From Syntrophorhabdaceae bacterium (lineage in GTDB: Bacteria > Desulfobacterota > Syntrophorhabdia > Syntrophorhabdales > Syntrophorhabdaceae), in the NCBI GenBank assembly GCA_026415675.1, contig JAOAGQ010000038.1:1-64000 (forward strand): 64,000 nucleotides of DNA, in the 5' to 3' direction. Shown in pieces: positions 1 to 64,000 of this stretch (its first letter is position 1; each line of letters begins with the position of its first letter). Both the position numbers and the translations under genes were made by a program. The notes beneath the pieces are model-generated. The model was given only the letters and a program-made list of their open reading frames with translations. It ran no database searches and was not told where the DNA came from.

Positions 1-459
1 GCCCCAGGTGCTGGCTCCTACTGGAGAGATGCAGTACCAGCAGCAAAGGATGCAAATAACAATCTCTTAAATGCTGCTGCACCTGCACTATACGGTGGTA
101 TGCTCCAGCTCACATACTTTATCACAGATACCGTAAGGGCTAACCTCCAGTACGGCGTGATAAGGAACAATTACAGCCAATGGGCAAGAACCACAGCGTC
201 TGTTGCAACCCTTGATCCAAACGGTCTTGATTATAAAGGCCGTGACAGGATCAACCAGTACAGGGTGTATGCGGCAAGCATCTTCTATGACCCGAACCCG
301 GCCTTTAGACTCGGCTTTATGTGGTCCCGCCACTTCACCAACTTTAATGGAAAGAGTAATTTGATAAATGGTGCTAATGTTTGTGAGCTTGGCGCAGGCC
401 CGCTCGAATCATACGGCACCGTCGATGCCTACAGGGTACAGGTTGCATACTTCTTCTAA
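1..459 (+). CDS. C-terminal part of an outer-membrane beta-barrel (porin-like) protein, truncated at the window edge
   Basis: An open frame runs from base 1 to the TAA at 457-459, so the start lies outside the window. The visible 152 residues alternate aromatic/hydrophobic and polar residues in short stretches ending at loops, typical of outer-membrane strands. The last residues are VAYFF followed by stop. A terminal Phe is the usual recognition signal for the BAM assembly machinery, which supports an outer-membrane location. It may be a porin of the kind common in Desulfobacterota; I cannot name a family. A strong hairpin terminator follows directly, so this is the last gene of its transcript. 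Confidence 0.75.
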   Translation, partial: APGAGSYWRDAVPAAKDANNNLLNAAAPALYGGMLQLTYFITDTVRANLQYGVIRNNYSQWARTTASVATLDPNGLDYKGRDRINQYRVYAASIFYDPNPAFRLGFMWSRHFTNFNGKSNLINGANVCELGAGPLESYGTVDAYRVQVAYFF

Positions 460-476
460 GATCAATTGCTGAACAG

Positions 477-506
477 AAAAAGGAGGGCTTTGGCCCTCCT
501 TTTTTA
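477..506 (+). terminator. Rho-independent terminator after the porin-like gene
   Basis: Perfect 8-bp stem AGGAGGGC (481-488) / GCCCTCCT (493-500) with a 4-base loop, preceded by A residues and followed by a T run (500-506). It ends the plus-strand transcript and lies just before the convergent amrS gene. Confidence 0.9.
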
Positions 507-530
507 TTTCGTATGGACTTAAAAAAAGAT

Positions 531-1568
531 TCACATCCCTACCCCATAGACCTCTCCATTACAGAAAAAACACCTGCCCTCTTTTACGTTATATGCTGTT
601 ACGGTGTAACCTGTGCGTAAAATTATTGCCCTGCCACAGTTATGGCAATATGTATCCTCCCCTCCTATGCCCGGGACATTCCCCTGATAGACGTAGTATA
701 GGCCCATATCCTTCCCTATCTCCATCGCCCGTTTAATGATTTGGGGGGCCGTTCTTTTCGCATCGAGAAGCCTGTATGTGGGATAGAAGGCGCTTACATG
801 CCATGGAGTTTCCCTCCCCAGTTCATCCTTTATGAAGGATGCTATGGCCTTTAGTCCCTCCTCGTCATCGTTATACCCCGGTATGATAAGGGTTGTGATC
901 TCGATCCAGATACCGAGTCTTTTATAGAGCCTTATAGCCTCGAGCACCTTTGATAGTTCTGCCCCGCATACCCTTCTATAAAAATCTTCGCTGAAGCCCT
1001 TTAGGTCGATATTTGCCCCATCGAGGTATGGCTTTATCGCCATCAAGGGTGCCTCCTCGATATAACCGTTTGTCACAAAGTTATTGTAAAGCCCCCTCTC
1101 TTTTGCAAGCCTTGCCACATCAAAGGCATATTCGAAGAAAACGGTAGGTTCTGTATAAGTATATGATATGCTTCTGCAGCCTGTCTTCTCTGCCATTGAG
1201 ACGACCTCTTCAGGGGCCATATACTCCCCTAATATCCTTTTTTCATCCCTTGGCATCTGGGATATCTCGTAGTTCTGACAGTTAAGGCAGCGAAAGTTAC
1301 ATCCAACGGTTGCTATCGAGAAGGCTTTTGAGCCGGGGAAGAAGTGGAATAGAGGTTTCTTCTCAATGGGGTCTACATGGTATGCGCAGGGTAAGCCGTA
1401 GACAAGGGTAAAGAGTTTACCCCCTCTATTCTCCCTGACCCCGCATAGACCCCTTTTATTGTCTTTAATGGTACACCTGTGGCGACAGAGGAGGCAGCGT
1501 ACCTGGTTCTCCTCGAGCCTTTCATAGAATAGGGCCTCTTTTATAGATGACCCATCATTGACTGCCAT
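531..1568 (-). CDS. amrS: AmmeMemoRadiSam-type radical SAM enzyme (AmrS)
   Basis: A 345-residue radical SAM protein of the PflA-like AmrS family. The cluster-binding CX3CX2C motif is C90, C94, C97 (CNFRCLNC). An N-terminal CLLCRHRC element and a C-terminal CHNCGR...CFFCNG pair give the extra cysteine knuckles seen in this family. Its physiological substrate is not established; it is often encoded near AMMECR1 and Memo homologues, neither of which is in this window. I chose the ATG at 1568 because GGGGGG lies about 6 bases upstream. An in-frame TTG at 1607 would overlap the end of lon but has no ribosome-binding site. It is the distal gene after lon. Confidence 0.85.
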   Translation of the reverse strand: MAVNDGSSIKEALFYERLEENQVRCLLCRHRCTIKDNKRGLCGVRENRGGKLFTLVYGLPCAYHVDPIEKKPLFHFFPGSKAFSIATVGCNFRCLNCQNYEISQMPRDEKRILGEYMAPEEVVSMAEKTGCRSISYTYTEPTVFFEYAFDVARLAKERGLYNNFVTNGYIEEAPLMAIKPYLDGANIDLKGFSEDFYRRVCGAELSKVLEAIRLYKRLGIWIEITTLIIPGYNDDEEGLKAIASFIKDELGRETPWHVSAFYPTYRLLDAKRTAPQIIKRAMEIGKDMGLYYVYQGNVPGIGGEDTYCHNCGRAIILRTGYTVTAYNVKEGRCFFCNGEVYGVGM

Positions 1569-1599
1569 GGTTAACCCCCCATATACCTTAATCCATTGA

Positions 1600-3930
1600 T
1601 CATCCAAATATGGTCTTTACCACATCGTCCATGTTTTTCACCGTGATGAAGTTCAGCCTTTTCTTCACGTATTCTGGAATCTCCATCAGGTCTTTTCTGT
1701 TCTCCTCAGGAATGATCACTGATTTGATCCGATAGCGGAGTGCGGCGAGGGCCTTCTCTTTGAGCCCCCCTATGGGTAGCACCCTTCCTGTCAAGGTAAT
1801 CTCCCCTGTCATCGCTATCTTTCTATCAACGGGTCTCTTTGTGATGGCGCTTATCATAGCAGCCGCCATCGTGATACCTGCAGATGGGCCATCTTTGGGG
1901 ATTGCCCCCTGGGGTATATGGATGTGCATCTCCAAATTATCGAATATATCAGGGGAGATACCCAGGTCTTCAGCCTTTGACTTAATATAGGTTAATGCCG
2001 CCTGGGCGGACTCCTTCATCACATCCCCCATGCTCCCCGTTAAGGTCAAATCCTTCTTGCCTTTTCTACAGGCCGCCTCTATAAAGAGTACATCCCCTCC
2101 AAACTCTGTCCAGGCAAGGCCACAGACGATACCTGGCGTATCCTCTTCGATGGGCCCCTCGGGGAGGTATTTCTCAGGACCTAAAAAGCGGTGGAGGTTT
2201 TTCAGGGTAACCGTCGTTTTCTCCCTTGAGCCCTCCGCTATCCTCTTTGCCACCTTCCTGCATACCGAGGCAAGCTCCCTCTCAAGTCCCCTTAACCCTG
2301 CCTCCCTTGTGTAATCCTGGATGATCTTTTTTATCCCATTATCCGCAAAATGTATATCCTTTGTCTTAAGCCCGTTTTCCTTTAACTGTTTCGGGATTAG
2401 GTATTTTTTAGCGATGATGAGTTTATCCTGCTCCGTGTAACCGGGGATGTTTATCACCTCCATCCTGTCCCTCAAGGCCGAGGGTATGGTATCTATCCTG
2501 TTAGCGGTGGTGATGAACATCACCTTTGATAGGTCGAAGGGTACGTTCAGGTAATGGTCACTGAAGGCGTTATTCTGCTCGGGGTCCAATACCTCGAGGA
2601 GGGCGCTTGCCGGGTCCCCCCTGAAATCCATTCCTATCTTGTCTATCTCGTCCATCATGAAGACAGGATTATTTGTCCCTGCCTGTTTTATCCCCTGTAT
2701 GATACGGCCTGGCATGGCCCCCACATACGTCCTTCTATGTCCCCTTATCTCCGCCTCATCCTTCATTCCCCCGAGGGAGATACGGGTAAATTTTCTGCCG
2801 AGGGCGCGGGCAATGGATTTACCGAGGGATGTCTTACCCACCCCAGGGGGGCCTACGAAACAGAGGATGGGGCCTTTTAATTCCCCTTTCAGCTTTATCA
2901 CGCTTAAAAACTCGAGGATCCTCTCCTTTACCTTCTCCAGGTCATAGTGGTCTTCATCGAGGATCTTCTGCGCGGCCTTTATATCCATCTGGTCTTTTGT
3001 AGAGATGCTCCAGGGTAACTCAACGAGCCACTCTATATACGTCCTTATCATGGAGGATTCGAGGGCATCGGGGTGCATCATATCGAGCCTTTCGAGCTGC
3101 TTTTTTGCCTCCTTCTCCACCTCTTTAGGCATCTTCGCCTTTTTTATCCTCTTCTGGAGCTCTTCTATCTCCTCGCTCCTCTCGTCCGTCTCCCCCAGTT
3201 CGTTCTTGATCGCCTTCATCTGCTCCCTCAAGAAATAGTCCCTCTGGGTCTTTGTCATCTCATCCTTTGCCTGGGAGAGGATCTTTGCCTGCATGTTTAA
3301 AAGCTCTATCTCCTTTCCCAGTATCTCTGAGAGCTTTTTCAGACGTTCCACAGGGTCTATGATCTCGAGGATCTCCTGCGCCTTTTCCACGTTGAGGCCT
3401 AAGTTTGCCGCTGCGATATCGGCAAGCCTGCCGGGCTCATCTATCGTATCGAGGACCATGAGTACATCAGGAGGAACCATCCTCCCCATGGAGACGACCT
3501 TCTCCATCTCCTCCTTCACGTACCTCATTAAGGCCTCTATCTCAAGGGTAATCTCTGTGATCAGGGGCTCGTCGATAGGCTCTATCTGAACCATAAATGT
3601 GGGTGACTCCTGGACATATCTTTTAACATACGCCTTTTTTAATCCCTGGATTAATACTTTCACCCTTCCGTCGGGGAGTCTTAACATCCTCATGATCTGC
3701 GAAACCACACCCACAGAATAGACCCTTTCAGGTAGGGGGTCCTCATCGGTTAGGTCCTTCTGGGCTGCTACCATTATAAGTCTATCCTTTGACAAGGATT
3801 TCTCAACGGCATTGATAGACATGTCCCTGCCGACAAAAAGGGGCAGCATGACAGAGGGGTACATCACCATATCTCTAACGGGTAAAAGGGGAAGTACATC
3901 GGGGATATGCACCATATCGCTTTCAACCAT
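1600..3930 (-). CDS. lon: ATP-dependent Lon protease (endopeptidase La)
   Basis: A 776-residue cytosolic AAA+ serine protease that degrades damaged and regulatory proteins. Order: N-terminal LON substrate-binding domain (about 8-205), coiled helical region (about 210-300), AAA+ module with Walker A GPPGVGKT at about residue 360 and Walker B MMDEIDK, then the protease domain. The catalytic serine lies in PKDGPSAG (Ser683) and the partner lysine about 40 residues later (GGLKEK). Length matches bacterial LonA. It starts 24 bases after the aminopeptidase stop, with GGAGG about 12 bases upstream of the ATG. Peptides released by Lon are a natural substrate for the upstream aminopeptidase, so the pairing makes functional sense. 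Confidence 0.97.
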
Positions 3931-3953
3931 AGTCTATCGATGCCTCCGTATTT

Positions 3954-5306
3954 TTAAAAGTTGAAAAATGCCTTATAGGCACGGAAAGTTTCGTATATGT
4001 CGAGTTTGCTTGATATCTCAAAAGGGGAGTGCATGCTCAAGATAGGGGGTCCGCAGTCCACTATATCCATGCCGTGGAGGGCCAGGAATTTGGCAACCGT
4101 TCCACCCCCTCCTATATCGATTTTACCCATCTCCCCTGTCTGCCATACGATGTGCTCCCTATCGAAGAGGTGCCTTATCTCACCGACAAACTCCGCATTT
4201 GCATCACTTGCCCCCACCTTTCCTCCGTGGCCGGTATACTTGGAGAGGCATATACCGAAACCGAGATAACAGGCGTTATACTTCTCGTGGACTTCCTGAT
4301 AGTCGGGGTTTACAGGGCCATTCACATCCGCGGATATCGCCTTTGAATGAAAGAGGATCCTCCTGAGCGTGCTCTCGTGGGCCCCGATACCCATACCTTC
4401 GAGGATCTCGTTGAGAGTCACCTGGAGGAAGGCGGATTGTATTCCTGTTGTGCCCTCGGAGCCTATCTCCTCTTTGTCTGTGAATATGGCAAGACAAGGA
4501 TAGGAGGGCCTATCGATACTGCATATCGCCTCAAGTAAGGGATAGACACATGCCCTGTCATCCTGACCGTAGGCGCCTATCATGCTTCTATCTATCCCCA
4601 CATCCCTTGCCTTAAAGGCAGGGACCACCTCTATCTCTGCACTTATGAAATCCCCCTCCTCAATCCCATACTTATCCGATAGAAGTTTAAGGACTGCCCT
4701 TTTTACACCTTCTTTTTCGGCCCCAAGGAGGGGGATACTCCCGAAGAGAAGGGTGAGCTTCTCCCCTTCTATGGCCTCCCTTAATTTTTTTTCTTCCTGT
4801 GTCGTTCTTGAGAGGTGGGGCAAAAGGTCGTCTATCGCAAAGACAGGGTCATCCTCTTTCTCCCCTACGATTACATCCACCCTTCTGCCGTCCTTCTTGA
4901 TCACAACCCCGTGGAGGGCAAGGGGGGTGGCCACCCACTGGTATTTCTTTATACCTCCATAATAGTGGGTCTTAAGAAGGGCGAGGTCTATATCTTCATA
5001 GAGGGGGTTTTGCTTGAGATCAAGCCTCGGTGCATCAAGATGGGCTACTATGATCCTTAAGCCCCGGGAGGGTTCTGCCTCTCCCTTAACAAATGCCATC
5101 AGGGATTTCCCCCTGTTTATACTAATAATCCTCTCCCCTTTATGATCCGTTGAAAATCCTGAGGAGGTAAGGCGGTTTTCAATATAGGAGACCGCCTCCC
5201 TCTCGGTCTTTGCCCCATCAAGGAATCTTTTATAACCCTCAGCAAAACGGAAGATCTCTTCCGTCTCTTCTTTTGTCTTTTTTAACCAGCCCGATGTCCT
5301 TCCCAT
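3954..5306 (-). CDS. M18-family (aspartyl-type) metallo-aminopeptidase
   Basis: A 450-residue cytosolic dinuclear-zinc aminopeptidase of family M18. Visible motifs include AHLDAPRLD (metal His and neighbouring Asp), GQDDRAC (bridging Asp), DKEEIGSEG (catalytic/metal Glu) and the late KYTGHGGKVG (metal His), all in family order. I set the start at the ATG at 5306. The protein then begins like other M18 enzymes (MGRTSGWLKKTKEE...), and a promoter-like TTGACT/TACTCT pair ends 7 bases upstream, suggesting a near-leaderless transcript. A TTG at 5393 would add 29 unconserved residues. lon and amrS follow, probably cotranscribed. A peptide-trimming role after Lon cleavage is inference. Confidence 0.9.
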   Translation of the reverse strand: MGRTSGWLKKTKEETEEIFRFAEGYKRFLDGAKTEREAVSYIENRLTSSGFSTDHKGERIISINRGKSLMAFVKGEAEPSRGLRIIVAHLDAPRLDLKQNPLYEDIDLALLKTHYYGGIKKYQWVATPLALHGVVIKKDGRRVDVIVGEKEDDPVFAIDDLLPHLSRTTQEEKKLREAIEGEKLTLLFGSIPLLGAEKEGVKRAVLKLLSDKYGIEEGDFISAEIEVVPAFKARDVGIDRSMIGAYGQDDRACVYPLLEAICSIDRPSYPCLAIFTDKEEIGSEGTTGIQSAFLQVTLNEILEGMGIGAHESTLRRILFHSKAISADVNGPVNPDYQEVHEKYNACYLGFGICLSKYTGHGGKVGASDANAEFVGEIRHLFDREHIVWQTGEMGKIDIGGGGTVAKFLALHGMDIVDCGPPILSMHSPFEISSKLDIYETFRAYKAFFNF

Positions 5307-5313
5307 ATTACAT

Positions 5314-5342
5314 AGAGTATCAGAATAAATAACCTGAGTCAA
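5314..5342 (-). promoter_or_regulatory. Putative sigma-70 promoter of the M18 aminopeptidase-lon-amrS unit
   Basis: Minus-strand TTGACT (5342-5337), 17-base spacer, TACTCT (5319-5314; weak -10). Only 7 bases separate the -10 from the ATG at 5306, so transcription would start at or next to the initiation codon. There is no Shine-Dalgarno sequence before that ATG. Confidence 0.5.
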
Positions 5343-5397
5343 GGTGGGGTAGGCTTTCGGTATGCCGGTTGAGGGGTAGACAAAATCTTCCAAGATA

Positions 5398-5426
5398 TTG
5401 ACTTAGCCCTTATAAATTAGTAAAAT
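5398..5426 (+). promoter_or_regulatory. Sigma-70 promoter of rpmB
   Basis: TTGACT (5398-5403), 17-base spacer, TAAAAT (5421-5426). The predicted start near 5433 gives a leader of about 36 bases that includes AAAAGGAG before the rpmB ATG. Confidence 0.7.
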
Positions 5427-5468
5427 CATTCCTCTTCAGAAAAAACGCATTATGGAAAAGGAGAACAG

Positions 5469-5660
5469 ATGGCAAGGGTATGTGAGATATGTGGAAAAGG
5501 TAAACAGATCGGATATAATGTGAGCCATGCGAATAATAAGACAAAGAAGGTGTGGCTTCCCAATTTGCAGACCGTAAGGGTCGCAAAGGCAGGGGCGACA
5601 AAGAGGGTGAGAATCTGCACAAAGTGTATAAAAAAGGGGAAAATAGAGAAGGCCGCTTAA
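5469..5660 (+). CDS. rpmB: 50S ribosomal protein L28 (zinc-binding form)
   Basis: A 63-residue protein of the large ribosomal subunit with the family opening [11 protein letters not shown] and central [14 protein letters not shown]. Two CxxC pairs (CEIC near the start, CTKC near the end) mark the zinc-ribbon C+ form. AAAAGGAG lies just before the ATG. It is a single-gene transcript between the divergent aminopeptidase unit and the convergent rel gene, with its own promoter at 5398-5426. Confidence 0.97.
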
Positions 5661-5724
5661 AGGGATGTAGCTTTTACCTTAAGGTGAATGGCTTTTCGGC
5701 TTTTTTACTTCCCCTTTCTATCCC

Positions 5725-7860
5725 TTAGGCAAGGCCTCTTAGCCTCTCTATGGATTTAACACCTTTTATCTTCTGAACAGACTTTATGATCTTCTGAAGC
5801 TGGGATATATGTCCTATCTCAACTACATATATCCCAGCCGCAGATTTATCCGGGTAGGTCATTGCCTTTGCGCTGATTATGTTCGCATTGTTCATTGCCA
5901 TTACAGTACTTATATCCGATATGAGCCCTTTTCTATCATCGCTCGATATTTTAAGTCTCACGGGAAAGGTAACCTCTTTACCCAGATCCCATGTAACCTC
6001 GACCCTTCTCTGCTCGTCGTAGGTCTCAATGTTGGGACAGTCCGCGGTATGGATCGTTATACCCCTGCCCCTTGTTATAAAGCCGAATATCTTATCCCCC
6101 GGTATGGGGTTACAACACTTTGCAAAGGATACGACCATATCTTCCACCCCTTTTATCTTGATGGGGGCATCCTTTTTCCTCTTTATGGTGCTGATGAGTC
6201 GTTTAAGCTTACCAGGCTTTTCTTCCTCAGGTATAACCTTTCCCAATGCCTGAAGGGGGGTATAGAGACCGTATCCCACACTGGCAAAGAAATCGTCCAC
6301 ATTCTCAAAGCTGAAATCCTTTGCTATGTTTAAGAGTTCCCCCGATTTGAGCATCTTTGAAAAACTGAGATCGTGTTTTGCAAGCTCCTTTTCTATTAAG
6401 GCCTTTCCCAGTTCTATACTCTGCTCCCTCTGCTCTGTCTTTATCCACTGACGGATCTTGCTTCTTGCCTTTGAGGTCTTTACAAAGCCGAGCCAGTCCT
6501 TACTCGGTTTGTGGGTAGGGTTTGTTATAATCTCAACGGTATCACCGCTTTTCAACGTATACCTTAATGGTACTATCCTTCCGTTCACCTTTGCCCCTAC
6601 ACACATATGGCCTAAATGGGTGTGTATCGCATAGGCAAAATCAACGGGGGTTGCCCCTTTTGGCAACTCTTTTACATCCCCCCTCGGGGTGAATACGTAT
6701 ATCTCATCGGGAAAAAGGTTGATCTTGAAATCCTCGATAAACTCCCTGTTGTCCTTATTCTCCTGCTGGGCATCGATGAGTCTTCTGAGCCAGCCAAAGA
6801 CATTATCCACCTTGGGGTCAAAAACCTTCCCCTCTTTATATTTCCAGTGGGCAGCGATCCCCTCCTCGGCCAGTCTATGCATCTCGTGGGTCCGTATCTG
6901 TATCTCTATCTTCTCCCCTCTTGGTCCTATGACCTTTGTGTGGAGGGACTGGTACATATTTGCCTTGGGTAAGGCTATATAATCGCTAAACTTCCCCGGG
7001 ATGGGTTTAAAAAAGGCATGGATGAGACCCAATGCGAGATAGCACTCCTTTACCTCATTCACTATCACCCTGAATGCGGTCAGATCATAGATATCATCGA
7101 GTTCGAGTCTTTCCAGTTTCATCTTCTTGTATATACTGTAAAATCTCTTTGCCCTCCCCGAGATCTCAGCGTTTAGCTTAAACTGGGCAAATTTTTCTTT
7201 TAAGAGTTCGATCACCTCTTCTATATAGGCGTCCCGCTCCTTTTTCTTCTTTGCCACCCTCTCCGCAATGGCCTTATATTCATTGGGATAGAGGTATTTA
7301 AAGGACTCATCTTCTAAGTCTCCCTTCATCCACTCAATACCCAGTCTGTGGGCCAAAGGGGCGTATATCTCAAAGGTTTCTTTAGATATTTCCCTCTGCT
7401 TCTCTTCACTCAGAAACTTTAAAGTCTGCATGTTGTGGTATCTATCCGCAAGTTTTATAAGTATCACCCTTATATCCTTACTCATCGCCAGGATCATCTT
7501 TCTTAAACTCTCCGCCCTCGAATCTTCCGAAGGTTTGAGCTGCATCTGGCTTATCTTTGTTACCCCGTCCACAAGCTCCGCCACTTCTTTCCCGAAATAT
7601 TCCTCTATGTCCTCTTTACTCACAAAAGAATCCTCTATAGTGTCGTGGAGAAGACCGGAGACGATACTCGGTATATCGAGACTCATCCTCGTCAGGATAT
7701 ATGCAACCTCAAGGGGATGGATGAGATAGGGCTCCCCGGAGAGCCTTATCTGACCTTTATGGGCCTGGGCCGAGAAAACATAAGCCCTTTCCAGGGTCTT
7801 GATGTCAGCGTTCGGATTGTATTTTTGAACAGCCTCTACGATGTCGTTAAACCTGACCAT
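5725..7860 (-). CDS. rel: RelA/SpoT-type bifunctional (p)ppGpp synthetase/hydrolase
   Basis: A 711-residue long RSH enzyme that makes and degrades the stringent-response alarmone. Order: HD hydrolase domain with LLHDTIED (His72) and ADRYHNMQTL, synthetase domain with DIYDLTAFRV and IQIRTHEMH, TGS domain (about 390-450, starting IYVFTPRGD), a zinc-finger/helical region with CCNPIPGD, and a C-terminal ACT domain (about 640-711). Both catalytic halves keep their key motifs, so it is probably bifunctional. I used the ATG at 7860 (MVRFNDIVEAV), where the family normally begins. It overlaps the upstream cyclase gene by 14 bases, implying translational coupling. Confidence 0.95.
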   Translation of the reverse strand: MVRFNDIVEAVQKYNPNADIKTLERAYVFSAQAHKGQIRLSGEPYLIHPLEVAYILTRMSLDIPSIVSGLLHDTIEDSFVSKEDIEEYFGKEVAELVDGVTKISQMQLKPSEDSRAESLRKMILAMSKDIRVILIKLADRYHNMQTLKFLSEEKQREISKETFEIYAPLAHRLGIEWMKGDLEDESFKYLYPNEYKAIAERVAKKKKERDAYIEEVIELLKEKFAQFKLNAEISGRAKRFYSIYKKMKLERLELDDIYDLTAFRVIVNEVKECYLALGLIHAFFKPIPGKFSDYIALPKANMYQSLHTKVIGPRGEKIEIQIRTHEMHRLAEEGIAAHWKYKEGKVFDPKVDNVFGWLRRLIDAQQENKDNREFIEDFKINLFPDEIYVFTPRGDVKELPKGATPVDFAYAIHTHLGHMCVGAKVNGRIVPLRYTLKSGDTVEIITNPTHKPSKDWLGFVKTSKARSKIRQWIKTEQREQSIELGKALIEKELAKHDLSFSKMLKSGELLNIAKDFSFENVDDFFASVGYGLYTPLQALGKVIPEEEKPGKLKRLISTIKRKKDAPIKIKGVEDMVVSFAKCCNPIPGDKIFGFITRGRGITIHTADCPNIETYDEQRRVEVTWDLGKEVTFPVRLKISSDDRKGLISDISTVMAMNNANIISAKAMTYPDKSAAGIYVVEIGHISQLQKIIKSVQKIKGVKSIERLRGLA

Positions 7861-8830
7861 TACCTGTCCATCTGTAATACACGGTAGGCATACTATTCGG
7901 TAAAAGGGAGAGAAGACCGACCTTTTCGAAGGGTATCCCATCGTCTATCCCTGACTTTGTCTCCTCTGAGATGATGATCTCTCCAGGGGCAGCGATCTTC
8001 TGGAGTCGCGCTGCAATGTTGACAGGCATACCCATCGCCGTATACTCCTTTTTGTTCATTGAACCGAATATGCCTGTTACCGCATAGCCTGTGGAAATAC
8101 CGATACCGATCTCCAAACCTCTACCGATCTGTTTTGTCTTCTCTATCATCTCTATGGCGCACCGGACCGCATCTTCCTCGTGACGATCTTGATAAATGGG
8201 GGCTCCGAAAAGGGCCATAATGCTATCCCCAATATACTTGTCCACAATTCCCCTGTGGTTTACCACAATCTCACTCAAGGGTTCAAAATAGTATCTATTG
8301 AGCAGAGAGGCCAGTTCTCCTGGTGATATCGTTGAAGATATCTTGGTAAATCCTCTGATATCTGAAAAGAGGATGGTGAGGTGGGAGAGCCTGTGTTCGA
8401 GGTGGGAGGGTTCGTTTAAGAGCTTGTTGAATATCTCAGGGGGTATGAACTGCTTCATCCTCCTTTTCACATAGCACTCTTTTATCTTCCATTTTATTTC
8501 CTTGTTTTCAAAGGGTTTTGTGATAAAGCCGTCTATGCCTGCCTCAATCGCCTTGATCGATGACTCCAGTGTACCATACCCTGTAAGGATGATTTTTGTG
8601 GCATCTCTATGGATCTTTGTAATCTCCTCTATGGTTTTGATGCCATCGATGCCGGGCATGATAAGGTCACAGATAACGATATCCACCCTGCCCGTTGCTT
8701 CTTTTATGATGTTAAGCCCTTTTTCGCCATCCTCTGCCGTATATACAGAGTACCCCTCTTCCTTGAGTATGCGGGTGAGTGACCTCCTTATCCCTTCCTC
8801 ATCGTCTATTACGAGAATGCCGAGTCTCAT
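7847..8830 (-). CDS. Response regulator fused to a class III adenylate cyclase
   Basis: A 327-residue two-domain protein. The receiver domain (about 1-120) has the acidic pair DDEE, phospho-acceptor Asp55 (VICDLIMPG) and the late lysine in ITKPF. The cyclase domain (about 150-320) has both metal aspartates (FSDIRGFT and YIGDSIMALFG), the adenine-selecting lysine in DKYIGD and a threonine in YTAMGMP at the second specificity position, and the transition-state Asn/Arg pair in NIAARL. The Lys/Thr pair is that of class IIIb adenylate cyclases, so the likely product is cAMP. The sensor kinase is not adjacent. It has its own promoter at 8846-8874 and is followed, with overlap, by rel. Confidence 0.88.
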   Translation of the reverse strand: MRLGILVIDDEEGIRRSLTRILKEEGYSVYTAEDGEKGLNIIKEATGRVDIVICDLIMPGIDGIKTIEEITKIHRDATKIILTGYGTLESSIKAIEAGIDGFITKPFENKEIKWKIKECYVKRRMKQFIPPEIFNKLLNEPSHLEHRLSHLTILFSDIRGFTKISSTISPGELASLLNRYYFEPLSEIVVNHRGIVDKYIGDSIMALFGAPIYQDRHEEDAVRCAIEMIEKTKQIGRGLEIGIGISTGYAVTGIFGSMNKKEYTAMGMPVNIAARLQKIAAPGEIIISEETKSGIDDGIPFEKVGLLSLLPNSMPTVYYRWTGNGQV

Positions 8831-8845
8831 AATACCTGTTGTAAA

Positions 8846-8874
8846 ATATTATCGTATGGAAAGCAAAATGACAA
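8846..8874 (-). promoter_or_regulatory. Putative promoter of the cyclase-rel unit
   Basis: Minus-strand TTGTCA (8874-8869), 17-base spacer, TAATAT (8851-8846). The predicted start leaves a leader of about 10 bases before the ATG at 8830, with ACAGG just upstream. Confidence 0.5.
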
Positions 8875-8885
8875 GTCTATTCCTG

Positions 8886-10067
8886 TTATGAACCTTCAAC
8901 CACTTCCGGGATAGAACCTATCTCCAACTCCTTCCATAATATCCCCGCCTCTTTAATCATCCTTTCTAAGTATCCATAATTGCCATGGTTAAACGGGATG
9001 TTCGATAAGGTGTAGGGGTGGTATCTCCCTTCTATCACGCCTTTGAGTAAAAGTTCAACGGAGAAGAGTAGGGACATCCCCGTCTGGTACTGAACCCCGT
9101 TTACCCCGTATCTCTCCCACGTCTTTAAATGGTCTACCGACCAGCACAGGGCCCTTGAAATTGATTTCTCAACCTCCTTTACGTGTACTATGACTGTGTC
9201 TACGCCAAAGACAGGGGTTTTATTGTCGGGGACATAGAGCCTCCTTAACACTTCTTCATAGGGTAGGCTTATCGCCTCCATTATGGGGTCGTTTAAAGAA
9301 TATATAAATCTCGCACCTACAACCCCTTCTATCCGGGACAACGACCAGATATCCTCATGGGCAACGACCCTCCCCCTCATCTCTTTTCCCTTCCAATATA
9401 CCTTTACCTCTTTTGTTGGTAATGGGTACTCAAAGCAAAGACCGTTTTTCTTTTCAAAGGTGGGTAGAAGGGACATCTCATCGAGAAAAACTTCCGGGGA
9501 CCAGGCTAGGGGTATCTTATCATCTATGGTGGGAGCGGTAAATGAATCGATCTCAATGACCTCTATATTGTAAAGACCCCCCTCTCCTGCCATCTTTGAC
9601 ATAAGTATCCTTGCGATTAACTCCACCATCCCGGGGTTAATACCCTGACATATAAGGTGTGGATACGGGCTTTTTACGGGTTTCGTTACGTACTCCATCA
9701 TCTTTTGTATGCTCGGTGCGGAGTCTCCAGGGACTACCCCTGCCCCGGAATCGATATAGGCAACGGGGTATTTTGAAAGAAATAGACGGAGACCAAATGT
9801 ATCTACATCGGTGGAGAGGTTTAAAAATAAGACAGGTTTTGGGGCTTTAGATATCAAACCATCGAGAAAAGAATGGTCCTTTATGTCTCCTGAGACGACC
9901 TCGTATCTATTTTCTCCTGGTATCTCTTCCCTCCTGAGGGCTCGCCTATCCACTATAACAATTTTTTCAAATTTATCGGTTATGTTGACTCTGAGCTTGA
10001 GGATCGCCTGTCCTATTGAACCAAAACCAGCAATAATAAGCGTGGCATAGGGACTTTGTTGATTCAT
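8886..10067 (-). CDS. Homospermidine synthase-like / saccharopine dehydrogenase-superfamily NAD(P)-binding protein
   Basis: A 393-residue cytosolic protein with an N-terminal Rossmann motif GFGSIG (about 14-19), an NLSTDVDT segment, YIDSG and GINPGMVE. These occur in the same order in bacterial homospermidine synthases and in saccharopine/carboxynorspermidine dehydrogenases. Later, EIDSFTAPT and AWSPEVFLDEMS sit where homospermidine synthase has its substrate-contact segments, but those residues differ. A polyamine or amino-acid reductive condensation reaction is therefore plausible, but the substrate is unknown. It is shorter than typical homospermidine synthase (about 470 residues). It starts only 3 bases after the upstream radical SAM gene, so the two are almost certainly cotranscribed. 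Confidence 0.7.
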   Translation of the reverse strand: MNQQSPYATLIIAGFGSIGQAILKLRVNITDKFEKIVIVDRRALRREEIPGENRYEVVSGDIKDHSFLDGLISKAPKPVLFLNLSTDVDTFGLRLFLSKYPVAYIDSGAGVVPGDSAPSIQKMMEYVTKPVKSPYPHLICQGINPGMVELIARILMSKMAGEGGLYNIEVIEIDSFTAPTIDDKIPLAWSPEVFLDEMSLLPTFEKKNGLCFEYPLPTKEVKVYWKGKEMRGRVVAHEDIWSLSRIEGVVGARFIYSLNDPIMEAISLPYEEVLRRLYVPDNKTPVFGVDTVIVHVKEVEKSISRALCWSVDHLKTWERYGVNGVQYQTGMSLLFSVELLLKGVIEGRYHPYTLSNIPFNHGNYGYLERMIKEAGILWKELEIGSIPEVVEGS

Positions 10068-10070
10068 GAT

Positions 10071-11378
10071 TTAAGGTGTTACATCTGTAAACTGCACAAA
10101 AAAAGCTGATTTGTCGTATATCTGCTGAAGGGTTATCTCGTTCTTTTCGATTATGGTCTTTAATTCAGGTATATACTCCATCACAGTCCCTACATGGAGC
10201 CTCATAAGCTGACAGTACTGAATAAGCCTTGCCGCCTCACTTGCCATGGCCTGAACAGGGCATCTCCCTCCGCAATAACTGTGGACACCACACTCGTAAC
10301 ATCCCAGTTCTTTCTTGTATGCTGTAAGATACGAAAGCCGGTATGGGGAGATCACCGGTTCGCCGTCATCTCTTATATAACCTATGGGTTCAGTCAAAGG
10401 CATATCGGCACAGGGGTATATGTTTCCCCCGACTATATCATAATTTCTGTCGACCTCTACCCCACATCCTGTAGTCTTCCTCTTTTTTCCTGTCAATAGA
10501 TAGAGTATGAGTTCGTTTATATGGATTATGGAGAGGAGCTCCCCTGCCGATAGTTTTTTCATATAGGTATCCATGACCATTCTGAGTTCGTTCTCATACG
10601 TATCGGCATACCTTTTTAGGTCAACGAAAGGGCTTTTTATCTCTACCCAATGCCAGAAAAAGTGTTCCACAAGGCCTTTATCTCTAAGCCCCATAAATTC
10701 TTCAAAGCAGTCCCAAAGGGATTGGGTATCCCTCAATGTTGACCACATAAGCACATCCCCTTTTCTTATACCTTTTAACCCCTCGAGTCCTTCGTGTATC
10801 TTCGATAGACTTGTTCCCCTCCTTATCCTATTATGCTGATCTTCCCTTCCGTCGATGGAGACGGAGAATAGATAGACCCATGAAAGGAAATCCCTATGTT
10901 TTAGGGACACCGTTTTTAACATATCCCCATTCGTGTATACCATGTAATATAAATTTGTAGACTTCTTCTCTTTCACAAGAAACTTATGTAACCTTTCTAT
11001 CTTATCCATCTCAAGGAGGGGCTCTCCCCCGTATAGACAGAGCATGGTGTTTTTCTTTTTTGACATTTTGGCAAGTCTAAGGATAGCTTCGCCATCCCTT
11101 TCGGGCTCCATCTCTACGAATAATTTCTTTTTTTTGCTATTCTCTCCGTAACTTAAGAAAAGCCCGTTTATACAACCCTCGCACCGGGCATTACACCTGT
11201 TTGTCACTGTAAGGTGGATAAAATCGAACTCCCTCTCATTAAAAATACCTTCAGGAAAAAAGGGCTCGGGCATAACAATACAGTCGGGCCTTGAAAGGTC
11301 ACCAAATACAGGGTGGATTAAACCTGCTTTTTTTCTTAATATCCTTATATGGTCTACATCGAATACCGGTTTCTGCAA
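10071..11378 (-). CDS. Radical SAM/SPASM-domain enzyme of unknown substrate
   Basis: A 435-residue radical SAM protein with cluster motif C62-C66-C69 (CNARCEGC), the GGEPL motif after LCLY, and a C-terminal cysteine-rich SPASM region (CGVEVD..., CADM..., CYECGVHSYCGGRCP, YCQ) able to bind auxiliary Fe-S clusters. SPASM enzymes mostly modify peptides or proteins (anSME, RiPP maturases). I found no convincing precursor peptide next to it. The TTG at 11378 is preceded by AGAGGA about 8 bases upstream, supporting this start. It is the first gene of a two-gene unit with the homospermidine-synthase-like protein. Confidence 0.82.
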   Translation of the reverse strand: MQKPVFDVDHIRILRKKAGLIHPVFGDLSRPDCIVMPEPFFPEGIFNEREFDFIHLTVTNRCNARCEGCINGLFLSYGENSKKKKLFVEMEPERDGEAILRLAKMSKKKNTMLCLYGGEPLLEMDKIERLHKFLVKEKKSTNLYYMVYTNGDMLKTVSLKHRDFLSWVYLFSVSIDGREDQHNRIRRGTSLSKIHEGLEGLKGIRKGDVLMWSTLRDTQSLWDCFEEFMGLRDKGLVEHFFWHWVEIKSPFVDLKRYADTYENELRMVMDTYMKKLSAGELLSIIHINELILYLLTGKKRKTTGCGVEVDRNYDIVGGNIYPCADMPLTEPIGYIRDDGEPVISPYRLSYLTAYKKELGCYECGVHSYCGGRCPVQAMASEAARLIQYCQLMRLHVGTVMEYIPELKTIIEKNEITLQQIYDKSAFFVQFTDVTP

Positions 11379-11409
11379 ACTTTATCCTCTGAACATATCT
11401 CCAACGTTC

Positions 11410-11438
11410 ATCGTATCACCAGGATGATAAAATTTCAA
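11410..11438 (-). promoter_or_regulatory. Putative promoter of the radical SAM-dehydrogenase unit
   Basis: Minus-strand TTGAAA (11438-11433), 17-base spacer, TACGAT (11415-11410). It is divergent from the cytochrome promoter at 11479-11507. Confidence 0.4.
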
Positions 11439-11478
11439 GGTAAAGCCTGGACCATCGACGGTAAGTGTCATAATTCTT

Positions 11479-11507
11479 TTGACTTAAAGTTAATTTTGAT
11501 ATATTAT
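11479..11507 (+). promoter_or_regulatory. Strong sigma-70 promoter of the cytochrome-resB-ccsB operon
   Basis: TTGACT (11479-11484), 17-base spacer, TATTAT (11502-11507), each 5/6 to consensus. It is followed by a short leader containing AGGAGGT before the ATG at 11535. Confidence 0.75.
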
Positions 11508-11534
11508 GTCAGGAAATTTTTGCAGGAGGTGTTT

Positions 11535-11915
11535 ATGAAAAGTAAGACTTTTATCTCTATGGTCTTTCTGTTCGTCTCTTTAGGTCTGGTATTTTCTTTC
11601 ACCCTCTCCTATGCACAGAAAAAACCTGCGGAACCTATGATGCTTAAACTGGAAGGTGCCAAGATGGCGCCCACAAAATTCTCCCATGATACCCATGTGG
11701 AGAAGGAAAAGATAGACTGCGCTAAATGCCACCATAAAGATAAGGATCCAAAACAACCCGAAGGGTGTGTTGGATGCCATCCTGTAAAGGAAGCAAAAGG
11801 GGATGCTCCGGCGGCAAAGGATGCCTTCCACAAGATGTGTACGACATGCCATAAGGAAGTAGCTTCAAAAGGTAAGGCTGCACCGACAAAGTGTAATGAG
11901 TGTCACAAAAAGTAG
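11535..11915 (+). CDS. Periplasmic tetraheme cytochrome c (class III, c3/c7-like)
   Basis: A 126-residue exported protein: signal peptide (MKSKTF...LSYA, about 1-27) then a small domain with four CXXCH motifs (CAKCH, CVGCH, CTTCH, CNECH). Additional histidines (FSHDTH, HHK, FHKMC) are placed to serve as distal ligands, as in cytochrome c3. Probable role: periplasmic electron carrier between donors such as hydrogenase or formate dehydrogenase and membrane complexes. The ATG at 11535 follows AGGAGGTGTTT. It overlaps resB by 20 bases, so the heme-attachment machinery is cotranscribed with a substrate. Confidence 0.9.
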   Translation: MKSKTFISMVFLFVSLGLVFSFTLSYAQKKPAEPMMLKLEGAKMAPTKFSHDTHVEKEKIDCAKCHHKDKDPKQPEGCVGCHPVKEAKGDAPAAKDAFHKMCTTCHKEVASKGKAAPTKCNECHKK

Positions 11916-13167
11916 TATTTACAGCTTTTTATCATCCCTTCGGCTTGCGATATTTTTGCTCTCTTTTATAGCTATCACCTCCATATTCGGGACGGTGATA
12001 GCCCAGAGGGCAGGGGTTGAGGATTACCTTTCCGTTTATTCTGAGAGTACATACAAGATCATAAGTTTCTTTGGGTTAGACGATGTATATCATAGCCCTT
12101 GGTTTATAGTCGCCATTATCCTCTTCTCCCTCAACCTTGCCCTCTGCACGTACGGAAGGTTAGAGCGTTTATTGAAAAGCGATGGGGAAAAAGAGAAACT
12201 CCCCGATGAAGATAGACTCCTTTCCATGGAGAATAGCTTTACCCTCCCACACCCCACAACCGATGAGATAATAGACTCCATCAAATCAGGTTACAGGGTT
12301 ACCTATAGAGGTGAAGAAGGGGCCCTCCTCGAAAAAGGGGGCATCTCCCGTTATGGTGTATATATGGTTCACGGCAGCATACTCCTCATACTCATCGGAA
12401 GCCTGATTGGTCTTATCTTCGGATACAAAGGCTTTATGCTGTTAAATGTAGGAGAGACAAAGGGGAGTATAAGTATCCGGGGGGGTGGATCCAAACAGAT
12501 TCCCCTTGGTTTCTCCATTGCCTGTAAGGATTTTAATGTGAGTTTTTACCCCACAGGAGAACCGAAGGAGTATGTGAGTAAACTCGAGATCATAGAGAAC
12601 GGCAAGGTGGTAAAACAAAAGGAGATACGCGTTAACGACCCTTTGAGCTATAAGGGGGTCTATATCTATCAGGCAAGCTACGGCTCATCTCCCCAATTCC
12701 TCCTTGATGTTGATGGGAAAAAGGTCTCCTTAAAAGAAGGGGGGAGGTTCACAGAAGGAGGGGTTTCCTTTATGGTGGCCCGATATGAACCATCGGTTCA
12801 CGATTTCGGCCCCGGCATACTCATTGCTTACACGGAACAGGGCATACAGAAGACCTCGTGGCTTCTTAAAAATATCGAAAAGATGAGGCAGAAAGAGATT
12901 GGCGGGGTCTCAATCCATCTCGATGATATAAAAGAGGGTTACTACACAGGGCTTGAGGTGACAAAGGATCCAGGGGTATGGGTGGTGTGGAGTGGCTTTG
13001 CCTTGATACTCTTCGGTCTCTACGTCAATTTCTTCATATACCCCAGGAGGTTGTTTATCAGAAAATGCCCCGACAAAACGATAATTGCAGGGATTGCGTT
13101 TAAAAATAGGGAAGGTTTTAAAGAAGAGTTTGAAAAACTGAAAAAAAGGTTGGGATATGCATCATAA
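11896..13167 (+). CDS. resB: Cytochrome c biogenesis protein ResB/Ccs1 (system II)
   Basis: A 423-residue membrane protein of cytochrome c maturation system II. Hydrophobic segments are near residues 12-32 and 65-85, one near 150-175, and one near the C-terminus (VWSGFALILFGLYVNFFIYP). A large periplasmic domain lies between the last two, as in ResB. With CcsB it forms the heme exporter and apocytochrome ligation complex. The start overlaps the end of the cytochrome gene; no good Shine-Dalgarno precedes it, so translational coupling is likely. The opening SIYSFLSSLRLAIFLL fits the family. Confidence 0.9.
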   Translation: MSVTKSSIYSFLSSLRLAIFLLSFIAITSIFGTVIAQRAGVEDYLSVYSESTYKIISFFGLDDVYHSPWFIVAIILFSLNLALCTYGRLERLLKSDGEKEKLPDEDRLLSMENSFTLPHPTTDEIIDSIKSGYRVTYRGEEGALLEKGGISRYGVYMVHGSILLILIGSLIGLIFGYKGFMLLNVGETKGSISIRGGGSKQIPLGFSIACKDFNVSFYPTGEPKEYVSKLEIIENGKVVKQKEIRVNDPLSYKGVYIYQASYGSSPQFLLDVDGKKVSLKEGGRFTEGGVSFMVARYEPSVHDFGPGILIAYTEQGIQKTSWLLKNIEKMRQKEIGGVSIHLDDIKEGYYTGLEVTKDPGVWVVWSGFALILFGLYVNFFIYPRRLFIRKCPDKTIIAGIAFKNREGFKEEFEKLKKRLGYAS

Positions 13168-13969
13168 AATACTCGGTATAGTTACCATTTTATATATTCT
13201 TCTATTTTTTCTCCACATCCTCTATTTTGCTATAAGAAAAGAGGGGTTGAAGAGAGTATTATGGGGCACCATCTATATAACGTTCTTTTTGCATCTCGCA
13301 GGGATGCTTCTCCGGTGGATTGAATCGTACCAACTGGGTATAGGCAGGGCCCCTCTCACCAATTTCTATGAATCCCTTGTTTTTTATGCATGGTCCATCA
13401 TCCTGATCATAATAGCCATGAAAAAGAGGCTATACAATTATCCTGCCATCACAATGCTCGTCGTTGTAGTAGCCCTCGTGTGTATGGGTTACGCCTCGAT
13501 CTCCCCTGGGGTGGACAGGAGGATACAACCTCTCATCCCCGCCCTCCAGAGTAACTGGCTCCACATCCATGTTATTACATGTTTTATCGCCTATGCAGCC
13601 TTTGCTGTATCTTTTATAGCAGGTCTTCTTTACTTTGTTGACATAAAGGGTATAATGCCCCCAAAGGAGACCCTTGAGGAGTTGAACTACAGGAGTGTTG
13701 TTGTAGGTTTTCCCATGCTGAGTGCAGGGATCCTAACCGGGGCAGTCTGGGCACATTACGCCTGGGGTACTTACTGGAGCTGGGATCCAAAGGAGACATG
13801 GTCGTTGATCACCTGGATCATCTATGCCCTTTTCCTCCATGCAAGACTCATGAAGGGGTGGAGGGGTAAAAGGATGATGCTGCTTTCTATCATCGGGTTT
13901 GCCAGTGTAATTTTTACCTACCTCGGTGTAAATTTTCTTTTGTCAGGACTCCATAGCTATGGTAAATAA
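13157..13969 (+). CDS. ccsB: Cytochrome c biogenesis protein CcsB/CcsA (system II heme handling)
   Basis: A 270-residue polytopic membrane protein with about eight hydrophobic segments and the WWD heme-binding signature WGTYWSWDPKETWSL near residues 206-220. Conserved histidines are in HLAGM, HIHVI and the late LHSY. It partners with ResB to present reduced heme to apocytochromes outside the membrane. It overlaps resB by 11 bases. The length is typical of CcsB/ResC proteins. Confidence 0.93.
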   Translation: MHHKILGIVTILYILLFFLHILYFAIRKEGLKRVLWGTIYITFFLHLAGMLLRWIESYQLGIGRAPLTNFYESLVFYAWSIILIIIAMKKRLYNYPAITMLVVVVALVCMGYASISPGVDRRIQPLIPALQSNWLHIHVITCFIAYAAFAVSFIAGLLYFVDIKGIMPPKETLEELNYRSVVVGFPMLSAGILTGAVWAHYAWGTYWSWDPKETWSLITWIIYALFLHARLMKGWRGKRMMLLSIIGFASVIFTYLGVNFLLSGLHSYGK

Positions 13970-14045
13970 ATATGGTGAAAAAAGGGGTACCCAAAAGCAA
14001 CTTACGACCCTTAACTTATAGTAGAATAATCAGGAGGTAACTTTA

Positions 14046-14324
14046 ATGAACAAGATCGACATTATAAATAAGCTCGCCGAAGAGATGAAGCTAAACCAGA
14101 AGGTAACAAAGATTGCCGTCGATACCATCGTCGACACCATAAAACAGGCGATCACCAGGGGTGAAAGGGTGGAGATAAGGGGTTTTGGCAGTTTTACAAT
14201 AAGGCACTATAAGGCATACAAGGGGAGAAACCCGAAAACAGGGGAGATGGTCGACGTTAAACCAAAAAGACTCCCCTATTTCAAGGTTGGGAAAGAGCTA
14301 AAAGAGATGATCTGGAAGGGATAA
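14046..14324 (+). CDS. HU/IHF-family nucleoid DNA-binding protein
   Basis: A 92-residue basic protein with the complete HU/IHF fold: helical N-terminus, GERVEIRGFGSF, and the DNA-arm motif RNPKTGE with its intercalating Pro. The tail VKPKRLPYFKVGKELKEMI is closer to IHF-type subunits than to HU, but one sequence cannot decide this. AGGAGGT precedes the ATG. It is probably monocistronic, with the convergent HDAC gene ending 13 bases downstream. Confidence 0.93.
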   Translation: MNKIDIINKLAEEMKLNQKVTKIAVDTIVDTIKQAITRGERVEIRGFGSFTIRHYKAYKGRNPKTGEMVDVKPKRLPYFKVGKELKEMIWKG

Positions 14325-14337
14325 ACCCTTTTATTTT

Positions 14338-15369
14338 CTATAAACCCGTCCAATAGTCCTTTAATGTACCTTTTACGGTTTTCACGATCTCCTTAACCTG
14401 ACTCGAGGGGGATTGTTCTTTCTTAAAGGGATAGATGGATTCCCCTGTCATCTCAAGGATTACGGCCTTTACCGAATTTGTGAGGCCGTCGAGGTTATAA
14501 CCCCCCTCAAGGGCAAAAAGGGTCTTCTCTTTGCAATGTGTTTTCGCAATCGAAAGGAGTATACGTGTCATTGCGGCAAACCCCCCTTCCGTAACCCTCA
14601 TACTACCGAGAGGGTCATTGATGTGCGTATCAAAACCTGCCGATACGAGAACAAACTCCGGCTTATATCTATCCGAAATGGGTACCAGCAGTTCCTCGAA
14701 GATGTATATAAAATCGGCATCACCCATACCGTATGAAAGGGGCACGTTTACCGTATACCCCTTTCCCCTGCCCTCTCCTATCTCCGTGTAGTGGCCTGTT
14801 CCAGGATAATAAGGGTATTGGTGCGTAGAAAAATAGAGTATCTCGGGGTCCCTGTAAAAGCTGTGCTGGGTACCGTTTCCGTGGTGGAGGTCAAAGTCCA
14901 CAACGAGCATCCTGTTTAATCCGTACTTCTTCTGGAGATACCTTGCAGCCACCGCCACGTTGTTGAATATACAGAAACCCATCGCCCTGTTATGTTCTGC
15001 ATGATGTCCGGGAGGCCTGACCAAGGCAAAACCTACATGCGTTTTTTCCTCCATGATCCTGTCCACGAGCTCGAGAACTCCCCCTACCGCCATACAGGCG
15101 GCCTCATAGGATTTTGGGGATGTAGCGGTATCAGGATCGAGCCTTCTTTCTTTTCCCTTTGTCGATGCGATTTCATCTATATAGTCCATATCATGGTTCA
15201 AACCTATCTCTTCATGGGTCGCCATTCGAGGTTTAATATAGGTTATACCTTCACCATCGAGCTCTTCGAGCATACCGTAGATCCTCTTCAACCTGTTGGG
15301 ATTCTCAGGGTGATAGGGATCCGCCCCATGCTCCAGATAAATTTTATCCTTAACAATGTATATATCCAT
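14338..15369 (-). CDS. Histone deacetylase-family (AcuC/class II HDAC-like) zinc hydrolase
   Basis: A 343-residue arginase-deacetylase fold enzyme. It has RPPGHHAE (catalytic His pair), the zinc ligands Asp/His in VVDFDLHHGNGT and the second Asp in SAGFDTH, plus LEGGYN near the end. Bacterial members deacetylate small acetylated amines such as acetylpolyamines, or acetyl-lysine proteins; which applies here is unknown. The ATG at 15369 has AGGAGG 5 bases upstream. An in-frame GTG two codons earlier overlaps the Shine-Dalgarno and is rejected. It lies 47 bases after recJ and is probably the last gene of the mobA-rimI-pyrKD-recJ run. Confidence 0.88.
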   Translation of the reverse strand: MDIYIVKDKIYLEHGADPYHPENPNRLKRIYGMLEELDGEGITYIKPRMATHEEIGLNHDMDYIDEIASTKGKERRLDPDTATSPKSYEAACMAVGGVLELVDRIMEEKTHVGFALVRPPGHHAEHNRAMGFCIFNNVAVAARYLQKKYGLNRMLVVDFDLHHGNGTQHSFYRDPEILYFSTHQYPYYPGTGHYTEIGEGRGKGYTVNVPLSYGMGDADFIYIFEELLVPISDRYKPEFVLVSAGFDTHINDPLGSMRVTEGGFAAMTRILLSIAKTHCKEKTLFALEGGYNLDGLTNSVKAVILEMTGESIYPFKKEQSPSSQVKEIVKTVKGTLKDYWTGL

Positions 15370-15416
15370 GGGCACCTCCTTAAAAAGTATAAATTTTTAA
15401 GCGCTCCATCTCCATT

Positions 15417-17081
15417 TTACCCTTCCCCTGTAATGGCCCCTTTTACACTCAAACATATGAATTGGGAACCCATCTCTTCCCTGATAAAGGGGGTGGCTAT
15501 GAGTCTCACCTCTCTATCCTGTGCAAGAGGTGTCAATCCCTGGCAGAACCCGTACCAGACCCTTTTTTTTCTATCTGTTATCCTGATTCTACCATTATTC
15601 ACCGTAGTTACCGTTGATGGTTCGAAAAGGAGTTCCGGTTTTGGATTGCCCACGCCATAGGGGGAGAGCATCTCCATATAGTCGATAATCTCCTTTGAGA
15701 GGTCATCAAACGTTGCCTCTACATCTATCCGGTAGGGGTTCTTCTTCTCCACTACATTTGTCTTTACCTGATCTTCAAAGGCGTCTACAAAAGGGAGGAT
15801 GTTCTCTTCGGTAAGAGAGATACCGCATGCGAATCTATGGCCTCCAAATTTTAAAAGGTGGCCCGAAAGCGAGGACAAGATGGAGTGTAGATTTATATTA
15901 TCCCCACCCCTCCCCGAACCCTTCCATATATTATCCACCTTTGTAATAACAAAGGACGGCTTTCCGTAGGTTTCGAGAAGTCTCTGTGCCACAATGCCAA
16001 TAACACCTATGTGCCAGTCTTCCTTATACGCCACAATGGAGGTCCTGTTTTGAAGCCCCTCTTTTTCTATAGAATATTTTATCTCGTTTAACACATCTTC
16101 GCTCACCTTCTGTCTTTTGATGTTTGCCTCATTCATCATATCAAGGGCCTTACCAGCCTCCCTTTCATCGGAGCTTATAAGGAATTCTAAGGAAATCTCA
16201 GGGTCACCAACCCTCCCCGTTGCATTTATCCTTGGGATGATGATGAAGTTTAATGTGTACTCATCTATTAACCCTACTTTTTGAATGATGTTTCTTTTAT
16301 AAAATTCTTTAAGCCATAATCTTGGCTGACGCCTCATGTTTTCCAATCCGAATTTTGCGATCACCCTGTTGTCCTTCACAAGGGGAACCATATCGCCAAA
16401 AGTCCCTATTGTCACAAGGTCCAGCTCTTTTTTAAGATTGATCTTTATCCGGGAAACCCCTTTTTCGTGTAACACCCTTCTCAATGCCCAGAGAAAGAAA
16501 AAGGTGACCCCTGCCGCGGAAAGCTCCCTCGTGTTAAAGAGGGAATCTTTTCTCTTAGGGTTTATAACGGCATAGGCCGGCGGAGGCGATTGAGAGAGTT
16601 CATGGTGGTCGATCACGACTACATCCATCCCGAGTTCCCTGGCAAATCTGATCTCCTCTATATTCGTTGAACCACAGTCGAGGCAGATTAATAGTTTCAC
16701 CCCTTCTTCTTTTAGTTGTTTCAACGCATCTACGTTTAGACCGTATCCCTCCTCCCTTTTAGGTAGGTAGACCCTCGGAGAACATCCAAGGTGCTTTAAA
16801 AAATTTAACATAACGGCAACGGAGGTAATCCCATCCGCATCGTAGTCACCGTATAGGCATATCTCCTCCCTTTTCTTAAGACCCATAATTAACCTTTCTA
16901 TGCCCTTATCTATATCGGGTAATGTGAAAGGATCCGATAGGTCTTCGAGCCTTGGGTAAAGGAAGGTCTCTGCTTCGGAAGGATCTTTTATCCCTCGGGA
17001 GACGAGTATTCTCGCAATCAGAGGAGGTACCCCCAACTCTTCCTCTATCTGTTTTACGATTACACCATGATCTTTTCCCAC
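15417..17081 (-). CDS. recJ: Single-stranded-DNA-specific exonuclease RecJ
   Basis: A 554-residue 5'-3' ssDNA exonuclease of the DHH phosphoesterase superfamily. It has the DYDADGITS motif, CLDCGSTN, the DHHE signature, and the DHHA1 domain with GRGGDNINLHSIL and GGHRFACG. The C-terminal part resembles the RecJ OB fold. It starts with GTG at 17081, 5 bases after GAGG, and lies 21 bases downstream of pyrD on the same strand. Role: end processing in RecF-pathway and mismatch repair. Confidence 0.93.
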   Translation of the reverse strand: MGKDHGVIVKQIEEELGVPPLIARILVSRGIKDPSEAETFLYPRLEDLSDPFTLPDIDKGIERLIMGLKKREEICLYGDYDADGITSVAVMLNFLKHLGCSPRVYLPKREEGYGLNVDALKQLKEEGVKLLICLDCGSTNIEEIRFARELGMDVVVIDHHELSQSPPPAYAVINPKRKDSLFNTRELSAAGVTFFFLWALRRVLHEKGVSRIKINLKKELDLVTIGTFGDMVPLVKDNRVIAKFGLENMRRQPRLWLKEFYKRNIIQKVGLIDEYTLNFIIIPRINATGRVGDPEISLEFLISSDEREAGKALDMMNEANIKRQKVSEDVLNEIKYSIEKEGLQNRTSIVAYKEDWHIGVIGIVAQRLLETYGKPSFVITKVDNIWKGSGRGGDNINLHSILSSLSGHLLKFGGHRFACGISLTEENILPFVDAFEDQVKTNVVEKKNPYRIDVEATFDDLSKEIIDYMEMLSPYGVGNPKPELLFEPSTVTTVNNGRIRITDRKKRVWYGFCQGLTPLAQDREVRLIATPFIREEMGSQFICLSVKGAITGEG

Positions 17082-17102
17082 TCTTACCTCAAACCCCTCC
17101 CC

Positions 17103-18002
17103 TTATTCTGTAATCCCTGTTATCTCCGATACGGAGGAGAATCCATGGTGTTCCAGATACCCCTTCAAACCATCTATGATCCTTGGTATCGTATAAGGAT
17201 CTACGAATGTAGCGGTTCCTACCTGGATTGCCCATGCCCCTGCCATAAAAAAGGAAAGGGCATCCTCAAGGGACATAATACCTCCGGTCCCTAAAATGGG
17301 AATGGGCACGGCCTTTCTACATTCGTAGACAGCTTTTAACGCCACAGGTTTTATAGCAGGTCCCGATAGCCCCCCTTTTATGGGGATTACCCCCTTTCTT
17401 ATATCCACCGCCACACCGGGCATGGTGTTTATGAGGGTTAAGCCATCAGAGCCTGCCTCGTAAGCTGATTTTGCAATCTCCACAATGTTTTTCACCTCAG
17501 GGCTGAGCTTGGCAAAAATAGGTTTGGTTGTAACCGATTTTACCGCCTTAATGAGATTAAAAACCATATTTGGATCCTTACCAAACCCTATCCCCCCCTC
17601 TTTTATGTTCGGGCAGGAGAGGTTCATCTCAAGGGCAAAAATATTTTCATCATCCTTTATCCTTTCGGCGCAGCCCACATACTCTTCTACGGTAAAGCCA
17701 AAAAAATTTATGATAACAGGGGTTTTAGTCTCGCTGAAATAGGGCAGGTATTCTTCCAAGAAACGGTCGATACCGATATTCTGAAGGCCGATACTGTTTA
17801 ACATGCCCGAAGATACCTCCCAGACCCTCGGGGTGGGGTTTCCGTGATGGGGTTTCAGAGATAGGCCCTTTGAGACATATACGCCCATTTCGCTTACCCT
17901 CCAGAGAGGTTCTATCTCTCTTCCATATCCGAGGGTACCCGAGGCGTTCATTACAGGGTTTTTTAGCTTTCTACCGAATAGGTTTAGAGAGATATCTGCC
18001 AT
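17103..18002 (-). CDS. pyrD: Dihydroorotate dehydrogenase, class 1B catalytic subunit
   Basis: A 299-residue FMN enzyme of pyrimidine synthesis that oxidises dihydroorotate to orotate. Visible motifs: NPVMNASGTLGYG near the start, the active-site cysteine in LEMNLSCPNIKEGG, KLSPEV, NTMPG, GGLSGPAIKP and ILGTGGI near the FMN phosphate. Class 1B enzymes pass electrons through PyrK to NAD+, and pyrK lies immediately upstream. The ATG at 18002 overlaps pyrK by 19 bases. Confidence 0.95.
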   Translation of the reverse strand: MADISLNLFGRKLKNPVMNASGTLGYGREIEPLWRVSEMGVYVSKGLSLKPHHGNPTPRVWEVSSGMLNSIGLQNIGIDRFLEEYLPYFSETKTPVIINFFGFTVEEYVGCAERIKDDENIFALEMNLSCPNIKEGGIGFGKDPNMVFNLIKAVKSVTTKPIFAKLSPEVKNIVEIAKSAYEAGSDGLTLINTMPGVAVDIRKGVIPIKGGLSGPAIKPVALKAVYECRKAVPIPILGTGGIMSLEDALSFFMAGAWAIQVGTATFVDPYTIPRIIDGLKGYLEHHGFSSVSEITGITE

Positions 18003-18742
18003 AGGTCGAATACAGGCCCCTCCTTGCATACCCTTTTGAACGGCTCTCTCACATCATATGTCTTCTTCACGCATCCGTAACATAGGCCCATACCACAGGC
18101 CATCCTTTCTTCTATTAACACCTCACAGGGCGTTCTATCATGGATCAAGAGATCCTTTATAGCCCTTATCATCCCCTCAGGGCCACAGGCATATATCTTT
18201 AAATCGTAACTCGTCTGCTCCTCTATATAGTTTTTCAGCATCTCTACCACATTGCCGGAAAAACCAAAAGAACCGTCAAGGGTTGAGATGGAAGGTCTAA
18301 GATGCACCATATCGGAGACAAGGGCCTTTTCTGCGATATTCGCACAGCCAAAAAAGAGAGAGACCCCCTCCCCGAGTTTTTTTGCGAGGAGATGCACCCC
18401 TGCTATACCTATCCCCCCTGCAACTATAACGGGTCTACCTTTAGAATCCAAAGAGAATCCCCTTCCCAGAGGACCGAGGATGGACAATACCTCCCCCTCC
18501 TCCACGGCGCTCAGCAGTTTGGTACCCTTTCCCACTACCTTAAACAGGATACCCAGTATACCGTTCTCGTATTCATATATACTGAAAGGTCTCCTTAAAA
18601 AGACCTCCTTTGACGGCACCTTCACCATCACAAACTGACCGGGTATCACTTCAGAAAAAGGGGTGATGAGATGGAACTTTAGAAGAAAAAACCCTTTTAC
18701 CACCTCTCTCTTCTCAATGACGGTACCTATCGCATCTTCCAT
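17984..18742 (-). CDS. pyrK: Dihydroorotate dehydrogenase electron-transfer subunit PyrK
   Basis: A 252-residue FAD and [2Fe-2S] protein. The FAD motif is RRPFSIYEYE, followed by an NAD-binding GGIGIAGVHLLAKK and the C-terminal 2Fe-2S ligands CGMGLCYGCVKK plus a fourth cysteine in RVCKEGP. It transfers electrons from PyrD FMN to NAD+. The ATG at 18742 has GAGG just upstream and lies 13 bases after the rimI stop. An upstream TTG at 18781 lacks support and would run into rimI. Confidence 0.94.
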   Translation of the reverse strand: MEDAIGTVIEKREVVKGFFLLKFHLITPFSEVIPGQFVMVKVPSKEVFLRRPFSIYEYENGILGILFKVVGKGTKLLSAVEEGEVLSILGPLGRGFSLDSKGRPVIVAGGIGIAGVHLLAKKLGEGVSLFFGCANIAEKALVSDMVHLRPSISTLDGSFGFSGNVVEMLKNYIEEQTSYDLKIYACGPEGMIRAIKDLLIHDRTPCEVLIEERMACGMGLCYGCVKKTYDVREPFKRVCKEGPVFDLWQISL

Positions 18743-18755
18743 ACGCCTCGTTTCC

Positions 18756-19229
18756 TTAAATACATTTATCCTGCTGTACAATACTTAAGGGAAGTCTCAT
18801 AACAAGGGCATCCTCATGGGTGTCATGGTAGTATCCCTTTCTTATGCCTATCACCTCGAACGACAGTTTTTCGTAGAGCCTTCTCGCTGCAATGTTACTC
18901 ACCCTTACCTCAAGAAAGAGGTCCTGGATCCCATATTCAAGGCTGTAGTCTATAACATGGTTCATCAACATCGTTGCAAAACCCCTCTTTCTGTAATCGG
19001 GGTGTATCGCCAGATTTAGTATGTGGGCCTCGTCCTTTAAATCATAGAGCATTATGTACCCTATAGGATTATCATAAATTTCTATAACAAAACTCAAGGA
19101 GACAGAAGAGGAAAGGGTATCTTCGAGCATCCCTTTTGTCCAGGGTGTACGAAACGAGGCCCTCTCAATCTCTAACACCCTGTCTAGGTCACCCTTTCCC
19201 ATCGGCCTTATCTTCACGCATCCATTCAA
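18756..19229 (-). CDS. rimI: Ribosomal-protein S18-alanine N-acetyltransferase-like GNAT protein (RimI)
   Basis: A 157-residue GNAT acetyltransferase. It opens with the RimI-type segment DLDRVLEIERASFRTPWT; the acetyl-CoA loop is HPDYRKRGFA, and the late NIAARRLYEKLSFEVIGIRKGYY is diagnostic of RimI. The TTG start at 19229 shares bases with the TGA of mobA (4-base overlap), with a GAAAGGA stretch upstream. Confidence 0.88.
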   Translation of the reverse strand: MNGCVKIRPMGKGDLDRVLEIERASFRTPWTKGMLEDTLSSSVSLSFVIEIYDNPIGYIMLYDLKDEAHILNLAIHPDYRKRGFATMLMNHVIDYSLEYGIQDLFLEVRVSNIAARRLYEKLSFEVIGIRKGYYHDTHEDALVMRLPLSIVQQDKCI

Positions 19230-19855
19230 ATCCTTTCTACCTCTTTTTGCTCCATCGGAATTCCATGAGAGGCAATAACAGATAGATCCTGAACCACATT
19301 TATATTTGTAAAGACAGAAACACCATTATTGTAGAACCGCCATTCTTCATCGAGGACCTTCATAGTAAAGTATGGAAATGCGCTTATAATCTGTAGATTT
19401 CCTTTATCTATGAGCTTAAACAGAGGAGAGATACAGGACCTGTTATAGAGGGCATGGAGTGGTTCGTAGCCCATCTTTGTCTTCGGTACCACTACATCGT
19501 ATTTTCCGGCCTCACCCAACACATACTCAATCTGCTTCCGGGAGAGAAAGGGCATATCGCTTGCTATTACAAACACATAAGGTGTTTCTGCGTACATAAG
19601 GGCCGATACGAGGCCAACGATAGAGCCGCTTATAGGCATGATATCCGTGAGAATAGGGGCATCTATGCCATCTATAAAGGTATGCCTGCTTGAAATGATA
19701 ACGATTTTCTCAAAAACCTTTTTAACCTCTCTGTATACGATGTTGATAAGGGGTGTCCCCCCGATTTTCAGAAAAGTCTTGTCGAAACCTAATCTCTTAC
19801 TGTAACCCCCGGCAAGGATCGCGCATGTAAAATCCATATAATATAGCTTTAACAT
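19226..19855 (-). CDS. mobA: Molybdenum cofactor guanylyltransferase MobA
   Basis: A 209-residue nucleotidyltransferase that attaches GMP to molybdopterin, giving the MGD cofactor used by DMSO-reductase-family enzymes such as formate dehydrogenase. It has the N-terminal AILAGGYSKRLGFDKTFL motif (nucleotide binding), ISSR, ASDMPFL (metal Asp) and the EPLHALY segment. First gene of the mobA-rimI-pyrK-pyrD-recJ series. The start at 19855 is weakly supported; an ATG at 19837 directly before the family opening is possible. Confidence 0.88.
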   Translation of the reverse strand: MLKLYYMDFTCAILAGGYSKRLGFDKTFLKIGGTPLINIVYREVKKVFEKIVIISSRHTFIDGIDAPILTDIMPISGSIVGLVSALMYAETPYVFVIASDMPFLSRKQIEYVLGEAGKYDVVVPKTKMGYEPLHALYNRSCISPLFKLIDKGNLQIISAFPYFTMKVLDEEWRFYNNGVSVFTNINVVQDLSVIASHGIPMEQKEVERI

Positions 19856-20067
19856 CTTTTCATCACTCTGTAAATACCTATACCTTCTCTACTGCATAAA
19901 CCAATAATGGTTGCTTCAAACTTATTATTGTATACAGTAATAAAAACTTTTCTAATGGGAATAAATTCTATCTCCCTGTCATTACTGTTTGTTATCGCTT
20001 CGATATTTTCTTTATCAGTGCTATTTAGATAAAAATATCGAGTTTTTTCTTGACAAAATAAGGTCAA
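19849..20067 (-). CDS. AT-rich small ORF with PilZ-like features, possibly a remnant
   Basis: A 72-codon frame beginning with TTG at 20067 with no visible ribosome-binding site, ending 7 bases inside mobA. The stretch REIEFIPIR followed by KFEATIIGLCSREGIGIYR resembles the RxxxR...(D/N)xSxxG core of c-di-GMP-binding PilZ domains. It is too short for a whole domain and the Arg/Asp residues are imperfect. Base composition is clearly more AT-rich than the neighbours. It may be a decayed gene, a small real gene, or spacer with a chance frame. Confidence 0.3.
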   Translation of the reverse strand: MTLFCQEKTRYFYLNSTDKENIEAITNSNDREIEFIPIRKVFITVYNNKFEATIIGLCSREGIGIYRVMKRC

Positions 20068-20080
20068 AAGTGAATATATG
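20050..20080 (+). promoter_or_regulatory. Possible promoter of the TRAP permease pair
   Basis: TTGACA (20050-20055) followed by AT-rich candidates: AATATA at 17 bases or TATATG at 19 bases. The -35 is perfect; the -10 assignment is unsure. Confidence 0.35.
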
Positions 20081-20146
20081 TTATCATACTCTGTGCTAAA
20101 GGGAAAACAAATCTCATTGGGTTTTACTTCTTTTTAAGGAGGGGAT

Positions 20147-20629
20147 ATGGGTCTATTTATGAATTTTGTAGAGAGGTTATGCAGGTGGATGGGATATGTC
20201 TCAGGCTTCGCCCTCACCTTCATAATGCTATTAACGGTGGCCGATGTCTTTTTGAGGCTCTTTAACCGACCTATCGTAGGTACTTTTGAACTCGTAGGGT
20301 TAGGGGGAGCGGTGGTCATAGGTTTTGCCGTGCCGATCACCTCATGGATCAGAGGTCATATCTTCGTCGATTTTTTGATAAACGGTATGCCTAAGAAAAT
20401 ACGGAATGCGTTTAACATCGCCACAAGGATAACAGGTATAATACTTTTTATACTTATAGGCTGGAATCTTTTCTCCTATGCGTATAGCCTCTATAAATCG
20501 GGGGAGGTCACATTGACCCGACAATTACCATTTTACCCTATTGCATATGGTCTTGGGATCTGCTGTTTTATAGAGTGTCTCGTACTTATAACAGATTTGA
20601 TTAAGATTGGGGGTGGAAAATATGAATGA
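20147..20629 (+). CDS. dctQ: TRAP transporter small permease (DctQ)
   Basis: A 160-residue inner-membrane protein with four hydrophobic segments and the DctQ-type motif VADVFLRLFNRPIVGTFEL in the first loop. With DctM it forms the sodium-driven carboxylate uptake channel fed by a periplasmic receptor. AAGGAGGGG precedes the ATG. It overlaps dctM by 8 bases. No receptor (dctP) lies in this two-gene unit, which is unusual. Confidence 0.9.
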   Translation: MGLFMNFVERLCRWMGYVSGFALTFIMLLTVADVFLRLFNRPIVGTFELVGLGGAVVIGFAVPITSWIRGHIFVDFLINGMPKKIRNAFNIATRITGIILFILIGWNLFSYAYSLYKSGEVTLTRQLPFYPIAYGLGICCFIECLVLITDLIKIGGGKYE

Positions 20630-21926
20630 GGTAACCGTTGGTATTCTTGGACTCGCTATAATACTTCTGCTTTTTTTAACAGGCATAGAGCTCGCTTTCG
20701 CTATGATACTCATCGGTTTTTTAGGTTTCGGTTATTTAATCTCATGGGGGGCAGCCCTCAACCTCCTCGCCAAGGATGTCTTCGATGTCTTCAACTCTTA
20801 TGGTTTCACCGTGATACCCCTATTTATCCTCATGGGTCAGATCGCTTTTAATTCGGGTATTGCTAAGAGACTCTTTGACTGTTCCTATAAATTTATTGGC
20901 CATATCCCTGGAGGTCTTGCAATGGCCACTGTTGCCGGGGCAACGGCGTTTAAGGCCATATGCGGCTCATCCCCTGCAACGGCAGCAACATTTGCAGCCG
21001 TTGCCGTCCCTGAGATGGATAGATACAACTACGATAAGAGGCTTTCAACAGGGATCGTGGCAACGGTAGGAACTTTAGGTGTCCTTTTGCCTCCCAGTGT
21101 TATGCTCATCATTTTCGGCATAATCACAGACCAGTCCATAGGGAGGCTTTTCCTCGCCGGTATCTGTCCTGGTCTTATAATCGCCTTCTTCTTCGTCGTA
21201 ATTATATACGGGTGGTGTAAGATAAGCCCCGAGATAGCACCGAGAGGGCCTAAATCAACGTGGTCCGAAAGGGTTAAAGAGCTACCAGAGGTCATTTGGG
21301 TGCTTGTGATCTTTGTCCTTATGATAGCAGGTATACTTAAAGGTTTTTTTACCCCTACCGAGGCGGGAAGCATAGGCACGTTCCTCGTGCTGGTACTCAC
21401 CTTCGCAAAAAGAGATATAAACTTCAAAGGATACATAAAATCAGTCCTTGAGTCGTCAAGAACGGCATGTATGGTGCTCATGCTGATCGCAGGTTCTACG
21501 GTACTGGGTCATTTTATTGCCGTTACAAAGATACCGATGATCGCAGCGGACTGGATAGTAAGCCTCCCTTTGCCTCCCTGGCTTATCATGATATTGATAG
21601 CCTTGATATATGAAATTGGAGGTTCTTTCATAGACGATCTCGCCTTTATGATCCTGGCAACACCTATATTCTTCCCTGCGGTACAGAAACTCGGTTATAA
21701 CCCCCTCTGGTTTGGCATTGTCATAGGTATCACGGTGATGATCGGGGTTGTCATCCCCCCTGTGGCGATAAACGTCTTTGTCGTAAAAAACATCACAAAA
21801 ACCCCTTTCAGTACCATATACGCCGGTGTCTATCCCTTTTTGATAAGCCTCATAGTAGGAGGTATACTCCTTTTCATCTTTCCGGGTATCGCAACATGGC
21901 TACCGGGGGTTCTGATGCCAGGATAA
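20622..21926 (+). CDS. dctM: TRAP transporter large permease (DctM)
   Basis: A 434-residue membrane protein with about 12 hydrophobic segments. Conserved DctM features are FAMILIGFLGFG, the PLFILMGQIAF segment, KAICGSSPATAATFAAVAVPEM, and FTPTEAG. It is the ion-coupled subunit of the TRAP carboxylate transporter. The ATG at 20622 overlaps the dctQ stop and follows GGGTGG. No terminator is visible in the 70 bases before the convergent PEP-CTERM gene. Confidence 0.93.
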   Translation: MNEVTVGILGLAIILLLFLTGIELAFAMILIGFLGFGYLISWGAALNLLAKDVFDVFNSYGFTVIPLFILMGQIAFNSGIAKRLFDCSYKFIGHIPGGLAMATVAGATAFKAICGSSPATAATFAAVAVPEMDRYNYDKRLSTGIVATVGTLGVLLPPSVMLIIFGIITDQSIGRLFLAGICPGLIIAFFFVVIIYGWCKISPEIAPRGPKSTWSERVKELPEVIWVLVIFVLMIAGILKGFFTPTEAGSIGTFLVLVLTFAKRDINFKGYIKSVLESSRTACMVLMLIAGSTVLGHFIAVTKIPMIAADWIVSLPLPPWLIMILIALIYEIGGSFIDDLAFMILATPIFFPAVQKLGYNPLWFGIVIGITVMIGVVIPPVAINVFVVKNITKTPFSTIYAGVYPFLISLIVGGILLFIFPGIATWLPGVLMPG

Positions 21927-21995
21927 AAATGAGATTATCGCTTAAAACAACAAAGAACTGATGGTGTTTAAAAGGATATAAGTATACTCAGCCTT

Positions 21996-22697
21996 TTAAC
22001 CTTTTTTCGGTACCAGAGAGTTTATACTCTTTCTCTTACACAGGGCGAGGCCTAAAAGGCCAAAACCAAGAAGGAATACGATTTCCGGCTCGGGCACCTT
22101 TATGACATTGGCGGGCACTTTATCGCTTCCCCCATCGTTGAAGCCCCTGAAACGGGCGATCATAAACTCCCCTTCAGAGGACTTGGCCTGGATGAAGCTA
22201 CTCGTATCGATTTTATCGAGGTTTGTCCCTTCGAAACTGAATTTAAAACTCGCACTCCCACCTACAGGGATACCGAAACTCGGTTTACCTCCTCCGAGAA
22301 AGTCTCCACCTACCGCAGCACCTATATCGAACTTACCGAAGGGGGATGCGCTTATCGTATCTTTGAAGCTGGGGCCACCCAACAGGCTGAAGAAAGGATT
22401 TGAGCTTGTCATGCTCACGTTCGTTATAAAATTATTGGGGTTATTAAAGACAAAACCTGTGAGAAAACCCCCATTTGCCTGGGGGCTTGTATTTTTAAAG
22501 AGTATATTGAGCTCTGCTGCCGAAGGGGTAAAAAGATTGTATGTAAACTCCGCTATGAAATCACCGAGTTTCTCTGTACTCCTCGCCGTATCCCCAACTA
22601 AGGTCTCTGCCTGGACAAAGAGAGGGATAAAAAGAAAAAATAGGGTAATGCCTATCCCTAAGATATATATTTTTGAGTTTTTCATAATTTTTTTCAT
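21996..22697 (-). CDS. PEP-CTERM sorting-domain exported protein of unknown function
   Basis: A 233-residue protein with an N-terminal signal peptide (hydrophobic core about 10-27, ending VQAE) and a C-terminal exosortase signal: VPEPE, the hydrophobic run IVFLLGFGLLGLAL, then CKRKS. Such proteins are cut and displayed or released by an exosortase, usually alongside exopolysaccharide. The middle is Gly/Phe/Ser-rich with no recognisable domain. AGGAG precedes the ATG and a good promoter lies at 22732-22759. No exosortase gene is in the window. Confidence 0.85.
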   Translation of the reverse strand: MKKIMKNSKIYILGIGITLFFLFIPLFVQAETLVGDTARSTEKLGDFIAEFTYNLFTPSAAELNILFKNTSPQANGGFLTGFVFNNPNNFITNVSMTSSNPFFSLLGGPSFKDTISASPFGKFDIGAAVGGDFLGGGKPSFGIPVGGSASFKFSFEGTNLDKIDTSSFIQAKSSEGEFMIARFRGFNDGGSDKVPANVIKVPEPEIVFLLGFGLLGLALCKRKSINSLVPKKG

Positions 22698-22731
22698 GGT
22701 ACACTCCTAAAGAAAAATTCATCTATTATAA

Positions 22732-22759
22732 ATTATAACACAAAATAGATTGTTTGCAA
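22732..22759 (-). promoter_or_regulatory. Sigma-70 promoter of the PEP-CTERM gene
   Basis: Minus-strand TTGCAA (22759-22754), 16-base spacer, perfect TATAAT (22737-22732). The expected start is about 30 bases before the ATG at 22697. Confidence 0.6.
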
Positions 22760-22792
22760 TGACTTTTGTCACATTTTTGACATCTATTGCCA

Positions 22793-23458
22793 TTATTTTT
22801 TGCACTCCCCAATAGAACCCCGGACACATTTTCCCCCATCTATCCATGTTGCATCCCCTAGGTCAGCCCTGTATATCTCTACCTTATTCAAGACCGCATC
22901 GGTTAGGTTTATAAAATTCATCGTTGAATTAGAGAGGTTGATATTTGAGAGTTTTGCCCCGGTCATATTCACATACGAGAGTCTTCCCGTTGCTATATTT
23001 ACGTTCGACATGTTTACCTTCGTCATAAATGCGCTTGAAAGGTCGGCATTTATCATGTTCGTATTTGTGATCGTTGCATTGCTTAAATCGATTGCGGTCA
23101 TGTCTGCCCCTGAAAAGTTCGAATCCGATATCTTTGCCCCTGAGAGGTTCGCCCTGAAGAGGTTTGCATTTGAAAACCTTGTGTTTTTTATCGTTGCTCC
23201 TATCAGCTTTGCATTTGCGAGGTCAGCGCCGATAAGTACGGTATTCACAAAGATTGCCCCTGTGAGATTTGCCCCACCAAGCCTCGCATTCGTGAGATCA
23301 AGACCCGTTAGGTCTGCCCCCGGGAGGTCACAGAAGGTACAGCTCTTCGTGGATTTAAGGACATCCAGATCCGCAGGGCTGAAGGCACGGACATCCGTTC
23401 CGTAAATCAAAAGGGCGGAAAAAAGGATGAAGAACAGGTATAAAAATCTATTAACCAT
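22793..23458 (-). CDS. Exported pentapeptide-repeat protein
   Basis: A 221-residue protein: signal peptide (about 1-25, ending VRA), a CTFC pair, then roughly thirty tandem five-residue repeats of the A(D/N)LXX type from about residue 46 to 205 (GADLTGLDLTNARLGGANLT and onward). This predicts a right-handed quadrilateral beta-helix. A C-terminal CVRG...CKK pair may form a disulfide. The repeats are unusually rich in Asn/Thr/Ser. Function unknown; periplasmic or surface location is inferred from the signal. GGGGG lies about 7 bases before the ATG. Confidence 0.85.
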   Translation of the reverse strand: MVNRFLYLFFILFSALLIYGTDVRAFSPADLDVLKSTKSCTFCDLPGADLTGLDLTNARLGGANLTGAIFVNTVLIGADLANAKLIGATIKNTRFSNANLFRANLSGAKISDSNFSGADMTAIDLSNATITNTNMINADLSSAFMTKVNMSNVNIATGRLSYVNMTGAKLSNINLSNSTMNFINLTDAVLNKVEIYRADLGDATWIDGGKCVRGSIGECKK

Positions 23459-23680
23459 ATAATACCCCCTTAGGTCTTAATTATAAAAATGCAATTATCA
23501 TACCATATTTAAAATAAGTATCTATACGGGCATTATAAAGACCCCTTCCTTTGTTTACAATGAATAATTATATCAGAAAAAATAGGTTTAAAAAATTGAT
23601 AAGTACATGGGGTTTTGACTTTGTCGATCTTTGTATACTTATTGACTTTTATAATGGAGTTAGGCGATATTTTAAGGCTT

Positions 23681-25726
23681 ATGAAAAAGGAAGGATTGAG
23701 GCTCAAAAAGATAAGAAATATAGGCATCGCTGCCCATATCGATGCAGGAAAGACAACGGTTACGGAAAGGATACTCTATTACACAGGGAAGACTTACAAG
23801 ATAGGTGAGGTCCACGAAGGTACCGCCACCATGGACTACCTCCCCCAAGAGCAGGAAAGGGGGATAACGATCACATCCGCGGTGACAACCTGTTACTGGG
23901 ACGACCATGAGATACAGATTATAGATACCCCAGGACATGTAGATTTTACAATAGAGGTGGAGAGGTCTTTAAGGGTCTTGGATGGGATGATTGCGGTCTT
24001 CTGTGGGGTGGGAGGTGTTGAACCCCAGTCAGAGACGGTCTGGCATCAGGCAGATAAGTATAGGGTACCCCGTATCGCATTCGTGAATAAACTGGATAGG
24101 ATAGGGGCTGACTTTTTTACGGTACTCCAAGCGATGGAAGAAAAACTCGGGGCAAATCCTGTACCCCTCCAGATACCCCTCGGTCAGGAAGATGGCTTTT
24201 TCGGTGTTGTTGACCTGATTGCCCTGAAAGGGATTGTCTGGAACGAGGAGGATCTGGGCGCCACATACAGATACATAGAGATCCCCGAATCCTACAGGGA
24301 AAAGGCTATAGAGTACAGGGAGAATCTTTTTGAAAAACTCTCCCTCATTGATGACCATTTTATGGAACTATACCTCGATGGAGGGGATATAGAAGAGAAG
24401 GTGATACATGAGACTCTGCGAAAGGGAACAATAACCCTTAAATGTGTCCCCGTTCTATGTGGGGCAGCCCTCAAGAACAAGGGGATCCAGCCCCTCCTTG
24501 ACGCTGTTGTGAGGTATCTCCCCTCCCCTACTGACATACCCCCTGTCTCCGGAACCGATCCCCAAACAGGGGAGATTATAACGAGAGAGGCAAGAATAGA
24601 TGAGGATCTATCCGCCCTTGCCTTTAAGGTCGTTATGGAGGAGGGCAGGAAACTTATATATATCAGGATTTATTCCGGTCAACTCGATGTGGGCGATGAA
24701 GTTTATAATGTGAATATAGGCAAAAAGGAGAAGGTGTCGAGGATATACAGGATACACGCCAACCACAAGGAAAGGATCGATGAGGCAAAGGCAGGGGCGA
24801 TAGTGGGTATTGTGGGGTTGAAGGAGACATCCACAGGCCATACCCTCACAAAGAATAAACCGATCCTCTTGGAACCCATAGAGATATACAAACCGGTCAT
24901 CTCCGTTGCTGTGGAACCAAAAAGGAACATAGACCAGGATAAGCTGATACAGGTTTTAAGGAGGATTTCAGAAGAAGACCCCACATTCGTACTGAAGGCC
25001 GATGAAGACTCTCTCCAGACAGTGGTATCGGGGATGGGGGAACTCCACCTCGATGTAATAATGAGACGTATCCGGGAAGAGTTCGGTATCGAAATCCACA
25101 TAGGGAAGCCCCAGGTCGTCTACAAAGAGACGATACAGAAAGAGGCATCCGTTGAACATACCTTCGAGAAGACGATCAACAACATCCTATGTAAAGGCTG
25201 GATATCCCTTGTTGTAATCCCAAACGAAAGGGGAAAGGGCATATCCATCATATCCAATATAATAAACGATACCCATCCAGTGTACCCCTATTTTGGGGCG
25301 ATCGAGGAAGGGATTTTTGAATCATCAAATCTCGGGGTCCTCAAGGGATACCCCTTAACGGATATCATAGTCAGGGTTAACGATGCCTCTTTCAATAATC
25401 TGGATTTTGCACACTTAACCCTTAAAATGGCTGCCTATGAGGCATTAAGAAAAGCCTGCAATGAGGCTGAACCCGTACTTCTCGTGCCTATAATGTCTTT
25501 AACGGTGACCCTGCCGAACGAATTTTTAGGGGACATCATCAACGATTTAAATAGTAGAAAGTGCCAGATACTAAATATCACGGCCAAGGACAAGATAACC
25601 GTTGTAACCGCCCATGCTCCTCTGACAAAGATGTTCGGGTATTCAACAGAGGTTCGTTCATTGTCCCAGGGAAGGGCATCCTTTACAATGTTCTTTTCCC
25701 ATTATGACAGATTAGAAAATGAATAA
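23681..25726 (+). CDS. Elongation factor G paralogue (EF-G2-like translational GTPase)
   Basis: A 681-residue GTPase with the EF-G plan: G domain with AHIDAGKTT (P-loop), RGITI (switch I), DTPGHVDF (G3), NKLD (G4), domain II, domain III with [12 protein letters not shown], domain IV, and domain V with DLNSRKCQI and SQGRASFTM. Domain IV is divergent: the GGRGQYGHV motif is absent and the tip HDVDSS is replaced by NNLDFA. This suits a secondary EF-G rather than the main translocase; the cellular role is unknown. I prefer the ATG at 23681 (TAAGG just upstream, homology starts nearby); an ATG at 23654 is possible. It overlaps birA by 8 bases. Confidence 0.88.
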
Positions 25727-26687
25727 GTTTAAAGATATCATAGAGTTCTTGAAAAATAAGGATGGGTATGTCTCCGGGGAACTCATCTCTTCAAGCTTAG
25801 GTATATCGAGGACTGCGGTGTGGAAATATGTAAAACATCTCGACAGACTTGGCTATAAGATAGAGAGTTCAAAAGGTCAGGGTTACAGGCTTATCGATTC
25901 TCCGGATAAACTCTATCCCTGGGAAATAAAAAGGTACTTAACGACATCATTCATAGGGAAAGATATATATTTTCTGGAAACCGTCGATTCCACAAACACA
26001 TACGCCTTTAAAAAGGCGATGGACGGAGCATCGGAAGGTACATGTATAGTCGCTGAATCACAGAGTACAGGAAGGGGAAGGCTAAACAGGACATGGTTTT
26101 CCCCGGCTGGAAAAAATCTATACCTGTCTGTTGTTTTAAGGCCCCATTCCCATCCCTCTATGGTATACCCCATTACGTTTATCTCTTCCCTGGCCGTTTA
26201 TGACACGGTTAAGGAGTTTACAGGCATCGTCCCACAGTTAAAATGGCCAAACGATGTCTTGATAAAGGGAAAGAAGGTTTCCGGTACCCTTCTCGAACTC
26301 TCCACAGAACCCGACATGGTGAACTTTGTGGTTGTCGGTATAGGTCTCAATATAAATACAAGGCAGGGAGAATTCGATAAAGAGATAAGGGACAAGGCCA
26401 CATCCCTTTATATGGAAACGAGTAGAGTGTTTGAGAGATGCAAGGTTTGCGCCTCTCTTTTAAACCATATCGAACGATACTATGGGATTTTCAGGGAAAA
26501 AGGGGGGGAAGAGGTATGCGCAATCTGGGAGGAAAGATCCGGTATAAAAGGGAAGTACGTTGAGATAAACCAGATGGGGGAAGTCTATAGTGGATTGGTG
26601 GAAGGTGTGGACAGAAGTGGTGCCATCATTTTAAAGGGGGAGGATGGCAAATCCATAAGGGTCATTGCAGGAGATGTATCCATATAA
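25719..26687 (+). CDS. birA: Bifunctional biotin-protein ligase / biotin operon repressor BirA
   Basis: A 322-residue protein with an N-terminal winged-helix DNA-binding domain ([15 protein letters not shown], about 28-42), then the biotin ligase core with STNTYA, the adenylate loop [18 protein letters not shown] and a C-terminal SH3-like domain. The helix-turn-helix implies that it can repress biotin genes as well as load biotin on carboxylases. No biotin genes are nearby. It overlaps the end of the EF-G paralogue and is followed by coaX. Confidence 0.95.
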
Positions 26688-26711
26688 AAATAAACATTGA
26701 GGGGTGATACC

Positions 26712-27494
26712 ATGTTACTCGTGGTAGATATTGGAAACACAAATATAGTCTTCGGGGTCTATAACGACGGGGAACTTATAAACCACTGGAGGTTAAGTAC
26801 CGTTTTACAGAAGACTGTGGACGAATACGCAATTCTATTGAACAGTCTACTCCATATCGAAAAGATAAAGTTGAGCGAGATCGACAGCGTGATTATATCC
26901 TGCGTTGTTCCCCCGCTCCTTATACCCTTTGAGATCGTCTGCAAAAAATATATCGGTATTAAACCCCTTATCGTTGAACCTGGTATCAAGACAGGTATGC
27001 CCATTCTATACGAGAATCCCCAGGAGGTAGGAGCGGACAGGATAGTGAATGCGGTGGCAGGGTATGAAAAGCATAAACGTTCATTAATCGTTGTCGATTT
27101 CGGTACGGCCACCACTTTCGATTACATAACACCAAAGGGGGAATACGCAGGGGGTGCCATTGCCCCGGGGATCATGATTTCTATGGAGGCCCTCTTTGAA
27201 AGGGCATCCAAGCTGCCCAGGGTGGAACTGATTAAACCAAAGGGGATTATAGGAAAGAATACGGTTCATGCCATGCAGGCAGGTATTGCCTTTGGATATG
27301 TGAGCCTTGTAGATGGGATTGTCACAAGGATCAAGGATGAGGTCAAGACGAATCCCTATGTTATTGCAACGGGGGGGCTATCGGGCTTTGTCTATAAAGA
27401 GTCAAACACGATAGACGAGATCGATGAGTTTCTCACATTACGGGGACTTAAAATACTCTACGAGAAGAATAAAGACTTACACAGATTCAAATAA
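26712..27494 (+). CDS. coaX: Type III pantothenate kinase
   Basis: A 260-residue ASKHA-fold kinase catalysing the first step of CoA synthesis. It has [11 protein letters not shown] (phosphate-binding, about 5-15), [18 protein letters not shown], the GGAIAPGI loop and ATGGLSG near the end. The ATG at 26712 has GAGGGG upstream; a TTG at 26697 is less likely. The birA-coaX order is common in bacteria. A strong terminator follows. Confidence 0.95.
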
Positions 27495-27521
27495 AAAAGG
27501 CGGGTTTTGCCCGCCTTTTTT
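27493..27521. terminator. Bidirectional hairpin terminator between coaX and the acyl-CoA ligase gene
   Basis: GGCGGG (27499-27504) pairs with CCCGCC (27510-27515) around a 5-base loop, flanked by six A on the left and six T on the right, so it can act on both strands. It separates the convergent coaX and acyl-CoA ligase transcripts. Confidence 0.88.
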
Positions 27522-27538
27522 ATCACATCTATCCGTTC

Positions 27539-29146
27539 TTACTGATGGTCGCTCCATTTTCCGTATCTTTCTCTTAGAATCCTGTGGAGTATCTTTCCCG
27601 CGCCGCTCCTCGGCATATCCTCGTCTTTTATGAAGATCACGTTCTTAGGGACCTTATACCCTGCAATCTTTCCCCTGCAGAACTGTATAATCTCATCGGG
27701 GGTTGCGCTTTGACCTTCATGGAGGACAACGATAGCCGTAACCTGTTCTCCCCATTTTTCATGGGGTATACCTATAACGGCCACATCCTTCACCTTGGGA
27801 TGGCCCCCAACACAGTTCTCAACCTCGGAAGGATATACATTCTCCCCGCCGGTTATGATCATATTCGCCTTCCTGTCAACCAGCACATAGTAACCGTCCT
27901 CATCCCTGTATGCCATGTCTCCGGCACTGAAATATTCACCCTTCATCGCTTGAGCGGTCTTTTCAGGATCCTTCCAGTATTCCTCGAAGAGCATGGGGCT
28001 TCTCGAATATAGTTCTCCAACCACATTGGGTTCGGTAATGATGTTTCCATCCTCGTCGTAGAGTCTTATAATGTCGGAGCCTATAACCTCTCTCCCTATG
28101 GAGCCCAGTTTTGTGAGCTGTTCATGGGGTTTCAAGACTGTCACTATCCCTGCCTCTGTTGAGCCGTAGGCCTCATATAACTGGGAGTTGGGAAACATCT
28201 TCAAGATACCCAGTTTAGTATCCCTCCTCGCAGGTGCCGAGGAGCAGAGGAGCTTCTTTACACAGGAGACGTCGTATTTTGCTTTTACCTCATCGGGCAG
28301 GGCGAGCATCATGATATAATGGGTAGGGACCAGGGACGTAAATGTGATCTTGTGTTCTGCAAAGGTCTTCAATAGGTTCTCGGGGTTGAAGCTCACCATG
28401 TTATAGGCCATCACCGTTGCACCGACCCAGGTGTTCACAAAGGAATAGAAAAGAGAGTTTACATGGCAGCAAGGCATCACAAGGAGGGTTACATCATCGA
28501 AATTAAACTGGTGGTCGAATATCATGATATAGTACTGGGCAAACAACGATTCATGGGTCTTAACAACACCCTTTGGTTTTCCCGTTGTCCCTCCTGTGTA
28601 CATGATGACCCAAGGGTCTTCCCTCGTTACCCTCGTCTCAGGTTCATCGGGGCTGGCCGCCGCGATTGCATCCTCGTAAGAGATGTAACCATCATAATGG
28701 GGGTTATCGATAGCGAAGGAGACGTATTTCTCAACGGTGGGGAGATTTTTCTTCATCCCGTTCACCTGTTCAATCCAGGGAAAATCCTTACCGTCGGAGC
28801 CGTCTTTTCCGCCCTGAACTATAAAAACCTTTGCCTCACAATGGTTTATAATGTATTCCATCTCAACAGGGGCAAGTCGGAACATGATGGGGACGCATAT
28901 GAAACCACCCTTTGCGGCAGCGGCGTAGATCTCAAGCCATTCCACACAGTTGTAAGCAAGGACAGCGAACCTGTCCCCCTTTTTCATGCCCATATCCGCC
29001 AGTGCATTGGCAAGCCTGCAGGACCTCTCGTTCCACTCTTTAAACGTGTAAGATTTATAGAGGTCCTTGATGCCGATTTTGTTCGGCCACTTGAAGGCAT
29101 TCACCCTCAAAACATCTTTAGCCGTTAACCAGTTTCCATTCTTCAT
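27539..29146 (-). CDS. AMP-forming acyl-CoA synthetase (fatty/aromatic acid-CoA ligase family)
   Basis: A 535-residue ANL-superfamily ligase that activates a carboxylic acid to its CoA thioester via an acyl-adenylate. P-loop YTGGTTGKPKG, YGSTEAG (A4), YFSAGDMAYRDEDGY with the adenylate Asp, and the hinge/catalytic region ending PRSGAGKILHR (catalytic Lys). Substrate cannot be read from sequence. GGGAGGT precedes the ATG. It lies downstream of glcD and glcF in the same orientation, so the acid it activates may come from, or feed, the 2-hydroxyacid oxidation step. Confidence 0.88.
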   Translation of the reverse strand: MKNGNWLTAKDVLRVNAFKWPNKIGIKDLYKSYTFKEWNERSCRLANALADMGMKKGDRFAVLAYNCVEWLEIYAAAAKGGFICVPIMFRLAPVEMEYIINHCEAKVFIVQGGKDGSDGKDFPWIEQVNGMKKNLPTVEKYVSFAIDNPHYDGYISYEDAIAAASPDEPETRVTREDPWVIMYTGGTTGKPKGVVKTHESLFAQYYIMIFDHQFNFDDVTLLVMPCCHVNSLFYSFVNTWVGATVMAYNMVSFNPENLLKTFAEHKITFTSLVPTHYIMMLALPDEVKAKYDVSCVKKLLCSSAPARRDTKLGILKMFPNSQLYEAYGSTEAGIVTVLKPHEQLTKLGSIGREVIGSDIIRLYDEDGNIITEPNVVGELYSRSPMLFEEYWKDPEKTAQAMKGEYFSAGDMAYRDEDGYYVLVDRKANMIITGGENVYPSEVENCVGGHPKVKDVAVIGIPHEKWGEQVTAIVVLHEGQSATPDEIIQFCRGKIAGYKVPKNVIFIKDEDMPRSGAGKILHRILRERYGKWSDHQ

Positions 29147-29212
29147 AAACCTACCTCCCTTTAATTATATTCTTTGCTAACCAATGGTCATCACATAAAA
29201 TTTCTGACCCAT

Positions 29213-30484
29213 CTATCCCTCAACAAGTTCTAAAAGGTGGTAAACCTTCTGGGGCATCTTGTTCCTCAGGGCATTATCGATTAGGTTGATCATACATCCA
29301 GGGCATGCGGTAACCACGATGTCCGCCCCTGTAGCCTTAATACCGTTCATCTTCTTATCTGCTATTTTCTTTGTAAGATCATAGTGGTATACACTGAAGG
29401 AGCCTCCCATCCCACAACACAGGTCCGCATTCGGCATCTCTACATATTTCAAACCCTTCAGGGATTTCAAAATCGCCCTGGGCTGGTCTTTTATATTCTG
29501 GTATCGTATGAGATGGCAGGGGTCATGCCATGTCGCCACTTTCCCTTCAAACTCCTTCTTTAATGTCAGTTCCTCCGGTTTTACATTGAGAATGTTGATG
29601 ATGAACTCCAAGCTGTCCTTCACCTTTTTCTCAAAGGCCTCGTATCTTTTCTGCTCCTCTTCGTTGTCGGGGAGATATTTCTGGTAATCCTTAAGGGTTG
29701 AACTGCAGGTACCGCAGGCGGTGATCACATATTCCACATCATCGAAGGCCTTGATATTAGCGTTTGCAAGGTAACGGCCTGTCTCAAAATCACCGCTGAA
29801 GTATATAGCAGCACCGCAACAATTCTGTGCCTCAGGGACGACCACCTCCACCCCTCTCTTTGTGAGGAAGTCTATGAGTTTTAGCCCCAACTCAGGATAG
29901 ACAAAGTCTGTGGCACACCCCATAAAAAAACCTACCCTCATCTTTGGGGTCTCACCATTTTGGGGTTTATACACAGGTTTTACCATATCCCTTAGAAAGG
30001 TTTTTGCAAGGGAAGGGATGTTCCTGCCCTTACCTAAAGCCTTTAAAAAGTCGGGGAGGTGCCTTATGTTACCTTCTGTCTTCGGGAGGAGCCATTGAAA
30101 AGCCTTTGCAAGTCTTAAGTATCTACCAAAGGCCTTCCTATCTGCCATCACCTTCCGGAAGGCAAAGTTCTTTACAAAACCCAGACCTTTCTCCTTCACC
30201 ATCTGGGCCCTGGCCCCTACCACAACCCTGTCTATCTGGGCTTTGGCAGGACAGTTGGCAACACACCTCTTGCAGAGGAGACACTTCCCTATAATCTCCG
30301 CCATCTCCGGGGTGAACTCCTGCTCCCCTTTTATGGCGAGCTTTGTGAGGTAGTTCTTCCCCCTTGCAACGGCTGTTTCGACCTTCTCCTCCTGGTAAAC
30401 GGGGCAGAAGAAACTACAGAAACCACACTTCATACATTGATCTGCAAACTTTTCAATTTTTTTCAACTCCTTTAGATCTTTCAA
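29213..30484 (-). CDS. glcF: GlcF-like iron-sulfur subunit of a 2-hydroxyacid (glycolate/D-lactate) dehydrogenase
   Basis: A 423-residue protein with two N-terminal [4Fe-4S] ferredoxin motifs (CMKCGFCSFFCP and CLLCKRCVANCP), then two CCG domains (NCCGAA...ACGTC and LCCGMGGSF...ACPGC) like those of HdrB/HdrD and GlcF. It should carry electrons from the flavoprotein GlcD toward the quinone pool or another acceptor. The TTG at 30484 has AGGGGG about 8 bases upstream. It lies 19 bases downstream of glcD. Confidence 0.9.
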   Translation of the reverse strand: MKDLKELKKIEKFADQCMKCGFCSFFCPVYQEEKVETAVARGKNYLTKLAIKGEQEFTPEMAEIIGKCLLCKRCVANCPAKAQIDRVVVGARAQMVKEKGLGFVKNFAFRKVMADRKAFGRYLRLAKAFQWLLPKTEGNIRHLPDFLKALGKGRNIPSLAKTFLRDMVKPVYKPQNGETPKMRVGFFMGCATDFVYPELGLKLIDFLTKRGVEVVVPEAQNCCGAAIYFSGDFETGRYLANANIKAFDDVEYVITACGTCSSTLKDYQKYLPDNEEEQKRYEAFEKKVKDSLEFIINILNVKPEELTLKKEFEGKVATWHDPCHLIRYQNIKDQPRAILKSLKGLKYVEMPNADLCCGMGGSFSVYHYDLTKKIADKKMNGIKATGADIVVTACPGCMINLIDNALRNKMPQKVYHLLELVEG

Positions 30485-30503
30485 GCCAAATCCCCCTTCT
30501 AAT

Positions 30504-31883
30504 TTAATCCCATATCTTTCCAGGATTCATGATATTGTTTGGATCGAGAAGCGCCTTGATCTTCTTCATGAGTTCAACAGCTACAGGATCCATCGTCCTC
30601 CTGAAAAACTTCTGCTTTTCGAGACCTATCCCATGTTCCCCTGATAAAACCCCTCCTAATTCAACGGCACTTTCAATGATCTCCTCTATCGCCTTTACCG
30701 CCCTCTCGTAGTGCTCCTTGTTCTTGATATCCGTCAGTACAGAAGGATGGAGGTTCCCGTCCCCTGCATGCCCCAGGACACAGTTCTCCATATCGTATTT
30801 TTTCGAAATCTCCTTGACCTTTCTTATCAAGGCAGGGATATTTCCCCTCGGTACGGTGACATCTTCGGATAGTACGGTAGGGGCCTTTCCGAAGACTGCG
30901 GCAAACCCTGCCCTTCTTGCCATCCAGTATTTATTCGCCTCGTCCTGATCTTTCGCTACCCTTACATCTATCGCGCCATATTTCTTTGTAATCTCCACTA
31001 TTTTTTCCGTCTCTTTCTCTACCGCCTCGGGGATCCCGTCACACTCAAAGAGAAGGACCGCATCCGCATCTTTTGGAAGACCGAGGGGCATCATCTCCTC
31101 GATCCTGTTGATTACCCAGTTGTCGAGGAGCTCTATCTTCGCCGGTATCACCCCGTTCTCCAACACCCTGAATACGCTTTCCCCGGCCATTGCCACGTCG
31201 TTATAAACCGCCATAGAGGTCTTTCGTGCCTGAGGTAGTGGATTCAGTTTCAGTTCTGCCTTTGTGATAACCCCGAGGGTACCTTCTGAACTTATGAAAA
31301 GGTGGAGGAGATCATAACCAACCACATTTTTTATGGTTCTTCCCCCTAAATTCACGATCTCCCCTGTCGGGAGTACCACCTGGAGGCCAAGGATATACTG
31401 CTTTGTCACCCCATACTTAACACAGGCAGGACCACCGGCGTTTTCAGCTATGATGCCTCCTATCGTTGCCCCAAAGAAGCTCTGTGGGTCCGGAGGAAAA
31501 AAAAGACCATCACTTGCAAGCCTCAACGTTAGATCCTGGAGTACAACGCCTGGCTCAACGGTTGCGGTAAGATTCTCCTTGTCGATCTTCAATATGTTGT
31601 TCATCTTGGTCGTACACAAGACGATCCCTCCCAGCCAGGGAACGGATCCTCCACTTACGTTTGTACCACCTCCCCTCGGTGTAACAGGCACTTTCTCCCT
31701 GTTGGCCAGTTTTACAATCTCCGAAATCTCTTCTGCGGTCTTAGGGAAGACAACGACATCGGGCTCGTGGACCCAGTTTGTGGTGCCGTCGTAGGAGTAT
31801 GCCTTTTTTGCTTCCGGGGTGGTTAGTACCTGTTCGTTTCCCACAATTTTCTGTAATTCTGTCAAAACTGATTCTTTTATCAT
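30504..31883 (-). CDS. glcD: GlcD-like FAD-linked oxidase (glycolate/D-lactate dehydrogenase catalytic subunit)
   Basis: A 459-residue flavoprotein. The PCMH-type FAD domain has VTPRGGGTNVSGG near residue 65 and the stretch GGIIAENAGGP. The C-terminal FAD-oxidase domain includes CVLGHAGDGNLHP and SGEHGIGLEKQ, containing metal/substrate-contact histidines of this family. The ATG at 31883 has GGGGG 5 bases upstream; a TTG at 31901 is rejected. It heads the glcD-glcF-acyl-CoA ligase operon, with a good promoter at 31933-31962. Confidence 0.92.
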   Translation of the reverse strand: MIKESVLTELQKIVGNEQVLTTPEAKKAYSYDGTTNWVHEPDVVVFPKTAEEISEIVKLANREKVPVTPRGGGTNVSGGSVPWLGGIVLCTTKMNNILKIDKENLTATVEPGVVLQDLTLRLASDGLFFPPDPQSFFGATIGGIIAENAGGPACVKYGVTKQYILGLQVVLPTGEIVNLGGRTIKNVVGYDLLHLFISSEGTLGVITKAELKLNPLPQARKTSMAVYNDVAMAGESVFRVLENGVIPAKIELLDNWVINRIEEMMPLGLPKDADAVLLFECDGIPEAVEKETEKIVEITKKYGAIDVRVAKDQDEANKYWMARRAGFAAVFGKAPTVLSEDVTVPRGNIPALIRKVKEISKKYDMENCVLGHAGDGNLHPSVLTDIKNKEHYERAVKAIEEIIESAVELGGVLSGEHGIGLEKQKFFRRTMDPVAVELMKKIKALLDPNNIMNPGKIWD

Positions 31884-31932
31884 TAACGCCCCCTGTTCCA
31901 AAAAAAATTAAAAACAACACTTATTTCAGTTT

Positions 31933-31962
31933 CTTATATCCTTTTATTTCTATGTTTGTCAA
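31933..31962 (-). promoter_or_regulatory. Promoter of the glcD-glcF-ligase operon
   Basis: Minus-strand perfect TTGACA (31962-31957), 18-base spacer, TATAAG (31938-31933, 5/6). Its -35 overlaps the -35 of the divergent AEC-transporter promoter. Confidence 0.7.
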
Positions 31963-31984
31963 GAAAATATACCACTTTTATATC
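31956..31984 (+). promoter_or_regulatory. Putative promoter of the AEC transporter gene
   Basis: TTGTCA (31956-31961), 17-base spacer, TATATC (31979-31984). The -35 shares bases with the glcD -35. No ribosome-binding site precedes the ATG at 32013. Confidence 0.45.
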
Positions 31985-32012
31985 AAAAAATTGTATACCA
32001 TATTATTAACAC

Positions 32013-32933
32013 ATGATAAATCTGATAGAGACCATAGCCCCCATCTTTCTCATAATCCTTTTTGGGACACTCCTCAAAAGGATGGGTTTCTTGAGTCCCC
32101 AGTTCATATCCGATGCGAATAGATTCGTTTTTCTATTCCCCCTGCCCTTTATGATATTTACAGGGATCGTAAAATCACAGATAAAGGATATCGCTTATGC
32201 CTCTGCCTTTTCTATCGTCCTGTCCACCTTGATTATCTTCATCATCTCCTTTTTGGTAGGTCTCTCTTTAAAACTTAAAGGGGGAAGGCTCGCAACATTC
32301 ATTCAAACAACATTCCACGGCAATGTATCCTATATAGGGCTCGCCGTAATATTTTTCATGCTGGGGGAAGAGGGTTTAAAAAAGGGTACTTTCCTCATCG
32401 GCATACTGATACTATTGAACAATGTACTGGCAATAGGGGTCCTCTCCTGGACATCGGTAAACAGGAGAAACATCTCTGACCTCATAATCCCTGTCATCAA
32501 AACACCTGTTGTCTTTGCTACCTTTCTGGGCATCGTTTTCTTATATCTACGCATCCCGATACCATCGATGTTTATGAAAAGCATAAGTATTGTTGCCAAT
32601 ATCGCCCTCCCTATGGCTTTACTGATCATCGGTGCATCGATCACATTGAAAGCAGTGAAAAAGGTCTTCCTTGTCGCATCCCTATCCTCTATTATAAAGC
32701 TTTTTCTATTACCCTCCCTCGCAATGGTCATCTATTCGTACTTTTCTCTCCCTTATAAAGAAATCTGGCCTGGCATCATACTACTTGCCACGCCTACGGC
32801 AACGACCTCATATATCCTCGCCCGAGAGATGGAAGGAGACGGGGAGCTCGCCTCGAGTATAGTTGCCCTTTCGACCATCATATCCCCCCTTACATTCATT
32901 TTATGGGGTTATATCCTTGGCCGATTTTCGTAA
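32013..32933 (+). CDS. AEC-family membrane transporter (auxin efflux carrier/malate-permease type)
   Basis: A 306-residue inner-membrane protein with about ten hydrophobic segments in the AEC pattern (PIFLIILFGTLLKRMGFL at the start; FHGNVSYIGLAV and LATPTATTSYILAREM as the conserved crossover-like segments). Family members move organic acids such as malate, lactate or malonate. It is divergent from glcD, so transport of the hydroxyacid oxidised by GlcDF is a reasonable guess. The ATG lacks a Shine-Dalgarno sequence. Confidence 0.83.
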   Translation: MINLIETIAPIFLIILFGTLLKRMGFLSPQFISDANRFVFLFPLPFMIFTGIVKSQIKDIAYASAFSIVLSTLIIFIISFLVGLSLKLKGGRLATFIQTTFHGNVSYIGLAVIFFMLGEEGLKKGTFLIGILILLNNVLAIGVLSWTSVNRRNISDLIIPVIKTPVVFATFLGIVFLYLRIPIPSMFMKSISIVANIALPMALLIIGASITLKAVKKVFLVASLSSIIKLFLLPSLAMVIYSYFSLPYKEIWPGIILLATPTATTSYILAREMEGDGELASSIVALSTIISPLTFILWGYILGRFS

Positions 32934-32980
32934 GCTCTCATTTTTAAAGGGGGGTACCTGATGACAAAGACGGAATAGTC

Positions 32981-33009
32981 TTGACTTTTTAATGGGTTTT
33001 CATTATTAT
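32981..33009 (+). promoter_or_regulatory. Promoter of the initiator tRNA gene
   Basis: TTGACT (32981-32986), 17-base spacer, TATTAT (33004-33009). Transcription would start about 8 bases before the mature tRNA 5' end. Confidence 0.75.
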
Positions 33010-33023
33010 ATAACACTCTCGAC

Positions 33024-33100
<77 letters not shown>

Positions 33101-33144
33101 ATTTTTTATATAATTTAGAACCAATATTTTTTGGACTCTCAAAT

Positions 33145-35445
33145 CTATGTTTTACTTAAAATGGTATTAATTTTTGAGAGGAGCTCCTTAGGGACTATGG
33201 GTTTAGACAAGAAATTTATCTCTTCATTCCCAATCCCTTTGTCGAGGACCACATCCCCGGTGTAGCCGCTTGTAAAGATCACCTTTATTTCGGGATTGAA
33301 TCTTTTTATTTCGTCATACACCTCTCTACCGTTTTTCTTCGGCATCACAGTATCGAGGAGGAGGAGATCTATCCCGGGGTGTGTTTTAAATTTTTCTATC
33401 GCATCCTCTCCATCGATTGCGGTAATCGTCGTGTAACCGAAGTCGTTTAAGACCTTTGCGATAAGGTTTCTAACTTCGTCATTGTCCTCGGCAATAAGTA
33501 TATTCCCTTTACCCCCGGTCATCAGTGTTTCGTTATGCCTTCTATCATCTGTATGTTCATCAATGGCCAAAGGGAGATAGATGTTGAATGTGGTGCCCTT
33601 ACCGGGTTCGCTCTGAAGGTCTATATAGCCTTTATGCTGTGTGACTATTCCGTATATTGTCGATAATCCAAGACCTGTACCTTTTCCCACCTCTTTGGTG
33701 GTAAAAAAAGGATCAAATATCTTCTCTTTGGTCTTCTCGTCCATCCCTATCCCTGTATCGGTGACGGAAATAAGGGCGTATTTTCCCGGTTCACCAAAAC
33801 CGAAGGCATGGGGGAATCTATTCGTGTATTCAACAACTTCTGTCTTTATAGTTAGCTTGCCCCCCCTTGGCATCGCATCCCTGGCGTTTGTAACGAGATT
33901 GAAGAGTATCTGGTCTATCTGGGAAGAGTCGCCGATTACGGTGATTTCCTCCTCTGTGAGGTCCGTCTCGAAGGCTATGTCTTCCGTGAGGAGTCTTTTG
34001 AGGAGTTTGTTAGTCGTGGATATGACATGGTTTAGCTTTATCGGCTTTAAGTTGATAGGTTTTTTTCTACTGAAGGCGAGTAGACTCTCTGTGAGGCTTG
34101 CCGCCTTATTCGAGGCATTTAATATCTGGTCCACATACTCTCTAAGAGGGTTTAATGGATCGAGTTGCATCTGCATGATTGTACTATATCCGATCAGTGC
34201 CGTTAGGATATTATTCAGGTCATGGGCTATGCCTCCGGCAAGGGTCCCTATCGCCTCCATCTTTGAGGCCTGACGGAGTTGTGTTTCGAGCTTCTTTCTC
34301 TCTGTAATATTCTCCATGATCCCCTCTATCTGATGGGGGTTTTTATGTTCATCAAAGATCATCTGTACTTTTAATTCCACCCATATCGCCGAACCGTCAT
34401 TTCTCTTCAAACGGGTCTCCAACGAATAGGGATTTGATATATGGTTAAGTTGCATCTTCCAGAATTCAAAATCATCTCTATCTATGAAAGTGCCGATAAG
34501 ATCCATGGGCAATAGGGGCTCAGTTTCCGTAAAACCGAGCATTTTAAAAAAGGCTGTGTTTCCATCATAAACCATACCGTCGAGGGAACAGATGAAAAGC
34601 CCTACAGGCACCCTGTCGAAGAGCCTCCTGAACTTCATCTCCGCTTCTTTCGCTTCCCTTATGTGTCTTGCCCGGGCAAGGGTAAGCCTAACGGCACTCG
34701 ATAAACGGCTGAAATGGCCTTTCTTTTTTAAGACATAGTCATCGAGACCGGCCCTCATGGCATCGATCGCGATCTCTTCGCTCCCCGAACCTGTAAACAT
34801 CACCACAGGACACATAGGCCATCTCGCTTTGATGAGTTTTAAAACGTTTAGGCCGTTGGTCCATTTAAGGTCATAGTCTGTTATTACAATACTGTATTCC
34901 CCCTTGTTTAAGGCCTGTTCAAGCTCATCCTGGGAGCCTGCCTGTACAATCTCTATCTCGGGGAATTCCGACTTTAAATGGCTTATGGCGAGTCTTCTTA
35001 TGTCGGGGTCATCATCTATCAAAAGTGTTTTAGGGTTATTTTCTACGGGCTTCGCATATATATCGATGATCTCTTTCAGGGATTCAAATGATATAGGTTT
35101 GATAAGGTAGCTATTTGCCCCCAGTTCATACGCCTTTTGTATATCCTCCGTTGTATCAGAGGAGGTGAGCATCACAATGGGTAGGTTTTTGAACCGTACG
35201 TCCTTTCTCGCCCACATAAGGACTTCGTGGCCCGATTTATAAGGCATATAGAGGTCAAGGAGAAGTAAAACCGGAAGGGGAAATTTCTCCCTGTCGTTAA
35301 ATTCCCCTTTACCCTCAAGGTATGAAACCGCCTGTTGTCCATCCGTCACAACCTGAAGGTGGTAATTGAACCTTCCTTTCTGAAAGAGCCTCTTTACTAT
35401 TCGGACTGTGACAGGATCATCCTCGGCAAGAAGGATGGTAGGCAT
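33145..35445 (-). CDS. Hybrid sensor histidine kinase with three receiver domains (REC-REC-PAS-HisKA-HATPase-REC)
   Basis: A 766-residue cytosolic signalling protein without membrane segments. Order: receiver 1 (1-130, Asp in LLLDLYMP), receiver 2 (about 138-260, Asp in VITDYDL), PAS domain (about 270-390), HisKA with phospho-His in GGIAHDLNNIL (about 405), HATPase with DTGIGM and KGTGLGLST, and a terminal receiver 3 (about 645-766, LLLDTVMP). The architecture suggests a phosphorelay hub taking input from other kinases via the first receivers. No output regulator lies next to it. AAAGGGGGG precedes the ATG. Confidence 0.92.
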   Translation of the reverse strand: MPTILLAEDDPVTVRIVKRLFQKGRFNYHLQVVTDGQQAVSYLEGKGEFNDREKFPLPVLLLLDLYMPYKSGHEVLMWARKDVRFKNLPIVMLTSSDTTEDIQKAYELGANSYLIKPISFESLKEIIDIYAKPVENNPKTLLIDDDPDIRRLAISHLKSEFPEIEIVQAGSQDELEQALNKGEYSIVITDYDLKWTNGLNVLKLIKARWPMCPVVMFTGSGSEEIAIDAMRAGLDDYVLKKKGHFSRLSSAVRLTLARARHIREAKEAEMKFRRLFDRVPVGLFICSLDGMVYDGNTAFFKMLGFTETEPLLPMDLIGTFIDRDDFEFWKMQLNHISNPYSLETRLKRNDGSAIWVELKVQMIFDEHKNPHQIEGIMENITERKKLETQLRQASKMEAIGTLAGGIAHDLNNILTALIGYSTIMQMQLDPLNPLREYVDQILNASNKAASLTESLLAFSRKKPINLKPIKLNHVISTTNKLLKRLLTEDIAFETDLTEEEITVIGDSSQIDQILFNLVTNARDAMPRGGKLTIKTEVVEYTNRFPHAFGFGEPGKYALISVTDTGIGMDEKTKEKIFDPFFTTKEVGKGTGLGLSTIYGIVTQHKGYIDLQSEPGKGTTFNIYLPLAIDEHTDDRRHNETLMTGGKGNILIAEDNDEVRNLIAKVLNDFGYTTITAIDGEDAIEKFKTHPGIDLLLLDTVMPKKNGREVYDEIKRFNPEIKVIFTSGYTGDVVLDKGIGNEEINFLSKPIVPKELLSKINTILSKT

Positions 35446-35506
35446 AATCCCCCCTTTATATTAGGTTAGTTAAGAAAAAGGTGCCATTAGATAAAAAAAC
35501 CTCCAC

Positions 35507-36352
35507 TCACTTCTTCAGTTGCCTACAGTAATTCATATAACGGCGGGACCTTAGGTCCTTCCCCATTAAAAGGTCTGTGGCGAGTATATAGGGTCTCACT
35601 ATTTTAACATTCACGATGGCGGCGGTTAAACCAGAGGCTATTGCGAGAGAAAGGAAGGGGATGTTTATGAATGACCTATTGGGCATACCGAAGGAGATAT
35701 TGCTTGCCCCAAGTACGGTGTTTACCCCGAACCCCTTTTTGACCGCCTCGATAGCCTGAAAGGTAATCAACGCAGCCTTATTATTTACCCCAACCGATTC
35801 GGCAAGGCAGTCTATTATCACATCCTCTTTTTTTATCCCCGTATGCTCTGCATAGTCTATAATCTTCCCTGCTATTTCCACCCTTTTACTCGGATTGTTC
35901 GGTATTCCCGCTCCGTCCGAGGCCATGGCAATAACGGATGTATCGTATTTTTTCACAAGGGGCATGATCTCATCGAGTAACGGCTGTTCTCCTGTTACAG
36001 AGCTTACTATAGGCCTGCCACAACCGAGCTTAAGGGCGTTCTCAAGGGCTGTTACGTTTCGACTTTCAAGGCACAAAGGGACATCGACGGTGTTCATCAC
36101 CGCTTCAACTGCCTTTGGGAGTAGAACGGTCTCGTCTACCCCAAAGGCATTAACATTTATTATAAGAATATCGGCTCCTGCCTCAACCTGGGCGAGGGCC
36201 TCATCACAGATAGGCTTTAGATCCCCTGAAAGCAGGGCATCTTTAATCGGTCCTTTACCAAAGGGGTTTATCCTCTCGCCGATAAGAACAGTAGGCTGAT
36301 TCTCCCCTATGACAACCTCTTTCCCCTTTGGACTTCTCACAACGGTATTCAT
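35507..36352 (-). CDS. Methyltetrahydrofolate:corrinoid methyltransferase-like pterin-binding protein (MT-II/MtrH-AcsE type)
   Basis: A 281-residue TIM-barrel pterin-binding protein. It has IGERINPFGKGPIKDAL at the start, ADILIINVNAFGVDE (pterin-contact Asn/Asp), PLCLESRN, NSV-like IVSSVTGE, and LGASNISFGMPNR, as in methyl-H4folate methyltransferases. Probable role: moves the methyl group between the corrinoid protein encoded in the same operon and tetrahydrofolate. Two adjacent ATGs occur (36355, 36352); the second has the better 5-base spacing to GGAGG. Last gene of the operon. Confidence 0.87.
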   Translation of the reverse strand: MNTVVRSPKGKEVVIGENQPTVLIGERINPFGKGPIKDALLSGDLKPICDEALAQVEAGADILIINVNAFGVDETVLLPKAVEAVMNTVDVPLCLESRNVTALENALKLGCGRPIVSSVTGEQPLLDEIMPLVKKYDTSVIAMASDGAGIPNNPSKRVEIAGKIIDYAEHTGIKKEDVIIDCLAESVGVNNKAALITFQAIEAVKKGFGVNTVLGASNISFGMPNRSFINIPFLSLAIASGLTAAIVNVKIVRPYILATDLLMGKDLRSRRYMNYCRQLKK

Positions 36353-36391
36353 CATCTCCTCCGTACATATTACGTCTATTTATGTGTTCCC

Positions 36392-37642
36392 TCAGTATAC
36401 ACCATATTCTTTCGTAAATTCCACCATTGCCTTTACATTTTCTGGTCTTGCATCCTCAAGGCTTGTGGCAGAATCCATGATAAATCCACCACCTTCACCA
36501 ACGATGTCTATCAGTTTTTTACAATAGGCCTTTACATCTTCTGGGGTTCCCGTTGATAGCAGGGAGCCCGGGACGTTTCCCTGGAGACAGACGGTATCGC
36601 CGAGGATTTTTTTGGCCTTGAACATATCGGTTCCCTCGAAGGCGTATATAGCCTTTCCAGGAGGTATATCCTTTATCGTTTCAAGGCGAGAGGTACAATC
36701 CCCTTCCCACAATGGGCACGGTACAAGCCCCTCGTTTATCAATGCAACCATCAACTCCCTCAAGGTTGGCCAGTAGAATTTTTTGAACTGGTCAAGAGAC
36801 ATAAAACCGTCCAAACCTTTATGGATCGGTATAAAGACCCTTGGGTTACCTGAGACCTTTGTGGCATTTACCGCCATTTCGATCATCATAGGTAATATTT
36901 TTTCACAGGCCGCTATCACCTTGTCCGGTCTCCTGTACATATCGAGCATGGAGCCCTTCATTCCCCTGAAATAGTCCCCGAGGGTGTCAAAGGGGGCCTG
37001 GCTAAACCCTCCTGACTGGAGGGGAAAACCTGCCTCTTTTGCCTTCTCCGTGTATGACCTTGCATACTTGGCGATCTCTGCAGATTTCTCTCCTGCTTTT
37101 TTTAAGGCATCGAGGGCATCGATTAACTCAGGGGTACTGAAGGGGGCAAAACCAAAGGGTGTTCCCATCGAGTATGTGATGATATTACGGATGATAGGGA
37201 GTTTCTCAAAACCTTTTAAGGCACCGAAGATCCTCGGCCAGTATCTTCTCAGCATAAAATCCGTTGGATCACTGAGAAACATATCATACTCATCGGCCTT
37301 CATGTACTCCCCTTCGACAAACTGGTAGCTTACATTTGGCCCCAGACCATGGCCTGGCCATTTCAGTTGTTTGTAATCAAGGGCCTCAAGGAGAGGACCC
37401 AGATACATAAGGGCAAAGGGGTTTCTGTCCATGTCCGGTTCGAATTCTATCATGGTTTTCCAGTGGCACTTCCAGAGCTTCTCCGGGTCATACATCACTT
37501 CTTCCATGGTCATATTCGAGTATTTTGCGGCAAAAAATCCGAATTTAGTGAATACCGGGACCCTATCGGGCTTTTTTAACGCTATCGCATCGAGTACCCT
37601 CTTCTCCCTTTCCCTGTATAATTCTTCCGGTGATTTTGCCAT
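36392..37642 (-). CDS. Uroporphyrinogen decarboxylase-family methyltransferase (MtaA/MT-I-like)
   Basis: A 416-residue UroD-superfamily protein beginning in family style (REKRVLDAIALKKPDRVPV). True HemE motifs are not evident. HKGLDGF, WEGDCTSRL and CLQGNVPG in the C-terminal half place His and Cys residues where methylcobamide methyltransferases (MtaA, CmuA, MtbA) bind zinc. Sitting between a corrinoid protein and a pterin methyltransferase, it is best read as the enzyme that demethylates the substrate, or otherwise transfers methyl to or from the corrinoid. The substrate is unknown. It starts one base after the corrinoid gene stop. Confidence 0.82.
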   Translation of the reverse strand: MAKSPEELYREREKRVLDAIALKKPDRVPVFTKFGFFAAKYSNMTMEEVMYDPEKLWKCHWKTMIEFEPDMDRNPFALMYLGPLLEALDYKQLKWPGHGLGPNVSYQFVEGEYMKADEYDMFLSDPTDFMLRRYWPRIFGALKGFEKLPIIRNIITYSMGTPFGFAPFSTPELIDALDALKKAGEKSAEIAKYARSYTEKAKEAGFPLQSGGFSQAPFDTLGDYFRGMKGSMLDMYRRPDKVIAACEKILPMMIEMAVNATKVSGNPRVFIPIHKGLDGFMSLDQFKKFYWPTLRELMVALINEGLVPCPLWEGDCTSRLETIKDIPPGKAIYAFEGTDMFKAKKILGDTVCLQGNVPGSLLSTGTPEDVKAYCKKLIDIVGEGGGFIMDSATSLEDARPENVKAMVEFTKEYGVY

Positions 37643-37643
37643 C

Positions 37644-38273
37644 TCAACCTCCTATCCACTGTCTGCAGAGGTTAACCGCCGCAATCGCATCCTTACCGTA
37701 GGCATCGGCCTTGACATATTTTCTTACCTCATCGTCCATCTGGCCGCCCCCTATCATGATTTTGATGGAGTCTCTAAGGCCTGCCTTTTCCAGTGCCTCT
37801 ACCGTCTGTTTCATCGAATCAAAGGCGAGGGTGAGAAACCCTGAAAGGCCTACCACCTGGGGTTTAAATTCCCTTATCTTCTCTACAAAAGTTTCAACAG
37901 GAACATCGATACCGAGGTCGAGTACCTCGTAGCCTGCAACGTCCACCATGAATGTGACGATATCCTTACCTATATCATGGATATCCCCTGCCACGGTACC
38001 TATCAGAACCTTCCCTTTCTTTACCCCTCCCCCTTCACCTTCGAGAAGGGGCTTAACGATGTCAGAGATGGACCTTAAAATCTCCCCTGCCATCATCAGA
38101 TCCGGTATAAAGTATTCTCCTGTCTCAAACCTTTTACCCACGATTTCCATGGCAGACCTTGCATCATCGAGGATGTCCATGGGGTTTGCCCCTTTTTCGA
38201 TAAGCTCTTTTACAAGGGCTATGGTATTTTCTTCGTCTAAATCTGCCATGAGTTGTACAAGTTTTTCGTTCAT
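37644..38273 (-). CDS. Methyltransferase cognate corrinoid (cobalamin-binding) protein
   Basis: A 209-residue protein of the MtaC/MtbC/MtvC/OdmA type. A four-helix cap domain (about 1-85) is followed by a Rossmann B12 domain with the base-off/His-on motif DIHDIGKDI and VDLG-like VLDLGID, SGFLT and GGGQ. The cobalt-coordinating His is present. It shuttles the methyl group between the two partner enzymes encoded downstream. Two ATGs (38276, 38273) follow GGAGG; the second has better spacing. It lies 43 bases downstream of the dctP-type gene. Confidence 0.93.
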   Translation of the reverse strand: MNEKLVQLMADLDEENTIALVKELIEKGANPMDILDDARSAMEIVGKRFETGEYFIPDLMMAGEILRSISDIVKPLLEGEGGGVKKGKVLIGTVAGDIHDIGKDIVTFMVDVAGYEVLDLGIDVPVETFVEKIREFKPQVVGLSGFLTLAFDSMKQTVEALEKAGLRDSIKIMIGGGQMDDEVRKYVKADAYGKDAIAAVNLCRQWIGG

Positions 38274-38316
38274 CATTGCCTCCAAATTATTTTTCAATTT
38301 TTAAAAAGGGGCGAAG

Positions 38317-39321
38317 TTACTTCCCCTTTGAAAGCAGTTTTTTGAGCTCCGGTCCATACTGGGGGCTCTTCTGTATTACATCCTTCCAGCCCTCTTCATA
38401 GGCCACCCTTAAGAACTTCTCCTTTTCAGCAGGGGGTAAGGTTATAACCTGGATCCCCTCTTTCAAAAGAAGGGGTCTCTCCTCCCTCTGCAGTTCCTCA
38501 AATTTTGCAACAGCCCTCTTTTCGGCCTCTATTGTTGCCTCTGTAAGTATATCCTGCAGTTTCTTTGGTAGTTTCTTCCAAGTGTTAAGGTTTATCATAA
38601 TCGGATTTGGCCCCCGATAAAAGGGGACATCCACTATATACTTCGTATGCTTGTGCCAACCGTAATCCCTTATCCCTACCGTCACCATACAGTATCCGTC
38701 TACAACCTTTCTCTCTAACGCCACATAGAGATCAGTAATGGGGATGACAACAGGATTTCCCCCCAGGCCCTTTACAACCTGCAGATACATAGGGGATACC
38801 CTGATGTTAAAACCTGTTAGATCAGCACTCTTTATAGGCTTTAACATATAGAGATAGAATTTCTGGTCATGACCAAGCCTTCCGAGAAAGTGGATGCCAA
38901 GCCTTTTTTCATGAAGGTCATTCCAGAAGTCCATTACCCCTCTCGCCCTCTCCTCCATGGGTGTAAAATCAGAGAGTTTCATCGCATCGACTTCAGCCAA
39001 AAGGGATACATAGAAGGCATTTGCAGTGTAACATACATCGACCATACCCCTCTGTACTGCCCCAACCTGATCCGGTATCTTCACCGCTTCAGGGCCCCCT
39101 ACCCACTGTATCTTAAGTTCCCCCGGAGCCCTTTTTGCCACGAGTTTTTCAACTTCTTCTACCCAAATCGTAAAAGGTATGTTATCAGGGGCCGTCTTTG
39201 GAAAGGCCGTTACCGCTTTGATCGTAAAGGTCTCTGCTGCATTTACATAACCATGGTTTTGTATCGACGTGATGATCATGATCGATAAGAGAACGATTAG
39301 TCCAATAAAAATTCTCTTCAT
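38317..39321 (-). CDS. dctP: TRAP transporter substrate-binding protein (DctP family)
   Basis: A 334-residue periplasmic receptor: signal peptide (about 1-29, hydrophobic IFIGLIVLLSIMIITS), then the DctP fold with FNIRVSPMYLQVVKGLGGNPVVIP and the substrate-carboxylate arginine in that segment, LYVALERKVVDGY and WKKLPKKLQDIL. The ATG at 39321 is preceded by GGAGGG. An ATG at 39366 would lie at or before the predicted transcription start. No permease is adjacent; instead it heads an operon for corrinoid methyl transfer. Confidence 0.9.
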   Translation of the reverse strand: MKRIFIGLIVLLSIMIITSIQNHGYVNAAETFTIKAVTAFPKTAPDNIPFTIWVEEVEKLVAKRAPGELKIQWVGGPEAVKIPDQVGAVQRGMVDVCYTANAFYVSLLAEVDAMKLSDFTPMEERARGVMDFWNDLHEKRLGIHFLGRLGHDQKFYLYMLKPIKSADLTGFNIRVSPMYLQVVKGLGGNPVVIPITDLYVALERKVVDGYCMVTVGIRDYGWHKHTKYIVDVPFYRGPNPIMINLNTWKKLPKKLQDILTEATIEAEKRAVAKFEELQREERPLLLKEGIQVITLPPAEKEKFLRVAYEEGWKDVIQKSPQYGPELKKLLSKGK

Positions 39322-39370
39322 AACCCTGTCCCTCCTTAATTGTGTCGTTTTTTTAATGCTTTTCATAGTT

Positions 39371-39399
39371 CATATAATATATATAGAACCATAAGTCAA
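39371..39399 (-). promoter_or_regulatory. Promoter of the dctP-corrinoid methyltransferase operon
   Basis: Minus-strand TTGACT (39399-39394), 17-base spacer, TATATG (39376-39371). The predicted start near 39364 supports the downstream ATG at 39321. Confidence 0.65.
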
Positions 39400-39506
39400 T
39401 AAACTTTCGCTTTCCATGATTGATGTCTCCCAAAGGATACATCCCAATTGATTTTATGAGGTTTATAAGTTAAATTGGATGAGTTTTTAATCTATGGAGG
39501 GAAAGG

Positions 39507-40484
39507 ATGAAAAGAGTTTTCAGCGGGATACAGCCAACAGGAGAAATCCACATCGGAAATTATGTCGGTGCGATAAGGAACTGGGTCCATCTGATGGAAG
39601 AGTACGACTGTATCTTCTCTGTGGTTGACTATCATGCGATTACAATAGATTACGAGATATCAGTACTGGGTAAAAGGTGTATAGAGACCGCGATGATACT
39701 GATCGCCAGCGGTCTCTCCCCTGAAAAATGCAACATCTTTATCCAGTCCCATGTACCTGAACATACGGAACTCGCCTGGATATTCAATTGTGTAACCCCT
39801 GTCGGAGACCTCGAAAGGATGACCCAGTTTAAGGAAAAGGCAAAACAACACAGGGGAAATATCAATATGGGGCTTATGGATTACCCCGTATTACAGGCAG
39901 CGGACATACTGATATATAAAGCAGGTTACGTGCCTGTAGGGGAGGACCAGATACAGCATATCGAGCTATCGAGGGAGGTGGCAAGGAAGTTCAATGCCCG
40001 TTTCGGAAGACTATTTCCCGAGCCTGAGGCCATCATGTCTATTGCCCCGAGGATCCTCGGGGTCGATGGGGTTTCAAAGATGTCAAAATCCATGAACAAC
40101 TACATAGGGCTCCTCGAAGACAAAAATATTATATGGGAGAAGCTGAGAACCGCCGTTACCGATGTAAACAGGGTAAGGAGAAGCGACAAGGGAAACCCTG
40201 ACTTATGCAATATCTATACTATCCACAGGGCGTTTTCATCGGAGGATGTACTTCTTGAGATAGACAAAGGATGTAGGAGTGCAGGTATAGGGTGTATCGA
40301 TTGCAAGAAGAAGCTTTTTGAGAATATGATGGTTGAGCTCGATCCCATAAGGGAAAGGGCGATATATTTAAGGGAGAATATCGATTATGTCCATGATGGG
40401 ATAAGAAAAGGGGCGATTAACTGTCGGGCAATTGCAAAGAAGACAATGGAAGAGGTGAGAGAGGCCTTAGGGCTATTGCCTTGA
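39507..40484 (+). CDS. trpS: Tryptophan-tRNA ligase
   Basis: A 325-residue class I aminoacyl-tRNA synthetase. Signature motifs are the HIGH-like HIGNYVGAI near residue 14 and KMSKSMNNYI near 194, with the TrpRS segment DYPVLQAADILIY and EDQIQHIEL. Length fits the bacterial enzyme. GGAGGGAAAGG precedes the ATG. Its TGA stop sits inside the -35 hexamer of the murI promoter. Confidence 0.97.
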   Translation: MKRVFSGIQPTGEIHIGNYVGAIRNWVHLMEEYDCIFSVVDYHAITIDYEISVLGKRCIETAMILIASGLSPEKCNIFIQSHVPEHTELAWIFNCVTPVGDLERMTQFKEKAKQHRGNINMGLMDYPVLQAADILIYKAGYVPVGEDQIQHIELSREVARKFNARFGRLFPEPEAIMSIAPRILGVDGVSKMSKSMNNYIGLLEDKNIIWEKLRTAVTDVNRVRRSDKGNPDLCNIYTIHRAFSSEDVLLEIDKGCRSAGIGCIDCKKKLFENMMVELDPIRERAIYLRENIDYVHDGIRKGAINCRAIAKKTMEEVREALGLLP

Positions 40485-40509
40485 CATTTTGCCATCTCTT
40501 AAATATGCT
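40481..40509 (+). promoter_or_regulatory. Promoter giving a probably leaderless murI transcript
   Basis: Perfect TTGACA (40481-40486), 17-base spacer, TATGCT (40504-40509). Only six bases separate the -10 from the murI ATG at 40516, so the A of ATG is the expected +1. The TGA within the -35 (40482-40484) is the trpS stop codon. Confidence 0.6.
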
Positions 40510-40515
40510 TACTCT

Positions 40516-41340
40516 ATGAAAAGACTCTCCATAGGAATGTTCGATTCTGGTATCGGTGGCCTGACGGTCTTGAAGGAGGTGAAGAGACTCCTCCCCTATG
40601 AGCATATCATCTATCTTGGTGACTCTGCCAGGGTGCCCTACGGTAATAAGTCCCCCCAGACCGTAAAGAGATATGCCCTTGAATCTGCTATCTTTCTACT
40701 CACAAAGGGTATAAAGGCCCTTGTGATTGCATGCAATACATCCTCGGCCATTGCCCTTGAATTTCTCAAGAAGAAGCTCCCCATACCTGTTGTGGGGGTG
40801 ATTCACCCTGCTGCAAGGGAGGCGGCACGCCAGACAAAAAAGAAAAGAATAGGTGTCATCGGAACAAAGGCGACCATAGAGAGTAAGGCATACGAACAGG
40901 CCATCAAAGAGATTGACCCTGAGATAGAGGTCATCTCAAAGGCATGCCCTCTTTTTGTTCCCATCGTTGAGGAAGGGCTTGAGGGTGATGAGATTGCCTT
41001 TTTTGTCGCCGAAAGGTACCTGAAGGGGATAAGGGATTCGGATATCGATGTTCTCGTCATGGGATGTACCCATTACCCTATCATGGAGGCCATGATATCA
41101 AAGGCCCTGCACAGGGATGTCACGATTGTCAATACAGGGAGAGAGACGGCAAAAGAGATCAAGGAGATGCTCTCCTCAGAGGGGATACTCGAGAAAAAGG
41201 GGAGAGGGGGTTGTGAATACTTTGTTACCGACTCCCCCCGGACTTTTGAAATAATGGGGAGTCGTTTTCTCGGAGAACCGATTAAAAAGATCAAATTCCT
41301 GAAAAGTCTCGATTTTAAGGATTACCTTCTCAATCCATGA
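40516..41340 (+). CDS. murI: Glutamate racemase
   Basis: A 274-residue cytosolic enzyme making D-glutamate for peptidoglycan. Both catalytic cysteines are in place (ACNTSSA and MGCTHYP), with the opening IGMFDSGIGGLTVL and YLGDSARVPYG. No Shine-Dalgarno precedes the ATG at 40516; the promoter position suggests leaderless initiation. A TTG at 40489 would be within the promoter and is rejected. It overlaps the priA-like gene by 4 bases (ATGA). Confidence 0.96.
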   Translation: MKRLSIGMFDSGIGGLTVLKEVKRLLPYEHIIYLGDSARVPYGNKSPQTVKRYALESAIFLLTKGIKALVIACNTSSAIALEFLKKKLPIPVVGVIHPAAREAARQTKKKRIGVIGTKATIESKAYEQAIKEIDPEIEVISKACPLFVPIVEEGLEGDEIAFFVAERYLKGIRDSDIDVLVMGCTHYPIMEAMISKALHRDVTIVNTGRETAKEIKEMLSSEGILEKKGRGGCEYFVTDSPRTFEIMGSRFLGEPIKKIKFLKSLDFKDYLLNP

Positions 41341-43310
41341 TCATAAGGGTTGCCCCCTCTCTGCCCACTATGAAGACCTTCTTATACCGTGTACCCGAGG
41401 GATGGGAAAGGTTTCTGGGAAGATTTACAAGGGTGAAAATCCATCTAAGCGGAAGACCCGTTACAGGCTTTGTCCTTTCAGAGGAAAATGAACAGGGGAT
41501 ACACCTAAAATCCATAGAGGAGATAAAGGGGATAGAAGATATATTTCCCCTTTTAGATGGCCCCCTTGGAGAACTCTGTTTATGGGCATCTAAATTTTAT
41601 ATCACCCCTATAGGTATGGTCTTAAAATTTGCCCTCTCCTATGGCCTCGATGTGGAGCCTTATTTAAGGATCAGATCGACCTCTCGAGATTCCCTCCATC
41701 TTGATGGAGCCCTGTTATCAAAGGCCATAAAAGAGAATGGGAGAGAGGGGATTTTAAGGTACTTTTATGACAGAGGGATAGAATTGATAGACATCTTTAC
41801 AGGGGTATCCTTTTTACCCTCTGGAACATCTTCTGAGAAAAGGGGTAGGAATAATAAAAGGTTGCTTTACATAAGTGATTTTAAGGAGAGGATAGAGTTT
41901 TATGCGGCAGAGATAGAAAGGAGGATCGGGCAAAACAGGAACTGTCTGCTCCTTATGCCCGATTATCAGGGGCTCGGTGATTTTTTTTACAATATTTTCC
42001 AAAAAAGATTTAAAGACAGGGTACTATGGTTTGGCTCTAAAGTTCAAAAAAATAAAAGGATGGAGGCATATTTTAAGGCGAGAAAAGGAGGGTATCTGAT
42101 CTTTGGTAATAAAAGCTCCGTCTTTTTACCAGGCATGAAAGAGGGGCTTATTATAGTGGAAAGACCGGAAGATATATTAAAAAATATTGAAGGGTTCCGG
42201 TTTGATGCCACTAAAATAGCGATAGAGAGGTCCTTTCTCGAGGATGTGGACGTAATTTTTGGGAGTATCTCCCCCCCTATTGATGTATTTCAAGAGGGGA
42301 AGGAAGGGGTCTTCGAGATGGTGGATCAAAGAAAGGCCCATAAAAAAAAGCATGAGATTATCATTGACCATATTCCCTCCGGCCAAAGGGGTATGCTCTC
42401 AAAAAGGATAGCCGATGTTATAGAAGAGGCCATAAAGCAAAGAGAAGTCATAGGGATATACACCCCTAAGAAGATATACGGTACCTCTGTGAGATGTATA
42501 CTATGCGAAGAATCAATTCTATGCAGGGGTTGCGGTGCATCTTTGAGCTTTAACAAGGAGAAGAATGTTTTTTTCTGTAAGGCATGTGGTATTGAGTTCG
42601 AAGGTCTTATTAAGTGTCCTGGATGTGGGGGGGAACTTATTTATACACCTTTCCTCGGGGTAGAATCGATAGAGGAACAGCTAAATTCCATGTACAAAGG
42701 GACGGAGGTCTACTCCTGTACAGGAGAGAACCTAAAAAAAACCCTTAAGGCCCTTCAAAAAAAGACTCCCGACAAAGGCGCCATCATCGTAGGCTCCCAG
42801 GCCCTTACAAAGCTATGCGATGTATCTCTTAAAAGGCTTATCCTAATAGGCTGGGAGAGCATCCCCCTCTTTGCTGGTTACAGGGCCTATGAGAGAATGT
42901 TTCAGACTTTACAAAACCTGATCGATGGGACACACCCCGGGATCTTATATTTTTTTATGGAGAGAGAGATGGCGGTAGACCCTTTTCTTTATCTTGACCT
43001 CCACAGCTTTTATGAGAAAGAACTGATGAGGAGAAAATCCGCCCTTTTTCCTCCCTATACGAGGCTTTTTTCCATAGAGATAGAACATCCCTCAGAGAGA
43101 GATGGTCTAAAAAAAGTTGAAAGAATCGTTTCCCTAATAAAGGATAAAGGGTTAGAAGACCTTCTGTCAGGACCCGTTAAGGAGAGATATAAAGGTTACT
43201 ATCGCTGGCGATTTCTCTTAAAGGGAGAGGTTGATAAGCTTTATGATGTTTTCAAATCAATCTACGATATCAAAGGGGTTAAGATAGAGGCGGATCCCCC
43301 CCATGTATGA
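41337..43310 (+). CDS. priA: PriA-like primosomal protein N' lacking helicase ATPase motifs
   Basis: A 657-residue protein aligned with PriA: N-terminal 3'-DNA-binding domain (about 1-105), a helicase-like core, paired zinc-binding cysteines (RCILCEESILCRGCG...FFCKACG...KCPGCGG, about 387-432), then the C-terminal domain with FPPYTRLF. The ATPase motifs are missing: no GxxGSGKT P-loop, the expected DEEH is VERPED, TRSALFAPF appears as NKSSVFLPG, and GSATPS as GSISPP. It should therefore bind forked DNA and load DnaB without unwinding, as proposed for the ATPase-deficient PriA of Actinobacteria and Deinococcus. Translationally coupled to murI. Confidence 0.87.
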   Translation: MIIRVAPSLPTMKTFLYRVPEGWERFLGRFTRVKIHLSGRPVTGFVLSEENEQGIHLKSIEEIKGIEDIFPLLDGPLGELCLWASKFYITPIGMVLKFALSYGLDVEPYLRIRSTSRDSLHLDGALLSKAIKENGREGILRYFYDRGIELIDIFTGVSFLPSGTSSEKRGRNNKRLLYISDFKERIEFYAAEIERRIGQNRNCLLLMPDYQGLGDFFYNIFQKRFKDRVLWFGSKVQKNKRMEAYFKARKGGYLIFGNKSSVFLPGMKEGLIIVERPEDILKNIEGFRFDATKIAIERSFLEDVDVIFGSISPPIDVFQEGKEGVFEMVDQRKAHKKKHEIIIDHIPSGQRGMLSKRIADVIEEAIKQREVIGIYTPKKIYGTSVRCILCEESILCRGCGASLSFNKEKNVFFCKACGIEFEGLIKCPGCGGELIYTPFLGVESIEEQLNSMYKGTEVYSCTGENLKKTLKALQKKTPDKGAIIVGSQALTKLCDVSLKRLILIGWESIPLFAGYRAYERMFQTLQNLIDGTHPGILYFFMEREMAVDPFLYLDLHSFYEKELMRRKSALFPPYTRLFSIEIEHPSERDGLKKVERIVSLIKDKGLEDLLSGPVKERYKGYYRWRFLLKGEVDKLYDVFKSIYDIKGVKIEADPPHV

Positions 43311-43323
43311 GAAGATAAAATAA

Positions 43324-43348
43324 AAAAGGGCGTCAGAGACGCCCTTTT
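43324..43348. terminator. Bidirectional hairpin terminator between priA and the KPA-rich protein gene
   Basis: GGGCGTC (43328-43334) pairs with GACGCCC (43338-43344) around a 3-base loop, flanked by AAAA and TTTT, so it works on both strands between convergent genes. Confidence 0.88.
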
Positions 43349-43364
43349 CTCAATTAAACAATCT

Positions 43365-43655
43365 TTACTTCTTTGCTGGCTCTGCCGGTTTCTCAGGGGC
43401 AGCTGGTTTCTCTGCTGCTGGTTTCTCAGGAGCCTTCTTCTCTTTTGCCGGTTTCTTCTCTTTTGCCGGTTTCTTCTCTTTCTTCGGCTTATCTGCCTTT
43501 GCAGGCTCTGCCTTCTTCTCAGGGGCCGCTGGTTTCTCTGCTGCTACTGCAGGCTTATCCGGAGCTGCCGGTTTTGCCTTTTCCTGGGCGAATGTCGTGG
43601 TGACAAAGGCCACTGTGATCAGTAACGCCAGTCCGAGTAACAGAATCTTTTTCAT
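43365..43655 (-). CDS. Small exported Lys/Pro/Ala-rich low-complexity protein
   Basis: A 96-residue protein: signal peptide (MKKILLLGLALLITVAF..., cut near TTFAQ), then a mature part made almost only of Lys, Pro, Ala and Glu (KPAAP, KEKKPA, EKPA units). It is highly charged and probably unfolded; a periplasmic or wall-associated, polyanion-binding role is only a guess. AAAGGAGGT precedes the ATG. Upstream sit a candidate sigma-54 promoter (43694-43709) and a palindrome (43774-43789), right after the sigma-54 activator gene, so it may be that regulator's target. Confidence 0.8.
   Translation of the reverse strand: MKKILLLGLALLITVAFVTTTFAQEKAKPAAPDKPAVAAEKPAAPEKKAEPAKADKPKKEKKPAKEKKPAKEKKAPEKPAAEKPAAPEKPAEPAKK
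43435..43488. repeat. 18-bp tandem repeat inside the KPA-rich gene
   Basis: Two identical 18-base units (43435-43452, 43453-43470), followed by a third, degenerate copy (43471-43488). On the coding strand they encode KPAKEK-type hexapeptides, so the protein can change length by whole repeats without frameshift. Confidence 0.8.
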
Positions 43656-43693
43656 TTAACTACCTCCTTTTAAATTAGTTTTATATATCTTGT

Positions 43694-43709
43694 TGCACTT
43701 TTTATGCCA
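43694..43709 (-). promoter_or_regulatory. Candidate sigma-54 promoter of the KPA-rich protein gene
   Basis: Minus-strand TGGCAT-N5-GTGCA against consensus TGGCAC-N5-TTGC(A/T), with the essential GG and GC at standard spacing. Predicted start about 28 bases before the ATG at 43655. No sigma-70 pair is evident here. Confidence 0.5.
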
Positions 43710-43773
43710 TATTTACAATTCAAGATATATCCATATGATAGAGCACATAGGGGATAAAAAGGGGGGGATAATA

Positions 43774-43789
43774 TTCGTTAATTGACGAA
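43774..43789. promoter_or_regulatory. 16-bp palindrome, possible NtrC-type activator site
   Basis: TTCGT-N6-ACGAA, with inner bases symmetric apart from one pair. It is centred about 100 bases upstream of the predicted sigma-54 transcription start, the usual position for an enhancer-binding protein site. Confidence 0.4.
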
Positions 43790-43797
43790 AACATATC

Positions 43798-45189
43798 TCA
43801 TCTGTTCGTAAAATCAAGAAGTTCACCCCGCTCTTTCATCTTCTTTATCTTAAACCAGAGTTTATCATAGGACATGTTAAGTAGCTTTGCAGCAAGGGAG
43901 ATCTTCCCCTCCGCCTTTATTATCGCCTTTTTTATCAGTTCCTTCTCTATCTCATCGAAGTTTAGTCCCCCATCAGGTATGTCAAGATGCTTTGCAAGGT
44001 TTTTAGTCCCCTCGTCCTTAACCTCCTCCGGTATGTGCTCCACATCTATCGTCTCCCCATCGCTTAAGATGTAGGCCCTCTCTATAACCGATTCGAGTTG
44101 CCTTACATTTCCTGGCCATGAGTAATTTATAAGAAGCTGGAGGGCCTCATTGGAGATACGTTTTTTTTGGTATGCATCTTTATTCATCCTCGAGAGGAAA
44201 TGCTCAACAAGGAGAGGTATATCCGTCGCCCTTTCCCTTAAAGGCGGGATCGTAAAGGCAATCACGTTTAATCTATAGTAGAGGTCTTCTCTGAAACGAC
44301 CCTTTGTGATCTCTTCGTCCAGTTTTTTGTTCGTGGCGGCGATAATCCTCACATCGAGCTTTATACTCTCCTTTCCCCCGAGACGCCTGATCTCCCTCTC
44401 CTGTATCGCCCGTAAAAGTTTTGCCTGGGTGCTTAAGGTGAGGTCCCCTATCTCATCGAGGAAGAGGGTACTCCCGTTTGCCTGCTCAAAGAGGCCTGCA
44501 TGCCTCGTCAGGGCACCGGTGAATGCCCCTTTTTCGTAACCGAAGAGTTCGCTCTCGAGAAGTGTCTCAGGTATGGCAGCACAGTTTATAGCGAAGAACG
44601 GTTTATGTTTTCTTGGGCTATTGTAGTGGATACTTTTGGCGAAAAGCTCCTTCCCTGTACCGCTCTCCCCGTAAATAAGAATGGTAGAGTTTGTCGGGGC
44701 AACCCTTCTTACAATCTTGAAGAGGGCCTCCATCCTTCCGTGGACCCCTATGATATTGTCGAGGTTGAAACGTTCTGTAAGTTGGTCCTTCAACATTATA
44801 TTATCTTTTATGAGCCTTGACTGGTTAACGGCATTGTTTATCATAAGGATAAGCTGGTCTTTTTCAAAGGGTTTTTCCAGGTAGTAGTAAGCACCAAGCT
44901 TTGTTGCCTCGATCGCCGATGGAATAGAGCCGTAAGCGGTTATTACAATCACATGGGTCGCACCGCTTATGGCCTTCACTTCTTTTAGCACCTCTGTCCC
45001 GTCGATATCGGGCAGGCGTAAATCCGTTAAGACCACGTCGAATATATTGTTCTTTATGAGTTCTAAGGCCTTTTTACCGGTTCCGGCTTCCTCAACGAAG
45101 AAGCCTTCTTTCAGGAGGATCGTCTTTATAATACTCCTCTGATTATTATCGTCCTCCACAACGAGAATAGAACCTTTATCATGCTTCAT
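43798..45189 (-). CDS. Sigma-54-dependent NtrC/AtoC-type response regulator
   Basis: A 463-residue enhancer-binding protein. Receiver domain (about 1-120, phospho-acceptor in VLTDLRLPD), AAA+ domain with Walker A GESGTGKE, the sigma-54 contact loop GAFTGA, Walker B TLFLDEIGDL, arginine-finger region FREDLYYRLNV, then a C-terminal Fis-type helix-turn-helix (ISLAAKLLNMSYDKLWFKIKKMKE). It opens sigma-54 promoters when phosphorylated. It overlaps the upstream histidine kinase gene by 11 bases, so that is its partner kinase. Confidence 0.96.
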   Translation of the reverse strand: MKHDKGSILVVEDDNNQRSIIKTILLKEGFFVEEAGTGKKALELIKNNIFDVVLTDLRLPDIDGTEVLKEVKAISGATHVIVITAYGSIPSAIEATKLGAYYYLEKPFEKDQLILMINNAVNQSRLIKDNIMLKDQLTERFNLDNIIGVHGRMEALFKIVRRVAPTNSTILIYGESGTGKELFAKSIHYNSPRKHKPFFAINCAAIPETLLESELFGYEKGAFTGALTRHAGLFEQANGSTLFLDEIGDLTLSTQAKLLRAIQEREIRRLGGKESIKLDVRIIAATNKKLDEEITKGRFREDLYYRLNVIAFTIPPLRERATDIPLLVEHFLSRMNKDAYQKKRISNEALQLLINYSWPGNVRQLESVIERAYILSDGETIDVEHIPEEVKDEGTKNLAKHLDIPDGGLNFDEIEKELIKKAIIKAEGKISLAAKLLNMSYDKLWFKIKKMKERGELLDFTNR

Positions 45190-46651
45190 ATTGGGGCACC
45201 ATGATTTTTATCGTTGTCCCTTGACCTACCGTGCTTTCGAGGGTGATTTTACCGCCGTGCTCCTCTACAAATCTCTTTGTTACGGCAAGACCAAGGCCGA
45301 CACCGAGTTTTTTAGTTGAATAGTATGGCTCAAATATCTTATCCATATCTTCCGGTCTTATACCGACCCCTGTGTCTGTAACGGATATAAAGGAAAAAGA
45401 CCCATCTTTGCCTGCTTCAATTGTGATCTTCCCCTTCTCCTCTATGGCCTGAATGGAATTTAGGATCAGGTTGATCAATGAAAGACGCATATACTCTCTA
45501 TCGCAATATAGGGGCTGCCCGTTTCCATCGGAGACGAATTTTACCTCTATCCTGTCTTCTATCTTGTCCCTTAAAATCGATATCGCCTCATTAACGAGGG
45601 CATCCACCATTACAGGCTCTTTGTTCAAGACAAGGGGCTTCCCGAGGAACAGAAAGTTCTGGATTAGGCCATTTACCCTGTATATCTCTTTTGTTATGGT
45701 ATCGAGGAGTCTTAAAATCTCTTCCCTGTTTTCGTTCTTTTCCTTGCTACTTAAAATCTCCTTCATATGGCCTATGGAAAGGGAAAGGAAATTGAGGGGG
45801 TTTCTTATTTCATGAGCTATACCCGATGAGAGCTGTCCTATGATGGAGAGTTGCTCCGTCTTTTTTAGTTTTTCCTCAAGTTCCTTCCTCTCCGCCAGCT
45901 TATCCACCATCTCGTTGAAACTCTTTATCAGGACCCCTATCTCATCTTTTCTGTTGCTATCCCTAATCTTGACGAGTTCCCCTTCTGCGATCTTTTTGCT
46001 CGCCCTTGCCACCTTCTTTATGGGTTCCGTATATTTTTCTGCCACGAGAAGGCTGAATATGATCCCGATGCTGAAGGCGAATATGGTGCTTAGTATCCTC
46101 TTTATGTGATTTTTTCTCTGGGCGAGCTTATAGTCATCAAGTACCATGCTTATATGTATATAACCTATGTTCTGGCCTTTTATAGATACGGGCATGATCA
46201 CATTATATAACCTCTGGGCCTCTTTTTTACTTTCCTCCCCGAGTCTTGCGGTAATCATGAGGTCTTTCTTTCTTGCATATCTCTTTTCCGTCAGCTTCTC
46301 TTTTGTACCGATTTTTTTTGGATCCGAACTGGCAATCACCTCAGAACTATCGCTTAGAATGGATATCTCTTTAAGCCCTTTTCTATTCAGCATATCTACA
46401 TAGCTTTTTAGCCTCTCTGTGCTATCCCCTTTATAGGTTAACTCTTCCACACTTATCTGAATAGCCTTTGTAATATCATCTATATTATCCGTGACCTTCT
46501 CGATGATCATGTCTTCGGTCCTCGAATAGATCACCGTCAGAGAACTGATGGAGAGGGCCAAGAGCAAAAGGAGTATCAAAAGTAGTTGTGTCCGAAGGGA
46601 CAGACTCCGGAAAATATTTTTAAATCTGTTGTTGATGTTTTTTAAAAACAT
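45179..46651 (-). CDS. Membrane sensor histidine kinase, partner of the sigma-54 regulator
   Basis: A 490-residue NtrB/AtoS-like kinase. First membrane segment about 19-41, an extracytoplasmic sensor of about 140 residues, second segment about 183-205, HAMP linker, HisKA with phospho-His in SSGIAHEIRNPLNFL (about 280), and HATPase motifs DTGVGI and KLGVGLGLAV. The signal is unknown; the periplasmic region looks like a small single-Cache/PAS-like domain. GGGTGA lies about 6 bases before the ATG. Confidence 0.93.
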   Translation of the reverse strand: MFLKNINNRFKNIFRSLSLRTQLLLILLLLLALSISSLTVIYSRTEDMIIEKVTDNIDDITKAIQISVEELTYKGDSTERLKSYVDMLNRKGLKEISILSDSSEVIASSDPKKIGTKEKLTEKRYARKKDLMITARLGEESKKEAQRLYNVIMPVSIKGQNIGYIHISMVLDDYKLAQRKNHIKRILSTIFAFSIGIIFSLLVAEKYTEPIKKVARASKKIAEGELVKIRDSNRKDEIGVLIKSFNEMVDKLAERKELEEKLKKTEQLSIIGQLSSGIAHEIRNPLNFLSLSIGHMKEILSSKEKNENREEILRLLDTITKEIYRVNGLIQNFLFLGKPLVLNKEPVMVDALVNEAISILRDKIEDRIEVKFVSDGNGQPLYCDREYMRLSLINLILNSIQAIEEKGKITIEAGKDGSFSFISVTDTGVGIRPEDMDKIFEPYYSTKKLGVGLGLAVTKRFVEEHGGKITLESTVGQGTTIKIMVPQYEA

Positions 46652-46724
46652 GTTAAATCACCCAAAACGTGGTCCGTAAAAAACCTGGATAGCAAAGGCG
46701 AACAACCTGCAACCTTTATGATTA

Positions 46725-48080
46725 CTAATCCTGATGCAAAAATGTCCTTATCCTTTTTATTATAATATCTTTTGGTATCAAATTAAACACCTCATGGAGG
46801 GGAGGACCTTTTAGTCGTCCGGTGGTAAGTACCCTCAATACGAGAAAGAGTTCTCTCTTCTTCATCCCTGTTTTTCTTCCTAAACTATCAGCGATATGAT
46901 CGAAGGGGTGGTCTTCTCCATCTAAAAGGCAATTAAGAAGTGCCCTTGAGATATCATACGAACCGGGTTGATTTAGCAAAAACCCTATACCTTCCTCTGT
47001 GATATCCCCGTTTTTGAAGATTCCCATCCAGTCTTTAAGTTCTGTCAGGGTCCTTGCATTTTCTCTGATGGTCAGGACTCTTTTTCTATCCATATCCGAC
47101 AGAACGTCCGTTCCCATGAGAAGCTCGGGGGGTGCGGTCTTTAGATACTCTCTGTTATACCAGAGGAGTCTTTCCATATCAAAGAGGGAATCGGAACAGG
47201 ATAGGGAAGAGGGTTCAAAGGTATCGATTAAGGTTTCTCTGTCCATGATCCTCCCATCTATACCCCTCCCTATAACGGCTATGTAGTTGAATAACGCGGA
47301 GGGAAGGATCCCCATCTCTCTGAACTCCCTTATGCCGGTTATGCCATCTCTCTTACTCAACGGTTTTCTGTCCTTCCCTATGAGGAGGGAGTGGTGGCAG
47401 TATACAGGGGGAGAGGCCCCTAATACCTCGAAGAGCATAAGCTGTTTTGGTGTGTTGGATATATGGTCTGCCCCTCTTATCACATGGGTTATCCCCATAA
47501 GGAGGTCATCTACAGTCGCCGCAAAATTATAAGAAGGCCAACCGTCCTGTTTTAATATTATAAAGTCATCGACGTGGTCATCGGGAAAATCGAGCTTACC
47601 GTGTATCGCGTCATCAAAGGATACCCTCTTTCTCAATGATTTAAACCTTACCACATATGGTCTACCCTCAAGCTCCATCGCCTCTGCCGTCTCTTCCCCT
47701 ATTTCCCTACATTTACCGTTATATCTCGGGGGCTCCCCCTTTTTTATCTGGTTTTTCTTCATCTCCTCGAGTTCCTCTTTTGTGCAGAAACATCTGTAGG
47801 CCAGCCTTTTCTCAAGGAACATCCGGGCGTACTTTCGATAGATATCGAGCCTCTCCGACTGCCTGATGGGCCCTTCATCCCACTCTATGCCAAGCCATTT
47901 CAGGTCATAGATGATAGAGGTCTCAAATACCGGACTTGACCTCTCAAGATCCGTATCCTCTATTCTTAAGATGAAGACCCCTTTTTTCGATCTCGCAAAG
48001 AGATAGTTTAAAATCGCTGTCCTTCCGTTTCCTATGTGAAGGTATCCTGTGGGACTCGGTGCGAATCTGACCCGTACCAT
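46725..48080 (-). CDS. gltX: Glutamyl-tRNA synthetase, divergent second copy
   Basis: A 451-residue class I synthetase with APSPTGYLHIGN (HIGH motif), RIEDTD, a zinc-knuckle region CFCTKEE...YNGKC, and PLSKRDG as KMSKS-type loop. It differs widely from the other gltX in the window, especially in the anticodon-binding C-terminal part. In bacteria with two GluRS enzymes and no GlnRS, one copy may prefer tRNA-Gln to supply the GatCAB amidotransferase; whether that holds here is unknown. It is the last gene of the carD-PIN/TRAM-ispD-ispF series, 9 bases after ispF. Confidence 0.92.
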   Translation of the reverse strand: MVRVRFAPSPTGYLHIGNGRTAILNYLFARSKKGVFILRIEDTDLERSSPVFETSIIYDLKWLGIEWDEGPIRQSERLDIYRKYARMFLEKRLAYRCFCTKEELEEMKKNQIKKGEPPRYNGKCREIGEETAEAMELEGRPYVVRFKSLRKRVSFDDAIHGKLDFPDDHVDDFIILKQDGWPSYNFAATVDDLLMGITHVIRGADHISNTPKQLMLFEVLGASPPVYCHHSLLIGKDRKPLSKRDGITGIREFREMGILPSALFNYIAVIGRGIDGRIMDRETLIDTFEPSSLSCSDSLFDMERLLWYNREYLKTAPPELLMGTDVLSDMDRKRVLTIRENARTLTELKDWMGIFKNGDITEEGIGFLLNQPGSYDISRALLNCLLDGEDHPFDHIADSLGRKTGMKKRELFLVLRVLTTGRLKGPPLHEVFNLIPKDIIIKRIRTFLHQD

Positions 48081-48089
48081 CTTTTTAAT

Positions 48090-48563
48090 CTATACGTCCA
48101 TGAGGAGGGCTGTGGCATATACCGCGATAGCCTCTTTTTTACCTATATGCCCAATTCCCTCTGATGTTTTACCCTTTACGCTTACCTGCTCGGGGTCTAT
48201 ATCGAGTATTTTTGCGATCTTTTCCTGTATGAACCTTCTGTAGGGGAGTATCTTTGGTTCCTCGGTGATGACAACGGCATCTATATTTTTTATCCCATAC
48301 CCCCTCTCCTTTACGGCTTTCAGCACATAAGAGAGTATCTTTCCGCTGTCCATACCTTCTGTTGACGTATCCGTATCGGGGAAATGTTCACCAATGTCTC
48401 CTGCCCCTGCAGCCCCGAGGATGGCGTCGGATATGGCATGGATCAGCACATCCCCATCGGAATGGCCCAAAAGACCCATTTCACAAGGTATCTCTATGCC
48501 CCCGAGGACGAGCTTTCTCCCTTTCACAAGTCTATGGATATCAAACCCAAGACCGATTCTCAT
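48090..48563 (-). CDS. ispF: 2-C-methyl-D-erythritol 2,4-cyclodiphosphate synthase
   Basis: A 157-residue enzyme of the MEP isoprenoid pathway. Zinc ligands are in the opening GLGFDIHRL (Asp, His) and in LGHSDGDVLIHAI; EHFPDTD and the C-terminal KGKTSEGIGHIGKKEA are diagnostic. Its ATG overlaps the ispD stop by 4 bases; IspD and IspF act two steps apart. Confidence 0.97.
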   Translation of the reverse strand: MRIGLGFDIHRLVKGRKLVLGGIEIPCEMGLLGHSDGDVLIHAISDAILGAAGAGDIGEHFPDTDTSTEGMDSGKILSYVLKAVKERGYGIKNIDAVVITEEPKILPYRRFIQEKIAKILDIDPEQVSVKGKTSEGIGHIGKKEAIAVYATALLMDV

Positions 48564-49258
48564 ATATTCCCTTTGAGTTGTTGGAGGAGGCCTCTGGCCA
48601 GGGCAAGGTCTTCGGGGGTGGTTATCTTTATGTTGTATGGGGAGCCTTCGATCACTTTAACCTTTTTCCCCATATATTCGATAAACGTGGCATCATCATA
48701 TCCATAAAGTTTTTTTGTCATACCCTCTCTGTAGGCCTTAAGTATCAGATTGTATTTAAACGTCTGGGGTGTCTGGATATGCCAGAGGGAGTCTCTATCG
48801 AGGGTCTTCACCACAAAACCCTCTTTCGATACGACCTTTATCGTATCCTTCACCGGCAGGGCGGGGATAATCGCATCGAACATCTCCATCAGGAAAATAC
48901 CCTTCTCCACGAAGGATGGGGAGATAAAAGGCCTTACACCATCATGGATTATCACTATATCGCAAGGACCGTCTATGGCTTCGAGACCGTTTTTAACAGA
49001 ATCCTGACGGAGGCGACCCCCTATAACGATTTTTAGGATTTTATTGAATTTGTAAGGTTCGAGTACCTCTTCCTGTATTATAGGAAGGTCTTTGTGGTTT
49101 ACCACAAGGTATATACCGTCGACCTGACGGCACTCCTCAAATACCTGAAGGGTATGGACGATAATAGGTTTGTTATCGAGCAAAAGAAACTGTTTATTGG
49201 TCGATGACCCCATCCTTTTGCCCGTCCCACCGGCAAGTATTATAGCTATGGTTCTCAT
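48560..49258 (-). CDS. ispD: 2-C-methyl-D-erythritol 4-phosphate cytidylyltransferase
   Basis: A 232-residue CTP-dependent transferase of the MEP pathway. It has ILAGGTGKRMGSSTNKQFL at the N-terminus (CTP-binding loop with Arg/Lys), VIIHDGVRPF, and DTIKVV...TLDRDSLWHIQTPQTF. It lies 3 bases downstream of the PIN/TRAM gene and overlaps ispF. Confidence 0.97.
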   Translation of the reverse strand: MRTIAIILAGGTGKRMGSSTNKQFLLLDNKPIIVHTLQVFEECRQVDGIYLVVNHKDLPIIQEEVLEPYKFNKILKIVIGGRLRQDSVKNGLEAIDGPCDIVIIHDGVRPFISPSFVEKGIFLMEMFDAIIPALPVKDTIKVVSKEGFVVKTLDRDSLWHIQTPQTFKYNLILKAYREGMTKKLYGYDDATFIEYMGKKVKVIEGSPYNIKITTPEDLALARGLLQQLKGNI

Positions 49259-49261
49259 GAT

Positions 49262-50308
49262 TTATCTCGTACTTTCCTCTAATTTATACTCATCGGGAAA
49301 ATAGAATTCCCTTTCTGCATGCTCTTTAAGCTTTGCAAATATCATCCTTCCTGAGGTTGTCTGGAGTACACTTGTCACAACAGCCTCTACCGTTCTACCC
49401 AACTGCCTCTTTGCATCGTCCACAACCACCATCGTACCGTCGTCGAGATACCCTATACCCTGACCGTACTCTTTGCCCTCCTTTAGAATCTTAACCACCA
49501 TCTGCTCCCCTGGTAATACCGTAGGTTTCATGGCGGCGGCGAGCTGATTTATGTTGAGAACCTCCACACCTTGGAGTTCAGCAACTTTATTCAGATTATA
49601 GTCATTTGTGACGATTTTCCCGTTTAATTTTTTTGCGAGGGCGATGAGCTTACTATCCACATCTTTTAGTTTAGGAAAATCGTAATCCACGATCTTTACC
49701 TTTACGTTTGACTGTTTCTGTATCCTGTGAAGTATGTCAAGTCCCCTCCGTCCCCTTGTTCTTTTGACGGGGTCCTGATGGTCCGCTATGTGCTGGATCT
49801 CGTATAGGACAAACTGGGGGATTATAAAGACCCCTTCGATGAAACCTGTCTCGCATATATCGGCGATCCTCCCATCTATAATTGTGCTTGTGTCCAATAT
49901 TTTGGCGTTTTCCGTCTCATCGGTCTTTTCAAGAAGGGGTATTTTGGAGAGGTCTATCGTCTTGCTCTTCTGCTCCCCTATCCGGAAACCGAGGTACCCC
50001 ATCACAAAATAAATAAATATATAAATGGGTAACGTTATGGGAACATCTTTGATCAGTATTAAAAGTAACCGAGAGATGAAAAGATTTGCTATCAACAGGC
50101 TTAAGGTGATCCCGAGGAGACTGCCTATTATTGTCTTCAAGGGGATGTCCTTGATCTTTTCCTCAATTTTTATAATCACATAACCAAAGGCAAGTCCCCC
50201 TATGGCACCAAATAGGCCGTAGAAGGTACTTGTAAACATCTCCTTGAAGATAAAATATGCGGTAATGGTGGTGACGGCCACCATTATAACCTGAACCAAT
50301 ATCTCCAA
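49262..50308 (-). CDS. Membrane-anchored PIN/TRAM-domain protein (YacL family)
   Basis: A 348-residue protein with four N-terminal membrane segments (about 1-110), then a PIN nuclease domain with the acidic residues LDTSTIIDGRI, VDSKLIALA and VTNDYNL, and a C-terminal TRAM RNA-binding domain (VVKILKEGKEYGQGIGYLDDGTMVVV). The layout indicates a membrane-tethered ribonuclease; the target RNA is unknown. It starts with TTG at 50308, with AAGGA 7 bases upstream, directly after carD. Confidence 0.9.
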   Translation of the reverse strand: MEILVQVIMVAVTTITAYFIFKEMFTSTFYGLFGAIGGLAFGYVIIKIEEKIKDIPLKTIIGSLLGITLSLLIANLFISRLLLILIKDVPITLPIYIFIYFVMGYLGFRIGEQKSKTIDLSKIPLLEKTDETENAKILDTSTIIDGRIADICETGFIEGVFIIPQFVLYEIQHIADHQDPVKRTRGRRGLDILHRIQKQSNVKVKIVDYDFPKLKDVDSKLIALAKKLNGKIVTNDYNLNKVAELQGVEVLNINQLAAAMKPTVLPGEQMVVKILKEGKEYGQGIGYLDDGTMVVVDDAKRQLGRTVEAVVTSVLQTTSGRMIFAKLKEHAEREFYFPDEYKLEESTR

Positions 50309-50311
50309 GCG

Positions 50312-50806
50312 TCAATCCTTGTAGTTTGTAAGGAATATCTTCTCTATCTCCTCTTCGATCTCCCCCTCTTCTTTGTTAAGGGCGATAGAGAGTTCCTTTT
50401 TTATAAGGTTTCGGGCAATCTCAAACATCTTCTTTTCGCCGAAAGAGAGTTCTTTCCATACACGAAGACTGTACAACTCCCTTAAAACCATGGCGACCTC
50501 GTAGATGGAACCGCTTTTTATTTTCTCCATATACTCCTTGTAGCGCCTGTTCCAGGGGGCATTATCGTGGACAACATTCCTGTCCTTCAGAATATCGTAA
50601 ACCTTTTTCACCTCAGAGGAATTGATTACGCAGCGGAGTCCGGCACTCTGTGTTCCGTCTACAGGAACCATGATCGTCATGTCTGTATCGAGGATCCTCA
50701 TAACATAGAAAGATTGTTTCATGCCGGAAAACTCCCTTTCCTCTATTGATTCTATTTTTCCGACACCGTGACCGGGATAAACTGCTACATTGCCTACCTC
50801 AAACAT
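50312..50806 (-). CDS. carD: CarD-family RNA polymerase-binding transcription regulator
   Basis: A 164-residue CdnL/CarD protein. The N-terminal Tudor-like RNA polymerase interaction domain (VGNVAVYPGHGVGKIESIEE) is followed by a helical DNA-binding domain with the promoter-contact tryptophan in APWNRRYKEYMEK. It stabilises open complexes, particularly at rRNA promoters. First gene of the carD-PIN/TRAM-ispD-ispF-gltX series. CTGGAGG precedes the ATG. Confidence 0.95.
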   Translation of the reverse strand: MFEVGNVAVYPGHGVGKIESIEEREFSGMKQSFYVMRILDTDMTIMVPVDGTQSAGLRCVINSSEVKKVYDILKDRNVVHDNAPWNRRYKEYMEKIKSGSIYEVAMVLRELYSLRVWKELSFGEKKMFEIARNLIKKELSIALNKEEGEIEEEIEKIFLTNYKD

Positions 50807-50927
50807 TATACCTCCAGATTCTTAATTAGCTTATAAGCTTATTTAATATACTATATTTTCACAAATTTTTAAATAAGTAATTGTTTTTACACCCCTTATG
50901 GATCACGAAAGTTTGTTTAAAAATCCG

Positions 50928-50956
50928 TTGATGAATAGAGATTTTTCCATTATAAT
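50928..50956 (+). promoter_or_regulatory. Promoter of the plus-strand gltX
   Basis: TTGATG (50928-50933), 17-base spacer, perfect TATAAT (50951-50956). About 55 bases of leader remain before the TTG start at 51019. Confidence 0.65.
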
Positions 50957-51018
50957 CTCATGCTAAAGTCTGAGTTTAACATCCAGGACTCGACCCTAAT
51001 TAATTTCCGGAGGGAATT

Positions 51019-52422
51019 TTGATAGTTAAGACGAGATTTGCCCCGAGCCCTACAGGGAACCTACATATCGGGGGGGCGAGAACAGCCCTCTTCAATTATC
51101 TATTTGCAAAAAAGAATAAGGGCATATTTGTCCTGAGGATAGAAGATACGGATATCGAAAGGTCAAAGGAGATCTATGTTGAAGACATACTGAACGGTCT
51201 TAAATGGCTTGGTATCGAATGGGACGAAGGCCCTTATTTCCAGAAAGAACGCATGGAAATATATAGAGATTACGCCTACAGGCTCCTCTCAAACGGTTAT
51301 GCCTATAGATGCTACTGCACCCCGGAAGAGGTGGAGGAAAAAAGGAGGGTTGCCTTAAAGGAAGGGAAAAAACCGTCTTATGACAGGACATGCCGGGACA
51401 GAAAAGACCACCCTGAAGGTAGGCCCTATGCCATCAGGTTCAAGGCCCCATTATCAGGGGAGGTTATTTTTGACGACATGATAAGGGGCAGGATTACCTT
51501 CTCCTGTGACGAACTCGATGACCTCGTTATATTAAGGAGTGATAACACACCAACGTATAATTTCACCGTTGTTGTAGACGACGCATCAATGGGTATCACC
51601 CATATCATCCGGGGCGATGACCATATAAATAACACACCGAGGCAGATACTCATTTACAGGGCCCTCGATTTAGAAATACCCCAATTTGCCCATGTACCTT
51701 TGATCCACGGTAAGGATAGAACAAGGTTGAGCAAAAGGCATGGGGCCACCTCCCTCCTCGAATATAGAGATGAAGGTTTTATGCCTGAAGCCCTTATGAA
51801 CTATCTCGCAAGGCTCGGATGGGCCTATGGAGACCAGGAGGTCTTCTCAAAGGAAGAACTCATAGACAAGTTCGACCTATCCCACGTAGGTAAATCCCCA
51901 TCCATCTTCGATATGGATAAACTTTTATGGTTAAACGGCCACTATATAAAAACCCTTCCTGAGGACGTGGTCGCTGAGAGGCTCAAACCTTTTCTTGCGA
52001 TGAAAGGTATCACCATTGATGATGAGGTGGAGAGGAAGGTACCCCTTGTTTTGAAACCTCTCAAGGAGAGGGCAAAGACGTTGAAAGAGATGGCAGATAT
52101 GGCCCTGTTCTTTTTTCAGGATGATTTTCCCTATGACATAAAGGCGAAGGACAAATTTCTTACCCCCGGGAATCTTGGTATCCTTGATAGTTTTCTTAAA
52201 GGTTTTGAGGCCCTTACCTCTCTTAACGAAACAGAACAGAAGAGGCTCATCGAAAGGATCATGGGAGAGTTTAATAAAAAGGCCGTTGATGTAATCCAAC
52301 CCATCAGGGTTGCCCTCTCGGGTAAGGATATAAGCCCTGGCATTTTTGAGGTGATAACCATTCTTGGAAGGGATGCGGTAATTAAGAGGATAAAAAGGGC
52401 TATCGATGAAATTAGGGCATAA
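51019..52422 (+). CDS. gltX: Glutamyl-tRNA synthetase, main-type copy
   Basis: A 467-residue class I synthetase: APSPTGNLHIGGART (HIGH), RIEDTDIERS, zinc-region CYCTPEE...YDRTC, and RLSKRHGATS (KMSKS-type). The alpha-helical C-terminal anticodon-binding region is of normal length. It starts with TTG at 51019, 5 bases after GGAGGG. Closer to the standard bacterial enzyme than the 451-residue copy, hence probably the housekeeping GluRS. smc follows 36 bases later. Confidence 0.95.
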   Translation: MIVKTRFAPSPTGNLHIGGARTALFNYLFAKKNKGIFVLRIEDTDIERSKEIYVEDILNGLKWLGIEWDEGPYFQKERMEIYRDYAYRLLSNGYAYRCYCTPEEVEEKRRVALKEGKKPSYDRTCRDRKDHPEGRPYAIRFKAPLSGEVIFDDMIRGRITFSCDELDDLVILRSDNTPTYNFTVVVDDASMGITHIIRGDDHINNTPRQILIYRALDLEIPQFAHVPLIHGKDRTRLSKRHGATSLLEYRDEGFMPEALMNYLARLGWAYGDQEVFSKEELIDKFDLSHVGKSPSIFDMDKLLWLNGHYIKTLPEDVVAERLKPFLAMKGITIDDEVERKVPLVLKPLKERAKTLKEMADMALFFFQDDFPYDIKAKDKFLTPGNLGILDSFLKGFEALTSLNETEQKRLIERIMGEFNKKAVDVIQPIRVALSGKDISPGIFEVITILGRDAVIKRIKRAIDEIRA

Positions 52423-52458
52423 CGGAGAATATCATTCTCCTATGAAGGGGTATGTCTC

Positions 52459-55400
52459 TTGAGGCTCTCCCGCCTTGAATTATTCGGTTTTAAATCATTT
52501 TTAAACAGGACGGTCTTTTCCTTTGACCAAGGGATTACCGCTATCGTGGGACCTAACGGGTGCGGTAAAAGTAATGTGGTTGATGCGATAGTCTGGGCCT
52601 CGGGAGAGAGGGGAACAAAGTCTCTCAGGGTAAAGGACATGGGGGATGTGATCTTTCACGGGAGCAACGGAAAGAGGCCTGTGAATATCGCAGAGGTGAC
52701 TATAGGTCTTTCGGATAACGAGACGAACTATGAGATAAAAAGGCGTATTTACAGGGACGGGGTGAACGAATACTACCTCAACGGAAATCTCGTAAGACTC
52801 AAGGACATCCAGGATTTCTTTCTCGGCACCGGCATAGGGGTTAACTCATACGCTATTGTGGAACAGGGGAGGATCGAGTATTTCATCCAGATGAAGCCCC
52901 ATGAGAGACGTGTTGTCATAGAGGAGACAAGCGGCATCACAAGGTTTGAGGAGAAGAAAAGGGAAGCGATAATCCGTATGGAAGAGGTAAAATCAAACCT
53001 CGAAAGGGTGGAGGATATATACAGAGAGGTAACCACTTCCCTGGAGAAGGCGACTGTCGAGTGGGAGAGATGGCGAAAGTATAAGGCCCTATCGGAAAAG
53101 CAAAACAGGATAGATTCGATGATCCTGATAGATGGTTACGGCAAAATCAGAAAAAGACTGGAAAAGATGTTTGAGAAAAAGGAAGGCCTTGAGAAAGAAA
53201 TCCTGATAAAAGAGGGGGAGATTGCTGAGATAAAAGGGAGACTCCATTCAAAGGAAGAGGAGTTTGCCCTGATCGAAAGGGTCATAAGAGAGCTTGAGGT
53301 GGAGATAAAGGGTAAAGAGAAAGATATGGAGAACAGGCTTGTGGAGGTTGAATATATAGAGGGGGAGATTAAAAGACTTGAAAAGGAGAAGGGAGGCATT
53401 GAAAAAGAGCAGGAGAGGTTATCCCAAGAAATAGAAAGATACAAAGAAGAGATAAAAAAACTGGAGGATGAACTTACATCAAACACCCATTCCCTCTCAA
53501 AGGGAGAGGAAGAAGGAAAAGAGTTAGAGAAGGCCCTCACAACATTGAAGGAGAAGGCAGAGGAGATTGAACAACTGATGGAGAAGGAGAGGGTAGGGCT
53601 TTTTGTGGTGGCAAACAGCATCGCAGAGGCAAAGAACAGGCTCGCCGAGATGGAGAGGATAGAGAGGGAAAGGGAGAGGAGAAGAAAAAAAAGGGAAGAG
53701 GATATCAAACGTTTCACGGAGAGGCTCGATGCCCTGAAAAAGAGGGTTGAGTATATAAAAGAGACCATAAACACGGAGAAAAATGAGAAGGACTCAAGGG
53801 TCCTAAAAATGGATGGCCTCTATAAAGAGAAAGAACGTCTCGGTAGAGAGTTGGAAGAGAAGAGGAGAACCCTCTATATGTTGAAGGCCGAGAAGAGGGG
53901 GAAGGAAGAGTATCTGAAACAGCTAACAAACAACAGGGGGGATCTCCCTCCAAAGATAAAAGAGATGAAGAAGCTTCTGGATGTGGCACGGATAGAAGAG
54001 GGAAAGGAGAAGGCCCTCGAGAGATTCTTCTCAAGGGAGATGCAGTACTATGTGGTTCCAGAAGGGAATATGGATAAGGTGGGAGAACTGGCAAGGAAAT
54101 ACGGGGAAAACCTGATCTTTTTCCCTGAGAAAGGGATTTTCGAACAGAAGGGGGATGAGGTTGAGATACATGTTGTCTGGATTACCACCCCTGAGGAAGG
54201 TTTCAGAAGGGTCTCAGAGGGTGAGGAGGGGATCTTTCTAAACGACGAGATATATATAGATTCAAGGGGTATAGTGATACAGGAGAGGGCGGAGAAGAGG
54301 ATAGATATAAAGAAGTTTAAGGAGCAGAAGAGGGTCGAGGAGGAGCTTAAGGCCGTCGATGAGAGATTAAGAAATATAATAGCGGAAATAAATACCCTGG
54401 AGGCAGAGTTTAACCGTTACGATAAGGCTTATAAGTCCATAAGGCACGAGGTGAATCTAAAGGACGAAAACATTAAGAAAAAGGAGAAGGAGCTCACCCT
54501 CATTGAGGCAGAGGAGAAGACGATCAAGGAGAGGTTATCAGAACTCGATTCAGAGATAGACCTTTTTGAGGAGATAGACTCCGCTGAGGTAGAGAGGCTA
54601 ACAAAAGAGAGGGCAGAGAAGGAGAAGGAGAAGGAGAGGCTCGAGGGGAGGCTCAACTTTTTAAGGGGGGAACAGGAGAAGAGAAGGAGAGAGTATGGGG
54701 AGGTTTCTGCAAAGTGGCATGAACTGACCCTCACATTAGAGAGAATAAGGGGAAGGATGAAGGCAATTTCAGAAAGGATAGAGAGGAATAAAGAGACGAT
54801 TACAACCTATTCGGAAGAGATGGAGAAAAACAGAGAGAAAATCTTATTTACCGAAAATGAGATGGCGAGGACTAAGGCAAAAAGGGATCAGGTGGAAAGG
54901 GACTACGGAAGACTCAAAGACCAGTGCGAGAAGGAGATTAAACGATACGAAGATATAAAGGCCACATCCGGTAATGTCCATATGGAGAAGAAGAATCTGG
55001 AAGATCAGATAGAATCGGTACAGAAAGAGGTGGAAAAGATAAGGGCAAAACGGGAAGGTATAGAGACCGAGATGGCGGTGATGGGGGAAAAACTGGAGAC
55101 AATAACGGAAAGGCTTGCCACAACTTATGGCATCACAAACCCCGATGGGGTGGCCTTGGATAAAGGGGTTGACCTTGAGAAGGAAAGGGAGGATATCTTA
55201 AAGGCCATAGGAGAGTTGGGGGATGTGAACTTCAGGGCAGAAAAAGAGTATGAGGAGTTAAAGGAAAGGGCATCTTTTCTTGAGAGACAGAAAGAAGACC
55301 TAAAAGAGGCGATGGAGGCCCTTAAAAAGACGATAATCAAAATCGATAGCCTCTCAAGGGAGATCTTTTTTGAAACCTTTGAAACGGTAAACGGGGCATT

Positions 55401-55797
55401 CAAACGATTCACAGAACTTCTCTTCAAGGGGGGCAAGGGTTACCTCTCATTTAACCAGGAGATAGCAGGGGTGGAAATGTTCGTTCAACCTCCGGGGAAG
55501 AGAACAACGAGGATGGAGCTCCTCTCCGGGGGTGAGAAGACCCTGATATCCCTCGCCTTTCTCTTATCCCTTATGGATACAAAACCCTCTCCATTTTCCC
55601 TGATGGATGAGATAGACGCCCCTCTCGATGATGCGAACATCATCTCCCTCATGGATATCATAAAGGGTATAAGTACAAGGACGCAGATTATCCTCATTAC
55701 CCATAACAGGATCACGATGGAGGCCTCCGATGCGATATACGGCGTTACCATGGAGGAGGAGGGCATATCTAAGGTTGTATCTGTCAGACTAAAATAA
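52459..55797 (+). CDS. smc: Chromosome segregation/condensin protein SMC
   Basis: A 1112-residue SMC ATPase. N-terminal head with Walker A VGPNGCGKSN (about 32-41), long coiled coil (about 170-500), a compact hinge region (about 510-615), second coiled coil, and C-terminal head with the ABC signature LSGGEKT (about 1022) and Walker B SLMDEIDAPLDD. It works as a dimer with ScpA/ScpB, which are not in the window. The hinge looks short and lacks the usual opening glycine motif. It starts with TTG at 52459, about 8 bases after AAGGGG; no in-frame ATG fits. Confidence 0.94.
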   Translation: MRLSRLELFGFKSFLNRTVFSFDQGITAIVGPNGCGKSNVVDAIVWASGERGTKSLRVKDMGDVIFHGSNGKRPVNIAEVTIGLSDNETNYEIKRRIYRDGVNEYYLNGNLVRLKDIQDFFLGTGIGVNSYAIVEQGRIEYFIQMKPHERRVVIEETSGITRFEEKKREAIIRMEEVKSNLERVEDIYREVTTSLEKATVEWERWRKYKALSEKQNRIDSMILIDGYGKIRKRLEKMFEKKEGLEKEILIKEGEIAEIKGRLHSKEEEFALIERVIRELEVEIKGKEKDMENRLVEVEYIEGEIKRLEKEKGGIEKEQERLSQEIERYKEEIKKLEDELTSNTHSLSKGEEEGKELEKALTTLKEKAEEIEQLMEKERVGLFVVANSIAEAKNRLAEMERIERERERRRKKREEDIKRFTERLDALKKRVEYIKETINTEKNEKDSRVLKMDGLYKEKERLGRELEEKRRTLYMLKAEKRGKEEYLKQLTNNRGDLPPKIKEMKKLLDVARIEEGKEKALERFFSREMQYYVVPEGNMDKVGELARKYGENLIFFPEKGIFEQKGDEVEIHVVWITTPEEGFRRVSEGEEGIFLNDEIYIDSRGIVIQERAEKRIDIKKFKEQKRVEEELKAVDERLRNIIAEINTLEAEFNRYDKAYKSIRHEVNLKDENIKKKEKELTLIEAEEKTIKERLSELDSEIDLFEEIDSAEVERLTKERAEKEKEKERLEGRLNFLRGEQEKRRREYGEVSAKWHELTLTLERIRGRMKAISERIERNKETITTYSEEMEKNREKILFTENEMARTKAKRDQVERDYGRLKDQCEKEIKRYEDIKATSGNVHMEKKNLEDQIESVQKEVEKIRAKREGIETEMAVMGEKLETITERLATTYGITNPDGVALDKGVDLEKEREDILKAIGELGDVNFRAEKEYEELKERASFLERQKEDLKEAMEALKKTIIKIDSLSREIFFETFETVNGAFKRFTELLFKGGKGYLSFNQEIAGVEMFVQPPGKRTTRMELLSGGEKTLISLAFLLSLMDTKPSPFSLMDEIDAPLDDANIISLMDIIKGISTRTQIILITHNRITMEASDAIYGVTMEEEGISKVVSVRLK

Positions 55798-55804
55798 ATA
55801 GGGT

Positions 55805-56785
55805 TTACAGAAATAGATGCTCCATCAATCTGTTTAACATCTTTGCCCCTTTAACCTCTGTCTCAAATAGGGGGATTATGGCCCTTACCTTATCCCCAAA
55901 TATCCTCCAAATTTCCTCCAGATGCTCTTCCTGCATCTTTATACGGTTCAAAACAAATTCCGCAGCGTTATCCCCTATCTTCTCCTTCTCGATGACCCCG
56001 TTTACAACAACACCCCCCACAGGTATTCCAAAATCGTAGAACCAATTTATGAATCTTGTTATTACGGCAATAGGAAGCGCCTCGGGCAAGGTGGCAAAAA
56101 AGAAGGCCGTTAACTCCTGGTTTGTAAGAAGACTCTGGGCCTTTGCCATCCGGTCTTTAAATTTCAGGAGATAATCGAGAAGGGGATCCTCCTCTTTCTT
56201 TTTTGTGAAGGAAAGGGCCTCCCTTAGGCTCTTTGCCTCATCCCTGCTCTTTAGCATCTTCTCCACCCACAGGGAATATACCTTGGACATGCCGAGGAGT
56301 CGTCTTGCGTTGGCCGTGGGGGCCGTATCGAAGACATAGAAGTCGTATTCATCTTTAAACATGAGCTCTGTCATGTTTTCAAACATCGCCGATTCTTCAA
56401 AAGCAGGGTTCATCGTAGCCGATTCGACGAATTCGTCGGCCTTTGTCGTTATATCCGCAAACTTTAAAAACCAGTTTATCTTCTCCCTGATCTCGTTCTT
56501 TGAACGTTCTATCGTATCCTTTGTATCGATTTCAAAGGCATAACAGAGTTTTTCGTCGCAAACATTGACCACCTTTCCAAAGACATCCGTCTCAAAAAGA
56601 TTCGATAGACTGTGTACAGGATTTGTTGAGGCGAGAAGGGTCTTTTTTCCCTGCCTTGCTGCCCATAATGCCGCTGCCCCTGCCATAACGGTCTTACCTA
56701 CACCACCCTTTCCACCGAAGAAAATGTATTTGAGTTTGGGGTGGTCTTCCATAAATTTTGTCATACTTATCTTTATCTCGTTCAT
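55805..56785 (-). CDS. ArsA/Get3-family ATPase, copy 1 of a pair
   Basis: A 326-residue deviant-Walker ATPase. P-loop GGKGGVGKT near residue 25, NPVHSLSNLF where Get3/ArsA has the DPAHS switch I, and DTAPTANARRLL as switch II (normally DTAPTGHTLR). No metal-binding arsenite cysteine triad is obvious. No ars genes are nearby, so arsenite export is unlikely. GAGGAG lies 8 bases before the ATG. It lies 30 bases downstream of copy 2 and converges on smc with only 7 bases between the stops. Confidence 0.85.
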   Translation of the reverse strand: MNEIKISMTKFMEDHPKLKYIFFGGKGGVGKTVMAGAAALWAARQGKKTLLASTNPVHSLSNLFETDVFGKVVNVCDEKLCYAFEIDTKDTIERSKNEIREKINWFLKFADITTKADEFVESATMNPAFEESAMFENMTELMFKDEYDFYVFDTAPTANARRLLGMSKVYSLWVEKMLKSRDEAKSLREALSFTKKKEEDPLLDYLLKFKDRMAKAQSLLTNQELTAFFFATLPEALPIAVITRFINWFYDFGIPVGGVVVNGVIEKEKIGDNAAEFVLNRIKMQEEHLEEIWRIFGDKVRAIIPLFETEVKGAKMLNRLMEHLFL

Positions 56786-56815
56786 CGTGAGACTCCTCTT
56801 TAACCGTGACTAATA

Positions 56816-57796
56816 TCAGGTGAACATCGTTGATGCCAGTTTCTCGATCATCTCAAGGCCTGTCACATCCCTCTCCATCTCAGGGACATGGGCTAAAATC
56901 TGACCTTTGAACTTCTCCTCAATGACCTTTAAATACTTCTCCTGCATGTTAAGTCTGTTCTTGAGATACTCAGGGATCTCGAGGCTTTTTAACTCCTTCG
57001 GCAGGACCCTGTTCACTATATAGCCACTTAAAGGCACTTCAAATTTGGCAAAGAGTTCTGCTGCCTTCAATGTGTCGTTTATGACCATTTCCTCGGCGGT
57101 GAGGACAAAGAAAAAGGCGGTCTTCTCTTTATCGGTTAAGATGGAGGACGATTTGTTGATCCTGTCCTTTATATATAGGAGCTCATTCAGGATCGCATCT
57201 TCGTCCAGCTCCTTATCCCTTTTCATCACCGCAGCGACCTGGTCGTATTCCCTCATCTGCTGTCTCAGGCCTGTGATCTTTTCGATCCATTCATCGTAGA
57301 CAGAGGCCATGCTCAGATAATATAGGGCATGGCCGAGAGGAACAAGGTCATATATATAATAATCAAACCCCCCTTTTACAACTATATCGACCACCTCATC
57401 AAAGATCGCGCTCTCTTCCATCGCCGGCTCCGCAGCAGCGGCCTGGATGTAACTCTCGATCTCATCGGGAATCTTTTCCATACCGTACATATCGAGTATC
57501 TTCTGCCTTATCTCCTGCTGGTATTCCTTGACCCTCAGATCCGCATCAATCTCCTGTGCATAGAGGTTTGGCATGATCTCTGTCGGTCCTTTGCCGAAGA
57601 TGTTCTGTTTGAATATGTCGCTTAATGAGGCCTGAGGGTCAACGGAGAAGACGAGGACCTTCTTTCCCTGTTTCGCAAGGTAAAATGCCGTGGCAGCTGA
57701 GAATGTGGTCTTACCGAGACCTCCTTTACCACCAAACATGATGTACCTTCTATCCGGGTAGTCTTCAAATATCTTTTTGAGTGAAATGGGAACCAC
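56816..57796 (-). CDS. ArsA/Get3-family ATPase, copy 2 of a pair
   Basis: A 326-residue paralogue of the next gene, with P-loop GGKGGLGKTT, VDPQASLSDIF (switch I) and a diverged switch II DLVPLGHALYYL. The two copies keep different parts of the switch motif, suggesting a functional pair like the two halves of ArsA. The formal start is GTG at 57796, but that codon lies within AGGAGGTGG. Translation may really begin at the ATT at 57787, 8 bases after AGGAGG, where the copy 1 homology also starts (ISLKKIFEDYP versus ISMTKFMEDHP). It belongs to the cstA operon. Confidence 0.83.
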   Translation of the reverse strand: MVPISLKKIFEDYPDRRYIMFGGKGGLGKTTFSAATAFYLAKQGKKVLVFSVDPQASLSDIFKQNIFGKGPTEIMPNLYAQEIDADLRVKEYQQEIRQKILDMYGMEKIPDEIESYIQAAAAEPAMEESAIFDEVVDIVVKGGFDYYIYDLVPLGHALYYLSMASVYDEWIEKITGLRQQMREYDQVAAVMKRDKELDEDAILNELLYIKDRINKSSSILTDKEKTAFFFVLTAEEMVINDTLKAAELFAKFEVPLSGYIVNRVLPKELKSLEIPEYLKNRLNMQEKYLKVIEEKFKGQILAHVPEMERDVTGLEMIEKLASTMFT

Positions 57797-57813
57797 CTCC
57801 TTTTCTCAATGTC

Positions 57814-58083
57814 TTAAGCAAGGGCATCGGTCAGGTCTTTTTCCCTTAACATCCTCCTCTTCCAGGTGGCTATCTGGGGAACCACATAGGGAAGGAGCCT
57901 CAAAGAGTAATACGGAGGGAGTATGGGCACCCCGAGCATATCCCCCATGGTAATGAGGATAAAAAGATGTTCCATGCTTGCCCTTGTCTTCAGTGCAAAA
58001 CGGGCCGAATCGTGGGCAGCGACGCCATACACAAACTCTTTAACGGCCTGAAAAAAACCACCCTTTTTCTTATCTTTCGTCAT
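57814..58083 (-). CDS. Small protein of unknown function in the cstA-arsA operon
   Basis: An 89-residue protein with a basic start (MTKDKKKGGFFQAVKEFVYG) and a moderately hydrophobic middle (MEHLFILITMGDMLGVPILPPYY) that could touch or enter the membrane. I recognise no family. It occupies the position held by the small YbdD/YjiX protein next to cstA in enterobacteria but does not resemble it. GGAG lies about 7 bases before the ATG. It sits between cstA and the two ATPase genes with short gaps. Confidence 0.7.
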   Translation of the reverse strand: MTKDKKKGGFFQAVKEFVYGVAAHDSARFALKTRASMEHLFILITMGDMLGVPILPPYYSLRLLPYVVPQIATWKRRMLREKDLTDALA

Positions 58084-58107
58084 CTAACATCTCCTTTTAG
58101 AATCTTT

Positions 58108-59793
58108 TTATGCCTTGGCCTCTACGGCAGGGGCCTTTATAGCCCTGTATCTATTTAGGGCCTTTACACCCTCAATCCCCAAAACTATAGCGGCAACAAC
58201 AAGAAAAAGACCAACAAAACCCATAAGGGTATTCCCTATCAATGCCTCTCCCTTTACGGCCCCGGCAAAGACCTTCTGGAGCAAGCTGTAAGAGGTGAAG
58301 AGGAGGGCGGCAATCGTGGTGATAAACATAAATATCATGGGATAGAACGTCCAGGCTGCCGGTCTACCCTCGGAGGTGAGCCAGGCCGTAACGAGGAGGA
58401 GGGCAAGGGAAGCCATAAGCTGGTTAGCCCCGCCGAAAAGCACCCATAGATACTGCCACCACCCTGTAAGTACAAGAACCATACCGAGTATACACGCTAT
58501 AAAGGTCCCTACATGGGCATTTCTGAAGATGGGGTGTATATCGCTTAAAAGTTCTGAAGTGGCCACCCTCATAAAACGGATTACTAGCTGCATGATGGTT
58601 ATAGCGAGCACTATCATCATAACACTTCCGTATGACCTCCCCAGGGTACTCGGAATACCGAGGGCACCGAGGAATTTTGATACCCCTGCGGCAAAAATAC
58701 CACCGGGGCCTTTTACGATGGCTGCTCCGTATTCGGCAGGGGAGGCATATATGGTACCTGCAATGATCAGGGCAAAGAGGGCGAGCATCATCTCAATAAA
58801 CATCACTCCTCCCCCCACAGGCCTTGCATCGAGCTCATTTTCGAGCTGCCTTGCGGTACCGGAGCTCGATACGATACTATGCCACCCCGATATGGCACCG
58901 CAAGCTATTGTGACAAACATGATGGGCCACATGGGACCTACCCTGATGGAGAATTCTGTATAGGCAGGAAGGGTGAAATTGGGGTGTAGAATAAGAACGC
59001 CTATGATGCCAAAGAAGAGCCCGAGAAACACGATATAAGAGGCTACATAGTTTATCGGGAGGGCGAACCTCCAGATGGGCAGGACCGCGGCAAAATAACA
59101 GAAGACAAATGCCGCAATAGACCAGAGTATCCTGCTGTTTGACAGTTCTGTCCCAAGGATCTTGTCTGAAGGGAGGATTGATCCCACCCAGATACCCAAA
59201 AGGGCGATAAGTACCGTCACAACGGTGGTAAGGATGATATCGTTTCTCCACCGGTATATCATCTGTCCCGCGAGGATACCCCCTATTGTCATGAAAAGCC
59301 ATGCCATTGGGGCGGCCTTAAGGGTGGAGGCGGTACTCACAACCACGTTTCCGAAGGCCCCGGCTATTAAGAGGAGATAGAAATAAATAAAAGAGAGGAG
59401 GATCAATCGGGCCTTGGGAGAGATCAGTCTGTGGCTTAATCCCCCGAAAGAGGCCCCATCATTTCTCATGGCGACAACGGCGCTCGAGTAATCCTGAACC
59501 CACCCTATGAAGAGGGCACCCCCCAGTATCCAGATCAGAGCAGGGAGCCATCCCCACTGGATGGCTATAATGGGGCCTATGATAGGGGCAGCCCCTGCTA
59601 TGGATTTGAACTGATATCCAAAGAGGATGTTCTTGCTTGTGGGCATGAATTCAACGCCATCCATGTACATCTTTGCCGGAGTGGTTCTTTTTGGATCCGA
59701 TTTGATGATCTTCGTATCGATATGACGGGCATAAAAACGATAACCTATAAAAGCGACGATAAAACCCAGAACAAGGACAATTATGGAATTCAT
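58108..59793 (-). CDS. cstA: CstA-family carbon-starvation transporter
   Basis: A 561-residue inner-membrane protein with about 15 hydrophobic segments and the CstA core FKSIAGAAPIIGPIIAIQWGW, GWVQDYSSAVVAMRNDGAS and CGAISGWHSIVSSSGTARQL. Known family members take up pyruvate or peptides. AAGGAGGGG precedes the ATG and a promoter lies at 59868-59895. It heads a four-gene operon with a small protein and two ArsA-type ATPases, a combination different from the E. coli cstA-ybdD arrangement. Confidence 0.92.
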   Translation of the reverse strand: MNSIIVLVLGFIVAFIGYRFYARHIDTKIIKSDPKRTTPAKMYMDGVEFMPTSKNILFGYQFKSIAGAAPIIGPIIAIQWGWLPALIWILGGALFIGWVQDYSSAVVAMRNDGASFGGLSHRLISPKARLILLSFIYFYLLLIAGAFGNVVVSTASTLKAAPMAWLFMTIGGILAGQMIYRWRNDIILTTVVTVLIALLGIWVGSILPSDKILGTELSNSRILWSIAAFVFCYFAAVLPIWRFALPINYVASYIVFLGLFFGIIGVLILHPNFTLPAYTEFSIRVGPMWPIMFVTIACGAISGWHSIVSSSGTARQLENELDARPVGGGVMFIEMMLALFALIIAGTIYASPAEYGAAIVKGPGGIFAAGVSKFLGALGIPSTLGRSYGSVMMIVLAITIMQLVIRFMRVATSELLSDIHPIFRNAHVGTFIACILGMVLVLTGWWQYLWVLFGGANQLMASLALLLVTAWLTSEGRPAAWTFYPMIFMFITTIAALLFTSYSLLQKVFAGAVKGEALIGNTLMGFVGLFLVVAAIVLGIEGVKALNRYRAIKAPAVEAKA

Positions 59794-59867
59794 GATCCCC
59801 TCCTTGATGGGATAGGTTAAACCCTGATCAAAAATCAGAGGTTGATGCCCTGTAATGTATAAACATT

Positions 59868-59895
59868 TCTATAATTTAATGTGTAAAAATGTCAA
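59868..59895 (-). promoter_or_regulatory. Promoter of the cstA operon
   Basis: Minus-strand perfect TTGACA (59895-59890), 16-base spacer, TATAGA (59873-59868). The TGA within the -35 (59894-59892) is the stop codon of the upstream membrane-protein gene. Confidence 0.6.
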
Positions 59896-61091
59896 CGAAA
59901 ATATTTATGGGTTTCCTTTTTTGCCGCTTTTATATATACCCTTATCCTCCTTCTATTTGGTTCATTAAGCATCTTTGAGAGTTGCCCTTCGGAGAGGTCT
60001 AAAAGTTTTTCTAATCTATCTACCCCGGACCCTTTCAATTTCAAGTAGTTTTTATAGCCTAAACCCTTGAGATGGACAATCTTTATTGCCTTTTTCTCGT
60101 CTTCATCGAGGAGCTTTAGGTCTATTCCATAGGTAGTCCTTATCCCTGCCCTCACGATATGCCTTTTGGTCTCATCTTTTATAAAATCCACCTCACCGGG
60201 TCTTACCGTGTAAGAGAATACCGTATATTTATCGATCCCGAAAAAAACGATAAAGGAGAAAATCAGGGACAGAAATGAGGAAATAAGGATTAACCTCTTT
60301 TTTTCAATACCTTTCAAAAAACTTAAAAAGGCGGATACGTTAAGACTGAATACGGGAAAGCCGAAGTATCCGAGGAGGGGCATCTCGAAGACCTTCATAT
60401 CCTCAAAAAAAGGGACCGTGTATATCCATTTCGCCACAGACCAGTAATTCCATGTCTCCCACAGAAGGCCGCATAAGAGACCGGAGAGAAGGGCAGAAAA
60501 GCATCTCCCTCCATTACCCTCCTCTAAATCTTTCATAAAAGAACCTTGACCCTTGAGATAGTTATAACCATCAATAATGAAGAGTAGAAAGACCCAGGCA
60601 AGAGGGAAAAAAATATCGGGAAAAGAGATTAGGAGGCCGAGCATGATTAAACCCGAAAGGGTCGCCTTAAACGGATAACGACGGATCTGGCGGACGGGTC
60701 TTATCCTCTTGTCGCCGAGTATACCACAGAAAAGCTCCGTTGTAAGGGATACAGCAGGGATCACCGTACCAAAGGATATGAGGTACCCCAGATACCTTTC
60801 ATACGTATTCGGGGGGAGATTTATATAATACCAGTTCTTGATCACAAAATTGATTGCCTCAAAGATACACCAGAAACCGCAGGAGAGGATGATCATGCAG
60901 GGGAGAGACCTGTTCAGGAAAAGGAAACCTTTTCCTTTGAAAGAGAGGTATGTATCCATGAAGAGAATGTAAGACCACCAAGAGATGATATAGAAAAAAT
61001 ACTGAAAGGGCTCTATTCTGTAATAGAGGATAAGACCGCCAAACAAAAGGAGGACAACGGATAAGAGAAAAAGGGTTATTCTGATTTTCAC
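59892..61091 (-). CDS. Polytopic membrane protein with a helix-hairpin-helix-like C-terminal domain, function unknown
   Basis: A 399-residue protein. About eight hydrophobic segments occupy residues 1-285, with a conserved-looking cluster of Trp/Glu/Asn (WETWNYWSVAKWIY, then FEMPLLGYFGFPVF) and an earlier FEAINFVIKNWYY. The soluble tail (about 300-399) contains RAGIRTTYGID, HLKGLGYKNYLKLKGSGVDRLEKLLDLSEGQLSKML and a basic end, the pattern of tandem helix-hairpin-helix modules. I cannot assign a function. It begins with GTG at 61091 with no clear Shine-Dalgarno, 22 bases after the LysM/NlpC gene, so it is probably cotranscribed. Confidence 0.75.
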   Translation of the reverse strand: MKIRITLFLLSVVLLLFGGLILYYRIEPFQYFFYIISWWSYILFMDTYLSFKGKGFLFLNRSLPCMIILSCGFWCIFEAINFVIKNWYYINLPPNTYERYLGYLISFGTVIPAVSLTTELFCGILGDKRIRPVRQIRRYPFKATLSGLIMLGLLISFPDIFFPLAWVFLLFIIDGYNYLKGQGSFMKDLEEGNGGRCFSALLSGLLCGLLWETWNYWSVAKWIYTVPFFEDMKVFEMPLLGYFGFPVFSLNVSAFLSFLKGIEKKRLILISSFLSLIFSFIVFFGIDKYTVFSYTVRPGEVDFIKDETKRHIVRAGIRTTYGIDLKLLDEDEKKAIKIVHLKGLGYKNYLKLKGSGVDRLEKLLDLSEGQLSKMLNEPNRRRIRVYIKAAKKETHKYFR

Positions 61092-61113
61092 TTACATTTA
61101 AAAAAAGGATTTT

Positions 61114-62115
61114 TTAGGAGTTTTCCGCTTCTTTTTCTTCCTTTAAAGCCTTCTCCGAGGCACTATCCTCGCTTGACTGCTTGACCCTTACCGCCCCCAC
61201 ATATGTTTTGGTGTAGAAATCTGAGGCGAGAGAATCAATCTTTACCCCCACTTTATTGTTTCCCGATGAAGCATGGATAAATTTACCATCCCCTATATAT
61301 ATACCTACGTGGGTTGGATATTTTATATACCTCTTTGTTCTAAAAAATACGAGATCCCCGATGGAGAGCTCCTCTTTTTTTATCTTGACCCCTGCATGGA
61401 ACTGCTCTCTTGCACTTCTCGGTAAGTTTACATCGAAGATATCGTATATCTTTTTTACATAGGCGGAACAATCAAGGCCTCTTACGCTATCTCCACCGTA
61501 TTTATAAGGGGCCCCTATAAAACTCTTTGCCACCTTGACAAGCATGTACTTCTCTTCTCTACTGCTCCATGTTTTTAAGTGTTTTGGCGTCAGTTGAACG
61601 ATATCCTCTTCCTTCTCCTCGATTACCCTGGGAATGAGTATCGTCTTCCCTACCGAAATCTTTTTGCTGTTGTTGTTCGCCTCTATGATATCCTCTTTGT
61701 CTACGTTAAATTTTGCCGCTATTTTCTCGAGGGTATCCCCTTTTTTTACCTTGTATTCGATGAAATCGCCCCGGTTGTTCTCGGCCTCATTCAGTGCGGC
61801 CTCTTGCTGGATGACGTTTGTTATGGTCTTCTTCTTTTTGTTGTTGTTTTGTGTTTTGTTTGAGGATAATGGGGTGTTACGCTGCTGATTCGTTGAATCT
61901 ACCCTTACGATTAGTTGCTGACCCAGTTTTAGTTTGTCCGATTTAAGGCCGTTTAACTGTTTCAATTTATCCGCGGTTGTTTTAAATTTCTTTGCTATGG
62001 AATACAGATTATCCCCTTTTTTTACCACATAGGTTGTATCGGCAAACAGAATGGATGCAGAAAAGAAGAAGAGTAGAAATACAGAACAGACTGAAATGTA
62101 TACGACTTTTTTCAT
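61114..62115 (-). CDS. Exported cell-wall hydrolase with two LysM domains and an NlpC/P60 peptidase domain
   Basis: A 333-residue protein: signal peptide (MKKVVYISVC...SILFA), LysM 1 (YVVKKGDNLYSIAKKF), a basic Asn/Lys linker, LysM 2 (YKVKKGDTLEKIAAKF), then NlpC/P60 with catalytic Cys in LDCSAYV and His in PTHVGIYIGDG, plus FIHAS. It should cleave peptide stems of peptidoglycan in the periplasm. The ATG at 62115 has AGGA about 6 bases upstream and gives a normal signal peptide. An ATG at 62160 would lie at or before the predicted transcription start. Confidence 0.92.
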   Translation of the reverse strand: MKKVVYISVCSVFLLFFFSASILFADTTYVVKKGDNLYSIAKKFKTTADKLKQLNGLKSDKLKLGQQLIVRVDSTNQQRNTPLSSNKTQNNNKKKKTITNVIQQEAALNEAENNRGDFIEYKVKKGDTLEKIAAKFNVDKEDIIEANNNSKKISVGKTILIPRVIEEKEEDIVQLTPKHLKTWSSREEKYMLVKVAKSFIGAPYKYGGDSVRGLDCSAYVKKIYDIFDVNLPRSAREQFHAGVKIKKEELSIGDLVFFRTKRYIKYPTHVGIYIGDGKFIHASSGNNKVGVKIDSLASDFYTKTYVGAVRVKQSSEDSASEKALKEEKEAENS

Positions 62116-62163
62116 CCCCATCCTTTTTATTTTTGGCCTTATGTCCAATAAGAGGTACATATC

Positions 62164-62192
62164 CTTTTACAAAATATGGATTTTTATGTCAA
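62164..62192 (-). promoter_or_regulatory. Promoter of the LysM/NlpC-membrane protein unit
   Basis: Minus-strand perfect TTGACA (62192-62187), 17-base spacer, TAAAAG (62169-62164). The predicted start is near 62157, leaving a leader of about 42 bases. Confidence 0.6.
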
Positions 62193-62256
62193 GGAAAAAA
62201 TATTTCTTGTTATTTAGAAAGATATGTTCTTATACAGGGAAAGGCTATATTTTTTA

Positions 62257-62285
62257 TTGATTTATACATCTTTTTATTTTATATT
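62257..62285 (+). promoter_or_regulatory. Promoter of the HdrD/EMO-type gene
   Basis: TTGATT (62257-62262), 17-base spacer, TATATT (62280-62285). It is divergent from the LysM/NlpC promoter. Confidence 0.55.
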
Positions 62286-62341
62286 CATCTGTCTGTTTGT
62301 GAAAATACGAACAAGATAAAACTAATCACAGGAGGCGTTTT

Positions 62342-64000
62342 ATGGAGATCGGCAGGGAGATCTTCTGGAATGTTGGGGAAGGGGCACGATGGTTGTCGTA
62401 CGCCCTTATGGTTATCACTTTTATTATACTGATCGTTGCACTAAAAAAGAGATATGCCATGTGGAAGATTGGAAAGCCTTCACCCATCAACTTTTCAAAG
62501 AGGTTGGGGGAAAGGATCTCCTATTTCATAAGTAATGGTATCTTCCACAAATCTATCCTGAGAGAAGCGTACCCCGGTTTTATGCACCTCTTTATCTTCT
62601 GGGGATTCTTGCTCCTCGCCATAGGTACGGCCATCGTTGCGATACAGGACGATGTGATCCGTCCTCTCTTCAAGGTGAATCTCCTGACAGGTAATTTTTA
62701 CATGCTATTCTCCTTTGTCCTCGACGCTGCAGGTCTTATCGCCATAATCGGCATACTGATGGCAATGTGGAGGAGGTATGTACAGAAACCGGATCGCCTC
62801 GATAGCAAACCCGATGACTTGATCACCCTCCTCTGGATATTAGTAGTCTTAGTCACCGGTTTTCTTGTTGAGGGAAGTAGAATAGCAGAATCAAGACCCT
62901 CTTTTGAAGTATGGAGTTTTGTAGGCTGGTCCCTCTCATCAATGTTTGTAAGCTTAGACAAAGAGGGCATCAAAACCGCCCATAAAGTCTTCTGGTATAT
63001 GCACATGTTTCTCTCCTTTGGCCTCATTGCATATATTGGTTACTCCCGTCTCCTCCATATCATCACCTCATCCCTCAATATGATGTTCAGAGGTGTGGAG
63101 GATACCCCGAGGGGGGCTATTGCACCTATTGAAGACTTTGAAAATGCCGAAGAATTCGGTGTGAACTCTATAGAGGGTTTTACATGGAGGCAGATATTCG
63201 ACCTCGACGCCTGTACGAGGTGTGGTAGATGCCAGGATCTCTGCCCTGCATACAACAGTGAGAAGCCCCTCTCCCCTAAAGGGTTCATCCAGGATTTGAA
63301 GGCGGAATGGGAGAGGACCGCTAAGGGAATAAAGAATGAAGAAGGTATTATAGGTACCACAATCCAGGAAGAGACCCTGTGGTCATGTACCGCATGCCTT
63401 GCCTGTCAGGTAAACTGTCCTGTATCGATCCCTACATTCGATAAAAATATTGAGATGAGGAGATACCTCACGTTGACGTTGAGCAAAACCACTTCAGAGA
63501 CGAGACTCCTCTTCAAAAATCTCCAGCAGAAGGTAGACCCTTACGGAATGGGCAAGAGACAGAGAACAGAATGGACAGAAGGCATCGAGGTAAAGAACGC
63601 AGGAGAAGAGGAAGTAGAATACCTATACTGGGTAGGTTGTGTTGCCTCCCTTGACGATAGAAACAGGAAGATCGCAAAGGCCTTTACCACAATCCTGAAC
63701 AAGGCAGGGGTTTCCTTCGGTATACTCGGACAGGAAGAGACATGCTGCGGGGATCCTGCGAGGAGGTGTGGCAACGAGGATCTATACCTTGGAATCGCCC
63801 AGGGCAATGTGGAGCTCTTGAAAGAACTCAATATCAAAAAGATCATAACCACCTGTCCCCACTGCTATCACACTTTGAAAAACGAGTATCCCCAGATAGG
63901 AGGGGAATTTGAGGTTTACCATCAGTCGGAATTTATCTGGAAGTTGATAAATGAAGGCAAGATATCCCCTTCCCCTGCCATAGAAGGGGCCTTTACCTAT
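62342..64000 (+). CDS. Membrane Fe-S oxidoreductase, HdrD/EMO (DUF224) type, truncated at the window end
   Basis: 553 codons are open to the window end. Five or six N-terminal membrane segments (about 1-235) with histidines (HLFIFWG, HKVFWYMHMF) resemble the NarI-like cytochrome b part. Then come two [4Fe-4S] motifs (CTRCGRCQDLCP and CTACLACQVNCP) and CCG-domain elements (WVGC, ETCCGDPARR, TCPHCYH). This is the fused architecture of HdrED-like or ETF:menaquinone oxidoreductases, which move electrons from ETF/acyl-CoA oxidation to menaquinone. AGGAGG lies before the ATG. Partner etf genes may lie just outside. Confidence 0.9.
   Translation, partial: MEIGREIFWNVGEGARWLSYALMVITFIILIVALKKRYAMWKIGKPSPINFSKRLGERISYFISNGIFHKSILREAYPGFMHLFIFWGFLLLAIGTAIVAIQDDVIRPLFKVNLLTGNFYMLFSFVLDAAGLIAIIGILMAMWRRYVQKPDRLDSKPDDLITLLWILVVLVTGFLVEGSRIAESRPSFEVWSFVGWSLSSMFVSLDKEGIKTAHKVFWYMHMFLSFGLIAYIGYSRLLHIITSSLNMMFRGVEDTPRGAIAPIEDFENAEEFGVNSIEGFTWRQIFDLDACTRCGRCQDLCPAYNSEKPLSPKGFIQDLKAEWERTAKGIKNEEGIIGTTIQEETLWSCTACLACQVNCPVSIPTFDKNIEMRRYLTLTLSKTTSETRLLFKNLQQKVDPYGMGKRQRTEWTEGIEVKNAGEEEVEYLYWVGCVASLDDRNRKIAKAFTTILNKAGVSFGILGQEETCCGDPARRCGNEDLYLGIAQGNVELLKELNIKKIITTCPHCYHTLKNEYPQIGGEFEVYHQSEFIWKLINEGKISPSPAIEGAFTY

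Follow-up and report, generated by a model that had tools for sequence, protein, structure and literature searches.

The MtvABC, OdmABC, VdmB and MtoABCD systems (Mto being archaeal) demethylate methoxyaromatic compounds with three catalytic parts: a substrate:corrinoid methyltransferase (MT-I), a corrinoid protein and a pterin:corrinoid methyltransferase (MT-II). The cluster described here has the same three parts, a likeness drawn through CdmB and published descriptions. CdmB is a proven MT-I (PMC13222342), and the CdmBCA system of Acetobacterium dehalogenans (PMC13222342; structure 9rui) likewise comprises an MT-I of the UroD superfamily, a separate corrinoid protein and an AcsE/OdmA-type MT-II, with no transporter reported as part of it; MtvB, OdmB, VdmB and MtoB have been described as close CdmB relatives. 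The mec cassette for dichloromethane (PMC9768040) also has UroD-type MT-I proteins (several), a corrinoid protein, an MT-II and sometimes RACE, but MecC (343 residues), MecE (337; CmuA/MtaA family) and MecI (288) are shorter than the MT-I of our cluster (416). Type 1 mlp clusters and MtaA/SCMT (PMC10418091) share the UroD superfamily and a corrinoid protein; the His-Cys-Cys zinc site that serves as the S-methyltransferase criterion is missing from our MT-I. Finally, the transporter partners reported for O-demethylases are MFS proteins (PMC8630106, PMC8359953), whereas relatives of the MT-I described here also adjoin TRAP, TTT and ABC systems.

The cluster occupies 39321-35507 on the minus strand of the window, the whole 64,000-nucleotide stretch analysed, from an anaerobe that is uncultured, in the order dctP, corrinoid protein, UroD-type MT-I, MT-II (Table 1). 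As the preliminary description had it, the four genes run in one direction with gaps of 43, 1 and 39 bases; inspection of ORFs and start codons gives 36-39 for the last, with MT-II starting at 36355 or 36352. For dctP, the ATG at 39321 is preceded by AGGAGG, and an in-frame ATG at 39366 is a less likely alternative; the corrinoid gene probably begins at the ATG at 38273, which has GGAGG before it, although the mechanical ORF opens at a TTG at 38297. Pfam scores are each far above the cut-off (DctP 109, B12-binding 79, B12-binding_2 61, URO-D 92 and Pterin_bind 80 bits). Scans lent no support to the single promoter proposed earlier: sigma-70-like sites occur at chance frequency, and none lies just upstream of 39321. 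Terminator-like sites are likewise at chance frequency, with none on the minus strand within 32900-39600 and thus none between the cluster genes, and no Rfam riboswitch or RNA element matched upstream of the cluster. dctP may be co-transcribed with the three genes behind it. Those three, for the corrinoid protein, MT-I and MT-II, make up a corrinoid-dependent three-component methyltransferase system. We consider it probable, if far from certain, that the cluster encodes a demethylase whose substrate is delivered by a high-affinity carboxylate receptor; the likeliest substrates are methoxylated aromatic acids, with a folate as the presumed methyl acceptor.

Table 1. Positions of the cluster genes and of other candidate components in the window.
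Feature	Position	Strand	Basis and remarks
dctP	38317..39321	-	TRAP solute-binding protein; N-terminal signal-peptide-like stretch (MKRIFIGLIVLLSIMIITSIQNHGYVNAAE)
Corrinoid protein, MtvC/OdmC/CdmC-like	37644..38273	-	DIHDIGK cobalamin-binding motif; Pfam B12-binding and B12-binding_2
MT-I, UroD-superfamily substrate:corrinoid methyltransferase	36392..37642	-	Pfam URO-D, CdmB profile, AlphaFold2
MT-II, pterin:corrinoid methyltransferase, AcsE/MtrH/OdmA type	35507..36355	-	Pfam Pterin_bind, NCBIfam, 4o0q
AMP-forming acyl-CoA ligase	27539..29146	-	75% identical relative adjoins an MT-I relative in L046
dctQ-dctM	20147..21926	+	TRAP permease genes without adjoining dctP; candidate partner

Among 31 related MT-I genes (at least 55% identity; neighbours counted on that strand up to four ORFs away), a corrinoid gene is found beside 12, MT-II beside 8 and DctP beside 7, the last against about 1 expected by chance, although common descent and lineages rich in TRAP genes raise such counts to some extent. 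The parts of the neighbourhood are conserved, contrary to the refuting condition of the preliminary description that no related genome would show them. The search for the complete order suggested in the preliminary description had a divided outcome: cor-uroD-mtrH recurs in eight loci (L111, L113, L157, L119, L121, L134, L136, L182), dctP-cor-uroD in L047 and uroD-dctP in L044, L045 and L013, but the full dctP-cor-uroD-mtrH order is confined to the window among the relatives compared. Moreover, the DctP neighbours belong to three unrelated receptor types, so that recruitment to MT-I was repeated, which argues for a real functional link between TRAP receptor and MT-I, as had been proposed. Other transporters also stand beside MT-I relatives, namely TTT (L056), branched-chain-type ABC (L051, L052, L120) and MFS (L047, L116); TRAP, ABC, TTT and MFS systems have all been cited for aromatic-acid uptake. 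FTHFS adjoins MT-I in L048, L050 and L109, and RACo is present in several loci.

The best solved relative of DctP is 4mnc/4mni from Polaromonas, an unrelated organism (E 3.7e-44 over the whole protein; next match 2.5e-14), and the likeness extends to the conserved Arg of the 'IRVSP' segment, which usually binds carboxylate. The 4mnc/4mni ligand, which we take to be benzoylformate, has no methyl group; a literature search on the ligands of 4mnc/4mni and 4pgn/4pgp returned nothing relevant. DctP relatives at 59-64% identity lie in POR-(GntR)-DctQ-DctM-DctP-LarA operons, where POR is a 2-oxoacid:ferredoxin oxidoreductase, and since this is the usual setting of the receptor family, what DctP binds may be a 2-oxo or a 2-hydroxy acid that bears no methyl group. 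The same genome carries such an operon on contig C65 that has no DctP of its own. Accordingly, the demethylase could be real and dctP a mere passenger at its head, supplying the 2-oxo/2-hydroxy acid permease on C65, a minority reading to which we give some weight. Several observations oppose it. In a DctP tree built without long branches, the nearest relative of the cluster DctP (71-74% identity, clade support 95/96) again adjoins MT-I, in L053 of another genus, and unrelated DctP types adjoin MT-I genes too. In addition, a second DctP of the family (contig C48, 60% identical) could serve C65, where two UroD genes themselves adjoin LarA.

No DctQM lies beside the cluster DctP, and its permease would be encoded elsewhere. 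Two receptor-less permeases are candidates, the dctQ-dctM pair of the window and the one at C65:22667. The former has its DctM 67% and its DctQ 49% identical to their counterparts in L143, where a whole TRAP transporter lies among methyltransferase genes (Cor, DctP, two UroD, MtrH); the DctM of C65 is mostly 77-85% identical to those in the POR operons of the DctP relatives.

The other two catalytic parts are closest to solved proteins that we take to be O-demethylase components from Desulfitobacterium hafniense: 4jgi for the corrinoid protein (E 1.7e-51) and 4o0q for MT-II (E 4.7e-35). These families, and the trio and pairs recurring in related loci, support the demethylation system put forward earlier. 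MT-II matches the AcsE/OdmA-type family and has the catalytic Asn of the SN[IV]S motif; it scores 239 bits against the NCBIfam methyltetrahydrofolate:corrinoid/iron-sulfur protein methyltransferase, whose cut-off is 259. At the pterin contacts (AcsE numbering), Asp160 is kept, but Glu stands in place of Asp75 and Ser in place of Asn96, two positions at which OdmA agrees with AcsE; CdmA, in contrast, is said to retain all H4F determinants. The acceptor is therefore not secure. L109, L111, L113 and L157 have the same substitutions. It is possible, though on balance unlikely, that the MT-I clade represents a substrate class of its own, each member acting on a non-canonical acid with its own high-affinity acid transporter, and that MT-II binds its pterin unlike AcsE binds tetrahydrofolate. 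Examples would be methyl ethers of 2-hydroxy or aryl-2-oxo acids, whose products would later enter LarA and 2-oxoacid oxidoreductase steps.

MT-I itself is a much stronger match to CdmB than to genuine UroD or to MtaA (profile E 6.8e-74, 26% identity, similarity over the full length), and the MtaA/CmuA models give just 21-35 bits. The AlphaFold2 model (pLDDT 96) predicts a UroD/MtaA fold; CdmB was absent from the Foldseek results for this model (PDB copy up to April 2026). Glu313 is invariant in all 58 aligned MT-I sequences, as are His274 and Arg319 in the clade; Asp315 is present in 27 of the 58, and no Cys is conserved. An O-type enzyme, as opposed to an S-type one, would be expected to carry a carboxylate or a residue that is no ligand where the latter has Cys in its zinc-type site. 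The pattern E-X14-E-X20-H, which we used as the presumed zinc signature, is absent from MT-I. A residue check against the published criterion (PMC10418091) found no His-Cys-Cys site, and we therefore rejected an identity as a coenzyme-M or S-methyl transferase (MtaA/SCMT/Mlp). Orthology with CdmB was also rejected, since 26% identity falls below the 31% between MtoB and CdmB and the CdmB positions corresponding to His274, Glu313 and Arg319 are not conserved. The same two facts count against a haloalkane (chloromethane) dehalogenase of Cdm type, even though CdmB is the closest, and only close, solved relative of MT-I, the MT-I, corrinoid protein and MT-II parts agree, and the dichloromethane degrader 'Ca. 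Formimonas warabiya' carries wider-clade members (L149, L166). A gaseous substrate would not call for uptake by TRAP, TTT or ABC systems, yet these recur beside MT-I, and we regard this reading as improbable.

We likewise see little chance that the methyl group comes by N-demethylation of glycine betaine or a related acid. The corrinoid protein matches MtgC models, below their cut-offs, and TRAP systems take charged acids; however, the cluster in the window has no MttB gene, and the betaine MT-I enzymes known belong to the MttB family and not to UroD. A biosynthetic role, in which methionine synthesis draws its methyl groups from the corrinoid protein and MT-II, is very doubtful. The 99% complete genome has no PF02574 (MetH homocysteine domain) or PF01717 (MetE) match, but PF01717 may miss core synthases that have diverged (MesB, MesC); the Methanosarcina acetivorans control, from a genus with reported MesC, gave no match. 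The missing thiol site of MT-I, the transporters and the MT-I expansions point to catabolism.

Under the favoured demethylase reading, DctP would bind the anion of an organic acid in the periplasm and pass this on to a TRAP permease whose genes lie outside the cluster. Once the anion is inside the cell, MT-I would let its methyl group, most likely an O-methyl of an aromatic acid (methoxybenzoate, vanillate or syringate class), go to Co(I) of the corrinoid protein, and MT-II would move the group from methyl-Co(III) to folate and thence into the Wood-Ljungdahl pathway; genes for CODH/ACS, CdhD, AcsE and FTHFS (formate-THF ligase) were identified by sequence elsewhere in the genome. Spent cobalt would be re-reduced by an unlinked RACo. 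The genome has two such activators (contigs C26 and C34) and the cluster none, in agreement with the earlier statement that the window lacks the corrinoid activator. The acyl-CoA ligase of the window could possibly perform a downstream step; a PDB search with it at E <= 1e-80 gave no match.

How far the system is undescribed, as first suggested, depends on the level considered. The chemistry is that of the known Odm/Mtv/Mto/Cdm systems; the novelty lies in the MT-I clade, for which we found no characterised member. A search of a plasmid collection for reference O-demethylases gave only a distant Sporomusa protein (26%). UroD-superfamily methyltransferases are abundant in the genomes of anaerobes, mostly without an assigned substrate. 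Their stable link to solute-binding-protein transporters offers a handle, as screening for the receptor ligand is inexpensive and should reveal what the enzyme demethylates. Should that ligand prove to be a methoxylated aromatic acid, a widespread group of uncultured bacteria from sediment and groundwater would gain a role in the anaerobic turnover of lignin-derived methyl groups.

The four genes had been described as running in one direction with close spacing, an arrangement that holds, with intergenic gaps of 43, 1 and 36-39 bases. In a sequence scan of the stretch, promoter-like sites near the cluster occurred at chance frequency only; terminator-like sites were also at chance frequency, with no minus-strand terminator in the cluster stretch. 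Long antisense ORFs opposite real genes (e.g., 28463-29128 in the window) are regarded as chance.

Genes of the methyltransferase cluster and the adjoining kinase gene
Feature	Coordinates	Strand	Basis or position
dctP (TRAP receptor)	39321-38317	-	ORF and family match; plausible ribosome-binding site
Corrinoid protein	38273-37644	-	ORF and family match; plausible ribosome-binding site
UroD-type protein (MT-I)	37642-36392	-	ORF and family match; plausible ribosome-binding site
MtrH/AcsE-type protein (MT-II)	36355 (or 36352)-35507	-	ORF and family match; plausible ribosome-binding site
Hybrid histidine kinase	35445-33145	-	61 bases downstream of MT-II gene, same strand

Among solved structures, the sole strong match of the UroD-type protein is CdmB (E 9e-40 for the single sequence, 6.8e-74 with the 58-member MT-I profile), and true uroporphyrinogen decarboxylases reach at most 30 bits in the same comparison. 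CdmB has been proven to act as MT-I on chloromethane, and the methoxyaromatic demethylation proteins MtvB, OdmB, VdmB and MtoB are described as close kin of it (PMC13222342). At 26% identity over its full length, the window's MT-I is related to CdmB but is no ortholog. Its AlphaFold2 model (pLDDT 96) has the UroD/MtaA fold. Glu313, His274 and Arg319 are invariant in 58/58 aligned members, with no Cys conserved at the other two zinc-type sites. Aligned through UroD, Glu313 falls at the position of the zinc His of MtaA. A His-Cys-Cys site is the mark of S-methyltransferases, whereas O-methyltransferases have carboxylates or non-ligands there (PMC10418091); by this rule Glu313 and the lack of a conserved Cys rule out an S-type enzyme, setting the clade apart from S-methyl systems. 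Two MT-I proteins of 'Ca. Formimonas warabiya' (L149, L166) fall within the wider clade and rank first and second among DCMF matches to the C-terminal part of CdmB, so that the clade probably corresponds to Clade I of PMC13222342, which is uncharacterised. In three Chloroflexi/Dehalococcoidia loci (L152, L170, L175), UroD-type MT-I genes are arrayed in tandem, about five to seven per locus, a strong local expansion; the arrays of L152 and L175 adjoin one corrinoid and one MtrH gene.

The top solved relatives of the corrinoid protein and MT-II are 4jgi and 4o0q, respectively. In MT-II the SNIS Asn and the ID-motif Asp are retained, but two pterin-site residues that are Asp and Asn in AcsE and OdmA are Glu and Ser here. 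This pair is common to an MT-II subclade (L109, L111, L113, L157) and, judged from sequence, may reflect a changed acceptor or binding mode. Because FTHFS genes adjoin MT-I in L048, L050 and L109, the acceptor is probably a folate, less certainly than for CdmA.

The organism's own genome (2.56 Mb, 99% complete) has 18 DctP, 17 DctM and 5 UroD-family genes, and PF02574 (MetH homocysteine domain) and PF01717 (MetE) have no match in it. Methyltransferase-type corrinoid proteins number two (window and contig C66), plus a regulator-like one on C3. Of three Pterin_bind proteins, one is DHPS-like and another, beside CODH/ACS, is AcsE-like; this leaves the one in the window as the sole obvious MT-II for all MT-I candidates. 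The corrinoid activator is, as the preliminary description stated, outside the window: RACo genes sit on C26 and C34, and FTHFS on C42. A distance of 5.5 kb separates the C26 copy from a gene pair of the 2-hydroxyglutaryl-CoA dehydratase type (L221, 6408-16259).

Comparison of the window's proteins with ORFs of 79 genomes plus named genomes bore out conservation of the neighbourhood. Within four same-strand ORFs of the 31 MT-I relatives of at least 55% identity, Cor recurs in 12, MtrH in 8, DctP in 7, RACo in 4 and FTHFS in 3. About one DctP is expected from own-genome density (P about 1e-4), and more distant relatives show 2/101 at most (Fisher P 0.0006), figures made optimistic by shared ancestry and taxonomic differences. 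These DctPs are of three unrelated types (mutual identity mostly 20-30%). The window receptor's closest relative, in another genus of the family (L053), lies 81 bases upstream of an MT-I gene (63%) and groups with the window receptor in a pair supported at 95/96.

Among solved structures the receptor comes closest to 4mnc/4mni (E 3.7e-44; next best 2.5e-14), whose ligand is presumably benzoylformate. The receptor's family typically occurs in POR-type 2-oxoacid oxidoreductase-DctQ-DctM-DctP-LarA operons. Since the organism's own copy (L039, C65:18000-36000, 295-9546) lacks the DctP present in its relatives (L228, L229, L231-L233, L235, L237), the window receptor may serve the C65 permease. Next to LarA, that operon is flanked by two opposite-strand UroD genes. 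The window also holds a dctQ-dctM permease without a dctP (20147-21926), its DctM 67% identical to that of L143, a locus uniting Cor, DctP, DctQ, DctM, two UroD and MtrH genes.

As a methyltransferase system, the cluster is predicted to work like the Odm, Mtv, Mto and Cdm systems, from sequence comparison with CdmB and from descriptions of the others. Transporters adjoining MT-I relatives also include TTT (L056), branched-chain-type ABC (L051, L052, L120) and MFS (L047, L116). The Mto system's cited partners are MFS (PMC8630106); for aromatic acids, PMC5812351 is a source on TRAP, ABC and TTT transporters. A literature search covering few subscription journals found no paper joining a TRAP transporter to a corrinoid demethylase. 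In L046 (2138-8131), an MT-I relative is flanked by acyl-CoA ligases and a four-gene benzoyl-CoA reductase/2-hydroxyacyl-CoA dehydratase-type set (two catalytic and two activase subunits), all four scoring below family-specific benzoyl-CoA reductase cut-offs. Because of this set, and of an L046 ligase that shares 75% identity with the one at 27539-29146 in the window, the substrate is proposed to be an aromatic acid.
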